Source: a virus. From it: a DNA stretch of 44,373 nucleotides. The notes beneath the pieces are model-generated. The model was not told where the DNA came from, did no database searches, and saw nothing but the letters and a program-made list of their open reading frames with translations. Shown piece by piece: positions 1 to 44,373 of the stretch (position 1 is the first letter of the stretch; each line of letters opens with the position of its first letter). The translations under genes were made by a program, and so were the position numbers. Location: positions 1 through 44,373 of the IMG/VR virus record IMGVR_UViG_3300031602_000008. The stretch is one strand, 5' to 3'.

Positions 1-1164
1 TCTGAAGGAGTATATACAAGAATAGATTCAATGGGATCTAACCAACAATGGGGTGGAGGATTTATGTTTGGAAATAGACTAACATATAAACAGGTGAGAG
101 CCTTTGTAAATAATAAGAATGGAGAGGAAGGATCAGGCATGACTGAAGAAATGTTATTAGAATCTGTTCAGGTTAATAAACCAACACAACAAAGTAGTGA
201 GACAATAAATATATATGCAGGAACAAATGAGAATGCTAACTTAAGTAATTTTGCTGAACGTCCAATTACAGACCAAATAGGAATTACATTTAAGAATGTA
301 GAAGCTGCATTTCAATATGCTAAAACAAATTGGGCAGGTGGAGATACTAATGCAGCTAATGATTCTATTAGAATGGAACTTCAGACTGCTACTGGTACAC
401 AAGCTAAAGCATTAGGTAAAAAAATAAAAGGTTTAGATGTGAAGGGATGGGATATAAATTCTTCAGATATAATGAAAGAATTAATAAGTGAATCTTTTGA
501 ACAAAATCTAGATGCTTTACAAAAACTTCTTGCTACAGGTAATGCTACTTTAACTCATATACAAGATAAAAGTAAATGGGGAAAATTATTTCCTAAACTT
601 TTAATGGAAGTTAGAAGTGAATTGGGTGGTGCTCAATCAACACAACAAAGTAGTTTAGAAACTATTACATTTGCTGAAGAGTCTAGTAATAAACAAATTC
701 AAGAAGATGTATTAAAAAGTGATACTACTACTATTATTGCTAATGAAAAAGAAGTAAAAGTTAAAGTTAATAAAGAAGATAAAGCTGTTAACATAAGTGA
801 TACCAAAGCTTTACTCTCTGATTTATTAAGTAGACAAGATGAAATAGCAGATGAAATAAATAGAGCTGAGGTAGTATCTGAAGTAGATGAAACATTACCT
901 GTACTAGATCCTAAAGAACGAATACAGTATGATTTATTTGAATCAGAAATTACTAGCGAAGTTACAAAATATGCCTATCTTGCTGAACAATATGATGAGT
1001 TAATAAAAGATGGCTCTAATAGAAGTATAATGATGGATAATAATTTATTTCCTTTATCTAGTATGATAGAAGAATATCAGAATACTATGAAGTATGAAAG
1101 TAAAGGTGAAGAAGTAAATCAAAAAGAGTTTGTTGACAACATCAAAAAATGTATATTAAAATAA
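1..1164 (+). CDS. NADAR-domain protein of the virion operon (5'-truncated)
   Basis: The frame is open to base 1, so the N-terminus lies outside the window; the first internal ATG is at 31. Counting from that ATG, residues about 60-200 match the NADAR (DUF1768, YbiA-like) family: SNF (72-74), E91, FQ (94-95), W140, IM (147-148), QN (158-159), TG (169-170), WG (183-184) and the terminal LMEVR (191-195). Known NADAR proteins act on ADP-ribose derivatives, and some remove ADP-ribose from guanine in DNA. The rest is low-complexity, charged and unrecognised. The domain sits between two copies of a TQQSS motif encoded by exact 17-bp direct repeats. The gene ends 8 nt before the 1900-aa gene. The domain call is strong; the role in this phage (countering host ADP-ribosylation) is inference. 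Confidence 0.8.
   Translation, partial: SEGVYTRIDSMGSNQQWGGGFMFGNRLTYKQVRAFVNNKNGEEGSGMTEEMLLESVQVNKPTQQSSETINIYAGTNENANLSNFAERPITDQIGITFKNVEAAFQYAKTNWAGGDTNAANDSIRMELQTATGTQAKALGKKIKGLDVKGWDINSSDIMKELISESFEQNLDALQKLLATGNATLTHIQDKSKWGKLFPKLLMEVRSELGGAQSTQQSSLETITFAEESSNKQIQEDVLKSDTTTIIANEKEVKVKVNKEDKAVNISDTKALLSDLLSRQDEIADEINRAEVVSEVDETLPVLDPKERIQYDLFESEITSEVTKYAYLAEQYDELIKDGSNRSIMMDNNLFPLSSMIEEYQNTMKYESKGEEVNQKEFVDNIKKCILK
182..198 (+). repeat. 17-bp direct repeat, left copy, flanking the NADAR segment
   Basis: CAACACAACAAAGTAGT occurs here and again, identically, at 638-654. Both copies are in the same reading frame, encode TQQSS, and bracket the NADAR domain. Confidence 0.85.
638..654 (+). 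repeat. 17-bp direct repeat, right copy, flanking the NADAR segment
   Basis: Exact copy of the repeat at 182-198, offset by 456 bp (152 codons, in frame). This is consistent with domain gain through a duplicated linker. Confidence 0.85.
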
Positions 1165-1172
1165 TTTAAGCA

Positions 1173-4100
1173 ATGGCTAGATGTCCTAATAAAAATACAG
1201 CAGAATACAAAGCATTACAATCAGTTTATAAAACTGAACTTAATACTAATAATATTATAACGTCATGGCAAGACTTAAATAATACAGATGTATTTCCTAC
1301 AATAGTACAAGCTGGTGAGTTTGTTAATAATCAAAAAATTGCCTTCTCCCTTAAGAAAGATGCGTTTGCTAAAAGTTTATTGTATAACTTAAATAGAGAG
1401 AGAATAGGCCATATATTAGGTGAGAATTTTTTAATAAATAATTCTACTAAAGAAGTTAAAGAATATAGTTCTGTAGTTTTAGAATCTAATGTAAAAAGAT
1501 TATATAGATATTTAAGATTAAATAATATTCCTGCTGAGTCAGTATCTTTAGAACGAACAGCCAAGTCATATAAACTTACTGTCAATGAGAATTTATTATC
1601 TGCTACAGATATACTAGAGTCTTCAAGATCATGGGATACTCCTAGAGCAAGGGAAGTTGTAATGCATCTTAAAAGAATATTCCCTCAGATAAATGTTAAA
1701 ATGTTGTCAGTTGCTGAAGGATCAACCTTATATAATTCTTTACCTGACTGGAAAAAAAATAAGGTGAAGTTTTTACAAGTAAATTCATTCTATGTTGATG
1801 GGACAGCATATTTAATTAAAGGTAGAGTTACTGATGAAACAGCAATTGAGGAAATACTACACCCATTTATAGATGCAATTAAAAAAGATAACTCAGAATT
1901 ATTTGATGGGTTACTAGCTGAAGCAAGCTTGACTTTTCCTAAGATGGTTCAAGAAATTATTGCAGGATATAATGAAAAGGTGCGTAAGTTTAGTAGTATA
2001 GAAAGAGATTTGGAAATTGTAACACAAGCTTTATCTAGACACTTTAACCAGGAATATGAAAATACTCCTAGTATAAGTTTTTTAAATAAAGTAAAAGAAG
2101 CATTAGAATGGTTTATGAATGTAATAAATAATCTTAATGAATATCTTACTGGTAAACCACTATCTGTTAGAGACATTAATGCCAACACTAACTTTAGTGA
2201 TATAGCCAAACTTTTAAATACTGAAGGAATACAGTTCAAATTAGAGAGTAAAGTAGATGGTAAAGTTAGATATAACTTATCTCCAGATAAACAAAAACAA
2301 ATTAATCAAGCTCTTGGTAAAGCAAATGGATTACAAGTTGAGATAATCAATAAATTATTCCATCAAGCATCTAAAAGCAAACAAGAAATAGATTCTTTAT
2401 CAGCTAATGTAAGAGACACTGGAAATATAATTGTAACTCTTAATAAATCAGACCATACATATATTGATATAACTAGTGGAGAAATATATACATCAGTTAC
2501 TACACAAATTAAAGGGAAGCTTAAGAATCAAGAGGATGTTCAACTTAATCTAGATATTGGGAATGATGTGGATACTTTATTAGATGCACTGGTTACTCAT
2601 AAAACTGTTGAAGATGTATTTTCTGAAATGAATGTTTTAGATATTAATGTAGCAAAAAATGTATTTAATACATTAGAAACTACTCTAGCTAATATTATGC
2701 CTGAAGGTTCAGTAGCTTTATCACAAGTTGTTGTATTTGATGAAGCAACTAAAACAGCTGGTACAGCAGATTTAGTAATTATAGATAAGCATGGTAGAAT
2801 AAAAATAGTAGATTTAAAAACTACTAAAAATTCATTGAGTTCTTATACTCATACAGACACTAGAGCTGGGAGACAACAAACAAAATATTATGATAAAGAA
2901 TGGACTTTATCTGAAGAAAGTTTATTAAAACAAAAAGGTATAGATAAATTATCTACAAGGGGTCAACATAATCTTCAAGTAAATATCTATAGAAGAATGT
3001 TTGAAAATATGGGGTATGATGTTTATGAAGGAGATTATGCAGCATCAACATTTCATTTAGTAGCAGATATATCTGGTAAAGGTAAAAACCAAAAATTTAA
3101 TGGTAAGATAAAGGCTGACGCATGGATAGAACATCCTATATCTCAAAATATAGATATGGTAAATATGTTAGTGCCATCACTTGGTGTTAATGTTGAGGCA
3201 GCTAAATTAAAAAGAGCTACAGAAAATAAAGAAGATAAATTATATGAAGGTGATATAAATGATCCTGATTTAAATGTTAAAGATGTTATAGATCCTTTAG
3301 TACATCCTGAATATAATACTATAACTGGTGCATTAGATAATTATCAAGTAGCATTATTAGATAAAAAAGATGCAATAAAAACAATCAAAAGTCAAATCTA
3401 TATGGATAAGACTCAAGATGCTGAGCTAGATCAAATTGCTATGACAATTGCTTTTATTACAATAGCAAAAAGTGAGGGTCCTATAGCTAGATCAACTGCT
3501 TTTTCTGAATTATTACAGGATGCATTAAAACAAATAAGATCTTTTTCAGATTATGTAAGTGATCCTAAAAATATAAATAAGCCAGAATTTATTACATATG
3601 TATTAAATTTTAGTAGATTTAAAGAAACCTTTAGGGGATTGCATAGTGTTAGTGAATCTGGAGAATTAAATGCAACTCAAAGATCATTAATTCTTTCTTT
3701 AAAAATAGAATTAACTAAACTAGGTAGTGAAGATGTTAATAATCCAGGTTTAATAAATACAGCCATAGATAGTTTTGTAATGGAACAAATAAGAACTAGG
3801 TCAAGTAATGAGTATGGTGTAGAGGGAAGTCACTTCACAGAAGAGATGTTACAGTTACTGATGAAAGAAGCCACTGATATTACAGGAGCAGATTATAATG
3901 TTAGAGATATGTCAACTTCTCCAGATGTTATTCTTGCTGTTATGGATAAAATGTTTAAAGCTAAGAAACAAGAATTATTAGATAGAGTAGGAGAAAGAGA
4001 ATTAATAATAAGAGAAGCAGCAAATAAAGTATTAAAGTTAACTGAAGTAAAAGATAAAGAAAGAGCATGGGATTATTTTTTACAATTTGATTCAAATGGA

Positions 4101-6875
4101 GAATTTGATGGAATGTATGTTACAAAAATTGGTAAAAAATATAGTGATAAACAAGAAGCATTAAGAAATGTACTTTATGACAATGATGCAAATCCATACC
4201 AGTATAGAGAAATAAAAAACTTAGAGGATGCCACACAAGAAGATATAGAATATAACATTGATCTAGCAAATAAAAAAGCTGCATTAGGAGATTTTTTTAG
4301 AGCAGAAGAAATAGATGAATATGGTAATAGAGTTGATGGAGAATATCATTATTACACACAAGAATTTATAGATGAACGTAATAAGTATGAGTACTTTATT
4401 TCTAACGGTGAAGCAAATAAATATGTATTTTGGGAAAGAAAGCCGGGTATTAGTGGTGCCGAGTATGCAAAGTTTGAATCAAAGTATTTTGATAATATAC
4501 AATATACAAGAGCTGTAAGAGTAAATGGAGAACCAACAGGAGCTATTGTAAGAGATGAAAGATTCCGTCCACCTAAAGTAGAATATAGAAAAGCCAAAGA
4601 AGTATCTAGCAAAGGTGAAAACATGCGTAGTGAACAGTATGATTCCATTATGAATCCCACAACTGCATTAGGAGTAGCACAAAAAGAATTCTATGAGTTG
4701 TTTGTAAACATGTTTGAAAAAGACTTATTAAAGAAGTTACCTGAAGGAATAATGAATGACATGTTAGGTAGAGTTCCTCTAGTTAAAAATAATCTTATAA
4801 ATGACATGGCTGGTAAAACCAGTTTATGGAATAAAATGTATGCTAATACTATTGGTAATAATGCATGGGATATATTTAAACAAACTTCAGAACAAAGAGG
4901 TGTCCAACTAGATGAAAACGGAAACATAATTAATGGTATGCCTGTATATTATGTTGGTAGAGCTAGAACAGAAAATGAAATGTCAGATGTTTTAAAAGAA
5001 GTTTCAGCATTAAAATCTGAATATAAAGCTGGAAAAATTACAAAAGATAACTATGATAGTAAAAAAGCTGTACTAAACGGTAAGTTAGCTAGATTAAGAG
5101 CTACTCCTACTAAATCACAGGTGAGTAGAGATATGCCAAACAGTTTATTAAAATTTAGTGCAATGGCACAAAATTATGAAACAATGGGTTCTATAGATGA
5201 TACTCTTAAGGCAATGGTCCAAGTAATTGAAAAAAGAAAATATCAACCTGCTGAGTCAAGATTAGAATTAGTTTCTAAGAAAGCTGGTAAAATAGTTAGA
5301 AATGTAGGTACTAAGATGGGAAACATTAACTCTTCTGACAATACAATACGAAGAGCAAAGAAATGGATGAACATGGTTTATTATGATAATGAAATGATAA
5401 CCAAAGGTGCTTTTGATAAGATATCAGAAAGTGTAGTCCAATTATCTTCTTTAGCATATGTAGCCTTTAATCCTTTTGGTAACTTTAATAATTACGTTAT
5501 TGGTAGAGTTAATAATAATATTGAACTTCTTGGAGCTAGATTTTATAGTAGAAAAGCATACCTAAGAGCAAATAAAGAATTCCATAGAAGAGTTCTGCCA
5601 GATTTAGTATCTAGAACAGGTCATGGACTTACAGACCTTACTGATGTAGTAACTTTAGGTATAATTCCTGGATTAAAAGAATCAGATTATGATGCTAAAA
5701 AACCAAATAGTAAGTATGAAGCATTTGTTGACTCACTAAGGATGATGGATAAAATGACTGATTTACGTGAACAGGAAGCATCAACATCAGAAGGTAAAAG
5801 TTGGTTTGAAAGAGCTTCAGAGTGGGGTTATATCATGCAAGATGCAGCTGAATATAATGTACAAACTAAAGTTGGTATGGCTGTATTGATGGATACTACT
5901 ATGAAGAATAGTACTACAGGAGAAACATTATCATACTATGATGCTTTTGATTATGATGCTAAGACACACACAAATGTACTCAAAAAAGGTTATGATACAG
6001 CAATAATAAAAGCTCCAGGACAGTTGATTGGAAAAGAAGTACCTTATACAGACCAAGTAAGATATGATTTAAGAAATAAAATACGTGAAGTAAATAAACA
6101 AATTCATGGTAGTTACGCTAAAGAAGATAGGATGGTTATTCAAGGTTATACTTTAGGAAAATTAGCAGTGCAATTTAAAAAGTGGGTTGCTCCAGCAGTT
6201 AGAGCAAGATATGCAAGAGAATACTTTGACCAAAATTTAGGTTGGATGGAAGGTAGATATTTATCTTGGTGGAAGTTTATGGCATACACAAAACAACAAT
6301 TGGTCTTAGGTAATAAAGAATTTAATACTTATGGTAAAGGATTTATGGAACACTATGGGGCTGATGGTAAAGGAGGTAATGCAGATCAAAGAGCTCAAAA
6401 TAAATTATTTGGTTTTTATAGAACAATGGGTGAAATAGGAATTATATTATCTACTTATTTTATAAGCACTATGTTAGATAGTATGTTAGCAGGTGATGAT
6501 GATGATAGTGATCTAACTAAAAGATTTAAAAATATAGTAAAGTATCAAGGAGATAGAACGTTTAAAGAATTAGTTTTGTTTAGTCCAACACCAGCGGGAG
6601 TAGTACAGCAATATCAAATGTTTGATTCACCTATAGCAGCTACTAGAACATTAGGAGAAATGGCTGAGTTAGCAAGCATGTCACTATCAGCACCGTTTGT
6701 TAGAGTGATACAAGGTAAAGAAGGATTTCAAGCTAATTCTAGTTATGTATATCAAAATGGAGATAGAGCTGGTAAACTTAAAATTTATAAAAACTTTGCA
6801 GATGTAGTTCCTATAGTATATTCTATACAGAAGTGGGATTCTTATCTAATTAATGATGATTTCTATATTAAATAA
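1173..6875 (+). CDS. Giant multidomain virion-region protein with degenerate zincin and PD-(D/E)XK nuclease-like domains
   Basis: 1900 aa, starting at ATG 1173 after an A/T-rich leader. Around residues 180-300 is a segment resembling phage zincin-type metallopeptidases, but the expected HExxH is replaced by EEILHP (226-231), so it is probably inactive. Residues about 500-640 look like a Cas4/RecB-type PD-(D/E)XK nuclease: GTAD with D533, then VDLK with D547 and K549, then Q602 in a helix ending IYRRMF. The middle is charged and helical. Near the C-terminus (about 1752-1772) is a hydrophobic helix followed by an Asp cluster. The position beside virion-type genes and the size suggest a structural or ejected internal protein. 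No RNA polymerase signature (DxDGD or similar) was seen. Domain calls are moderate; the overall role is inference. Confidence 0.6.
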   Translation: MARCPNKNTAEYKALQSVYKTELNTNNIITSWQDLNNTDVFPTIVQAGEFVNNQKIAFSLKKDAFAKSLLYNLNRERIGHILGENFLINNSTKEVKEYSSVVLESNVKRLYRYLRLNNIPAESVSLERTAKSYKLTVNENLLSATDILESSRSWDTPRAREVVMHLKRIFPQINVKMLSVAEGSTLYNSLPDWKKNKVKFLQVNSFYVDGTAYLIKGRVTDETAIEEILHPFIDAIKKDNSELFDGLLAEASLTFPKMVQEIIAGYNEKVRKFSSIERDLEIVTQALSRHFNQEYENTPSISFLNKVKEALEWFMNVINNLNEYLTGKPLSVRDINANTNFSDIAKLLNTEGIQFKLESKVDGKVRYNLSPDKQKQINQALGKANGLQVEIINKLFHQASKSKQEIDSLSANVRDTGNIIVTLNKSDHTYIDITSGEIYTSVTTQIKGKLKNQEDVQLNLDIGNDVDTLLDALVTHKTVEDVFSEMNVLDINVAKNVFNTLETTLANIMPEGSVALSQVVVFDEATKTAGTADLVIIDKHGRIKIVDLKTTKNSLSSYTHTDTRAGRQQTKYYDKEWTLSEESLLKQKGIDKLSTRGQHNLQVNIYRRMFENMGYDVYEGDYAASTFHLVADISGKGKNQKFNGKIKADAWIEHPISQNIDMVNMLVPSLGVNVEAAKLKRATENKEDKLYEGDINDPDLNVKDVIDPLVHPEYNTITGALDNYQVALLDKKDAIKTIKSQIYMDKTQDAELDQIAMTIAFITIAKSEGPIARSTAFSELLQDALKQIRSFSDYVSDPKNINKPEFITYVLNFSRFKETFRGLHSVSESGELNATQRSLILSLKIELTKLGSEDVNNPGLINTAIDSFVMEQIRTRSSNEYGVEGSHFTEEMLQLLMKEATDITGADYNVRDMSTSPDVILAVMDKMFKAKKQELLDRVGERELIIREAANKVLKLTEVKDKERAWDYFLQFDSNGEFDGMYVTKIGKKYSDKQEALRNVLYDNDANPYQYREIKNLEDATQEDIEYNIDLANKKAALGDFFRAEEIDEYGNRVDGEYHYYTQEFIDERNKYEYFISNGEANKYVFWERKPGISGAEYAKFESKYFDNIQYTRAVRVNGEPTGAIVRDERFRPPKVEYRKAKEVSSKGENMRSEQYDSIMNPTTALGVAQKEFYELFVNMFEKDLLKKLPEGIMNDMLGRVPLVKNNLINDMAGKTSLWNKMYANTIGNNAWDIFKQTSEQRGVQLDENGNIINGMPVYYVGRARTENEMSDVLKEVSALKSEYKAGKITKDNYDSKKAVLNGKLARLRATPTKSQVSRDMPNSLLKFSAMAQNYETMGSIDDTLKAMVQVIEKRKYQPAESRLELVSKKAGKIVRNVGTKMGNINSSDNTIRRAKKWMNMVYYDNEMITKGAFDKISESVVQLSSLAYVAFNPFGNFNNYVIGRVNNNIELLGARFYSRKAYLRANKEFHRRVLPDLVSRTGHGLTDLTDVVTLGIIPGLKESDYDAKKPNSKYEAFVDSLRMMDKMTDLREQEASTSEGKSWFERASEWGYIMQDAAEYNVQTKVGMAVLMDTTMKNSTTGETLSYYDAFDYDAKTHTNVLKKGYDTAIIKAPGQLIGKEVPYTDQVRYDLRNKIREVNKQIHGSYAKEDRMVIQGYTLGKLAVQFKKWVAPAVRARYAREYFDQNLGWMEGRYLSWWKFMAYTKQQLVLGNKEFNTYGKGFMEHYGADGKGGNADQRAQNKLFGFYRTMGEIGIILSTYFISTMLDSMLAGDDDDSDLTKRFKNIVKYQGDRTFKELVLFSPTPAGVVQQYQMFDSPIAATRTLGEMAELASMSLSAPFVRVIQGKEGFQANSSYVYQNGDRAGKLKIYKNFADVVPIVYSIQKWDSYLINDDFYIK

Positions 6876-6951
6876 ATTTAAACTTTATAGTTAGTTTATT
6901 TTATATTTAACTAAAAATTGACTATATTATTATATAAACAAATACGACATT

Positions 6952-7119
6952 ATGCTAGCAGAAACAAAAGACTCCATTGCAAATCTTACAACAGTGGCAG
7001 GAGCAGGAGGGATGGTGATGGACTTTAGTACAATTCTTACAATGACTCTAGTTCTTACTGGTATAATTCTCAATCTAGTTAGAATATATGAAATAAGAAA
7101 AGGAAAGGATAAAAACTAA
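6952..7119 (+). CDS. Small one-TM holin-like protein
   Basis: 55 aa: an N-terminal amphipathic or Gly-rich stretch, one hydrophobic helix at about residues 25-43, and a basic tail ending KGKDKN. This is the topology of small class II/III-like holins. It is the last plus-strand gene before the convergent ribonucleotide reductase gene, 76 nt after the 1900-aa gene. It could instead be a minor membrane or virion protein, because a second holin candidate lies at 10977-11378. Confidence 0.55.
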   Translation: MLAETKDSIANLTTVAGAGGMVMDFSTILTMTLVLTGIILNLVRIYEIRKGKDKN

Positions 7120-7150
7120 CCTTCACAGCTAGAACACTCTAAAATATAGT

Positions 7151-9010
7151 TTATACAATCTCACAGGCCCCACCAGCACAAGCTAGTTCACCCTTAAGAT
7201 CAGTATTATCTTCTATTTCAACTACATTATCTAGATTAATATCCATTAGAGATTCTATTAATTCATTATATTTCTCTTCTGTAATATCTTCAAATGGAGC
7301 TTGAATATATGTTCCACCATCATAAGGTAAGACAGCTAAACCATTATAGTATTCTCTGTTATCCCACATCCATTTTCCAGCAGCATCCCATTCATGATCT
7401 CTTAAAGAAATAGTAGCAGATACATTATGAGTATTTGATCCTGCTCTATGTCCAGGCTTCACCCATTCAGTAGCAACTTTCTTAACTCTTTCAAGTAATT
7501 GAAAAGGTGACTCAGTTCTAAGTATAGAACCTTTAGGTGCTGATTGTGGAATGCTAATACATGCAGTATCATGAGGTCTAAAGTAATCATCTTCTAATAA
7601 CTCTGGATGATTGATGCTTAAGTAATTATAGATTGATTCATTTTTACCTACACGCATTCTTCTGATATAGAAGTCATTATGCCAAGCATGAATACCTGAA
7701 CTTGTACCTAATGTTAATGATGTAGTACCTGCAGGTTTAACGCATGTTGTCCTTGCTGCTTTGTTTATCCCTATCAGTTTTGCTACTCTTGAGTTTTCTC
7801 TCTTTACTATACTTGCAGCTTCCTTCATATCCAGCTGGAGCACAGCGGCACTCCCTATTCCTGTCATTGACACACCTATAAGTGCGTCCTTCTCTGTTGT
7901 TCTTTGCCATATCTCTCTTAAATAATGAAAATTAGTATAACCTGCTTGAAGAGTACCAATGAATGCAGCCATTTTAACTCTTTCATTTAGATCCTCTTGT
8001 GATTCTATATTAGAAACATTTACCTCACAAAGATTACAGAATTGATATGGCCTTAATGCAATTTCACAACATGGGTTAGTCCCCCAATCTTTGTCATTAT
8101 TTAAATATATTCCAGGTTCACCTGCTCCTGATAGTTCAACACGCTTCCATAGACCCATAAAGAAATCTTTAGTTATTTTATGTCTCATTAATACTGCAGA
8201 GTTGTTTGATCTACCTCTTTGTGGATTTTTTTCCCACCAGTCTCCAGTCTTACATGAAATCATTTCTTCATCATGAGCACTAAACAAACTAATCAAAGCC
8301 GCTCTTCTAATACCACCAGCTAATACAGCATCAGCAATATGACAAACCATATCATGAACTTCTAAACTGGACAACTGACTACCATCATCTTTAGAATCTA
8401 ATATACCTTCAAGCTTTAATAAACATTCTTTAAGTGGTTGAGGTCCAGGAGCCTTACCACCTGATGTTACTAATCTTGCACCCTTTGCTCTAATGTCAGA
8501 ATAGTCAAATATAATCTTAGATGACCTACCATTAAGATAAGACTTGATTAATACTTTAATAGCATCAGCCCATCCTTCAATTGAGTCTCCAATTAAATAT
8601 CTTTTGAATCTTTTATCATATGGTTTGTTAATAGGAGGTAATTGATTAACATGATGTTGTTGAACAGAATAACCAACACCTGTACCACCAAGTAATAAAA
8701 ACATAGTTTCACTAAATGAGTGAATGTTATCTATAGGTAAATAAGCACAGTTATAAACTCTATTAGGGCTTATTTCAATAGGTTTACCACCAAATTGCAT
8801 TGACCTCATTGATGGTAAAACTTTTTTATCATATACAAATTTATATGCTTTAGTAATCTCATCAACTATGCTTGGATATTTCTTAATGTGCATAGCTTTG
8901 TTTCTGTCAACAAGTTCAGTCCATGTCTCTCTTCTTTGTACTTCAGGTAAATATTTTGCGTATTTCATATGGATAGTAATATCACTTAGAATCTTGTTGC
9001 TTATTTTCAT
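7151..9010 (-). CDS. nrdJ: Adenosylcobalamin-dependent (class II) ribonucleoside-triphosphate reductase
   Basis: 619 aa from ATG 9010. An in-frame GTG at 9106 would add 32 hydrophobic residues, but the family begins near this ATG (SDxTxxMKYAKYLPExxRRETW). Reduces ribonucleotides to deoxyribonucleotides for phage DNA synthesis using coenzyme B12. Visible: first redox Cys C88 (YNCAYLP), the active-site loop TNPCCE with N312, C314 (thiyl radical) and E316, partner C325, the KPAGTTSL phosphate-binding loop, and a C-terminal redox pair in CAGGACEIV. C315 stands where many relatives have Gly. It resembles the monomeric Lactobacillus leichmannii type rather than class Ia. It is isolated on the minus strand between plus-strand operons, with a possible promoter at 9165-9172. 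Activity would depend on host or environmental B12. Confidence 0.95.
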   Translation of the reverse strand: MKISNKILSDITIHMKYAKYLPEVQRRETWTELVDRNKAMHIKKYPSIVDEITKAYKFVYDKKVLPSMRSMQFGGKPIEISPNRVYNCAYLPIDNIHSFSETMFLLLGGTGVGYSVQQHHVNQLPPINKPYDKRFKRYLIGDSIEGWADAIKVLIKSYLNGRSSKIIFDYSDIRAKGARLVTSGGKAPGPQPLKECLLKLEGILDSKDDGSQLSSLEVHDMVCHIADAVLAGGIRRAALISLFSAHDEEMISCKTGDWWEKNPQRGRSNNSAVLMRHKITKDFFMGLWKRVELSGAGEPGIYLNNDKDWGTNPCCEIALRPYQFCNLCEVNVSNIESQEDLNERVKMAAFIGTLQAGYTNFHYLREIWQRTTEKDALIGVSMTGIGSAAVLQLDMKEAASIVKRENSRVAKLIGINKAARTTCVKPAGTTSLTLGTSSGIHAWHNDFYIRRMRVGKNESIYNYLSINHPELLEDDYFRPHDTACISIPQSAPKGSILRTESPFQLLERVKKVATEWVKPGHRAGSNTHNVSATISLRDHEWDAAGKWMWDNREYYNGLAVLPYDGGTYIQAPFEDITEEKYNELIESLMDINLDNVVEIEDNTDLKGELACAGGACEIV

Positions 9011-9164
9011 AATAATTTTTAAATAAAGGGTTAAAATAGCTGCACTTCCACAGATAAGAAATGTAGCTGATAGGTATATATAATGTAATAAAATTAGCTG
9101 TAACACAAAAATCTAAACAGTAAATTTTATATATTATATATATACAATTGTGTAATAGACAATA

Positions 9165-9172
9165 CAAAGATA
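9165..9172 (-). promoter_or_regulatory. Bacteroidota-type -7 element upstream of nrdJ
   Basis: Reads TATCTTTG on the minus strand, an exact TAnnTTTG. The -33 TTG is poor (CTG at 18 bp). Transcription would start near 9158, leaving a leader of about 150 nt before ATG 9010. Confidence 0.5.
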
Positions 9173-9204
9173 GTATTTATATATGTTAATCAGTTGCTTA
9201 AGTG

Positions 9205-9219
9205 ATACAAAATTTGTAT
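9205..9219. promoter_or_regulatory. Palindromic operator candidate
   Basis: ATACAAA-A-TTTGTAT: two 7-bp inverted arms with a 1-bp centre, lying between the two divergent transcription units. A TTG at 9194-9196 could serve as the -33 element of a plus-strand promoter overlapping it. Confidence 0.35.
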
Positions 9220-9250
9220 ATTATTATATAGTAGTATAAAACATGTTATA

Positions 9251-9376
9251 ATGATAAAAAACTTAAAGAAAAAAATAATGAAAAATATTTGTTTGTTTAT
9301 TAAATGGGTAACTTTTGGCAAAGTATGTTTATGTCAGTGTGATAAAAAAGGTTGTAAAAAATCAAAAAAGAAATAA
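9251..9376 (+). CDS. Small Cys-rich basic peptide
   Basis: 41 aa from ATG 9251, or 32 aa from the in-frame ATG 9278, which has the more A-rich leader. Five cysteines sit in the core (CLFIKW...KVCLCQC...GC), followed by a Lys-rich tail. The spacing could bind metal, but no family is recognised. It is the first ORF of the appendage operon. Coding potential rests only on ORF integrity and position. Confidence 0.35.
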   Translation: MIKNLKKKIMKNICLFIKWVTFGKVCLCQCDKKGCKKSKKK

Positions 9377-9397
9377 TTAGATTTTTAATTGAAAAAA

Positions 9398-9619
9398 ATG
9401 AAAAAAAAGAGTTGTTTACCAATGCAAAAAATGTCTAGACAAAAGTCTAAACTTTTAATGAGGTCTGGCGGTGAGTTAGATGAAATGATGATGGGTAGTG
9501 TTACTGAAAAAATGAGAAAAGGCGGTAATGCTGAAAGAGTGGTTAAAGCAAGACACGGTAAGGAAAAGAAGCAAGCTTATAAATTAGGAGGAAGTACTCA
9601 TAATACATATAGTGGATAA
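9398..9619 (+). CDS. Small basic protein upstream of the fibre gene
   Basis: 73 aa from ATG 9398; an in-frame TTG at 9389 is less likely. Rich in Lys, Met and Gly, with a positive N-terminus and KARHGKEKKQA near the C-terminus. Its composition resembles the 73-, 65- and 73-aa basic proteins encoded at 11391-12051. Its TAA overlaps the next ATG (TAATG), implying translational coupling to the 452-aa fibre. No family recognised; possibly a minor virion or internal DNA-associated protein. Confidence 0.6.
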   Translation: MKKKSCLPMQKMSRQKSKLLMRSGGELDEMMMGSVTEKMRKGGNAERVVKARHGKEKKQAYKLGGSTHNTYSG

Positions 9620-10977
9620 TGAATATTTTAACTGACGTATTAAGTTTAATAAGGAGAGGTATATTTGCCAAGACGGCAGGTTTAGATGATTATTTGGTAC
9701 TAGGAGTTAATGAAGAACCAGATATGACAGGGGTAGCATCTCCTATACCATATAGAAGTATTAAATTAATTAAGGTAGGAGATTTTAAGGTTGCTGCTAC
9801 CCATTGTGCCCATGCTAACTCTCCTGTAGTTCCAGCTTCTGGCACCGGACAAGTATATCAAAAAACTGTTATAGATCCTATAACACAAGAATGTACTGTC
9901 TATTTCAGGTCTCTGAAATCATTAAGTAGCAACCTTACTCTTGCTCAGTCAGCAGATGATAATTATATAGAAATTACAACTACTGGTGAACCAAATACTG
10001 CAGCTAATGTAGGTACAGGTTTTGGTATATGGAAAGATAAAGTAGGAGAAACATTAAATTTTAGATCATTAGTTTCTAATAATAGTTCAATAACTATTAC
10101 TCAAAGTTCAAATGAAATTAATCTAGAAAGTACTGGGGGTGGTGGGACTGTAACAAGTTTAACTACTACAGGCACTTCAGGAGCATCAACTTTAGTTGGT
10201 GGTATTTTAAATATTCCACAATATTCTAGTGGTGGTAGTGGAGAAGTAAATACTGCATCTAATGTTGGTTCAGGAACAGGTGTGTTTAAACAAAAAACAG
10301 GTGTAGATTTAGAATTTAAATCATTAACATCTAGCAATGGCTCAATTTTAATTACTTCAAATACTACAGAAATAGATTTAATACAGGAATCATTTGATGT
10401 AAGAAGTGTTGTGGCTTCTGGTAAAGCATTTATGAAATATAAGCAAAATTCTGATGGAACTAATGCAATGATTGGAAACAATTATAAAGTAATGGGAAGA
10501 TCCCTTATAGCAAATGTTGATCATTCATATTCACCTTATGTACTTGATTGGACAGACGCACCAAAATTTGTTAGTTCAGCAGGTGGATGGATTATTCCTG
10601 AAGAACCAACTTTCTCTGCTATACCTATAGGAAAAACTTTAGCAATTGGAGATACAATAGCTCTTGATTTTATGACAACTAATAGTAGGCCATCAGGTGG
10701 ACAAGTTTTTAATGCAGTATTAGGATGGTTTGAATGTGCAGATGTTACTCCATGGCCGGTGACTATGAGAGATCCAATTACTGGAACAAGTATAAATGGT
10801 AATGTAGGTCCTGTTGGTGATCAAAGTCAATTTCAATGTGCTAGGTTAACTTGTACACTTACAACTGCTAGTACATTTGGGTATATAATGTTTGGGTTTA
10901 ACTTTGCAGGTGCACAAGATACAGATTTATTAAATGTCAGCTGGAGTTTATCAGTTGTTAAAAACAAAGGAAGCTAA
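9619..10977 (+). CDS. Fibre/appendage protein with shared N-terminal anchor
   Basis: 452 aa. The N-terminus has DVLSLIRR (6-13) and DDYLVLG (23-29), a motif shared with the two larger fibre genes downstream, so it is probably a virion attachment module. An internal duplication follows: GEPNTAANVGTG (123-134) and GEVNTASNVGSG (208-219), each followed by a beta-rich stretch. Between them is GTVTSLTTTGTSGASTLVGG, a sequence type common in phage tail fibres. The last 190 or so residues look globular, with two cysteines, and may be the receptor-contacting domain. Coupled to its neighbours by TAATG overlaps at both ends. Confidence 0.75.
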   Translation: MNILTDVLSLIRRGIFAKTAGLDDYLVLGVNEEPDMTGVASPIPYRSIKLIKVGDFKVAATHCAHANSPVVPASGTGQVYQKTVIDPITQECTVYFRSLKSLSSNLTLAQSADDNYIEITTTGEPNTAANVGTGFGIWKDKVGETLNFRSLVSNNSSITITQSSNEINLESTGGGGTVTSLTTTGTSGASTLVGGILNIPQYSSGGSGEVNTASNVGSGTGVFKQKTGVDLEFKSLTSSNGSILITSNTTEIDLIQESFDVRSVVASGKAFMKYKQNSDGTNAMIGNNYKVMGRSLIANVDHSYSPYVLDWTDAPKFVSSAGGWIIPEEPTFSAIPIGKTLAIGDTIALDFMTTNSRPSGGQVFNAVLGWFECADVTPWPVTMRDPITGTSINGNVGPVGDQSQFQCARLTCTLTTASTFGYIMFGFNFAGAQDTDLLNVSWSLSVVKNKGS

Positions 10978-11378
10978 TGTCTATATTAAGTAAAATATTT
11001 TCAACAGGAGCTACTGAACTTGTAAAAAGCGTAGGTGGGGTTTTAGATAACTTACATACATCTAAAGAAGAGAAGCTTGCAGCTGAATTAAAAGTAAAAG
11101 AATTAATCTCTAAGTATGAAACAGACATGGAGAAAGAAATATCATCCCGCTGGGCTTCAGATATGAATTCTGATTCTTGGTTATCTAAGAACGTTAGACC
11201 TATGACATTAATATTCCTGGTAGTATCTACAGTATTATTAATATTTATAGATGCTGGTGTGATTGAGTTTGTAGTAGAAGCTAAATGGACAGACTTATTA
11301 CAATTAGTATTAATTACAGTGATTGGTGCCTACTTTGGTGGTAGATCATTAGAAAAAGTAAAAAAAAATAATAAATAA
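10977..11378 (+). CDS. 3-TM holin superfamily protein
   Basis: 133 aa. A charged helical N-terminal half is followed by SRWASDMNSDSWLSKNVRP, which is typical of the GTA_holin_3TM (PF11351) family. Then come two clear hydrophobic helices (about residues 76-96 and 105-119) and a basic tail. Holins of this group permeabilise the inner membrane in lysis. Start overlaps the fibre stop by 1 nt. No endolysin gene is recognisable in the window. Confidence 0.8.
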   Translation: MSILSKIFSTGATELVKSVGGVLDNLHTSKEEKLAAELKVKELISKYETDMEKEISSRWASDMNSDSWLSKNVRPMTLIFLVVSTVLLIFIDAGVIEFVVEAKWTDLLQLVLITVIGAYFGGRSLEKVKKNNK

Positions 11379-11390
11379 AATTTAGAAATT

Positions 11391-11612
11391 ATGAAGAAAA
11401 AAATGAACAATGGTGGTAGAACAACAATAGGTGATGGTGATGCATTTATACCACCTTCACAAATGGATAATCCACGTGTAGGTATGGTAGACAGATTTGC
11501 AAAAATGGGTGGTACTATGGGTACTACAGATGTAATGAGTGTTTATGCAAAAGGTGGTGGTACTAAGAAAGGTCAAGTTAGAAAAACTGCACGTAGAGCT
11601 TATAAGAAATAA
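11391..11612 (+). CDS. Small Gly/Lys-rich protein
   Basis: 73 aa, Gly- and Met-rich with a strongly basic C-terminus (KKGQVRKTARRAYKK). The central part contains DAFIPPSQMDNPRVGMVDR. First of three consecutive small basic genes with short A-rich spacers. Function not recognised. Confidence 0.65.
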   Translation: MKKKMNNGGRTTIGDGDAFIPPSQMDNPRVGMVDRFAKMGGTMGTTDVMSVYAKGGGTKKGQVRKTARRAYKK

Positions 11613-11620
11613 TAAGTATT

Positions 11621-11818
11621 ATGCCAGCTAAAAAAAAGAATTGGATTAAAGGAGCAATTAAGAAACCTGGATCATTAACAGCTACTGCAAAAAGAGCAGG
11701 TGCTATTAAAGCTGATGGTACAATTAAGAAAAGCTGGCTCAAAGAAAAAGCAAAAGGAAGTGGTAAGACGGCACAAAGAGCTAGACTTGCTATAACTTTA
11801 AGTAAAATGAAAAAATAA
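11621..11818 (+). CDS. Small highly basic protein (KxxWIKxAIKKPG type)
   Basis: 65 aa, about one-third Lys/Arg, with WIKGAIKKPGSLTATAKRAG followed by a GTIKKSWLKEKAKG segment and ARLAITLSKMKK. Similar small basic proteins occur among phage virion-region genes. It may bind DNA in the capsid, but this is not demonstrated by the sequence. Confidence 0.65.
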   Translation: MPAKKKNWIKGAIKKPGSLTATAKRAGAIKADGTIKKSWLKEKAKGSGKTAQRARLAITLSKMKK

Positions 11819-11829
11819 AAAATAAAACA

Positions 11830-12051
11830 ATGAAGAAAAAAATATCTTTCCCAATAGGAGATGGAAAAGTACAAAATGGGTATTATAACCCTACTACAAT
11901 TCCTCAAGCAATTCAACAAGCTAAAAATAGAAAGTCAGTTAAAAGAAGAAAGGTTTTAGCAAAAGCAGGTGTGAACATCCCTCAGTCAAGTACTAGAGCA
12001 GCAGAACCTGTTCAGTCAAAGGCATTTAAAAATGGATATAGAAATAGTTAA
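11830..12051 (+). CDS. Small basic protein
   Basis: 73 aa, starting at ATG 11830 behind an AAAATAAAACA leader. An N-terminal segment FPIGDGKVQNGYYNP is followed by a basic KNRKSVKRRKVLAKAG stretch. Third in the run of small basic genes between holin and virion protein genes. No family recognised. Confidence 0.6.
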   Translation: MKKKISFPIGDGKVQNGYYNPTTIPQAIQQAKNRKSVKRRKVLAKAGVNIPQSSTRAAEPVQSKAFKNGYRNS

Positions 12052-12063
12052 TAAAAATATATT

Positions 12064-12408
12064 ATGGCAACAATAATAGCACAAAAAATAACTCAATCTG
12101 GATTAATACCTACAACGGTTACACCAGAAGCAGCAGGAGATAAATTGGCTAACACAGCAATTCAATTTTTTCATATTGAGAATGGAAATGCAGCAGCAAT
12201 AACTGCCACGGTTTTACCAGTGGTAACTACAGTTGTAGATCCATTACTAGGAACATTGAAGAAAGAGAATGCAGTACTCAGCTTAGCGGCTGGAGAAGAA
12301 GGTTTTTTAGGGCCTTTTGAAGTTGATGCCTTTAATGATGTTGACGGAAACATATTAATAACATGTTCATTGCAAACCAGCGTAAAGCTGTCTGCACTGT
12401 ACTTATAA
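12064..12408 (+). CDS. Small beta-rich virion protein (decoration/head-fibre type)
   Basis: 114 aa with alternating hydrophobic beta-strands. The pattern AQKITQSGL...GDKLANTAIQFFHIENG near the start, then GEEGFLGPFEVDAFND, ending in a strand ISALYL-like, is seen in many small capsid-decoration or accessory structural proteins. Similar in size class and fold impression to the 148-aa protein at 20575-21021. Lies directly before the giant fibre gene. Confidence 0.6.
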   Translation: MATIIAQKITQSGLIPTTVTPEAAGDKLANTAIQFFHIENGNAAAITATVLPVVTTVVDPLLGTLKKENAVLSLAAGEEGFLGPFEVDAFNDVDGNILITCSLQTSVKLSALYL

Positions 12409-12418
12409 TACAAAAAAA

Positions 12419-15400
12419 ATGGGATCATTACTACAAGATGTTCTTGGATTATTTGCCAAGAAGAAATATGCACCAATACCTTATATTTTAGATAAAGATG
12501 ATTATCTAGTTCTATCTACAAAACAAGATAGTTCATTAAATGTAATGGCCTACTTACCTAAACTAGAACAAACTTTAGTTTCTACTTTAATTTTAGGTGC
12601 AGCTATTAATGGAGCAGGGAATACAACTTATGACTATACCAGTGCTCAGAATGCTGGTAATGTAGATTTAGTTCTTACAGGGTCAGATGCTTCAATAGAT
12701 ATAGTAAAGTTAGTTGCAGGTACAAATATATCTTTAGTAGATAATGGTGCTAACAATGTTACAATTAGCGCAAGTGGTGGTGGAACAGGTACTGTAACTA
12801 GTATAACTACTACAATAGATGGTGACGCTATTACAGTTAATGGAGGTACTACACATACTATTACTACAACTGGTACATTTAATTTACAATATACAGGTAA
12901 TGCAGATCAATACATCAATGGTGCAGGTATATTAACTGCTATAAATTTTGGAACAATGAGTTCTTTTTTCTTAAGAGGACAAACTGGTGTAACTCATACA
13001 ATTACAAATGGTGAAACAATTATAATTGAAGGAGGTACTAAAATATCTACAGTTGGATCAGTAGTAGATACTATAGAAGTAATACATGATGACACTACAA
13101 GAACAGACACTACTTCAGTAACTGCTCCTCCGGGTGGTGGAACTTTTACTGCTATAGATACAATTACTTCAGATGCACAAGGTCACATTACTGGTGTAAA
13201 TACTAAAACAGTTACAATACCTATAGATACTAATACAACATATGATTTAGATTCAGTACAGAATGGTTCAGATGCAGATATTAGATTAGTTGCTTCAGCA
13301 GGGCCCGCAGATATTGTTAAGTTAAAGGCAGGAACTAATATTACTTTAACTGATTCAGGAAGTTCAATCTTAATAGATTCTACTGGAAGTGGTGCAGGGA
13401 CTGTAACAAGTGTTTCAGCAGGAGATGGAATTATTATTACAGGTACAGCTACAATTGCGCCTGTTGTAAATGTAGATTATGTAGGTTTAAATAATATAAT
13501 ATTACTTGCAGCAACAGATGTGCCAGTTGCAGCTGATTATTTTTGGTTTAGTGATGTATCAGATGACACAGTTAAAAAAGCATTAATATCAGATTTTCCT
13601 GGTACAGGCGGAACAGTAACATCAGTTGGTGCAGCAGCAGGAACTGGTATTACTATAGCAATGAATTCAGGGACCAACCCTATAACTGGAGCGGGAGAGT
13701 TTTTAATAACAAATAATGGAGTTATAAGTTTAGCTATAGGAGGAACGGCTAATTCAACTGGTGTACCACTAACAATAACCAATGTAGCTGGTGGAACATC
13801 AACAATAAACCCATTCATATATGCAGGAACAACCAATATAGGTTTTGTTCCAACAGGAGGTACAGCATCAACAGTTTTAGCTGGAGATGGTACTTGGGTA
13901 GCAAATCCTTCATATTCACCATGGATAGCAGATTCAGATGAAGGTACAGACATAAGTGTAGCTTCAGGAGCTACTTTACTATTTAAAGGATTATTAACAG
14001 CAGGTGGTGCTGGTATTGAAACTGACTCAGCAATTAGTGCTGGAGATATGACAATAGGTCTTATAAATGCCGGGGGTACTCCAAGTGCTACAACCTTCTA
14101 TAGAGGTGATGGACAGTGGATTACACCTACAGGAACTAATTTAGGAACAGTTACAACTGTATCAGCTTCAACAACAGGGGATGCTTTAGATGTAGCTGTT
14201 ACAAATCCTACAACTACTCCAGCTATAGATTTTACATGGGCAGGTACTATTAATCAATATATAAACGGTGCAGGTGATTTAGTTACGTTTCCAACAATAC
14301 CAACGGGTGATGTAACAGATGTATTAGCTGGACCTGGAATTACTGTTACTAATGGAGGTGGACCACAACCTACAGTAGAGGTAGATTATTTAGGTGTAGA
14401 TAATTATATATACTTAAGACCAACTGCTACTCCTACTATTGATGATTGGTTTGCTTTTCATGATATTACTGATAATAATGTTTATAAAACTAGATTTATA
14501 GATTTTCCAGGTTATTACGCTAGTTGGTTATTAGCAGGAGATAGTGGAACTGAAACAATTAATTCAGGAAATACAGTTACTGTTGCAGGAGGAACAGCTA
14601 TGACTACAGCAGTTACAGCTCCAGATACAGTAACCATTACATTGGATGATACAGCAGTGACTCCAGGTACTTATACAAATGCTACTCTTACAGTAGACCA
14701 ACAAGGTAGATTAACTCTTGTTTCTAATGGAGCAGCTGCATATACATGGGTAGCTGAAGCAGATACAGGAGCAAATATTACTGTTAATTCTACAAATATT
14801 GTTGATTTTCAAGGTGGTGAAGGTATGTCTACTTCAACACTAGGTTCAATAGTAAATTTTGATATTGATTATTTAGGTGTTGACAACTGTATTAACATAA
14901 GACCAATAGTAAATCCTACAAATGAAGATTGGTTCTTATTTAGTGATAGAACTGATAACAATGTATATAAAAGAGAACTTAGTCAAATACCAGGTCTTTA
15001 TAATGGATTTACACTAACAGCAGACACAGGTTCAACACAAGTTGTTAACTCTGGTGATACTGCAACTATTGCAGGTGGTATAGCATTAAGTTCAATAGTA
15101 ACTAATCCAGATACAGTAACTATTAACCATGATCCTTTTGGTACAGCTGGAACTTACACTAATCTAACTGGCATTACTACTAATAGTACAGGACATGTTA
15201 TTGCTACAACTACTTCTGTTGATCCATTTATGACTGATTGGACTTTAACAGGAGATGGTGGACCAAGTCAACTAATTAGTAATGGTAATACTGCAAACTT
15301 TGTAGGTGGGTTAGCTATAACGACTACTGCTGCTGCTGTAGATGATTTAGTTATTGATCATAATACATTTGGTACGCCAGGAACATATGCTTATCCATCT

Positions 15401-17812
15401 TCAATAGTAACAAACTCATCCGGTCATATAACAAGTATAACAGCTGGAGCAGCACCTGCAACATATGTTGCAATGACTGCAACTGTGTTAGGTTTAGGTA
15501 AATTATTTAGTAATATAGTTCAATCAGTTGCTTCAAACGCAGTAACTGAAACAGTAGACAGAACATATGGTCTCCAGTTTAATGCTGCAGGACAATTAGT
15601 TGTTAATGTACCTTGGTCAGACACAGGTGGTGTTACAACTGTAACGCAAGGAACTCCAGGGGTTTCAACAGGAATTACTACACCTTTAACTATAGCTCCA
15701 ACCTCAGGAGCAGTATTAGTAACTTCTAATGCTTATTCAGGAGGAAACAATGTAGGACATGTACCAAGAGGAGGTACTATTGAAACATTCTTAAGGGGTG
15801 ATGGAGCATGGGCAGTGCCTTCTGGCTCAGGAACAGGGATGACATCATTTAATATTACTGCAGATGCTGGAGTAAGTCAAACAATTGTAAATGCTGATGT
15901 GTTAAATTTCCAAGGAGGAACAGGAATTACTACAACAGGTGTTGCAGGTGATATAATAGATTTCAACTTAAACTTAATGACTACTGCTGCAAGAGGCGGT
16001 GCTCAATTAGGCTCGGCAAGAACAGATATAGTAGATGCAGCTACACCAGTAGTAGAATTTAGGACTTATGGTGTACATATGGCTGCAGGAACTGAACAGT
16101 TAGCTGTTTATATTCCATGGACTGATAACAATGGTGGTAGTATGACACAATTTAATTTACTTGCTGATAGTGGTGTTAGTAGTATTATAACAAATAATGA
16201 TAATTTAAGAATAAATGGTTCAGTAGGAATAAGTACAGTAGGTGTTGTTCCTGATACAGTTCAAGTTAATTTAGATTTAATGACATCAGCTCTAAAAGGT
16301 GGTGGTAAATTATTTTCAGATATAGTTCAATCAGTTGCAGCTAATTATGTAAGTGAAACAGCAACTAGAACATATGGCGTTCAATTTAACTCAAGTGATC
16401 AGTTAGTTGTCAACGTTCCGTGGACAAACACAGGTGGTTATACAGCTAGTAATGGTATAACTTTAAATGGTACAAATTTTGAAGTAGATTATTTAGGTTT
16501 AGATAATGTTATACTTACTGCACCAACTTTAGCATCAACAGAAAATAGAGATTATGTTTTAGTTTCAGATGCTTCTGATAACAATGTATATAAAGTACAA
16601 TTATCAAACTTAAATGTACCTGCTGGTATTCAGACCGTATCTCAGACTTTAGGAAGTAATAATACTTTCCCAATGAATGCTTCAATTGCTGGTACTGTAT
16701 TGAATCTTCAAAACAATGTATTTAGTGGATCTAATTTTGTAGGATATGTTCCATCTTCAATAGCATCAGATCAAACAAGAACATTTTTAAGAGCTGATGG
16801 TACATGGCAAACCCCCGGATCTGCATTATCATGGAATATAGGTGGTAATACTGGTGCTGACCCTATAGTTACTAATGATACTCTAGGGATTATTGGAACT
16901 GGTGGAGCAGGAGGTATAAGCACTACTGTAACAACTGCTGGTAGTACAAGTACTATGGCAGTTGCAATTGTTCCAACCGGGGTAGTAGTTGGATCTTATA
17001 CTAATTCAAATATTACTGTAAATGCCCAAGGTCAAATTATGACTATAACCAATGGAACAGGTGGAGGTGGTGCAGTAACATCTATTAGTTCAACTGACGG
17101 TGTTGATTCTACAGGTGAAAATATGACTGTTAACACCAATGCAGTTGGTGCTGTAACAGTAGATACATTTGCATATGATGGTGGTTCTAATGTAGGGTAT
17201 GTACCAGATGGTTCAGGTAATAGTGATAAGGTTTGGTTAAATGGACAAGGAAATTGGTCTTCACCAGGAGCAGCAACTCCAACACCATCATCCTTTATAA
17301 CAGATTTTGAGTTTAATGTAAGAGCACTTGATATGTCATCAGGTTACTACGGATTTACTAATATACTACTTGGTTCTTTCTTTACTCAAAGCAATCATAA
17401 CAATGCTGTTTTTGTAGATAATAACGCTCCATCAGGTTGGACTGATGCTGCTAGATTTGGATGTACAGTATTTGGTAACGCTAAAGCAGTAGAAGATAAT
17501 TGTGATGCAAATGCAGCAGTATCTTTTTTATGTGGAGCTCTTTTAATAATGACAGGTAATCAAGAACAAACTTATGTTGTAGACCTTTATAGATGGGACC
17601 CATGTAATTCTGATAGTACTGAATTGGTTGCTACTGCAAGTATTAATACAATAGGTAGTGGATTACCTGTATGTCAACCCTTTACTTTAAATAATGCTGA
17701 TATGAATTTTGATGGAAGTGAATCTCTTTTCTTTTCTGTAAGGCAAACTACTTCAGGAGCAGGAAGTGCTCAAGCAAGAGTTGATCTAAGATGGACAGGT
17801 GTAGCATCATAA
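12419..17812 (+). CDS. Giant repetitive tail fibre / receptor-binding protein
   Basis: 1797 aa. N-terminal anchor QDVLGLFAKKK (6-16) and DDYLVLS (27-33) matches the other two fibres. The shaft is built from diverged repeats: (V/I)DY(L/V)G near residues 352, 655, 816 and 1356, each followed about 30 residues later by a DNNVYK-like motif; a G(D/Q)GxW motif at 489, 563, 1127 and 1609 (ADGTW at 1459); repeated PGTYTN...(S/A)QGxI segments; and paired RTYGxQFN...LVVNVPW blocks. Residues about 1620-1797 are non-repetitive with several Cys and probably form the distal receptor-binding head. Composition is Thr/Gly/Asn-rich, as expected of beta-structured fibres. No intramolecular chaperone or glycosidase motif was recognised. 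Confidence 0.8.
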   Translation: MGSLLQDVLGLFAKKKYAPIPYILDKDDYLVLSTKQDSSLNVMAYLPKLEQTLVSTLILGAAINGAGNTTYDYTSAQNAGNVDLVLTGSDASIDIVKLVAGTNISLVDNGANNVTISASGGGTGTVTSITTTIDGDAITVNGGTTHTITTTGTFNLQYTGNADQYINGAGILTAINFGTMSSFFLRGQTGVTHTITNGETIIIEGGTKISTVGSVVDTIEVIHDDTTRTDTTSVTAPPGGGTFTAIDTITSDAQGHITGVNTKTVTIPIDTNTTYDLDSVQNGSDADIRLVASAGPADIVKLKAGTNITLTDSGSSILIDSTGSGAGTVTSVSAGDGIIITGTATIAPVVNVDYVGLNNIILLAATDVPVAADYFWFSDVSDDTVKKALISDFPGTGGTVTSVGAAAGTGITIAMNSGTNPITGAGEFLITNNGVISLAIGGTANSTGVPLTITNVAGGTSTINPFIYAGTTNIGFVPTGGTASTVLAGDGTWVANPSYSPWIADSDEGTDISVASGATLLFKGLLTAGGAGIETDSAISAGDMTIGLINAGGTPSATTFYRGDGQWITPTGTNLGTVTTVSASTTGDALDVAVTNPTTTPAIDFTWAGTINQYINGAGDLVTFPTIPTGDVTDVLAGPGITVTNGGGPQPTVEVDYLGVDNYIYLRPTATPTIDDWFAFHDITDNNVYKTRFIDFPGYYASWLLAGDSGTETINSGNTVTVAGGTAMTTAVTAPDTVTITLDDTAVTPGTYTNATLTVDQQGRLTLVSNGAAAYTWVAEADTGANITVNSTNIVDFQGGEGMSTSTLGSIVNFDIDYLGVDNCINIRPIVNPTNEDWFLFSDRTDNNVYKRELSQIPGLYNGFTLTADTGSTQVVNSGDTATIAGGIALSSIVTNPDTVTINHDPFGTAGTYTNLTGITTNSTGHVIATTTSVDPFMTDWTLTGDGGPSQLISNGNTANFVGGLAITTTAAAVDDLVIDHNTFGTPGTYAYPSSIVTNSSGHITSITAGAAPATYVAMTATVLGLGKLFSNIVQSVASNAVTETVDRTYGLQFNAAGQLVVNVPWSDTGGVTTVTQGTPGVSTGITTPLTIAPTSGAVLVTSNAYSGGNNVGHVPRGGTIETFLRGDGAWAVPSGSGTGMTSFNITADAGVSQTIVNADVLNFQGGTGITTTGVAGDIIDFNLNLMTTAARGGAQLGSARTDIVDAATPVVEFRTYGVHMAAGTEQLAVYIPWTDNNGGSMTQFNLLADSGVSSIITNNDNLRINGSVGISTVGVVPDTVQVNLDLMTSALKGGGKLFSDIVQSVAANYVSETATRTYGVQFNSSDQLVVNVPWTNTGGYTASNGITLNGTNFEVDYLGLDNVILTAPTLASTENRDYVLVSDASDNNVYKVQLSNLNVPAGIQTVSQTLGSNNTFPMNASIAGTVLNLQNNVFSGSNFVGYVPSSIASDQTRTFLRADGTWQTPGSALSWNIGGNTGADPIVTNDTLGIIGTGGAGGISTTVTTAGSTSTMAVAIVPTGVVVGSYTNSNITVNAQGQIMTITNGTGGGGAVTSISSTDGVDSTGENMTVNTNAVGAVTVDTFAYDGGSNVGYVPDGSGNSDKVWLNGQGNWSSPGAATPTPSSFITDFEFNVRALDMSSGYYGFTNILLGSFFTQSNHNNAVFVDNNAPSGWTDAARFGCTVFGNAKAVEDNCDANAAVSFLCGALLIMTGNQEQTYVVDLYRWDPCNSDSTELVATASINTIGSGLPVCQPFTLNNADMNFDGSESLFFSVRQTTSGAGSAQARVDLRWTGVAS

Positions 17813-17832
17813 AATAAATAAAAATAAATTAA

Positions 17833-17840
17833 TATCTTTG
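17833..17840 (+). promoter_or_regulatory. Bacteroidota-type -7 element before the VWA fibre gene
   Basis: TATCTTTG followed by C, an exact TAnnTTTG, in the 44-nt gap before ATG 17857. Expected start about 11 nt before the ATG. No TTG is present at the -33 position, so strength is uncertain. Confidence 0.6.
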
Positions 17841-17856
17841 CATAAAATAAAATAAC

Positions 17857-20553
17857 ATGAGCATTTATATACAAGAAGTCTTAGGACTATTAAAAAGAAA
17901 CAAAAAAAAACTTAAGCTAGATAAAGTAAGAGATCATTTTGAGTTTGGTAAACTTTATCAAAGCAGTAGATTAAATACTGGGGCTTCTTATAATCCTACA
18001 ATGGAACCTTTTGTAATTAAATTTGGTGATCTTGTATGTGAAATAACAGAAGACTTAACTAGAACTCAACCTTTATCAGGCAATTTAGGCTATGTACCTG
18101 TTTATACTAGTCCAGAAGGAACATGCTCTTGGGATACTCTTAAAGATTCTATCATTACACAAAACAGTATAGGAGATACTATAACTATAGGTGGTAAGTT
18201 AAAAATTGTAACTGTAGATCAGGATGATACTCTTGTTCAAATACTAGTAAGAGATCCAGCAGCTGGAGGTGAAGTAAAGTTTAGAGATGCAGCATCAATT
18301 ATTCCTGCTACAGGTTTTGATACTCTACCAATGAGTATATCATCCGGGTGGGTGCAAACAAAACTTAATGCTTATGTTAATTTAGATGATACAACTGTAC
18401 CATATATTAATATAGAAGGCATGGTCAATCTAACTGATGGAGTAGAAGGTTGTGTAATTGCAAAAAATATTAAAACAGGAACTGTATTAGCAGATGATGT
18501 AATTAGATTCCCTAATGGATGGGTTGGTACTACTGATACATTTATTAATGAAATTACTTGGACTCAAGGTGTGGATAATGGTTATCCAACTTCAGGATTA
18601 TTATTTGGTGAATCTATCAAATTTAATTATATAACTTATCAAGTTCCATCAACTACAAATAGTATATTACAGTGGGATGCTTGTTGTAAAGCCTCTAGTA
18701 ACTCATGTCCTTTAGCAACTGATTCAGCATTTACTATAGATGAAGATACTTCTTTAAGTGATCAGGTTATTGTAACTGATGATGGATTTGGTTCATATAC
18801 TCTTACTTATACTGTAGTAACTCAACCTACTAATGGAACAGTTTCTTTTGATACAACTACCGGAACATATACTTATACACCTACTGCTGATTATTTTGGT
18901 GTTGATTCATTTACATTTTCAGCAAATGATGGATATTGTGATAGTAATATAGCAACAGTAACTATTACTGTTTTAGCTGTAGCTGATAATCCTTCTATAG
19001 ATACTGCATGTACTGGTACATCACAATTAAACCCAGGAGATGTATATACATATAATGGTACTGTATCAGATAATGATACGGCATGTAATTTATTAACAAT
19101 GTCTTTGGTTTCAGTAACTCCTGCAGCACCATCATGGTTAAATTTAGTATATAATAATGATTGTACATTCACATTGTCAGGAACTTATCCTGCAGCAGGT
19201 GGTATATTTAATGCTGTTATAGAAGTAACTGATGGAAGTACAACTGACCAACAATCATGTAATATTGCAGGTTTAATTCCAAACATAAATACATATTTTG
19301 TATTCTGGTATGATACATCTGGTTCTATAACAGAAACAATTAGACAAATGGGTGAAATTACTAGTGCACCTGTAATTTATTCTACTTTTAGAGCTGCTGC
19401 TGGTACTTATGGTTCTAGTACTTCAGGCCCATTTCAATTTCAAAATTCTACAGGTGGTAATGGTAATCAATATGTTACACAAGTAGATGGTTTAGGAAAA
19501 GGTTCTTGGTTATTTATTAGACCTGGAATGTTAGCAAGTAATACTGTAGGTGGAGTAGATACTGGTTTAGTTCCTGCAGGTACCTTTGTTACAAGTGCTG
19601 TTTTTGATTCAGCAAATCAAAGGGTAACTGTAATGTTTAATAATAATATAGACATGTCAGCTGGAATGGCAGCAAATGGAGTATTTAAATTTGAATTAGA
19701 TGATACTTTACAAGCAGCAGATTATGCAAGTCCAAGTAACCTAAGAAATCTTCTTCAAGACTTTTATGTTACATCTGGTTTTGGTACTAAAGCAAGTGGT
19801 AATAATGATCCAACAACAAATGGTCAAGATCAATTTAATAGCCATGTGTATACAGGTGTTTCTGGTGAAGAAGAACAAGTGCAAATGTTATATAACAAAA
19901 GTGAAGGTTTATCTAATGCTGTAAATCAAGTGTTTGATGGTGCTGATCAAGTTATAATAATGGGTATGGGAGATGAAGCTGCTACAAGAAATGGTCCTGC
20001 ATTTACAAATCCATGTGCTAGCAGTTATTATGGTAATTTTATGGATCCTCCATTTAATCAAAATACTGATCAACCTAATATAGCATGTAACTGGTCTAAT
20101 AGAACTGCATCAACAAATACTAGTTTAGTGAATGATGTTCTTAATCTTAAATCTAATATAACAACAATAACCAGTCAAACAGGAGGTTCTTCAGGAGTAC
20201 CTTTAATTTATAGAGGTATGTTTTTAAATATTGGTTCATGGAATTCTAATTTAGCTCCGGGCTCACCAGGAGACACACCTTCTATACCAAATCTAATGTA
20301 TATAGAAATGATGGACTTAATGCACTTTGGAGCTAATGCAGATAATGGAGCATCATTCTACACTGATGCTGATACTTTAAGAGTTCTATCTTCAGGTACT
20401 ACTCCAACAATAACATATAGACCAGATACTTTTAATGCAGGTCTTGGATTATTAAAAACTTCAACAGGAGGTACAAACGATCAAACTCCTGGTTTAGCAT
20501 ATTATTACAATGAAGTTAGGAACGGATTAAATGAAATGGGATTCACTTTATAA
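17857..20553 (+). CDS. Adhesin-like appendage protein with Ig/cadherin-like and VWA-like domains
   Basis: 898 aa. N-terminal QEVLGLLKRNK (6-16) and RDHFEFG (25-31) match the anchor of the other two fibre proteins. Residues about 295-382 form a cadherin-like/Big_9 repeat beginning DEDTSLS and containing TYTYTPTADYFG. A second Ig-like (He_PIG-type) domain follows to about 470. From about 480 there is a VWA-like domain with a MIDAS motif DTSGS (486-490). The C-terminal 200 residues carry few Cys and look globular. These are modules of cell-surface adhesion, so this is probably a receptor-binding protein that may need a divalent metal. It has its own promoter-like motif 17-24 nt upstream. Confidence 0.72.
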   Translation: MSIYIQEVLGLLKRNKKKLKLDKVRDHFEFGKLYQSSRLNTGASYNPTMEPFVIKFGDLVCEITEDLTRTQPLSGNLGYVPVYTSPEGTCSWDTLKDSIITQNSIGDTITIGGKLKIVTVDQDDTLVQILVRDPAAGGEVKFRDAASIIPATGFDTLPMSISSGWVQTKLNAYVNLDDTTVPYINIEGMVNLTDGVEGCVIAKNIKTGTVLADDVIRFPNGWVGTTDTFINEITWTQGVDNGYPTSGLLFGESIKFNYITYQVPSTTNSILQWDACCKASSNSCPLATDSAFTIDEDTSLSDQVIVTDDGFGSYTLTYTVVTQPTNGTVSFDTTTGTYTYTPTADYFGVDSFTFSANDGYCDSNIATVTITVLAVADNPSIDTACTGTSQLNPGDVYTYNGTVSDNDTACNLLTMSLVSVTPAAPSWLNLVYNNDCTFTLSGTYPAAGGIFNAVIEVTDGSTTDQQSCNIAGLIPNINTYFVFWYDTSGSITETIRQMGEITSAPVIYSTFRAAAGTYGSSTSGPFQFQNSTGGNGNQYVTQVDGLGKGSWLFIRPGMLASNTVGGVDTGLVPAGTFVTSAVFDSANQRVTVMFNNNIDMSAGMAANGVFKFELDDTLQAADYASPSNLRNLLQDFYVTSGFGTKASGNNDPTTNGQDQFNSHVYTGVSGEEEQVQMLYNKSEGLSNAVNQVFDGADQVIIMGMGDEAATRNGPAFTNPCASSYYGNFMDPPFNQNTDQPNIACNWSNRTASTNTSLVNDVLNLKSNITTITSQTGGSSGVPLIYRGMFLNIGSWNSNLAPGSPGDTPSIPNLMYIEMMDLMHFGANADNGASFYTDADTLRVLSSGTTPTITYRPDTFNAGLGLLKTSTGGTNDQTPGLAYYYNEVRNGLNEMGFTL

Positions 20554-20574
20554 TAAACAATTAAATAAATAAAT

Positions 20575-21021
20575 ATGGCAACACAATATAACAATTCAGA
20601 ATCATCATCTCTTAATAGTGAGTATCCTAAAAATATGGCTATGCCAAACCAATATGGTTTTGGTACTTTAGCACCTCATAAAATTATCTCAGCTGCTACA
20701 GCAAATGAAACTTTTATAAAAATAGGTGGAGCATCTGTTTATGGAATATGTTTAACTAATACTGGAGCTACTGCAGCATATGTAAGAATCTTTGATAAGG
20801 CCAGTATACCGGTTTCTGCAACTGATTTATCTATCATGACTATATGTATTCCTGCTGCAGCTGCGGCTGGTGCAGGTTCCAATGGTGTAAATAATGTTTT
20901 TTTACCAGTACCAGTAGGATTAAAATTAGGATTAGGAATTAATATAACAGGATTAGCTACTGATTTAGATGTTACAGCAGTAGCTTCTGAACAAATAGTA
21001 GGAACTATACTTTGGAGATAA
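20575..21021 (+). CDS. Small beta-rich virion protein
   Basis: 148 aa. A polar N-terminus (about 35 residues) is followed by a beta-sandwich-like region with Ala/Gly-rich loops and a terminal strand VGTILWR. Overall design resembles the 114-aa protein at 12064-12408 (signal ISAATANETFIKIGG, then VYGICLTNTG). Probably an accessory structural protein; identity not established. Confidence 0.55.
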   Translation: MATQYNNSESSSLNSEYPKNMAMPNQYGFGTLAPHKIISAATANETFIKIGGASVYGICLTNTGATAAYVRIFDKASIPVSATDLSIMTICIPAAAAAGAGSNGVNNVFLPVPVGLKLGLGINITGLATDLDVTAVASEQIVGTILWR

Positions 21022-21029
21022 ATAAAACT

Positions 21030-21215
21030 ATGGCAAAACAACAATCAAACAACGCAAGCAATCCTATAAGTCCACACAACTCTATTAAAAGAGAAGGTGG
21101 ATCAATAGTAAATACTGATGCTAATAAAAACCAGGGTGGGTTTAGGCCTGCACCAGATAAAACAGTGCTAGGTACTATGAATACTATAATGACTGATCAG
21201 TATAAAAAAGCATAA
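21030..21215 (+). CDS. Small polar protein
   Basis: 61 aa from ATG 21030; an upstream in-frame TTG (21012) would overlap the previous gene. Asn/Ser-rich, without cysteines or hydrophobic helices. Its stop (TAA) adjoins the next ATG. No family recognised. Confidence 0.55.
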   Translation: MAKQQSNNASNPISPHNSIKREGGSIVNTDANKNQGGFRPAPDKTVLGTMNTIMTDQYKKA

Positions 21216-21431
21216 ATGAAATCAATAGTAAACTTTAAAGACTTTGCCTCTAATCCAATAGCAGGAGTATTATTATTATCTCTTATAGCAATAGGTTATT
21301 TATATGTAGATAATAAAACCACTCTGACTAATCAAATAAGAGTTTTACAAGAAGAAGTCATTATTCTTAGAAATGATTATAAAGTATTAAATAATAAATT
21401 TATTGAGACTTTAAGAACAATACATGAATAA
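21216..21431 (+). CDS. Inner-membrane coiled-coil protein, candidate i-spanin
   Basis: 71 aa. One TM helix at about residues 14-31, then a heptad-like helix (TNQIRVLQEEVIILRNDYKV) to the C-terminus. This N-in/C-out topology plus coiled coil is that of inner-membrane spanins, which pair with an outer-membrane lipoprotein to fuse membranes in Gram-negative hosts. It overlaps the following lipoprotein gene by 8 nt. It is short for the class, so the call is by topology and context only. Confidence 0.5.
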   Translation: MKSIVNFKDFASNPIAGVLLLSLIAIGYLYVDNKTTLTNQIRVLQEEVIILRNDYKVLNNKFIETLRTIHE

Positions 21432-21849
21432 GCTATTTCTTATATTACTTTTTATACTATCCTCTTGTTGTGGGTTAAATAAAAATGTTGAACCTATATC
21501 TGAAACAAATAACAATATAGATAGCATGATGATATTAGCAGATGATGCTATTATTCATCTTAAACATAAAAAAGAAAGCCACCAGAATGTTCAGGATAAA
21601 TTAAACCAAAAAGTATTAGATATTATATATGTCCGTAATTTCTATAAAGATAGTATAGATAATTTAAAAAGTTTAAAATTAGTAAATAGAGATAGTATTA
21701 TTTATAACTATAATACAGAATTAATTACTATTATAGATACAATTAGAGTTACTATATCTGATTCAATATGTCCAGTATGTATGAATAAAATTAATAAGAG
21801 AAAATCTTTATTTAAGATTTTTAAGAAAAAGACTAAGGAAAAGATTTAA
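21424..21849 (+). CDS. Lipoprotein, candidate o-spanin
   Basis: 141 aa. The N-terminus MNKLFLILLFILSSC is a type II signal peptide with lipobox LSSC (C15, followed by C16). The mature part is charged and probably helical. It ends with SICPVCMNK, a CxxC pair, and a Lys-rich tail. Position overlapping a one-TM coiled-coil gene supports an o-spanin role at the outer membrane, which would require a Gram-negative host. It is larger than most o-spanins. Last gene of the plus-strand late operon. Confidence 0.55.
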   Translation: MNKLFLILLFILSSCCGLNKNVEPISETNNNIDSMMILADDAIIHLKHKKESHQNVQDKLNQKVLDIIYVRNFYKDSIDNLKSLKLVNRDSIIYNYNTELITIIDTIRVTISDSICPVCMNKINKRKSLFKIFKKKTKEKI

Positions 21850-21854
21850 TATTC

Positions 21855-21874
21855 AGTATTTTATTTTAAATACT
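21855..21874. terminator. AT-rich hairpin between convergent operons
   Basis: AGTATTT (21855-21861) and AAATACT (21868-21874) can pair around a 6-nt loop just after the late operon. The stem is weak and overlaps the 3' end of the minus-strand HTH gene; possible bidirectional terminator. Confidence 0.3.
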
Positions 21875-22028
21875 CTCTAATTCTACTTTCACTTAATTCA
21901 TACTTAACTGCTAAATCTTTAACACTTACACCTTCATTATATAATTTATTAATTTTTGTAGCTCTATCTTTAATAAGTGTACTTTTAATATCAGTATATG
22001 TATTATCTTTGCTATTCCAGTTTTTCAT
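21861..22028 (-). CDS. Small helix-turn-helix protein
   Basis: 55 aa, ATG at 22028, stop at 21861. The C-terminal half contains INKLYNEGVSVKDLAVKYEL followed by SESRIREYL, a sigma-70 region 4/resolvase-like HTH pattern. Probably a DNA-binding regulator. Last gene of the minus-strand run, convergent with the lysis genes and 2 nt downstream of the 75-aa gene. Confidence 0.6.
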   Translation of the reverse strand: MKNWNSKDNTYTDIKSTLIKDRATKINKLYNEGVSVKDLAVKYELSESRIREYLK

Positions 22029-22030
22029 AT

Positions 22031-22258
22031 TTATTTTCTTAATTCTATCAACATATGTTTTATACTATACATATAAGATGATACTGAGTCAGATTCATCC
22101 TCTATATTAGTTAATTCTTTCAGTAAGTTTACTTTTGCCCACATCTCTGCAAAGCGTATCAGTTGTTCTTCTGTGTATTCTTGTTTACCTCCTGGGTCAA
22201 ACACTGTGTCCCATTCATTTAATTCATCTGAGTGTAAATATTCTTTTGCTCCATTCAT
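22031..22258 (-). CDS. Small acidic protein
   Basis: 75 aa, rich in Glu/Asp, predicted helical in the second half (EEQLIRFAEMWAKVNLLKEL). No family recognised. Followed 2 nt later by the HTH gene. Confidence 0.55.
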   Translation of the reverse strand: MNGAKEYLHSDELNEWDTVFDPGGKQEYTEEQLIRFAEMWAKVNLLKELTNIEDESDSVSSYMYSIKHMLIELRK

Positions 22259-22337
22259 ATCTTTAACGCCCTTATTAGTGAGAGGGGCTTTACTCTTTTG
22301 TTTCTTATTATGTACATTTACTTATGTTTTGTTTCAA

Positions 22338-23027
22338 TTAAGATATATTTAAAGTAATTATATTTCCATTACTACTTAACTCTCCAAATTTTCTATCTGT
22401 TACAACAGATCCGTTTGAAAATACTGTATCCATCCCAGGTATAGTTCTTGTACCAGCATTGATAATCTCTTTGTTGTTATGTATATGACCAAATAGTACA
22501 AGCTTAGGTTGCATTACTATACATATTGCAAGTAATGATTTATCACCACAGAACTCTAAGTTATTTGCTCTATCATAAGAAGCATCTAATATCCCCATAG
22601 GAGGACCATGTGTTACAATAATATCTGTATCTACATCTATTGCTTTAGTCCAAAATCTATCTAACTTGAATCTTGCTTTATTAAATGCCCAACCTGTTCC
22701 AAATGAAGGAGTGATAGGTGAACCAAATATCTTAAGTCCCTCTATAGTAATATGAGTGTTTTCTAAGTAATGAATACCTGCAACATCAAAATCAGTCTTA
22801 GTAACAAAACCTCTCTCAATAGATGTATCATGATTACCAGCAATAAATACTTTGTGAGGTATAGGTAGTGCACCAAACCAATCTATAAATTCCCTAACTT
22901 GTGGTTCATTATGATAAGGGTCTCTTGGGTTAGAACAATCACCACTAAATATAACCATATCAATATTTTCTGGTATTGTTAGAAGGTCATGATACGTATG
23001 TGTATCTCCTATGTGCCAAATTTTCAT
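22338..23027 (-). CDS. Calcineurin-like metallophosphoesterase
   Basis: 229 aa with the full motif set of the family: GDTH (7-10), GDCSN (29-33), GNHD (64-67), THGPP (139-143) and GHIH (180-183). These bind two metals and hydrolyse phosphoesters. Substrate cannot be read from the sequence; phage members include nucleic-acid or cyclic-nucleotide phosphodiesterases and protein phosphatases. It follows the 109-aa gene by 10 nt in the minus-strand operon. Confidence 0.9.
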   Translation of the reverse strand: MKIWHIGDTHTYHDLLTIPENIDMVIFSGDCSNPRDPYHNEPQVREFIDWFGALPIPHKVFIAGNHDTSIERGFVTKTDFDVAGIHYLENTHITIEGLKIFGSPITPSFGTGWAFNKARFKLDRFWTKAIDVDTDIIVTHGPPMGILDASYDRANNLEFCGDKSLLAICIVMQPKLVLFGHIHNNKEIINAGTRTIPGMDTVFSNGSVVTDRKFGELSSNGNIITLNIS

Positions 23028-23037
23028 ATCTATTGTT

Positions 23038-23367
23038 TTAATTTAAAAATATTTTTAATGTCTTGCCATCATCTTGTACTGATAACTCTAAGCTCTTGAA
23101 GTCTTTTAACTCCTTGTATAACGTTAGTAATCTACCAACTGCTTTGTCATTCTTAGCGTGGTTAATAAGCTCTAATCTATTCAGTTTATTTACATTTAGT
23201 GTTAAAGTTTCATCTATCACACCTGTTAATTCCTCAATTCTATCTAATAGTATATCATGCTTATCTGAATATCTTAATGGTTTAGCTAATTCAGCTATTT
23301 GCTCTAATTCTTCAAGTAGTTTTTGGTTGACATACTGCTCTAATTCAACATTATCTCTTTTGTCCAT
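23038..23367 (-). CDS. Hypothetical helical protein behind tandem-repeat leader
   Basis: 109 aa, almost entirely helical and charged (VELEQYVNQKLLEELEQIAEL), with a C-terminal strand pair ending KTLKIFLN. No family recognised. Its start is only 11 nt from a block of helically phased repeats (23378-23437), so the product could be autoregulated or origin-linked; this is inference from position. Confidence 0.6.
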   Translation of the reverse strand: MDKRDNVELEQYVNQKLLEELEQIAELAKPLRYSDKHDILLDRIEELTGVIDETLTLNVNKLNRLELINHAKNDKAVGRLLTLYKELKDFKSLELSVQDDGKTLKIFLN

Positions 23368-23377
23368 ATTTATTATT

Positions 23378-23437
23378 TTAATTGGCCGTTAATTGGCCGT
23401 TATTGTCCGTATTGCACATTAATTGCACTATTTGCAC
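23378..23437. repeat. Helically phased tandem repeats (iteron/operator-like)
   Basis: TTAATTGGCCG occurs twice back to back (23378-23388, 23389-23399), followed by a degenerate copy TTATTGTCCG (23400-23409). Then TTGCAC occurs three times (23412, 23423, 23432). Spacings of 11, 11, 12, 11 and 9 bp put every unit on about the same DNA face. It sits directly upstream of the 109-aa gene start. Confidence 0.8.
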
Positions 23438-23481
23438 AACCATCTTCCTGATGTCAGGAGAATAATACTATCTTCATTTTG

Positions 23482-23671
23482 TTACCACTTGTTATCACAA
23501 CCTGTGATTTCAAGTTGTGCATCCAGTGGCTGCGTTATTCTTCTTTTATCTCCAATAAAGTGTTCATTACACTTAACAATATCTCCATATTTGTGTTGTT
23601 TCCATTTAACACTTTTGTCACAAATTAATCACATTCTATTGTCACTATAGGTATAATTCTTTTACTTTCAT
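23482..23671 (-). pseudogene. Possible degraded small gene
   Basis: On the minus strand, ATG 23671 begins MKVKELYL then stops. A change of frame continues as YSDNRM, hits TGA, and then runs open for 48 codons to TAA at 23482 (KWKQHKYGDIVKC, GDKRRITQPLDAQLEITG). The balanced amino-acid content of that stretch suggests a former gene with one frameshift and one nonsense change. An alternative is chance readability or programmed recoding. Confidence 0.35.
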
Positions 23672-23688
23672 CACTATATTTATCTCAT

Positions 23689-23782
23689 AATCACATTGTA
23701 GTGTGATTGTTTGTGGTCTCATTTTGCGACCTCAAGTTTACTCCGGGGTGAACAAGAGTATTAACATTATGGCAAAAACGCC
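23689..23782. other. Cluster of hairpins in the non-coding region
   Basis: Four inverted repeats in under 100 bp: AATCACA/TGTGATT (23689-23708, perfect 7-bp stem), GGTC/GACC (23715-23731), GTTTACT/GGTGAAC around CCGG (23736-23753, with G-U pairs) and GGC/GCC (23771-23782). None has a T-tract. It could be an origin, a structured 3' UTR of the Nmad1 transcript, or a small RNA. Confidence 0.45.
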
Positions 23783-23846
23783 TTTATGCCCACCCCTTTG
23801 TAAATTTTACTTGGCCAAATTACAACTATATTTCCACGTTTTCTCT

Positions 23847-24248
23847 TTACTTTCCCCATTTTTCACGGTTAACTATTAAAGCTATAACACTATAGTTAGC
23901 TAAATCAATCCAAGAATCCTCTAGAGATTCATTATATTCTTTTTTCTTATTCCAAAGTAAATTTTGTATACGAGATATTTTATCATTCATTCTAAACCAT
24001 AAGCCCTGATGACTAAATAATTTATTATCATGTATTGTTAGATCTCTACCTAAAGCAATATTATTAGGACCATAGTCCATTTGTTTCCTGCAGAATAACT
24101 CATATTGTTCTGCTTGTATTTTTTTAAATTCAGCAGCAGTTTCAGGATATTGTGATTCACAGGTATCTATAACACCAGTATTTCTATCTTTTTCATAATA
24201 ATGTTTACTATGAGTTTCTTTTATTTTTCCTATTATTATTCCTTTCAT
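23847..24248 (-). CDS. Nmad1 / DUF1599 protein (nucleotide-modification associated)
   Basis: 133 aa. Matches the Nmad1 (DUF1599) pattern: K55-x2-DYG (58-60) NNIA, then GLWFRMNDKISRIQNL (82-97), NES (106-108), and D111/D115/N118 before a hydrophobic helix. The family is associated with phage base-modification gene sets and resembles all-alpha nucleotide pyrophosphatases. A nucleotide-processing role is established only at family level. Its ATG overlaps the stop of the 57-aa membrane gene (ATGA). Confidence 0.75.
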   Translation of the reverse strand: MKGIIIGKIKETHSKHYYEKDRNTGVIDTCESQYPETAAEFKKIQAEQYELFCRKQMDYGPNNIALGRDLTIHDNKLFSHQGLWFRMNDKISRIQNLLWNKKKEYNESLEDSWIDLANYSVIALIVNREKWGK

Positions 24249-24418
24249 TTCTTTTTTTTATGTTCATAGATTCTATCATGAGCTAGACCACCAGTTAAAG
24301 TAACAACTTTATCTATTCTATTTTCTAGCTTATTATTTTTTTTATTTCTTTTACTACCTATAAAGCAACTTATTCCTGCTATAGTAAATAAAGCTACCAT
24401 TATTAATTCTATAATCAT
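24245..24418 (-). CDS. Small one-TM protein
   Basis: 57 aa, ATG at 24418, TGA overlapping the Nmad1 start. Residues 1-20 form a hydrophobic helix (MIIELIMVALFTIAGISCFI); the rest is Lys/Asn-rich and cytoplasmic-like. No family recognised. ATGA coupling to the next gene supports translation. Confidence 0.55.
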   Translation of the reverse strand: MIIELIMVALFTIAGISCFIGSKRNKKNNKLENRIDKVVTLTGGLAHDRIYEHKKKK

Positions 24419-24420
24419 TT

Positions 24421-24486
24421 TTATAATTCTTTAGTTATTGATGTACCTTTTTGTTCATCACCTGCATCTGATATTATTATTGTCAT
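24421..24486 (-). CDS. Possible 21-aa microprotein
   Basis: ATG 24486 to TAA 24421, overlapping the end of the 64-aa gene in another frame and lying 2 nt before the 57-aa gene. Sequence is polar with balanced composition (ISDAGDEQKGTSITKEL). It could be a coupled micro-ORF or a frameshifted tail of the upstream gene. Confidence 0.3.
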   Translation of the reverse strand: MTIIISDAGDEQKGTSITKEL

Positions 24487-24652
24487 TTTGTTTTGTTTTT
24501 TCTGAAAGAAAAGATTGTTCTACTTTAACCCAATATTCATTGAGTTCTTCTTCTCTATCTATTAAATAAATTATTTGTCTTATGTGAATGAGTCCATCAA
24601 TAGGGCCCATTCTTTGATATATGTATTTACCACGATTAATTGTTTCTGTCAT
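24458..24652 (-). CDS. Hypothetical small protein
   Basis: 64 aa, ATG 24652, TGA stop. Contains YIYQRMGPIDGLIHIRQII and an acidic helix DREEELNEYWVKVEQ. No family recognised. A hairpin lies 14-53 nt upstream of the start. Confidence 0.5.
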   Translation of the reverse strand: MTETINRGKYIYQRMGPIDGLIHIRQIIYLIDREEELNEYWVKVEQSFLSEKTKQNDNNNIRCR

Positions 24653-24665
24653 AATTAATTAAGTA

Positions 24666-24705
24666 AGGCTGGAGCTCAAGAATGCAAAAACTTAAACTCC
24701 AGCCT
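24666..24705 (-). terminator. Hairpin upstream of the 64-aa gene
   Basis: AGGCTGGAG (24666-24674) pairs perfectly with CTCCAGCCT (24697-24705), with AAG/CTT inside the loop extending the structure. T-tracts are weak on both strands, so it may be an attenuator or RNA-stability element rather than a strong terminator. Confidence 0.45.
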
Positions 24706-24712
24706 AATTTTA

Positions 24713-24790
24713 TCATTCATTTAAATTGTTCCTGCTTGCTATATAAAAGCAAAGAACAAGTAATAAAAATAGTATAAGTGTTTTTATCAT
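24713..24790 (-). CDS. 25-aa membrane microprotein
   Basis: ATG 24790 to TGA 24713, starting 3 nt after the DUF932 stop. Nearly the whole peptide is one hydrophobic helix (IKTLILFLLLVLCFYIA) with a short polar tail RNNLNE. Plausible, given several other one-TM mini-genes in this operon, but unproven. Confidence 0.4.
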   Translation of the reverse strand: MIKTLILFLLLVLCFYIASRNNLNE

Positions 24791-24793
24791 TTA

Positions 24794-25645
24794 CTAATAG
24801 TTCCTATCAAATACATTTTGGTTAATTTCATCTACCTCAATATATTCTGGGGTATCTTCCATAATAATATCTAATTTTTTAATAGAATCATTAGATGTTT
24901 TTACTGATAAGCTAACACACTCAGCCATCATAAAATCATGGAAGTCTTGACTATCTTGCATCCAATCTCTTGGATGAGCTTTCTTTAATGCTAATGTTAC
25001 ATAATTATAAAAAGCCCAAGCAGTAAGATTAAAAGGATCTTTATCATCATCCTTAATGCTTTTTTTTATAAGGCTAACTTGTTGTGAATCAAGTATATCT
25101 TCATCAATAAACAATCTCCCTGTTAATTCAGACTTTTGCTTACAGTCTAAATCAATAGTTTTCATTAATTCTTTATCTTTTATGATACGCTTATAATGTT
25201 TTTCAGCATTCTTAATTTGATCTGCTATATGAGTTTTAACATCATAATCAGCTGAACCAGTATGCTTTCTTTTAAAATTCATTAAGTCACCGGCTATCAT
25301 ACCATTATAACAAACCATTACATATGCACCTATTGCACATTGAAATCTTGTACTCTTATCATAAGAGTTTGTCCAGGCAAACATCATTCCTACCTCTCTT
25401 TCAGTAACAATCTCTTGATCAATTGTTTGAGTTGGGTAAATATGATATATGCCTTGTGCTACATTGGCATTCATGTTTGCTCTATATGTTTCTTTTTGTA
25501 TTATAAATCCTGCATCTTTTAATAATTGATGAGTATTTTCTATCACTGATTTATGTGATACTACTGTGTATGTCTTACCATGTTGAGGTAAGTCAGCATT
25601 TTCTAAATGCCATCTGGATGTTTCTTTTGGTTTTGTATATCCCAT
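24794..25645 (-). CDS. DUF932-family phage/plasmid protein
   Basis: 283 aa, stop TAG. Shows the family layout: an early HKSVIENTHQLLKDAGF segment, a middle core with FQCAIGAYVMVCYNGMI, then a helical C-terminal half. The family is common on phages and plasmids, with no settled biochemical role. It lies between the 80-aa gene and small membrane genes, 37 nt from the former. Confidence 0.65.
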   Translation of the reverse strand: MGYTKPKETSRWHLENADLPQHGKTYTVVSHKSVIENTHQLLKDAGFIIQKETYRANMNANVAQGIYHIYPTQTIDQEIVTEREVGMMFAWTNSYDKSTRFQCAIGAYVMVCYNGMIAGDLMNFKRKHTGSADYDVKTHIADQIKNAEKHYKRIIKDKELMKTIDLDCKQKSELTGRLFIDEDILDSQQVSLIKKSIKDDDKDPFNLTAWAFYNYVTLALKKAHPRDWMQDSQDFHDFMMAECVSLSVKTSNDSIKKLDIIMEDTPEYIEVDEINQNVFDRNY

Positions 25646-25682
25646 AATAAACTTTTAATGTGTAAATATAATAAATTAATTT

Positions 25683-25925
25683 TTAATCAGGTAATTCTTG
25701 GTCTTTATCTATAGAAACTTCTGCAGTAGCTATTAAATGAACTGGATTTCCCTTTTCATCTTCACAATAGCTATACATACCATCTATATAAGCAAAGAAT
25801 AATCTTTGGCCAAGTTTAGCTTTAGCACCTGAAGGAGGAGTTCCATAGTCCCCCTTTACTATTACCCAAGTACCTAGAGGTACATTGTGTAATTCAATAG
25901 TATATTCATCTTCTGAATTTGACAT
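25683..25925 (-). CDS. Small beta-rich protein next to groEL
   Basis: 80 aa, mostly strands, with LGTWVIVKGDYGTPPSG, then LGQRLFFAYIDGMYSYC and HLIATAEVSI. It starts 16 nt after the groEL stop, where a groES-like gene could be expected. No GroES mobile-loop signature or family match was recognised. It could be a functional co-chaperonin substitute, as T4 gp31 is, or an unrelated SH3-like protein. Confidence 0.55.
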   Translation of the reverse strand: MSNSEDEYTIELHNVPLGTWVIVKGDYGTPPSGAKAKLGQRLFFAYIDGMYSYCEDEKGNPVHLIATAEVSIDKDQELPD

Positions 25926-25941
25926 TTTAAAATAGTTTTAA

Positions 25942-27573
25942 TTACATTCCAGGCATTCCTGGCATTCCTCCCATTGGTGGCATAGCACTCATAAGATCTT
26001 CATCTTTAATTAAAGCACATTCTGTGGTAAGTATCATACCAGCAACTGACGCTGCATTTTCTAATGCAATTCTAGTTACTTTACAAGGATCAATAATCCC
26101 TGCCTCAAGCATGTCTACATACTTATCATTCTTAGCATCATAACCTGCTCCAAATGATTTAGACATTACTGCTTCTAATTTAACATCAGCACTAACACCT
26201 GCATTCTCACAAATAGTTCTGAATGGTGCTTGTATAGCTCTTGACACAATATCAACACCAGTCATTTCATCATCAATAGGAGACATGTAAGCATTTAAGA
26301 TCAAACCTGTTCTAAGTAAAGCAACACCGCCTCCAGGTACAACACCTTCTTCTACAGCAGCTCTGGTTGCAGCAAGTGCATCATCAACTCTATCTTTCTT
26401 TTCTCTCATTTCTAATTCACTAGCAGCACCTACATAAAGAACTGCTACACCTCCACATAACTTAGCTAATCTTTCTTGTATCAATTCTTTATCATATTCA
26501 CTATCTATAGTATTAATTTGTGACTTAATATTATTAATTCTTTCTTTAATAGACTCAGGGTTACCCATGCCGTTAACAATTGTAGTATTATCTTTATCTA
26601 CAGTTATATTTTCTGCAGTACCTAGCATACTTAAATCTGTATTTTCAAGAGCCATTTCTCCTTCTTCAGTTATAACTGTAGCACCGGTCAAGATAGCAAT
26701 ATCTTCTAGCATAGCTTTTCTTCTTTCACCAAATCCAGGAGCCTTGACAGCTGCAACTTTTAAGCCACCTCTAATCTTATTGACCACTAAGGTTGCTAAT
26801 GCTTCTCCGTCAATGTCTTCAGCAATAATAAGCAAAGACTTACCAGATCCCATAACTAATTCAAGAATAGGCAGCATGTCTTTCATCACAGATATTTTTT
26901 TATCAATGATAAGAATATAAGGATGGCTTAATTCAGCAGCCATTTTATCTTGGTTAGTAACAAAGTAAGGACTTAAGTATCCTCTATCAAACTGCATACC
27001 TTCAACAGTATCCACATATGTTTCCATACCTTTAGCCTCTTCTACAGTTATAACTCCCTCATTACCAACTTTAATAAATGCTTTAGCAATTAAAGAACCA
27101 ATAGTTTTATCACTATTAGCAGATATAGTTGCAACCTGTTCTATCATATCAGAAGACTTACCTACTAAAGTAGATACCTTTCCTAATTGTTCTACAACAA
27201 GACTAACTGCTTTATCTATACCACGCTTTAAGTCCATGGGATTTGCTCCAGCTGCTACATTTTTAAGTCCTTCAGTTACTATAGCTTGAGCTAAAACTGT
27301 AGCCGTGGTAGTTCCATCTCCAGCTAAGTCATTAGTTTTGCTAGCAACTTCTTTTACCATTTGAGCTCCCATATCTTCTAAAGGATCATCCAGTTTTACC
27401 TCCTTAGCAACTGTAACACCATCTTTAGTTATTTGAGGACCCCCAAAAGATTTAGAAATAATTACATTTCTACCTTTAGGGCCCAGTGTTACCTTAACTG
27501 CATTAGCTAAAGCATCTACTCCATTTTTTAAACCATTTCTGGCTTCTACATTAAATTTGATTTTTTCTGACAT
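25942..27573 (-). CDS. groEL: GroEL chaperonin
   Basis: 543 aa, full-length compared with about 548 for bacterial GroEL. Equatorial motifs are intact: [17 protein letters not shown] with D51, AGDGTTTAT with D86, and the late [14 protein letters not shown] followed by PGGGVALL. The C-terminus has the GGM-type tail ([12 protein letters not shown]). Folds proteins in an ATP-driven double ring, presumably phage capsid or replication proteins, or the very large fibres. Bacterial-like sequence implies acquisition from a host. 9 nt after the DNA polymerase gene. No classical groES is visible. Confidence 0.97.
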
Positions 27574-27582
27574 GTCTTTTGT

Positions 27583-29577
27583 TTAAAATAATTTTAATTG
27601 ATTTGAGGATACAGATAATATCCCATTAATTTCTGATTCAATAGCTTGCAAATAATAACCCTTATCAATGTTATAAGAACTCCATTTGGGTTTCACTTCC
27701 ATTTTGTTATACACAGTTTGTAGCCAATTTCCAGCTTCTAATTGAATTTCTCTACCATCCTTTTTGTTTTTCTTTATGATTTTAACTCCTTTCTTAGAGA
27801 CAAAATATCTATTTATTTTTTGAAGTGATTCTTCATTGAATTCACCATCAACTATAGATCTAGCTATTTGCTTCCAATCCCCTTTAGATTTACCTCCTAT
27901 ACAATAATCCAGAATATTCATATTTTCTTCTAGATACTGTTCAGGTAATATATCATTAACAAAATATTGATATATTGCTTTAGGTATTACTAATTTAGAT
28001 TTATTCTTATGCAATTGAAGATCATGAAAATCAAACCTACCTTTTAACTTTACAGGTGCAAAACTAAACTTATCCTTATTTACTTTAAATAAATAATGAG
28101 GTTGAGATTGCTTTAACTCTCTCCATTTAGTAATGTCAACATCAATAAAATCATTAACACCAATATAATTGTTCACATCAGCTAGTATAAGTTTTTGATA
28201 TTTATCATGTTCTAAATTAAGATTGGTTTTATCTTCCCATTCTTTACATATTTGCATATACTCATCAATATATTTTCTAGGAATTAGAGTTTCTACACCA
28301 TCTGTATTTTGTAATAATGCTATAGCACCAGGAATTCTTTCCATAATTTGTTCATACAACATCATCAATGTAAGTTGACCATTGATTGTTATCTTTAAAC
28401 ACAATTCAGGATCATAAAAGAAGCTGTTTTCATCATTACTAAGACCAAAAGTAGAATTAAGTATAATCTTATATACATAGTTCATTGGATTGCTCTTAGG
28501 TATCTTCTTACGCTCTTCAAAGAACCATTCATATTGATCACAAAATGCTTCTTTAGGGAAATGACCAGGTGAAAATTGATTTTTAATAGCAAGATTAGGA
28601 TAAAAACTAGTAACATCTGAAGACATTATTACCATTTCTTCATCACTCTCATAAATACCTTTCTTAGCAGCACCATGAACACCTCCTAAACCAAAATCAG
28701 TTTTAACATCTTTATAGTTAATGCTATATTTAAAGCTTCCTTTAAGTTTGCTTGCATCAACTTCTAAAGATTTAAACCTTTCATGTATTGTTTTAAATTC
28801 TAAGGATGTAAATGAAATATAAGGTAATATTATATCAGATACTTTTATTGTATCCCTATAGGTTCTCATTACTTTAAGATCTCTTTTTTGTATGTTAAGC
28901 TTCTGAGTTAAGAAATAACCAAAAACTTCTTTGCTTATTCTGGGTTCAGATGCACTGAATAAATCAATACCATATGTTTTAGTGAGTTCTTTCCTTAAAC
29001 CTATCTGTGACTTAGCTCTATTAAAGATTTCTTTAGTAGATTTAACATCATTTATACAATATTCTAAGATTACATCTATTTCATCTTGTGTAGTTATCTT
29101 TGTCTCATGATGAATAGGCATATCTAGGATATTTTCCCAATCCATACTATATTGTATCCACTTTAGACTTGAACGTTTAGCTGGATTATCCCAGTGATGC
29201 ATTTTAAATACATCTATTTGACCCATTCTCATCTTCCATTGTGGATAATCACTGAATTCTCTATTGTTAGATTTAGTAATACATTTCTGAGCATATTTAT
29301 ATATAATTGATGCTATCTCACAACCACTTAAATCTTTCCAAAGAAAATAGTTATCTAATATATAATGAGTGATCTGTGCATCAAAAGCTAATCCATTGTA
29401 GGATATATGCCACTCTTTGTTATTTATGTTATTTTCTAAGAACTTAATGAACTCTGGTAAATCATTTTGCAGATCATGAACAACAAAGATTTCAGTTTCC
29501 TGAGTCTTATAATGTTCAAATACACCTGTAAAACAATTGGCCAAGGTTTCATAGTCCATTACCCAATGTTTTTTCAT
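27583..29577 (-). CDS. Family B DNA polymerase with 3'-5' exonuclease
   Basis: 664 aa. Exonuclease residues: D8 and E10 (MDYETL), N61-D66 (NGLAFD), Y173-D177 (YCIND). Polymerase motifs: GVHGA near 299-303, motif A DVTSFYP with D321, motif B KIILNSTFG (K370, N374, G378), and motif C NTDG (424-427). Motif C replaces the usual DTDS, keeping one Asp (D426); metal ligands D321 and D426 remain. Replicates the phage genome. Compact and lacking obvious terminal-protein insertions. A strong terminator lies just upstream, so it probably has separate transcription with groEL. Confidence 0.9.
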   Translation of the reverse strand: MKKHWVMDYETLANCFTGVFEHYKTQETEIFVVHDLQNDLPEFIKFLENNINNKEWHISYNGLAFDAQITHYILDNYFLWKDLSGCEIASIIYKYAQKCITKSNNREFSDYPQWKMRMGQIDVFKMHHWDNPAKRSSLKWIQYSMDWENILDMPIHHETKITTQDEIDVILEYCINDVKSTKEIFNRAKSQIGLRKELTKTYGIDLFSASEPRISKEVFGYFLTQKLNIQKRDLKVMRTYRDTIKVSDIILPYISFTSLEFKTIHERFKSLEVDASKLKGSFKYSINYKDVKTDFGLGGVHGAAKKGIYESDEEMVIMSSDVTSFYPNLAIKNQFSPGHFPKEAFCDQYEWFFEERKKIPKSNPMNYVYKIILNSTFGLSNDENSFFYDPELCLKITINGQLTLMMLYEQIMERIPGAIALLQNTDGVETLIPRKYIDEYMQICKEWEDKTNLNLEHDKYQKLILADVNNYIGVNDFIDVDITKWRELKQSQPHYLFKVNKDKFSFAPVKLKGRFDFHDLQLHKNKSKLVIPKAIYQYFVNDILPEQYLEENMNILDYCIGGKSKGDWKQIARSIVDGEFNEESLQKINRYFVSKKGVKIIKKNKKDGREIQLEAGNWLQTVYNKMEVKPKWSSYNIDKGYYLQAIESEINGILSVSSNQLKLF

Positions 29578-29598
29578 TTATTAATTAATTTTATAGCC

Positions 29599-29624
29599 AA
29601 AAAAACCCCAAGTCAATGAGGTTT
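29599..29624 (-). terminator. Rho-independent terminator before the DNA polymerase gene
   Basis: Minus strand reads AAACCTC, an 8-nt loop, GGGGTTT, then further T's: a perfect 7-bp stem (one G-U) with a T-tract. It ends the upstream operon or attenuates readthrough into the polymerase/groEL genes. Confidence 0.75.
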
Positions 29625-29657
29625 ATTTTTTAGTTAATAGAGAGTTATAAACTCAAA

Positions 29658-30077
29658 TTATTGACCAGGTACTATAAGGTTAGAAACTTTTGTTTCTTTA
29701 GTATCAACAAAAAATTCATTGTAATCAAAATCTCCAGCATTTATAGCAAACATGTGAATAAAAGTTTCAATGTCTTTTTTATCACTTAAATAGAATTCAG
29801 AAAAAGTATCCACTAATCTTCTTTCTTCTTTAACAGTTTTACCAGTTTGTTGATTTGGTGTTTTAAGTCTCATAGGTTGTCCTTCATCATCAAGTTTTGC
29901 AACCATGTGATAAGATTGTTTCATAACCTTACTAATTACAGCTAAGATGCTTGACGAAGGGTCAAACATAGCTTCTACATATGGTGAGTCAGAGCTCACA
30001 GGTATCAAAGTAAATGACTTGGCATTTCTAAAGCTAGAATTTACTAGCATCATGTTCTGTCCAATATTTTTTGTCAT
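29658..30077 (-). CDS. Hypothetical protein
   Basis: 139 aa, no family recognised. Begins MTKNIGQNMMLVNSSFRNAKS and ends FVDTKETKVSNLIVPGQ. The middle has a charged segment around KLDDEGQPMRLKTPN. It is the last gene before a terminator, 11 nt after the 192-aa gene, inside the nuclease and MoxR/VWA neighbourhood, so it may serve the same process. Confidence 0.6.
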   Translation of the reverse strand: MTKNIGQNMMLVNSSFRNAKSFTLIPVSSDSPYVEAMFDPSSSILAVISKVMKQSYHMVAKLDDEGQPMRLKTPNQQTGKTVKEERRLVDTFSEFYLSDKKDIETFIHMFAINAGDFDYNEFFVDTKETKVSNLIVPGQ

Positions 30078-30088
30078 AGTATAAATTT

Positions 30089-30667
30089 TTATTTTGTCAA
30101 AGATATAGAACTTCTTTTTAATAATTGCTTAATTATTTGATTATTATCAAATAAAGTTTCTTTTTCTATATCAGGAGGAGTACATACTTCATATGTTGAT
30201 TCAATAATTTCTTTATCCACACCTAGAAACAATGCGTATTCTTCATGCACTTCTTCAGGAGATAAGAAACCTTGAACATATTCAGATATTTTCCCTTTAG
30301 AGCCAAAGAATTCTATAATACTAATTTTAGTTTCTAAAGTGAGTTGAGAGTATTTACCCTTAACAAATCTTTTATGATCTGATTTTAATTTAGTAAAATC
30401 AAAGATGTATAAATGTCTTTTTTCATCTAGTTCTATACTATCTTCAAATAAAGAATGATTAAGAAGAAAATCCTTTTCAAATTTAATAAAGGTGGGTGTT
30501 TTTTTTGTTTTATATTCACAAAAAAATCTATAATCATCAAGATCATAAACATTATCCCATGCTACATATGTTTGTATAGGAACATGTGCCATTCCTTTTT
30601 TAATATGTAACAAGGGATAAAGAAATACTTTACTCTTTTGAAAGTAGTCAGTGTATACTATAGTCAT
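30089..30667 (-). CDS. Hypothetical protein
   Basis: 192 aa, soluble, aromatic-rich, no family recognised. It starts 1 nt after the end of the nuclease gene region (30669), suggesting coupled translation. Visible segments: VPIQTYVAWDNVYDLDDYRFF and RHLYIFDFTKL. Confidence 0.6.
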   Translation of the reverse strand: MTIVYTDYFQKSKVFLYPLLHIKKGMAHVPIQTYVAWDNVYDLDDYRFFCEYKTKKTPTFIKFEKDFLLNHSLFEDSIELDEKRHLYIFDFTKLKSDHKRFVKGKYSQLTLETKISIIEFFGSKGKISEYVQGFLSPEEVHEEYALFLGVDKEIIESTYEVCTPPDIEKETLFDNNQIIKQLLKRSSISLTK

Positions 30668-30668
30668 A

Positions 30669-31661
30669 TTATAAGTTAACTTTATTAGCTAAGAATTCCA
30701 TAGGTAATGAGTAATCTTTTGTCTTATAATGAAAATCAGCAGTTTTTAGAGCTCCACCTAATCCATCAGCCCAATCATTTATAGTATTAGCACTTACATC
30801 AAACACATATACTTGATTATATTTATCTATAACAATAAATTTAAAGTCTATATCATATTCATCAGCGTTATCTCCTAATGTATCATATACTAACTTCATA
30901 TATATAGCAGCTTGTAACCAATAATTATAAAAATCTATTGTTTCTTTAAAATCTGAGATAGTTTTACCTGTTGTTTTTAAATCACATATAGTTACTTCTT
31001 TAGAATCATGATTAATTTTATAATAATCTATATAACCATGTAAACCAAAAGGTGAATTAATTAATTTAGATTTAAGATACTTTTCACTATGGGTCTCTAC
31101 TGGATCTAAATCAAAATCTGTCTGTACTTCAGAGAATAATCCCATAACTTCAGTATTATTTTTAAGATATTCAACTCTTTCAGTACACCTTAGTAAAGTA
31201 TCTTGGTCAACTACATCAATATTACTGTTACCTAAGAATTCCCAGTATGGTTCATTATCTTCTGTTCTTATCTTAGTTATCCTTGACTCATCAGCTTTAA
31301 GAGATTGAAATAGATTTAAATTCTTTAATGAATCTAAAATTATATGATCTTCACAAGAAGCTAGTGTTGCTGCATCAGTATGAAGAGCCATATCTTTTAA
31401 TACTTTTCTAATATTATCACTAGGAGCTTTCCCCGGTACAACATTGAATTTATTAGAAATATTTTCTGGTTCAAATAGCATGCAGTGAATAAGCTTCCCT
31501 TCTATTAAGTGCTTATCTGTTCTGACCTCACGGTCCCATAATATATAGTCCTTATAGAATAAGGATGGTGAAAACAATAATTTATTTAATGAAGAGTAAC
31601 TAAAGCAAAAATCTTTATTTGCATAAAAAGCTTCTTCTTTTTGTATATTTATATTTAACAT
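30669..31661 (-). CDS. PD-(D/E)XK exonuclease (RecE/Cas4-like)
   Basis: 330 aa. Catalytic pattern: H59 in EGKLIH, D212 in GYID, D227 and K229 in ICDLKTTG, and Q250/Y254 in YNYWLQAAIY. This is the RecB/Cas4-type nuclease core (DUF3799-like) of phage recombination exonucleases. Likely acts on DNA ends with the Sak4-like ATPase and SSB. Overlaps the 398-aa gene by 7 nt. Confidence 0.85.
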   Translation of the reverse strand: MLNINIQKEEAFYANKDFCFSYSSLNKLLFSPSLFYKDYILWDREVRTDKHLIEGKLIHCMLFEPENISNKFNVVPGKAPSDNIRKVLKDMALHTDAATLASCEDHIILDSLKNLNLFQSLKADESRITKIRTEDNEPYWEFLGNSNIDVVDQDTLLRCTERVEYLKNNTEVMGLFSEVQTDFDLDPVETHSEKYLKSKLINSPFGLHGYIDYYKINHDSKEVTICDLKTTGKTISDFKETIDFYNYWLQAAIYMKLVYDTLGDNADEYDIDFKFIVIDKYNQVYVFDVSANTINDWADGLGGALKTADFHYKTKDYSLPMEFLANKVNL

Positions 31662-32851
31662 TCTATTTTCATATTTTCATTTATTTCTTTTTTTACCTGT
31701 AAAGATTCTAAGTCAACCTTAAATACATCAGCTTCTTTTCCTACTAGACTTCCAAGAATATTTATATATAATTTTTTTCTGGTATAATCTACAGCAAATT
31801 TAGTTAATTTATCACACTTAATCAATTGTTGAATATAATTGTTATAACTATAAATAGTAGCTGTAGAAGAACTTCCTTCAAAATCTTTCATTCTAATTCT
31901 AAATGATCTAACATTTACACTATTCCAATTATTAGTATCTTTTAACCAATCATATTCCCAATAAAATATAGCAGATGCAACATCAAAAGATTTATTAATA
32001 TTACAATTAGCAAGCATTTCTAGAGCCAATGTTCTATCCTCTTTATTAGAGCTATGTATCATTTTTGTTATATCATCTAATTGATGTGTCTCTAATACAG
32101 CTAAGTCAGCATCAATAATATCACATATATCAGTATCATAAACTTTATTAGTATTAGAATTAACTAATTCATGAAATACTTTAATGTCTGATGGATCTTT
32201 AATGATTACATCACGCAACGTAGGACTTTTATCACGTAAATCTTGGAAATATTTATCTATTAAATTATTAGCATCAAGAAATAATGGTTTATGGATTGAT
32301 ATAGTACTCTCATAACCATGATAATTTTTAGTAAATGATACACGTGCATCTCTTGGTAATTCTGCTAACATATCAATAGCTTTTTGTCTTCCTTTTTCAG
32401 ACAACAGATTTTTATTTTTTAGAAAAACTAGAAAATCATAAAATTCTTTAAAGTTATGATGAGAAGTCCAACTTGTTTCAAGTAATTGTTTTATTGTTTT
32501 AACAGAAACAACATGTAAATCTGCTTTATCAGGATTTCTTATTACTTTCATATTAAATTTATCCTTTAATAAATCCACTTTTTGTCTAGGTAAATCCAAG
32601 TTAGGAAATCTATATATGCTCTTATCTTTAAGATCAATATTTTCTTCTATATTAAATAGACAAAAATTACTAAGTTCTTTTTTTGATATATCATATCCCT
32701 CTACTGTTCCTATATATAATCCACTTTCTTTCAATGTAAATGCAGAATCTAAAAGTTGACATTTATTAAATTCATCATTTATTGATGTAGTACATGCAAC
32801 ATTATCATCTTTATTGATAATATCTAGTATTAATTTATATCTTTTTATCAT
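31655..32851 (-). CDS. Paralogue B of the MoxR/VWA cassette
   Basis: 398 aa, no named family recognised. It shares an arrangement with the 347-aa neighbour: a KADLHVVSVKTI segment (109-120) aligns with QADLIVGHDDII, and DICDII...NKEDRTLALEML aligns with DTETIL...DDRYLASKVI, in the same order, followed by a Trp-rich helical region. It overlaps the nuclease gene by 7 nt and the paralogue by 4 nt (ATGA). Probably a substrate or adaptor of the adjacent ATPase/VWA pair; inference from context. Confidence 0.65.
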   Translation of the reverse strand: MIKRYKLILDIINKDDNVACTTSINDEFNKCQLLDSAFTLKESGLYIGTVEGYDISKKELSNFCLFNIEENIDLKDKSIYRFPNLDLPRQKVDLLKDKFNMKVIRNPDKADLHVVSVKTIKQLLETSWTSHHNFKEFYDFLVFLKNKNLLSEKGRQKAIDMLAELPRDARVSFTKNYHGYESTISIHKPLFLDANNLIDKYFQDLRDKSPTLRDVIIKDPSDIKVFHELVNSNTNKVYDTDICDIIDADLAVLETHQLDDITKMIHSSNKEDRTLALEMLANCNINKSFDVASAIFYWEYDWLKDTNNWNSVNVRSFRIRMKDFEGSSSTATIYSYNNYIQQLIKCDKLTKFAVDYTRKKLYINILGSLVGKEADVFKVDLESLQVKKEINENMKIEC

Positions 32852-33891
32852 TTTATTGAATTTTTTAAATATTGTTGATATTCTTTTTTAACTGCTACTT
32901 TAAAGGTATAAAGATCTCTATTGTTTATGCTTATTTGTTTTCTTACAATAGGTTCTAAATATCTAAATGTAGTTTTACATAATTTATCTTCTGATTCTAA
33001 CCATAAAATCATATCCTGAGCACTTCTTCTTTCAAATTTTACAAAATTAGATTGTGAAACCCAGTATTGAATATCTTTATCTCTATTAAAATTGTGTAAG
33101 ATACTACTGCAGTCTTGTGCAAATTGCCACAACAAATGATAATTTTTTGTATAATCTATAGCTGGTATAACTTTAGATGCTAAATATCTATCATCTGAAC
33201 CTGAACTCAATTGAAGTTTTAAATCAGCTAATAATTGCTCATCCATAATCATTGTATTAGCAGATTTATGTAATATAGTTTCTGTATCTACCACTGATAA
33301 ATCAGTTGTTTCAATTAAATGAGCTAAGTTAATTGCCAATCCTGTTATTAACCATTGGTCATAAAGAGAATCTTCAATGTTTAAATTATAATACCTGATC
33401 TTTTCAGTTATTTTACTAGTAACAATTACATTATTAGGATGACTATCAATTAAAACATGTAAAGGTGATCCTGCATTACTTGCTCCACTTGTTATTTCAT
33501 AATTCCATAACTTATTCATCATGTTAGTACTGGGGATATTCTCACCATTTTCTAAGTTCATAATAATATCATCATGACCAACAATAAGATCTGCTTGAGT
33601 ATAATCATTAGTGACAGTAATCTTATGTTCTTTTAATGCAGCTTTAAGTCTGTCCTGAGATACACTGCATTTTGGAAGAATAAAAGCTTTCTTTTTATGT
33701 ATAAACGTATTCCCAGATTCAGTTGGAACTGTTAAGGAACTGTGTATTTTTTCATATGTTGTTTGATCTTGAGTTACTAATACATCTTCTACTATAGAAC
33801 CAGCAATAACCCCATAAATAGGGTCATTGTCTAGTCCATAGTGAGTTAATGCATCAGTATTAAAATCTTGATATACTGATTTATTTGCCAT
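32848..33891 (-). CDS. Paralogue A of the MoxR/VWA cassette
   Basis: 347 aa, no named family recognised. Residues 68-110 and 201-300 align in order with the 398-aa protein downstream, showing an old tandem duplication. C-terminus is basic and helical (FKVAVKKEYQQYLKNSIK). It starts 4 nt after the MoxR ATPase gene ends and overlaps the next gene by 4 nt, so all three are translationally linked. Confidence 0.65.
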   Translation of the reverse strand: MANKSVYQDFNTDALTHYGLDNDPIYGVIAGSIVEDVLVTQDQTTYEKIHSSLTVPTESGNTFIHKKKAFILPKCSVSQDRLKAALKEHKITVTNDYTQADLIVGHDDIIMNLENGENIPSTNMMNKLWNYEITSGASNAGSPLHVLIDSHPNNVIVTSKITEKIRYYNLNIEDSLYDQWLITGLAINLAHLIETTDLSVVDTETILHKSANTMIMDEQLLADLKLQLSSGSDDRYLASKVIPAIDYTKNYHLLWQFAQDCSSILHNFNRDKDIQYWVSQSNFVKFERRSAQDMILWLESEDKLCKTTFRYLEPIVRKQISINNRDLYTFKVAVKKEYQQYLKNSIK

Positions 33892-33895
33892 AATT

Positions 33896-35173
33896 CTATT
33901 TCATTGTCATTTTGATAATTTCAGGAATCATCATTAATTTATTAAACTTTTGTTTATTACCATTAAAAATAGTTCTAATAATTAAATACTTAAGATCATT
34001 AGTAAAATAATCTTTTGTAGCTAAAGACTTCAATCTATCAGTAATTTTCTGGTTTATAGTATTTTCCTTAGAATATACTACAGCATAGTTACCCATTCTA
34101 GTTGCAAGAGTTGCAGCTATATCAGCACGATATGTATCATCTTGCCCAATACAACTACGTAATTCACCTAAAATATATGATTCATTTTCATGTGTCAATA
34201 AATCTTTTGGTGAAACTAATTTATCTAATTTATTATTAATAAATGTAGTAAACATAGAAGCAAATGCATCTCCAACAGATCCTTCACCAATCATTTGAAT
34301 TAATGATAAGTTCTCTTCAAACTTTTCAAAACTTGAGATTGAATTAAAGAATGTTGTTATAGATCTTGCATTAGTTTCTTGAGTTACAAGTTCAGGGTGT
34401 AGTAATAGAAAGTTAATACATCTTGAATCTATACCTGCACTCTCCGCCCATTGGGCCCATACATTAACATCAAACTTTAGATTAGCAGTTACATATCTAG
34501 TTTTCTGTGCAGAATCCACACTGTTAACCATATAGTCTCCATTATCTGGATTTGCTGTTAACATAATATGCCAGTCCTTTGGTAATGTCCATGAGATGTA
34601 AGTTTGACGGTCAATTAATTCCATTACTGCTTGAATAAATCTTGTGTCAGCTCTATTCCAGTCATCAAGTAATAATATACCACCCTCTTTTGCATCTGCA
34701 ATCCATTCTGGTGCACAATAAGACATCCTGTTCTTACCAGTCATTTTGTATCCATTTTTTAGATACTCTTGTACAGCAAGTTCATCAATCCACATACCAA
34801 CTTTTTTTGTAATAGTTGCTGGCATTTTTGCTAGATCTGATGCTGCAGCAGTTCTTTGTGCTGCTGTATAATTTAGGTCATCAATTGCTTTATTAGGATT
34901 AGATATTGTTTTTTCCTTATACATTTGAAATTGTCTAACAGGAAAACCAACTAAATCTCCTAATTCTTCTATCTGTGCAAGATTCAGCTTTACAAATTTT
35001 AATTTGTTTTCTGCAGCTAATTCTACTATAGTGGAAGTTTTACCAATACCTGATTCACCTACTACTTCTATAGATACTGGTGATTTTCCATTTTTTTGTA
35101 AAAATCTATTATTTTCTATAATATGATTTACAAATCCTTTTAATTCTGTTACGTTTAAATTTACTTGTGCCAT
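33896..35173 (-). CDS. MoxR-like AAA+ ATPase
   Basis: 425 aa. Walker A GESGIGKT (39-46), Walker B GGILLLDDWNRA (D170, D171), sensor 1 LTANPDN (N208), and a possible arginine finger near R226. The insert before Walker B with WIDE and the following SAQKTRY fit MoxR/dynein-type AAA+ proteins. These usually pair with VWA proteins as chaperone-like remodelling machines; here the VWA gene is 11 nt upstream. Substrate unknown; possibly a phage or host complex. Confidence 0.88.
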   Translation of the reverse strand: MAQVNLNVTELKGFVNHIIENNRFLQKNGKSPVSIEVVGESGIGKTSTIVELAAENKLKFVKLNLAQIEELGDLVGFPVRQFQMYKEKTISNPNKAIDDLNYTAAQRTAAASDLAKMPATITKKVGMWIDELAVQEYLKNGYKMTGKNRMSYCAPEWIADAKEGGILLLDDWNRADTRFIQAVMELIDRQTYISWTLPKDWHIMLTANPDNGDYMVNSVDSAQKTRYVTANLKFDVNVWAQWAESAGIDSRCINFLLLHPELVTQETNARSITTFFNSISSFEKFEENLSLIQMIGEGSVGDAFASMFTTFINNKLDKLVSPKDLLTHENESYILGELRSCIGQDDTYRADIAATLATRMGNYAVVYSKENTINQKITDRLKSLATKDYFTNDLKYLIIRTIFNGNKQKFNKLMMIPEIIKMTMK

Positions 35174-35184
35174 TTTCTTTTTTA

Positions 35185-36348
35185 TTAATTTAATTTAATT
35201 ACTTGTCCTGGTAACTCATCATTCATACTAGATATACTGCTTAAACACCATAAAGTATTCTTTGGGCAGTTATCTGGTGGGTATGCTTCACCATCTGTTA
35301 AATATACTAGAGCTGTATAAACTCCTTTCTTTTCATTATAGTGGTCAATTACAGGTTGGAATGATGTTCCACCTCTACCATGTATTTCCCAATTCTTTTT
35401 GGGTTTAAATTCTTCTACTGTTCTTAAGCTAGTATCACACTGAGCTACTGTAATCTTGTGACCTGTTTTACACATATGTGCTAGTTCATTAAAAAATTCT
35501 TTAAGCTCATCATTATTTACAGAACCTGATGTGTCAACACCAACAAGAATGTGATTCTTAAACTTAATCTTAAGTCCGGGATTAGCAGCATATCTTTTAT
35601 TATACTTACGCCTCAGCTTCTTAGTATATACTATAGAAGAGTTTCCTACAAATCTTTTAAGATAACCTTTCCAATCAAACTTAGCAGGTTCAATATGTGT
35701 AAGTCTATGTATAATATCAGACATTTCTCCTGGTATATTACCACACTTTTTAACTGTTTGTTCTGCAGATTCTTTTAATTGATGCTCTACTTGTTTCTGT
35801 AATAGTTTTTTATCTGGTTCAGATAAATCATCAAATTCATTCCATGTACTATGACAATATTCAGAGTCTCCATCCATTTGATCTAATAAACCATCTAATG
35901 AAGGACATGTATTATCTTCTTGTGCTTTCTCTAATAACTCATAATACTTTTTAGTACCTGCTTTTTTAGGAAGATTTAATTCTGGAAAACTACTTAACAA
36001 CAACCCGCCATCTGGCAGATTACTTTCTATTATATATTGATTAATTTCTAAATCTGCAGCTATATTAAATAACTTATGATCTGAATATAAATCTCTTAAT
36101 AATAAATGCCCAAATGCTATATGCAATAGTTCATGTTTTATTAACCCATATCTATGATCTTCACTTAAGTTCATATAGAACTCAGGGTTTATAGTCAATT
36201 GCATACCAATACCACGCTTGCTTACTCCTGCTGTAGGAATTTGCTCACTGTAGATTTTATTGATACCAATCAAAAAGAGCCCATAAAAGGGCTCTGTAAA
36301 AATTAATGTTTTGGTAGTTCTAGCTACCTGGTCTTGGATATTTATCAT
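35185..36348 (-). CDS. DUF2201-type protein with HExxH and VWA domains
   Basis: 387 aa. N-terminal domain: TEPFYGLFLIG (18-28) and a metallopeptidase-like HELLH (72-76) with FNIAADLEIN as a likely third-ligand region. C-terminal VWA: MIDAS DTSGS (272-276), T328 in GGTSF, D352 in LTDGE. Such proteins are the classic partners of MoxR ATPases. The conserved N-terminal match fixes the start at ATG 36348, which overlaps the 106-aa gene by 29 nt. A terminator-like hairpin lies within codons 19-26. Confidence 0.85.
   Translation of the reverse strand: MINIQDQVARTTKTLIFTEPFYGLFLIGINKIYSEQIPTAGVSKRGIGMQLTINPEFYMNLSEDHRYGLIKHELLHIAFGHLLLRDLYSDHKLFNIAADLEINQYIIESNLPDGGLLLSSFPELNLPKKAGTKKYYELLEKAQEDNTCPSLDGLLDQMDGDSEYCHSTWNEFDDLSEPDKKLLQKQVEHQLKESAEQTVKKCGNIPGEMSDIIHRLTHIEPAKFDWKGYLKRFVGNSSIVYTKKLRRKYNKRYAANPGLKIKFKNHILVGVDTSGSVNNDELKEFFNELAHMCKTGHKITVAQCDTSLRTVEEFKPKKNWEIHGRGGTSFQPVIDHYNEKKGVYTALVYLTDGEAYPPDNCPKNTLWCLSSISSMNDELPGQVIKLN
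36272..36294 (-). terminator. Intragenic terminator-like hairpin in the VWA gene
   Basis: Minus strand reads GAGCCC TTTTAT GGGCTC TTTTTG: a perfect 6-bp GC-rich stem, 6-nt loop and T5 tract, in the transcribed direction. It lies inside conserved codons 19-26 of the VWA gene. It could attenuate transcription when ribosomes lag, or be a coding coincidence. Confidence 0.55.
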
Positions 36349-36640
36349 CTCCTGTTATTTTATTTAATATATGTTTGTAGACTAAATTCATTTCCTCTAC
36401 ATCTATAAAGGTATAAAGGGTATCTGCTGTTCTTATTTTAAACTTAAATCTAATAGCATCAACAAAATTCTTTCTATCTTCAAATAGTAATGCTTTAGAC
36501 ATAAGTTGATCAAGCATCTCTCTATCTTCATATTGAGAAGAATATATTTGGAAAGCTATATCTTTATCTTCAGGTAAGCCTTGCAGCATTTCTTTTAGTC
36601 TGAAAAATTCATCAATTGTTATTATTTTCTTTTTTGTCAT
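36320..36640 (-). CDS. Hypothetical protein
   Basis: 106 aa, helical and charged (IDEFFRLKEMLQGLPEDKD; RKNFVDAIRFKFKIRTADTL). No family recognised. Overlaps both neighbours by 29 nt (RusA upstream, VWA downstream), implying tightly coupled translation. Confidence 0.6.
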   Translation of the reverse strand: MTKKKIITIDEFFRLKEMLQGLPEDKDIAFQIYSSQYEDREMLDQLMSKALLFEDRKNFVDAIRFKFKIRTADTLYTFIDVEEMNLVYKHILNKITGDDKYPRPGS

Positions 36641-37004
36641 TTTTTAGTATTTCAATATAAACACCTGGATTTTCTTTATCATAACTATACTGAACAAAGA
36701 CTGGTAAAATAAATTCACAATTATCATCTTCAATCCATCCTGCTTTGACCATATCATCTTGTACTGTTTGTGCAGGATTAATATAATCAAACTTATGACG
36801 GCTTCCTCTAATAAATGTAAAAGATATCTTTGCTGGTAATGAATGTTTAGCTAGCTCAGCTTTAAACTCCTCTGCATATTTTGCATAATAATCTTTAGCT
36901 ATTTTTCTATAATTCATTACAGCTTTACTAGCTATAAAGTATTTACCTGTCCATCTTCTTCCATTTTTACTGCTGGGCACTGAGCCCGGTATAAACCATT
37001 TCAT
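36612..37004 (-). CDS. rusA: RusA-family Holliday junction resolvase
   Basis: 130 aa. Matches RusA: N-terminal strand MKWFIPGSVPSSKN, then the catalytic region FDYINP with D73, VQDDMVKAGWIEDDN with D83/D84 and D93/D94, and a closing beta-strand. Resolves branched DNA made during phage recombination or replication. 2 nt after the primase gene. Confidence 0.88.
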   Translation of the reverse strand: MKWFIPGSVPSSKNGRRWTGKYFIASKAVMNYRKIAKDYYAKYAEEFKAELAKHSLPAKISFTFIRGSRHKFDYINPAQTVQDDMVKAGWIEDDNCEFILPVFVQYSYDKENPGVYIEILKNDKKENNNN

Positions 37005-37006
37005 AT

Positions 37007-37984
37007 TTATTGTTTTAATGTCTTTTTTAATAATGGTTTTAGCATAGCGTGAACATCATCTAAGCCATGTTTTGCCATTGCATCTGATATGTCTTTGCAT
37101 ATAATTGGTACAAAACCATTGATTTTATATGTTTCTGCATATCTTTTAATAGCATTATTACCCGCTTCATCATTATCAAAAAGAGTTATTACTTTTTTAT
37201 ACTTCTTCTTAAGATGTGTAATTATATGAGGTTTAATCATTGTATTTTCACTATCAGGAGCTATAACTTCTATATTATAACCTATACCTTTAATACACAT
37301 TGCATCTTTAAGAGAGGAACAAATAACTAAATAAGGTTGATTAAATTCTAATTGATCAAAACCCTGAAGATAGGGTTTTACTTTAAGAAACTTATGAGAC
37401 TTACTAAGTGGTTGATATATTTTATATATTTCACCGTTCTTATCAAAGTAACCATAACAATTATTACTAGTTATTTTTAGTTTTTTAATTTCACCATTTT
37501 CCTCTTTTATTAAATTATAATACTCCACTGGTTTAACATTATAAGTATTAAGCATATTCATTCCTATTCTATAAGGTAACCAATATTCAGTGTCTCTTAC
37601 ATTCCACTGTCTTATTTTAATAAAATCAACTTCCCATTTACTTTGAGGTTGAAATTTTTGTTCAATATATTCAGATGATTTTACATGTGCGTTGTAATCT
37701 TGTACTATTTTTCTCATAGCTGCAGAAAATTCTAAGTTAAACATTAATTTAACTAAGTCAATTTTGTTGCCACTTTTACCAGTTGAAAAATCTTTAAACT
37801 TATATTGCATTATATTTTTATCTACATATATGCAAAAACTTGGTGTTTTTTCATTAGGATTAAAGACTGATACAATTTTTACATCTTGTCCAGTTAATCT
37901 CTCTGATAATTCTAAATAGTATTGGAAAACCCACGTACTTGGTACATCTGATCCTTCTAGTACAAAGTTTTTAGTATTAAACAT
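37007..37984 (-). CDS. DnaG-like primase with Toprim domain
   Basis: 325 aa. The N-terminal region FNPNEKTPSFCIYVD (41-55) and FKDFSTGKSGNKIDLVKL matches the primase fold just after the zinc-binding domain, but the CHC2 cysteines and histidine are absent. The Toprim domain has LFDNDEAG (D270, D272). The usual Glu strand reads ICSSLKDAMCI, so the acidic residue there is replaced. Probably a phage primase working with the DnaB-like helicase. An efficient terminator separates it from the SSB gene. Confidence 0.82.
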   Translation of the reverse strand: MFNTKNFVLEGSDVPSTWVFQYYLELSERLTGQDVKIVSVFNPNEKTPSFCIYVDKNIMQYKFKDFSTGKSGNKIDLVKLMFNLEFSAAMRKIVQDYNAHVKSSEYIEQKFQPQSKWEVDFIKIRQWNVRDTEYWLPYRIGMNMLNTYNVKPVEYYNLIKEENGEIKKLKITSNNCYGYFDKNGEIYKIYQPLSKSHKFLKVKPYLQGFDQLEFNQPYLVICSSLKDAMCIKGIGYNIEVIAPDSENTMIKPHIITHLKKKYKKVITLFDNDEAGNNAIKRYAETYKINGFVPIICKDISDAMAKHGLDDVHAMLKPLLKKTLKQ

Positions 37985-38000
37985 GATGCTAAAATATTAA

Positions 38001-38039
38001 AAAGAATTGGGGCTAGCACTATACTAACCCCAATCTTTT
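38001..38039 (-). terminator. Rho-independent terminator after the SSB gene
   Basis: Minus strand: AAGA-TTGGGGTTAG, a 7-nt loop, CTAGCCCCAATTCTT then T's. The stem has about 13 pairs with one bulge and one G-U. It lies between SSB (stop 38048) and primase (start 37984). Confidence 0.8.
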
Positions 38040-38047
38040 AATAAATA

Positions 38048-38722
38048 TTATAGATCAAAGTCATCTCCTGATCCAGCAGCTGGTTCAAAGCTGGTGGTTG
38101 TAGGAGCAACACTTTTAACTATTGCTCTAAAATGATTTTTATCCGTTTTATCAAATGTTAATAGGTTTGATCCTTCAGTATCTAATGCTTCTAATGGAGC
38201 ACCCTGTCTAGTTCTTTTAGGTAAAAACAAATCATTATTTACATAACCTTCTTTGTTTTCCCATTCACGTGCTCCTAAGCATGCATTAATATAACCTGTA
38301 TTAGATAATGCAACATTACACTTAACCATAAAGTCTTCAATTGTATTTGCTTCAATAGCATCTAATTCAGTTCTCTTATCTACTACTTCAGATAAAAATA
38401 CCATAGCTTTCAATACTTCAGTATCTCTACTAATTTCATTACCATTATTTAATGTAGCATCTTTAAAAGGATAAGGTGAAAATCTCACTCTACCCACTTG
38501 ACCTTCATAACGTGGGCCATTAGGATTATTCATATCTTTTAAAAAACCATTGAATTCTCCAACTACTGGCTCTCCTTCTATATGTAACATAATATTAAAT
38601 GCATCTGCATCATATGGTGTTTGATCAAATGATATAGAATTAATCTTTACTTTGTGATCTCCTGTTCCTATTACTGGTTTTGTTCCACCTGTTCCGGCAG
38701 ACATGTCTTTAGTACTTAACAT
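38048..38722 (-). CDS. Single-stranded DNA-binding protein (phage type)
   Basis: 224 aa. A beta-rich body consistent with an OB fold (VKINSISFDQTPYDADAFNI near the start), and an acidic, flexible C-terminus ending GSGDDFDL as in SSBs that recruit partners by their tail. Followed by a Sak4-like ATPase gene 28 nt upstream, a common pairing. Sequence family not certain, so the call rests on tail and context. Confidence 0.65.
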   Translation of the reverse strand: MLSTKDMSAGTGGTKPVIGTGDHKVKINSISFDQTPYDADAFNIMLHIEGEPVVGEFNGFLKDMNNPNGPRYEGQVGRVRFSPYPFKDATLNNGNEISRDTEVLKAMVFLSEVVDKRTELDAIEANTIEDFMVKCNVALSNTGYINACLGAREWENKEGYVNNDLFLPKRTRQGAPLEALDTEGSNLLTFDKTDKNHFRAIVKSVAPTTTSFEPAAGSGDDFDL

Positions 38723-38750
38723 AATTTACTTTTTTTTAATTAATTTATTA

Positions 38751-39434
38751 TTACTCTTCATACTTTTTGATGCAGTCTATTACATACTGCAGGTTGTTTG
38801 GGATGAAGAATTCTTCAAACATACCCATTGGTGATTTACAAGTGTTCTCTCCATTGTTTTGAGTTTCAAAACCATATTCAAGTTCACCATCATCTTTTTT
38901 ATTTACTTTACCAAATAACACAATAGAGAATAGACCTTCTAAAGTCAAAGTATTATCTATCATTTTACCTATAGTTTTAGCTTTAATTTTTCTATTTCCA
39001 TTTATGTCAGTTGAATCTTCTGAGTGAGTTAAGAAAATTACAGTTAAGTCTTCTCTTAAATCTTTAGGTAACTTTGCCACCATGGCAAGATTAGCTGCAA
39101 TTTGAGTAAACTTATCATAACCTTTCTCATTAGCTCTATCAAAATATTCAAAAGAACTCATATATTGCCAATCATCTACCACTAAAGTTTTGATTGCAAG
39201 TCTTTTTTGATCTACATAATTAATTGCCTTGATGATACCTGCAGAAGAAGATGCAGATGTTAAATTACCATCAGGGTTATCCTTATTGATCTGTGTATAT
39301 TGCTTTTTCCAACCTTTAAACGGCAAAGGTTTATTTGCTATGTTTATAATGAAAGTCTCATCTGGGTTTAATGTTCTGATTGAGGTAGACTTTCCTGTAC
39401 CTGAGTCAGCAATTACTAATACGCTTTGTGCCAT
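38751..39434 (-). CDS. Sak4-like RecA-fold ATPase
   Basis: 227 aa. Walker A ADSGTGKST (9-17), Walker B TLVVDDWQY with D87/D88, and a later VIFLTHSED segment. Matches the AAA_24/Sak4 group of phage single-strand-annealing proteins, which cooperate with SSB in recombination. Located between the SSB and a helicase operon. Confidence 0.82.
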   Translation of the reverse strand: MAQSVLVIADSGTGKSTSIRTLNPDETFIINIANKPLPFKGWKKQYTQINKDNPDGNLTSASSSAGIIKAINYVDQKRLAIKTLVVDDWQYMSSFEYFDRANEKGYDKFTQIAANLAMVAKLPKDLREDLTVIFLTHSEDSTDINGNRKIKAKTIGKMIDNTLTLEGLFSIVLFGKVNKKDDGELEYGFETQNNGENTCKSPMGMFEEFFIPNNLQYVIDCIKKYEE

Positions 39435-39435
39435 T

Positions 39436-40014
39436 TTATTTATTAAATTTATTGATTACTTTAGTTAATGTTATTAATGTCTGGTTTATTTCCTCTAATT
39501 TGTCCACTAATGATGATTCTGGTGTTGCATCAGGATTAGGTAAATCAAATAAAGTCATAGTTTCATTTTTATCAGTTCCTTTCATACCTTCTTCAAGAGC
39601 AGTTTGTTTATCCCAACCTCTACTAGTTACATCATTAATTACTTTTAATTCTGTTACAGGAATTAAATGTCTTTGAAATCCTGAGTTAGAAGTAATTAGT
39701 TCATACTCTTCTTTCCAGTGTGGATTATATTTATGAAGATATAAAGTTCTTTTAGGATCTTCAGAATCATAATCTATACTTACAAATTCAGTATATACAT
39801 CTTCTTCCTTTTCTAGTTCACTAGGAAAGAAGCTTACATGTAGTTCATCTTTACCTGATGGCCTGTATGCCATCTTAGGAATATATAGAACATTTTTATG
39901 ATTGCTTATATCAAAGTAATCTTGATGTTCTTCTTTTAATTTTAATACTTTTTCTTTACGTTGTGCAGGTGTTAGCCCCATATCTTTATTATTTATATTT
40001 TTTGTATTTATCAT
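39436..40014 (-). CDS. Hypothetical protein
   Basis: 192 aa, soluble, acidic, with an N-terminal LTPAQRKEKVLKLKEEH helix, a beta-rich middle (NVLYIPKMAYRPSG) and a C-terminal coiled coil (VDKLEEINQTLITLTKVINK). No family recognised. ATGA overlap with the helicase gene and 1 nt from the Sak4-like gene. Confidence 0.6.
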   Translation of the reverse strand: MINTKNINNKDMGLTPAQRKEKVLKLKEEHQDYFDISNHKNVLYIPKMAYRPSGKDELHVSFFPSELEKEEDVYTEFVSIDYDSEDPKRTLYLHKYNPHWKEEYELITSNSGFQRHLIPVTELKVINDVTSRGWDKQTALEEGMKGTDKNETMTLFDLPNPDATPESSLVDKLEEINQTLITLTKVINKFNK

Positions 40015-40964
40015 CTTCTTTGTTGCTGAGCTGGTGTTGCCATTTCTTCAATTTGCATTTGTTCAAACTTTGCTTTAAAGAAACTCATTCTTGCATCACC
40101 GTTTCTTGCCTTTAAGAAGTGAAGCACCAATGTTCTATCATTTTCTATCATATATCTATCAGGTCCATAGAATCTAATCTTCTGTTTAGCTGGCCTGTTG
40201 ATACCTATTAACATATCAGCATGTTGTAACATAGCATCTGAACCAAATATATCTGATTCAAGAATATAATTACCATACTTACCATCAATAGCTCTATCTG
40301 GGCTATCAATATTTCTGTTTAATTGTGACAGGGCAATAAATAAACAAGGATAATCTCTTTTACATTGTGTAAAAAACTCTCCTAATTCAAATAACATATC
40401 TAATGTATTATTCTGATAAGGTGCTCTCTTTACTAACATAGTATGATCTAAAGTAATTATAGTTTTAACCCCTTTATGTAAACTCATATACATATCAATT
40501 TGCTCACGCATTTGATTTACAGTCATAGGAGTACTAATTATATCTACCGGATTTTTAACTCTACCTTTAGCATATTGATGACAATCATTCAAAGTAGAGG
40601 TATTTAATATTGAACCTGCACTACATAATTCTTTATATGTTTTACCAGTAACAGAACTAAACTCTCTAATTGCTGAGGTTCTACCAACCATTTCAAATTG
40701 AAACTCTAATACTCTAAAGTCATCATCAGGATTAAGTGCAAATGATTCCCTAATGATTTGATCTTTAATTAAAGTCTTACCTGAACCTGGTCTTCCACCT
40801 ATTACTGTAAGAGTATTCCACTCTAAACCATCAGTGGCAGCATCATTAAACTTAGGCCACGGAGTATATATAGATTTTTCATCTCCAGTTGACCTAGCAT
40901 ACATATATTTAAGTGCCTCATTGAAGGCAGCATATTGTCCAATCCATGATTCTTTCTTTTTCAT
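40011..40964 (-). CDS. DnaB-like replicative helicase (C-terminal domain only)
   Basis: 317 aa. RecA-like core: Walker A GGRPGSGKT (56-64), E91 in FQFEM, Walker B TIITLD (D173), and ALSQLNR with a following conserved KARNG. The N-terminal domain of cellular DnaB (about 150 aa) is missing, as in several phage helicases. Unwinds the fork ahead of polymerase and primase. Overlaps both neighbours by 4 nt. Confidence 0.85.
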   Translation of the reverse strand: MKKKESWIGQYAAFNEALKYMYARSTGDEKSIYTPWPKFNDAATDGLEWNTLTVIGGRPGSGKTLIKDQIIRESFALNPDDDFRVLEFQFEMVGRTSAIREFSSVTGKTYKELCSAGSILNTSTLNDCHQYAKGRVKNPVDIISTPMTVNQMREQIDMYMSLHKGVKTIITLDHTMLVKRAPYQNNTLDMLFELGEFFTQCKRDYPCLFIALSQLNRNIDSPDRAIDGKYGNYILESDIFGSDAMLQHADMLIGINRPAKQKIRFYGPDRYMIENDRTLVLHFLKARNGDARMSFFKAKFEQMQIEEMATPAQQQRR

Positions 40965-41551
40965 ACTACTTTATCTTTAAAATGTTCATCTTCTGTACTT
41001 ACACCTTCCTTAATCATATCACAATAATCTGCTAGAGTTGAATGCTTAACTCTATGCTTATCTTGCTTACATATGAAGTATTGACTGGTTTGCATATATA
41101 AATAGTCAGCATCTCTATATTCATTTACATACATTCTAGTTGCTTTAAGTACATCAAGCCATGTATGATCATAAGTATCAAAGAACCACCTGAATGCTTC
41201 TCCAAGAGCTTTTACATTATTTCTAGCAGGTTTACCACTAGGTAATTTCTTTGCTGGAAATATTTCTCTATAACTATTAATAGTATCTACAAAGTTTTTA
41301 CCCATTAATTGAATATCAGTTTTCTTTTTTGATTTAATAAAATAATTATCTAACTGCACTATAAGTAATTTTGCTTTTGGAGTCATTGTATATAGGTTAT
41401 CAGTTTTAACTAGATAACCTTCTTTAACTAACTTGTCCTTATCTTCTTGTGTTATTTGAGATAAAGTAATTCCTTGCTTCATCCCAAACAGTATTAATGA
41501 TTGATTTGGTGTCAAGTTTGCTTGTAATATTTTTTGGAATAGTTCCCACAT
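40961..41551 (-). CDS. Putative helicase loader / replication initiator
   Basis: 196 aa. An N-terminal winged-helix-like region (LTPNQSLILFGMKQGITLSQ) followed by a helical domain (WLDVLKATRMYVNEYRDADY) resembling phage replisome organisers. It overlaps the DnaB-like gene by 4 nt and is first in the operon behind promoter 41672-41702. Function is inferred from context. Confidence 0.45.
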   Translation of the reverse strand: MWELFQKILQANLTPNQSLILFGMKQGITLSQITQEDKDKLVKEGYLVKTDNLYTMTPKAKLLIVQLDNYFIKSKKKTDIQLMGKNFVDTINSYREIFPAKKLPSGKPARNNVKALGEAFRWFFDTYDHTWLDVLKATRMYVNEYRDADYLYMQTSQYFICKQDKHRVKHSTLADYCDMIKEGVSTEDEHFKDKVV

Positions 41552-41671
41552 ATGATTATATTTCTATTATTCTATTTATATGCATCTAAAATTTGCTTGT
41601 TACTGTAGATACATCTTGATCAGCTGTAAGTTCCTGGTTTTTAGATATTTGATTTTGATTTTTATAGTTTA

Positions 41672-41702
41672 CAAATATAACAAATATTACCAGTCTATAC
41701 AA
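41672..41702 (-). promoter_or_regulatory. Bacteroidota-type promoter of the helicase operon
   Basis: Minus strand reads TTG-N20-TATATTTG, with -7 (TAnnTTTG) at 41672-41679 and -33 TTG at 41700-41702. This spacing fits the Bacteroidota consensus closely. It lies at the end of the uracil-DNA glycosylase gene and would give a leader of about 115 nt before ATG 41551. Confidence 0.7.
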
Positions 41703-42382
41703 GTTTTACCTTGTTTTTCTAATGCTGTGTTTACTTTATTAAATATATTTTTATGTTCCCATCTTTCTTTATTATAAATAGCAGACATTGGATGGGCCAC
41801 CTTAAATATTAATTGATTTGATAATAACGGAATCCATTCTTCAGCTTTTTTACCCATTAGAACAAATATTATTTTAGAATTATGTCTATTAATATTATCA
41901 AATAAATATGAAGTAAAGCTTTTCCAAATCCCATAATGTGAACCCACTCTATTAATTTCACATGTTAATGCAGTATTAAGTAATAACACACCCTGGTTAG
42001 ACCAACGTCTTAAATCATTATTATGATTTTCATGGTCTCCATGTAATGCATTAAACATATATTCAAGAGCTTTTTCTGTTTTATCTTTTTTAGAACAACT
42101 AAATGCTATTCCGTCAGCAACTCCTAATTGAGTATAAGGATCTTGTGTAACTATTACTACTTTTAAGTCACTATATTTACATTCATAAAAATTATTGAAA
42201 ATTTCTTTGAACTTAGGTGTAAATCTTCTACCATTTTCTACATTATCTACTAATGTTGAAACAATGTGATCAAAGCTTAAGCCGTTTATATATGGAGATA
42301 ACATTTTGTCCCATCCACTGTCTGTCAGTTTAGTTTCAAGTGTTTCTCTTATATTTGTTATGTTTATTTCTATATTTTCCAT
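41687..42382 (-). CDS. Uracil-DNA glycosylase (family 1-like)
   Basis: 231 aa. TQDPY with catalytic D81, GIAFS (91-95), LLLN (N136), and HP (197-198) in the minor-groove loop. Removes uracil from DNA. The usual GQDPYH reads TQDPYT and HPSPLS reads HPMS, so the motifs have drifted but keep the catalytic Asp and His. The presence of this enzyme argues against uracil-substituted phage DNA. Confidence 0.88.
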   Translation of the reverse strand: MENIEINITNIRETLETKLTDSGWDKMLSPYINGLSFDHIVSTLVDNVENGRRFTPKFKEIFNNFYECKYSDLKVVIVTQDPYTQLGVADGIAFSCSKKDKTEKALEYMFNALHGDHENHNNDLRRWSNQGVLLLNTALTCEINRVGSHYGIWKSFTSYLFDNINRHNSKIIFVLMGKKAEEWIPLLSNQLIFKVAHPMSAIYNKERWEHKNIFNKVNTALEKQGKTCIDW

Positions 42383-42391
42383 ATATTAAAG

Positions 42392-42399
42392 TATATTTG
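42392..42399 (+). promoter_or_regulatory. Bacteroidota-type promoter of the 155-aa gene
   Basis: TATATTTG (exact TAnnTTTG) with TTTC 21 bp upstream as a near -33. The expected start gives a leader of about 12 nt before ATG 42419. Confidence 0.55.
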
Positions 42400-42418
42400 T
42401 AAATTAAATTAAATTATT

Positions 42419-42886
42419 ATGTCAGACAAACTAAAAAAAGAAGAACCAAAAAGATTACAAACTTATGTTACTTATGATCATAAAGATATTATAAAAAATA
42501 TAAAACTTTCAACAATATATATTACTAGTTTACAAGGTATTATTCATAATTTAATATTAGATGATGAAAATACTATTTTGACTATTGGTGATACATTTAA
42601 GAAGTTTGATGAAATAGCTTTAATGGCTAAAAAGAAAGAAGAAGATAATTCTTATGTTCCTGAAAACCCACCTGAATTAACTAAATGGGAAGCAGATTTA
42701 TATTGTTTATATTCCATCCTTCAAACATTAAAATGGCATGCTGGTGAACAAGGCCTTGAAAATGTACAAGAAACAAATGTTGATGAAGATGATTTTAAAA
42801 CAGTAGTTGAAAAAATGAAAAAAGGTGTGGATACTACAGAAGATATGTTAAAACTACAAAGTATGATGACAAAAGGTTCATCTTAA
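42419..42886 (+). CDS. Hypothetical protein, lone plus-strand gene among replication genes
   Basis: 155 aa, acidic, helical, no Cys cluster or TM. N-terminal lysines then IKLSTIYITSLQGIIHNLIL; the middle has KWEADLYCLYSIL. No family recognised. It runs against its neighbours, with its own promoter (42392-42399), and its 3' end overlaps the minus-strand gene by 9 nt. Confidence 0.6.
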   Translation: MSDKLKKEEPKRLQTYVTYDHKDIIKNIKLSTIYITSLQGIIHNLILDDENTILTIGDTFKKFDEIALMAKKKEEDNSYVPENPPELTKWEADLYCLYSILQTLKWHAGEQGLENVQETNVDEDDFKTVVEKMKKGVDTTEDMLKLQSMMTKGSS

Positions 42887-43261
42887 CTGCATTCCATTAA
42901 AGTCTCCTATTTCTATACATGATTGTATAGCTAAATTAAGTTCACCCTTATCACAATCCCCAAAAGATTTACAATATTCTTGTTTATCTCTTACAAAGCA
43001 TAACCCGGATGATCTTTTGACTGCTAATTTAGCTTCTTCAAAAGTATATCCTATTTCTTGAGCTATTTCTCTTATCATAGCATGTAATCTTGCCAATTGA
43101 GGATTGCTTCCTTTATCTCCACTTACTCCTATGAAGATTTCCAACTTGGAATCATCAGTCAATTGATTAAGAAACTTTCTATACTTAGTCCCTGTAGCTT
43201 TTATAGGAAAATGTAATTCTCCATTCTTTACACTGGCTTTTATAAATATATTATCTTTCAT
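42878..43261 (-). CDS. Possible NinB-like recombination protein
   Basis: 127 aa from ATG 43261; a GTG at 43273 would add four residues. The segment QLARLHAMIREIAQEIGYTF followed by EEAKLAVKRSSGLCF and KSFGDCDKGELNLAIQSCIEIG resembles phage NinB/DUF-type proteins that act with recombination enzymes. Similarity is weak by eye; 'hypothetical' is a fair alternative. Confidence 0.45.
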   Translation of the reverse strand: MKDNIFIKASVKNGELHFPIKATGTKYRKFLNQLTDDSKLEIFIGVSGDKGSNPQLARLHAMIREIAQEIGYTFEEAKLAVKRSSGLCFVRDKQEYCKSFGDCDKGELNLAIQSCIEIGDFNGMQLR

Positions 43262-43418
43262 TATTATATACACTCTTTAATTTAAGTGTTTCTTTTGTTA
43301 TCCAAAGTTTAGGTGGAGGATAAACTTTTAATCTCCAATTAGATTTAGGTTTGCTTATTGTATGTAAAGCAGTTGCTTCTAAAATAGTTTCTATAATATG
43401 TTGGTGATCTCCTTTCAT
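43251..43418 (-). CDS. Small hypothetical protein
   Basis: 55 aa, ATG 43418 to TAA 43251. Contains ILEATALHTISKPKSNWRL and KVYPPPKLWITKETL. Overlaps the downstream gene by 11 nt and the upstream gene by 4 nt (ATGA), supporting real translation. Confidence 0.55.
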   Translation of the reverse strand: MKGDHQHIIETILEATALHTISKPKSNWRLKVYPPPKLWITKETLKLKSVYNNER

Positions 43419-43561
43419 AATTTAAAAAATTCAAATACAACAACAATTATTAAACATAATATACCAAAGTACATACTCCACTTTAATATTTTATATTTAT
43501 TTTTCATATGTTCAGGTATCATATCCTGATTACTTTTATAATTTCTATAATTTTTATTCAT
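43415..43561 (-). CDS. Small one-TM protein
   Basis: 48 aa, ATG 43561 to TGA 43415. Polar N-terminal half, hydrophobic helix near residues 29-46 (YFGILCLIIVVVFEF). Overlaps the neighbouring genes on both sides (8 and 4 nt). Confidence 0.55.
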   Translation of the reverse strand: MNKNYRNYKSNQDMIPEHMKNKYKILKWSMYFGILCLIIVVVFEFFKL

Positions 43562-43817
43562 TTTGATCTAATATTTGTTCTTCAATAAATTCTATATCTA
43601 TTTTAAGACTAGTAATAATTGGTAATACATCTACCTCAACAGTATTATTATTTTTATCTTTTAATAGTATATATGCATAATGCAAAAGAATTGCAGGATC
43701 TGTTCCCGGATGTCCAGGGTCACCGTTAGAATATGAATGTATTGCTGGTTCTCCCGCTTCATATTCATAATGAAAATCTATCATTAAATCATCATCATCA
43801 AAACTAAAGATCATCAT
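43554..43817 (-). CDS. Hypothetical acidic protein
   Basis: 87 aa, Asp/Glu-rich, with DDDDLMIDFHYEYEAGEPAI near the N-terminus and an amphipathic C-terminal helix. No family recognised. Start and stop overlap the adjacent genes by 4 and 8 nt. Confidence 0.55.
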   Translation of the reverse strand: MMIFSFDDDDLMIDFHYEYEAGEPAIHSYSNGDPGHPGTDPAILLHYAYILLKDKNNNTVEVDVLPIITSLKIDIEFIEEQILDQNE

Positions 43818-44047
43818 TTGTATCTTAATGTTGAGTCAACCCAGACATATTTTTGTCCACAATTTATACATCTTGATTCTGTTTCATTGCTTTCAAGTGC
43901 TGGATTCATACAATTAGGACACATATGCTCTTCATCTTTTAAGAACTCTTCACAAGCTTGTTCTGCTTGAGCTCTAATGTATGCATCATGGTCACCATTA
44001 TATTCTTTTTCCATTTGCTCTATAAATATTTCTTTCATTTTTCCCAT
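43814..44047 (-). CDS. Zinc-ribbon protein
   Basis: 77 aa. Helical N-terminus then CPNC...CINC, two CxxC pairs about 15 residues apart, suggesting a zinc ribbon. Could bind nucleic acid or act as an adaptor. Follows the helicase gene by 4 nt. Confidence 0.6.
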   Translation of the reverse strand: MGKMKEIFIEQMEKEYNGDHDAYIRAQAEQACEEFLKDEEHMCPNCMNPALESNETESRCINCGQKYVWVDSTLRYK

Positions 44048-44051
44048 AATT

Positions 44052-44372
44052 TTATCTTTTTAGTGGATTATAGTATTTAATTTTATTTGTATCAAAAGAC
44101 TTAATTGCATCAGCTACCCACTTTGCATCTTGAGTGCCTTTATAACATAATATATGACAGGTTGCTGTCTCAGTAGGATTAAGTCTTAATAATCTACCTA
44201 TTCTTTGAGCTGTTTTTCTTTCATTGCCATATGCATGCATAATTATACCTTGTTTAAGATTTGGTATAGTAACACCCTCACTTAATTGCAACACACATGA
44301 TAACTGGCTTATTCTTCCATCAGAAAATAATTCTAGATTATCATCAGATTTAGGATTTTTAGAATGATAACT
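44052..44372 (-). CDS. SF2 DNA/RNA helicase, C-terminal fragment
   Basis: The frame is open to the right edge, so only the last 106 residues are present. Motif V-like LQLSEGVTIPNL and motif VI QRIGRLLRL (SNF2/RecG-type second RecA domain) are visible, then a short tail ending in PLKR. The upstream part of the helicase lies outside the window. Confidence 0.75.
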   Translation of the reverse strand, partial: SYHSKNPKSDDNLELFSDGRISQLSCVLQLSEGVTIPNLKQGIIMHAYGNERKTAQRIGRLLRLNPTETATCHILCYKGTQDAKWVADAIKSFDTNKIKYYNPLKR

Positions 44373-44373
44373 A

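Follow-up and report, generated by a model that had tools for sequence, protein, structure and literature searches.

What a MoxR-like ATPase and a VWA protein do in the middle of a phage replication operon, and what the related proteins encoded beside them contribute, are the questions raised by a gene block in an uncultured virus record from IMG/VR. The record was analysed over its whole length of 44,373 bases, referred to here as the window. The block lies on the minus strand and is transcribed in the order g106, VWA, MoxR, par1, par2 and nuclease (Table 1), with gaps of 11 nt between VWA and MoxR and 4 nt between MoxR and par1, and overlaps of 4 nt (par1-par2) and 7 nt (par2-nuclease). A first-pass annotation, made from the sequence alone, had listed five of these ORFs, and all were confirmed on the minus strand with their coordinates and tight packing. 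Its description of a four-gene machine followed by a nuclease did not hold, as a third related gene, g106, precedes VWA and falls just outside the coordinates that it had covered.

Table 1 Features of the gene block and its surroundings in the window
Feature	Coordinates	Strand	Description
g106	36320..36640	(-)	106 aa; lone copy of the par1/par2 helical C-terminal domain
VWA	35185..36348	(-)	387 aa; DUF2201_N putative metallopeptidase and DUF2201 VWA domains
MoxR-like AAA+ ATPase	33896..35173	(-)	425 aa
par1 (paralogue 1)	32848..33891	(-)	347 aa; BRCT-like (suggested) and helical C-terminal domain
par2 (paralogue 2)	31655..32851	(-)	398 aa; par1 paralogue
PD-(D/E)XK nuclease, exonuclease VIII-like	30669..31661	(-)	330 aa; phrog_412 1e-15
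HELLH of HExxHxxxxH, VWA residues 72-76	36121..36135	(-)	
DTSGS of MIDAS, VWA residues 272-276	35521..35535	(-)	
MoxR Walker B acidic pair Asp170-Asp171	34661..34666	(-)	
par1 BRCT-like domain (suggested), residues 61-213, contains insertion	33253..33711	(-)	
par2 BRCT-like domain (suggested), residues 73-249, contains insertion	32105..32635	(-)	
g192, conserved neighbour	30089..30667	(-)	position kept in 84 loci
g139, conserved neighbour	29658..30077	(-)	position kept in 82 loci
Family B DNA polymerase, closes conserved block	27583..29577	(-)	phrog_1252 7.6e-133
RusA, primase, SSB-like, Sak4, DnaB helicase and others, upstream	36612..42382	(-)	PHROGs

The placement of the block in a phage replication operon was borne out by PHROGs, which identified DnaB, Sak4, primase, RusA and DNA polymerase B. 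The minus-strand operon runs from a DnaB-like helicase, Sak4, an SSB-like protein, primase and RusA to the nuclease, g192, g139 and polB with the block mid-operon, while the holin and other long plus-strand genes lie on the opposite strand. Operon membership speaks for co-expression at most. The assignment of the last gene of the block as a PD-(D/E)XK nuclease was also upheld, with both PDDEXK_1 (26.4 bits against a cut-off of 22) and DUF3799 (28.3 against 26) scoring above their Pfam thresholds.

Both Pfam domains of the VWA protein scored above cut-off (PF13203, 1.6e-15; PF09967, 5e-15), together with phrog_1314 (5.7e-67), and its motif residues were invariant, in agreement with the earlier description of a DUF2201-type HELLH and VWA protein with an intact MIDAS. 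Specifically, H72, E73, H76 and H81 of the HExxHxxxxH motif were present in all aligned homologues, including those of four unrelated phages, and the MIDAS residues D272, S274, S276, T328 and D352 were conserved throughout, as was an NxAxDxxxN motif, with the Moorella, MinM2, BpSp and Ab09 phages included in both cases. The ATPase matched phrog_1297 (ATPase, 8e-35) and, at 7e-4 and 20.0 bits, Pfam AAA_5 under the cut-off of 22; its nearest solved sequence in the PDB was midasin. The first-pass annotation had called its Walker A and B motifs intact. This stands for Walker A (GxxGxGK), which was invariant along with the sensor-1 Asn (N208) and the arginine finger (R226), but not for Walker B, where Asp171 replaces the catalytic Glu in every checked member of the phage group. 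The Glu is retained in the Moorella, MinM2, BpSp and Ab09 phage homologues. Because it is missing here, we labelled the protein MoxR-like and placed it outside the canonical active members. With Asp at the catalytic position, ATP turnover may be slow, and ATPase activity could be weak or absent.

The recurrence of the block was examined by scanning IMG/VR with MoxR and with par1. The best 80 of 346 MoxR relatives were taken, and par1 gave 39 loci; the loci overlap and include some duplicates, with about 60 distinct sequences per gene. Within this set (the best 80 of the 346 MoxR relatives and the 39 par1 loci) the order rusA-(g106)-vwa-moxR-par1-par2-nuc-g192-g139-polB was fixed, the adjacent pairs moxR-par1, par1-par2 and par2-nuc were counted 102, 94 and 89 times, respectively, and the ATPase and DUF2201 genes were neighbours in 109 loci. 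Most intergenic spacings amounted to a few nucleotides across the related loci. The gene order, first noted in the window alone, recurs in about 90-100 IMG/VR loci and is beyond chance. The carriers, a sizeable group, are uncultured phages and for the most part marine. Median identity to the window proteins was 87% for MoxR, 82% for VWA, 66% for par1, 47% for g106 and 41% for par2. Overall, par2 was the fastest evolving core gene, and par2 and g106 were the least conserved of the set. Some loci were without g106 by BLAST, yet a g106-type ORF was present in most of those. A search for Bacteroidota-type promoters showed no excess above chance. Assignment of a host from bacterial genomes was attempted and rejected, as the two contigs concerned (one of which, at 114,697 bp, is as long as the complete phage) were found in MAGs labelled with two unrelated host groups and are probably mis-binned.

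A second, far more diverged clade with the same operon came to light when a VWA alignment was used to seed the scan. Twelve loci of this clade carry one partner gene of par size between MoxR and the nuclease, and a tree of MoxR and VWA, rooted on the Moorella and MinM2 phages, resolved single-copy and two-copy phages as separate clades (support for the single-copy clade 0.96). The copy number of par varies while MoxR and VWA stay, and two deeply separated phage clades have the same block flanked by primase on one side and nuclease/polymerase on the other. Two single-copy loci were checked, in which Sak4 was retained (AAA_24) and a SegE-type GIY-YIG nuclease was found at the RusA position; since this nuclease takes the place of RusA, the module outlasts the exchange of its neighbours.

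The two partner genes had been taken for diverged paralogues on the strength of short motifs, and the motif pairs QADLIVGHDDII/KADLHVVSVKTI and DDRYLA/EDRTLA indeed fell in the same columns of a 50-sequence alignment. Direct comparison of the par1 and par2 profiles was weak (P 0.004), yet ranked third among the 105 pairs of 15 operon families after two P-loop/RecA pairs. The single copies provided a bridge. In hhalign comparisons the par1 family matched the single-copy L148 type at 98.2% over 264 columns and the L143 type at 95.5% over 310 columns, and the par2 family matched the L143, L191 and L148 types at 99.4%, 98.8% and 96.5%, respectively; six unrelated operon families used as a control for the partner profiles gave P>0.05. 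As the single-copy relatives match both profiles, the paralogy of par1 and par2 is supported, and a common predicted layout of the two proteins (see below) backs it further. Chance similarity was ruled out by the third rank among all pairs together with the single-copy bridging. Overall, the shared ancestry of par1 and par2 and the architecture of the module are well supported.

g106 belongs to the same family. With 57 g106-type sequences, hhalign gave 95.3% against the C-terminal domain of the par2 family, 90.7% against the par1 family and 95.2% over 102 columns against the L143-type single copies, compared with 0.4% at most for 11 other operon families used as controls. Small ORFs of distant genomes (about 135-161 aa) that occupy the place of g106 ahead of VWA were likewise matched by both partner profiles (E 5e-7 to 3e-4). 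On account of the hhalign matches to the par1, par2 and single-copy families, we regard g106 as a stand-alone copy of the shared C-terminal domain.

The gene tree placed L148 and L168 on the par1 side and the remaining ten single copies on the par2 side (99/96 for both), and a topology that forced all single copies into one clade was rejected (p-AU 0.039). The duplication is probably old and was probably followed by differential loss, leaving single copies that are either par1-type or par2-type, a reading of the sequences in which our confidence is only moderate because of the long branches. A recent duplication in the clade of the window is disfavoured by this par1-like/par2-like split, by a margin that is modest given those branches. 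No second partner copy was found elsewhere in single-copy genomes represented by contigs of 113 kb and 110 kb, which are possibly incomplete. Some par2-type single copies end in DDFEWF, an acidic tip resembling that of the SSB-like protein (DDFDL); the DDFEWF tip is a further hint of replisome contacts.

AlphaFold2 models of par1 and par2 (mean pLDDT 87.9 and 87.3, respectively) showed much the same order of elements, an α/β domain followed by an all-helical C-terminal domain. When the par2 model was compared with the PDB, nearly all top rows were BRCT domains, the best being that of PARP1 (Z 6.8, 78 residues, 3.0 Å), and for par1 BRCT domains occupied most of the best rows covering residues 61-213 (Z up to 7). 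The BRCT rows had Z scores of 5-7 for both models, with Foldseek E values of at least 0.16, which are not significant, and neither protein gave a Pfam BRCT match. As the Z scores are below 8 and the other two comparisons are of this kind, we use “BRCT-like” as a suggestion only, and the assignment of the α/β domain of both models is suggestive, not proven. The helical part returned armadillo/HEAT-like rows at a Z of about 5 that means little for a helical fold. Confident, unrelated known folds would have set the two proteins apart from each other; this did not occur, both models looking BRCT-like and helical. In BFVD, par1 had four significant full-length matches (E 5e-8 to 4e-7), of which Podoviridae sp. 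ctz6O13 accounts for two and “crAss-like virus sp.” for another; since two fall in the same phage, paired partner copies may exist beyond our set. The alignment of the partner family showed no enzyme or catalytic residue pattern in common, and the partners thus suit a binding-protein role.

The statement of the first-pass annotation that the paralogues match no known family agrees with our searches, in which the partner family had no match in Pfam, PHROGs, solved structures or cultured phages. A tblastn search of cultured relatives gave no hit for par1 and none that was credible for par2, no partner homologue (E<0.08) was found beside the MoxR-VWA pairs of N4, Ab09, Moorella, MinM2, BpSp, S-TIM5, FFH2 and SRILMA, and ten crAss-like or related genomes gave neither a partner nor DUF2201. 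In the literature, within a coverage that leaves out most subscription journals, no report of the par family was found, and no paper was found with DUF2201 in its title or abstract. What is new, relative to the libraries searched, is the partner family and not the MoxR-VWA pair, which is known.

For the function of the module we infer, tentatively and at somewhat less than even probability, a machine that remodels the replisome or DNA ends, with the partners as adaptors. The heterodimeric adaptors or substrates proposed in the first-pass annotation, and the targets named there, are conjecture. A client in replication or recombination is favoured because the block is kept amid replisome genes in two clades, and a core machine with variable adaptors fits the fall in conservation from MoxR and VWA through par1 and g106 to par2. 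Known MoxR-vWA systems capture a peptide and then release it in an ATP-driven step (PMC7159879). By analogy, the MIDAS site of the VWA protein would grip an acidic peptide of the client and the MoxR ring, using ATP perhaps slowly with its Asp Walker B, would move the VWA protein and drive release. The partners would dock onto the ring or the VWA protein via their common helical domain, and their BRCT-like domains would bring the clients, which could be DNA ends or replisome and recombination proteins, for instance the nuclease and polymerase encoded close by. In this way nucleoprotein complexes might be loaded, unloaded or recycled by the machine, and a cut by the metallopeptidase is possible. 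In RFC1, an AAA+ loader subunit, 5′ DNA is described as bound at a site flanked by the BRCT domain and the AAA+ module (PMC9293004), and by comparison DNA ends or replication proteins would be fitting ligands of BRCT-like domains. We regard as a long shot the more specific idea of a new AAA+ replication machine, in which a MoxR ring, a metallopeptidase-VWA arm and BRCT-like adaptors would recognise DNA ends or primer junctions and load or remove replication or recombination proteins; if true, such a machine would do the job of clamp loaders, helicase loaders or ClpX elsewhere.

Counting against remodelling are the weak BRCT matches, the weak or absent ATPase activity that the Asp Walker B could entail, and the MoxR-VWA pairs of other phages, which are without the partner family and in S-TIM5 lie beside virion genes. 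This last point bears on virion assembly or maturation, a role in which the pair would fold or trim structural proteins and the partners would hold structural clients. Such a role was proposed for jumbo-phage MoxR-vWA proteins with an N-terminal metallopeptidase, and reported in connection with an archaeal virus tail (Iyer et al. 2021, PMC7824862); structural genes also lie near gp24/gp25 in N4-like roseophages (PMC4193335), as virion genes do in the cyanophage. We nevertheless judge it unlikely for the window, where the block sits in a replication operon on the strand opposite the holin and long plus-strand genes, keeps its replication-operon placement in two diverged clades, and encodes par domains whose models resemble a fold frequent in DNA metabolism.

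A role in host takeover or counter-defence, by which a host complex would be dismantled or cleaved and par2 and g106 would evolve fast in response to a changing host target, would match the lowest conservation of the set being that of par2 and g106, and sister phages have lost one partner copy. Fast divergence would, however, equally be shown by loosely constrained binding proteins, strict retention and a fixed order across diverse phages are more like a core function, and no PADLOC model matched except for a weak P-loop match, so that we consider this role improbable. The same PADLOC result led us to reject a known defence system as the identity of the module. It is also conceivable, but to our mind very unlikely, that par1, par2 and g106 are not adaptors but clients that the metallopeptidase/AAA+ pair matures or disassembles. 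The tight coupling of the genes and the fully conserved metallopeptidase motif would be in keeping with this, whereas the aligned partners showed no conspicuous cleavage-like motif in common and par copy number shifts with MoxR and VWA constant.

With related partners at its side and a fixed place among replisome genes, the pair of this phage group has fewer possible jobs and comes with components that can be tested, which gives a handle on why many phages, N4 included, keep a MoxR-VWA pair. Two further gains are a possible family of BRCT-like phage proteins and a group of MoxR-like ATPases that naturally has Asp in Walker B throughout.

Phages were already known to encode a MoxR-VWA pair, as N4 (gp24/gp25) and jumbo phages do (PMC7824862), and AAA-VWA pairs occur in haloviruses (PMC7911831). 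For bacteriophages, a demonstrated role of the pair was not found in the literature. The DUF2201 VWA protein matched 514 phage records (E 0.01), with identities to that of the window of about 22-30% across phages, and the DUF2201 VWA genes inspected adjoin a MoxR-like ATPase, Vibrio phage SRILMA being the exception, as its annotation shows no such gene alongside. In N4 (Schitoviridae), gp24 and gp25 are core genes of the N4-like phages with middle-period transcription, gp24 being listed as unknown and gp25 by its vWFA domain only (PMC4193335). In N4 and its relatives, as in the window, the genes for a MoxR-like ATPase and a DUF2201 metallopeptidase-VWA protein are adjacent and frequently close to replication genes; the N4-type pair differs in having the ATPase gene first, a Walker B Glu where checked, and no par1/par2/g106 homologue nearby. 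Jumbo phage group 2.2 likewise has two components that include a metallopeptidase domain, in passages of PMC7824862 that do not mention a partner family, whereas the pair of the window lies in a replication operon.

The BRCT domains of PARP1, XRCC1, MCPH1 and RFC1 may share the predicted fold of par1 residues 61-213 and par2 residues 73-249, which differ from them by a long insertion, the lack of a significant sequence match and the attached helical C-terminal domain. RavA-ViaA, CbbQO and midasin resemble the window in combining a MoxR-clade AAA+ protein with a client-gripping, MIDAS-bearing VWA protein, and differ in their partners; to our knowledge, their VWA proteins have no metallopeptidase domain. 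Bacterial MoxR-vWA ternary systems share with the window the combination of MoxR, vWA and a dedicated third component, which in bacteria is a VMAP, iSTAND, FtsH or beta-propeller protein (PMC7159879). Pfam profiles gave none of these four among the neighbours of the block, where the third component would instead be BRCT-like and helical, has no Pfam match and comes in three related copies.

The vwa gene, which codes for the DUF2201 metallopeptidase-VWA protein, belongs to a family named 'HNH endonuclease' in PHROGs (phrog_1314), and many phage records bear that name; contrary to this label, the family sequences carry HExxH and MIDAS motifs. Direct adjacency of vwa to the MoxR ATPase gene moxR is not obligatory, since in some phages an extra gene of ~128 aa (MGRYYxGDIEGKFxFxxQSSxAADRFGV...) is inserted between them. 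A DUF6915-type gene lies upstream of g106, the 106-aa third relative of the partner proteins, in the distant single-partner clade and in some other phages; none was seen at the corresponding place in the window.

Features of the window and of related phage loci
Feature	Location	Coordinates	Also in
Large ORF (1900 aa)	window, plus strand	1173-6875	
Large ORF (1797 aa)	window, plus strand	12419-17812	
GroEL	window	25942-27573	some related loci
DNA polymerase	window	27583-29577	
SSB-like protein	window	38048-38722	
~128-aa insert	L003	6874-7260	roughly twelve other related loci, or more
~128-aa insert	L013	9583-9969	
DUF6915-type gene	L143	7218-7559	L047, L060, L148, L151, L191, L194, L195
Capsid match	L136 (G001)	64-714	

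Two different contigs of ~71.7 kb each from one sample (L091 and L095) start at an identical point inside moxR, 541 bases before the partner gene par1, which points either to an assembly break common to both or to the end of a genome. Two contigs of the window's phage group (L222 and L223) were also found within MAGs, one labelled Pseudomonadales and the other Campylobacteraceae; the former contig is 114,697 bp long, the size of the whole phage, and was therefore probably mis-binned. One 114-kb relative (L136) has a stretch that weakly resembles the major capsid protein of crAss001 (E 9e-6), a hint of a distant link to crAss-like phages. Neither of the two very large plus-strand ORFs of the window had a PHROGs match.

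The phage-encoded GroEL (phrog_5725, 4e-176) is located directly downstream of the DNA polymerase gene in the window and at varying distances in some related loci. The polymerase itself ends in QLxLF (QLKLF in the window, QLTLF or QLSLF in relatives), a C-terminal peptide that resembles a sliding-clamp binding motif. The SSB-like protein gave no match in Pfam or PHROGs; it has a conserved acidic C-terminal tip (DDFDL) of the kind seen in single-stranded-DNA-binding proteins.
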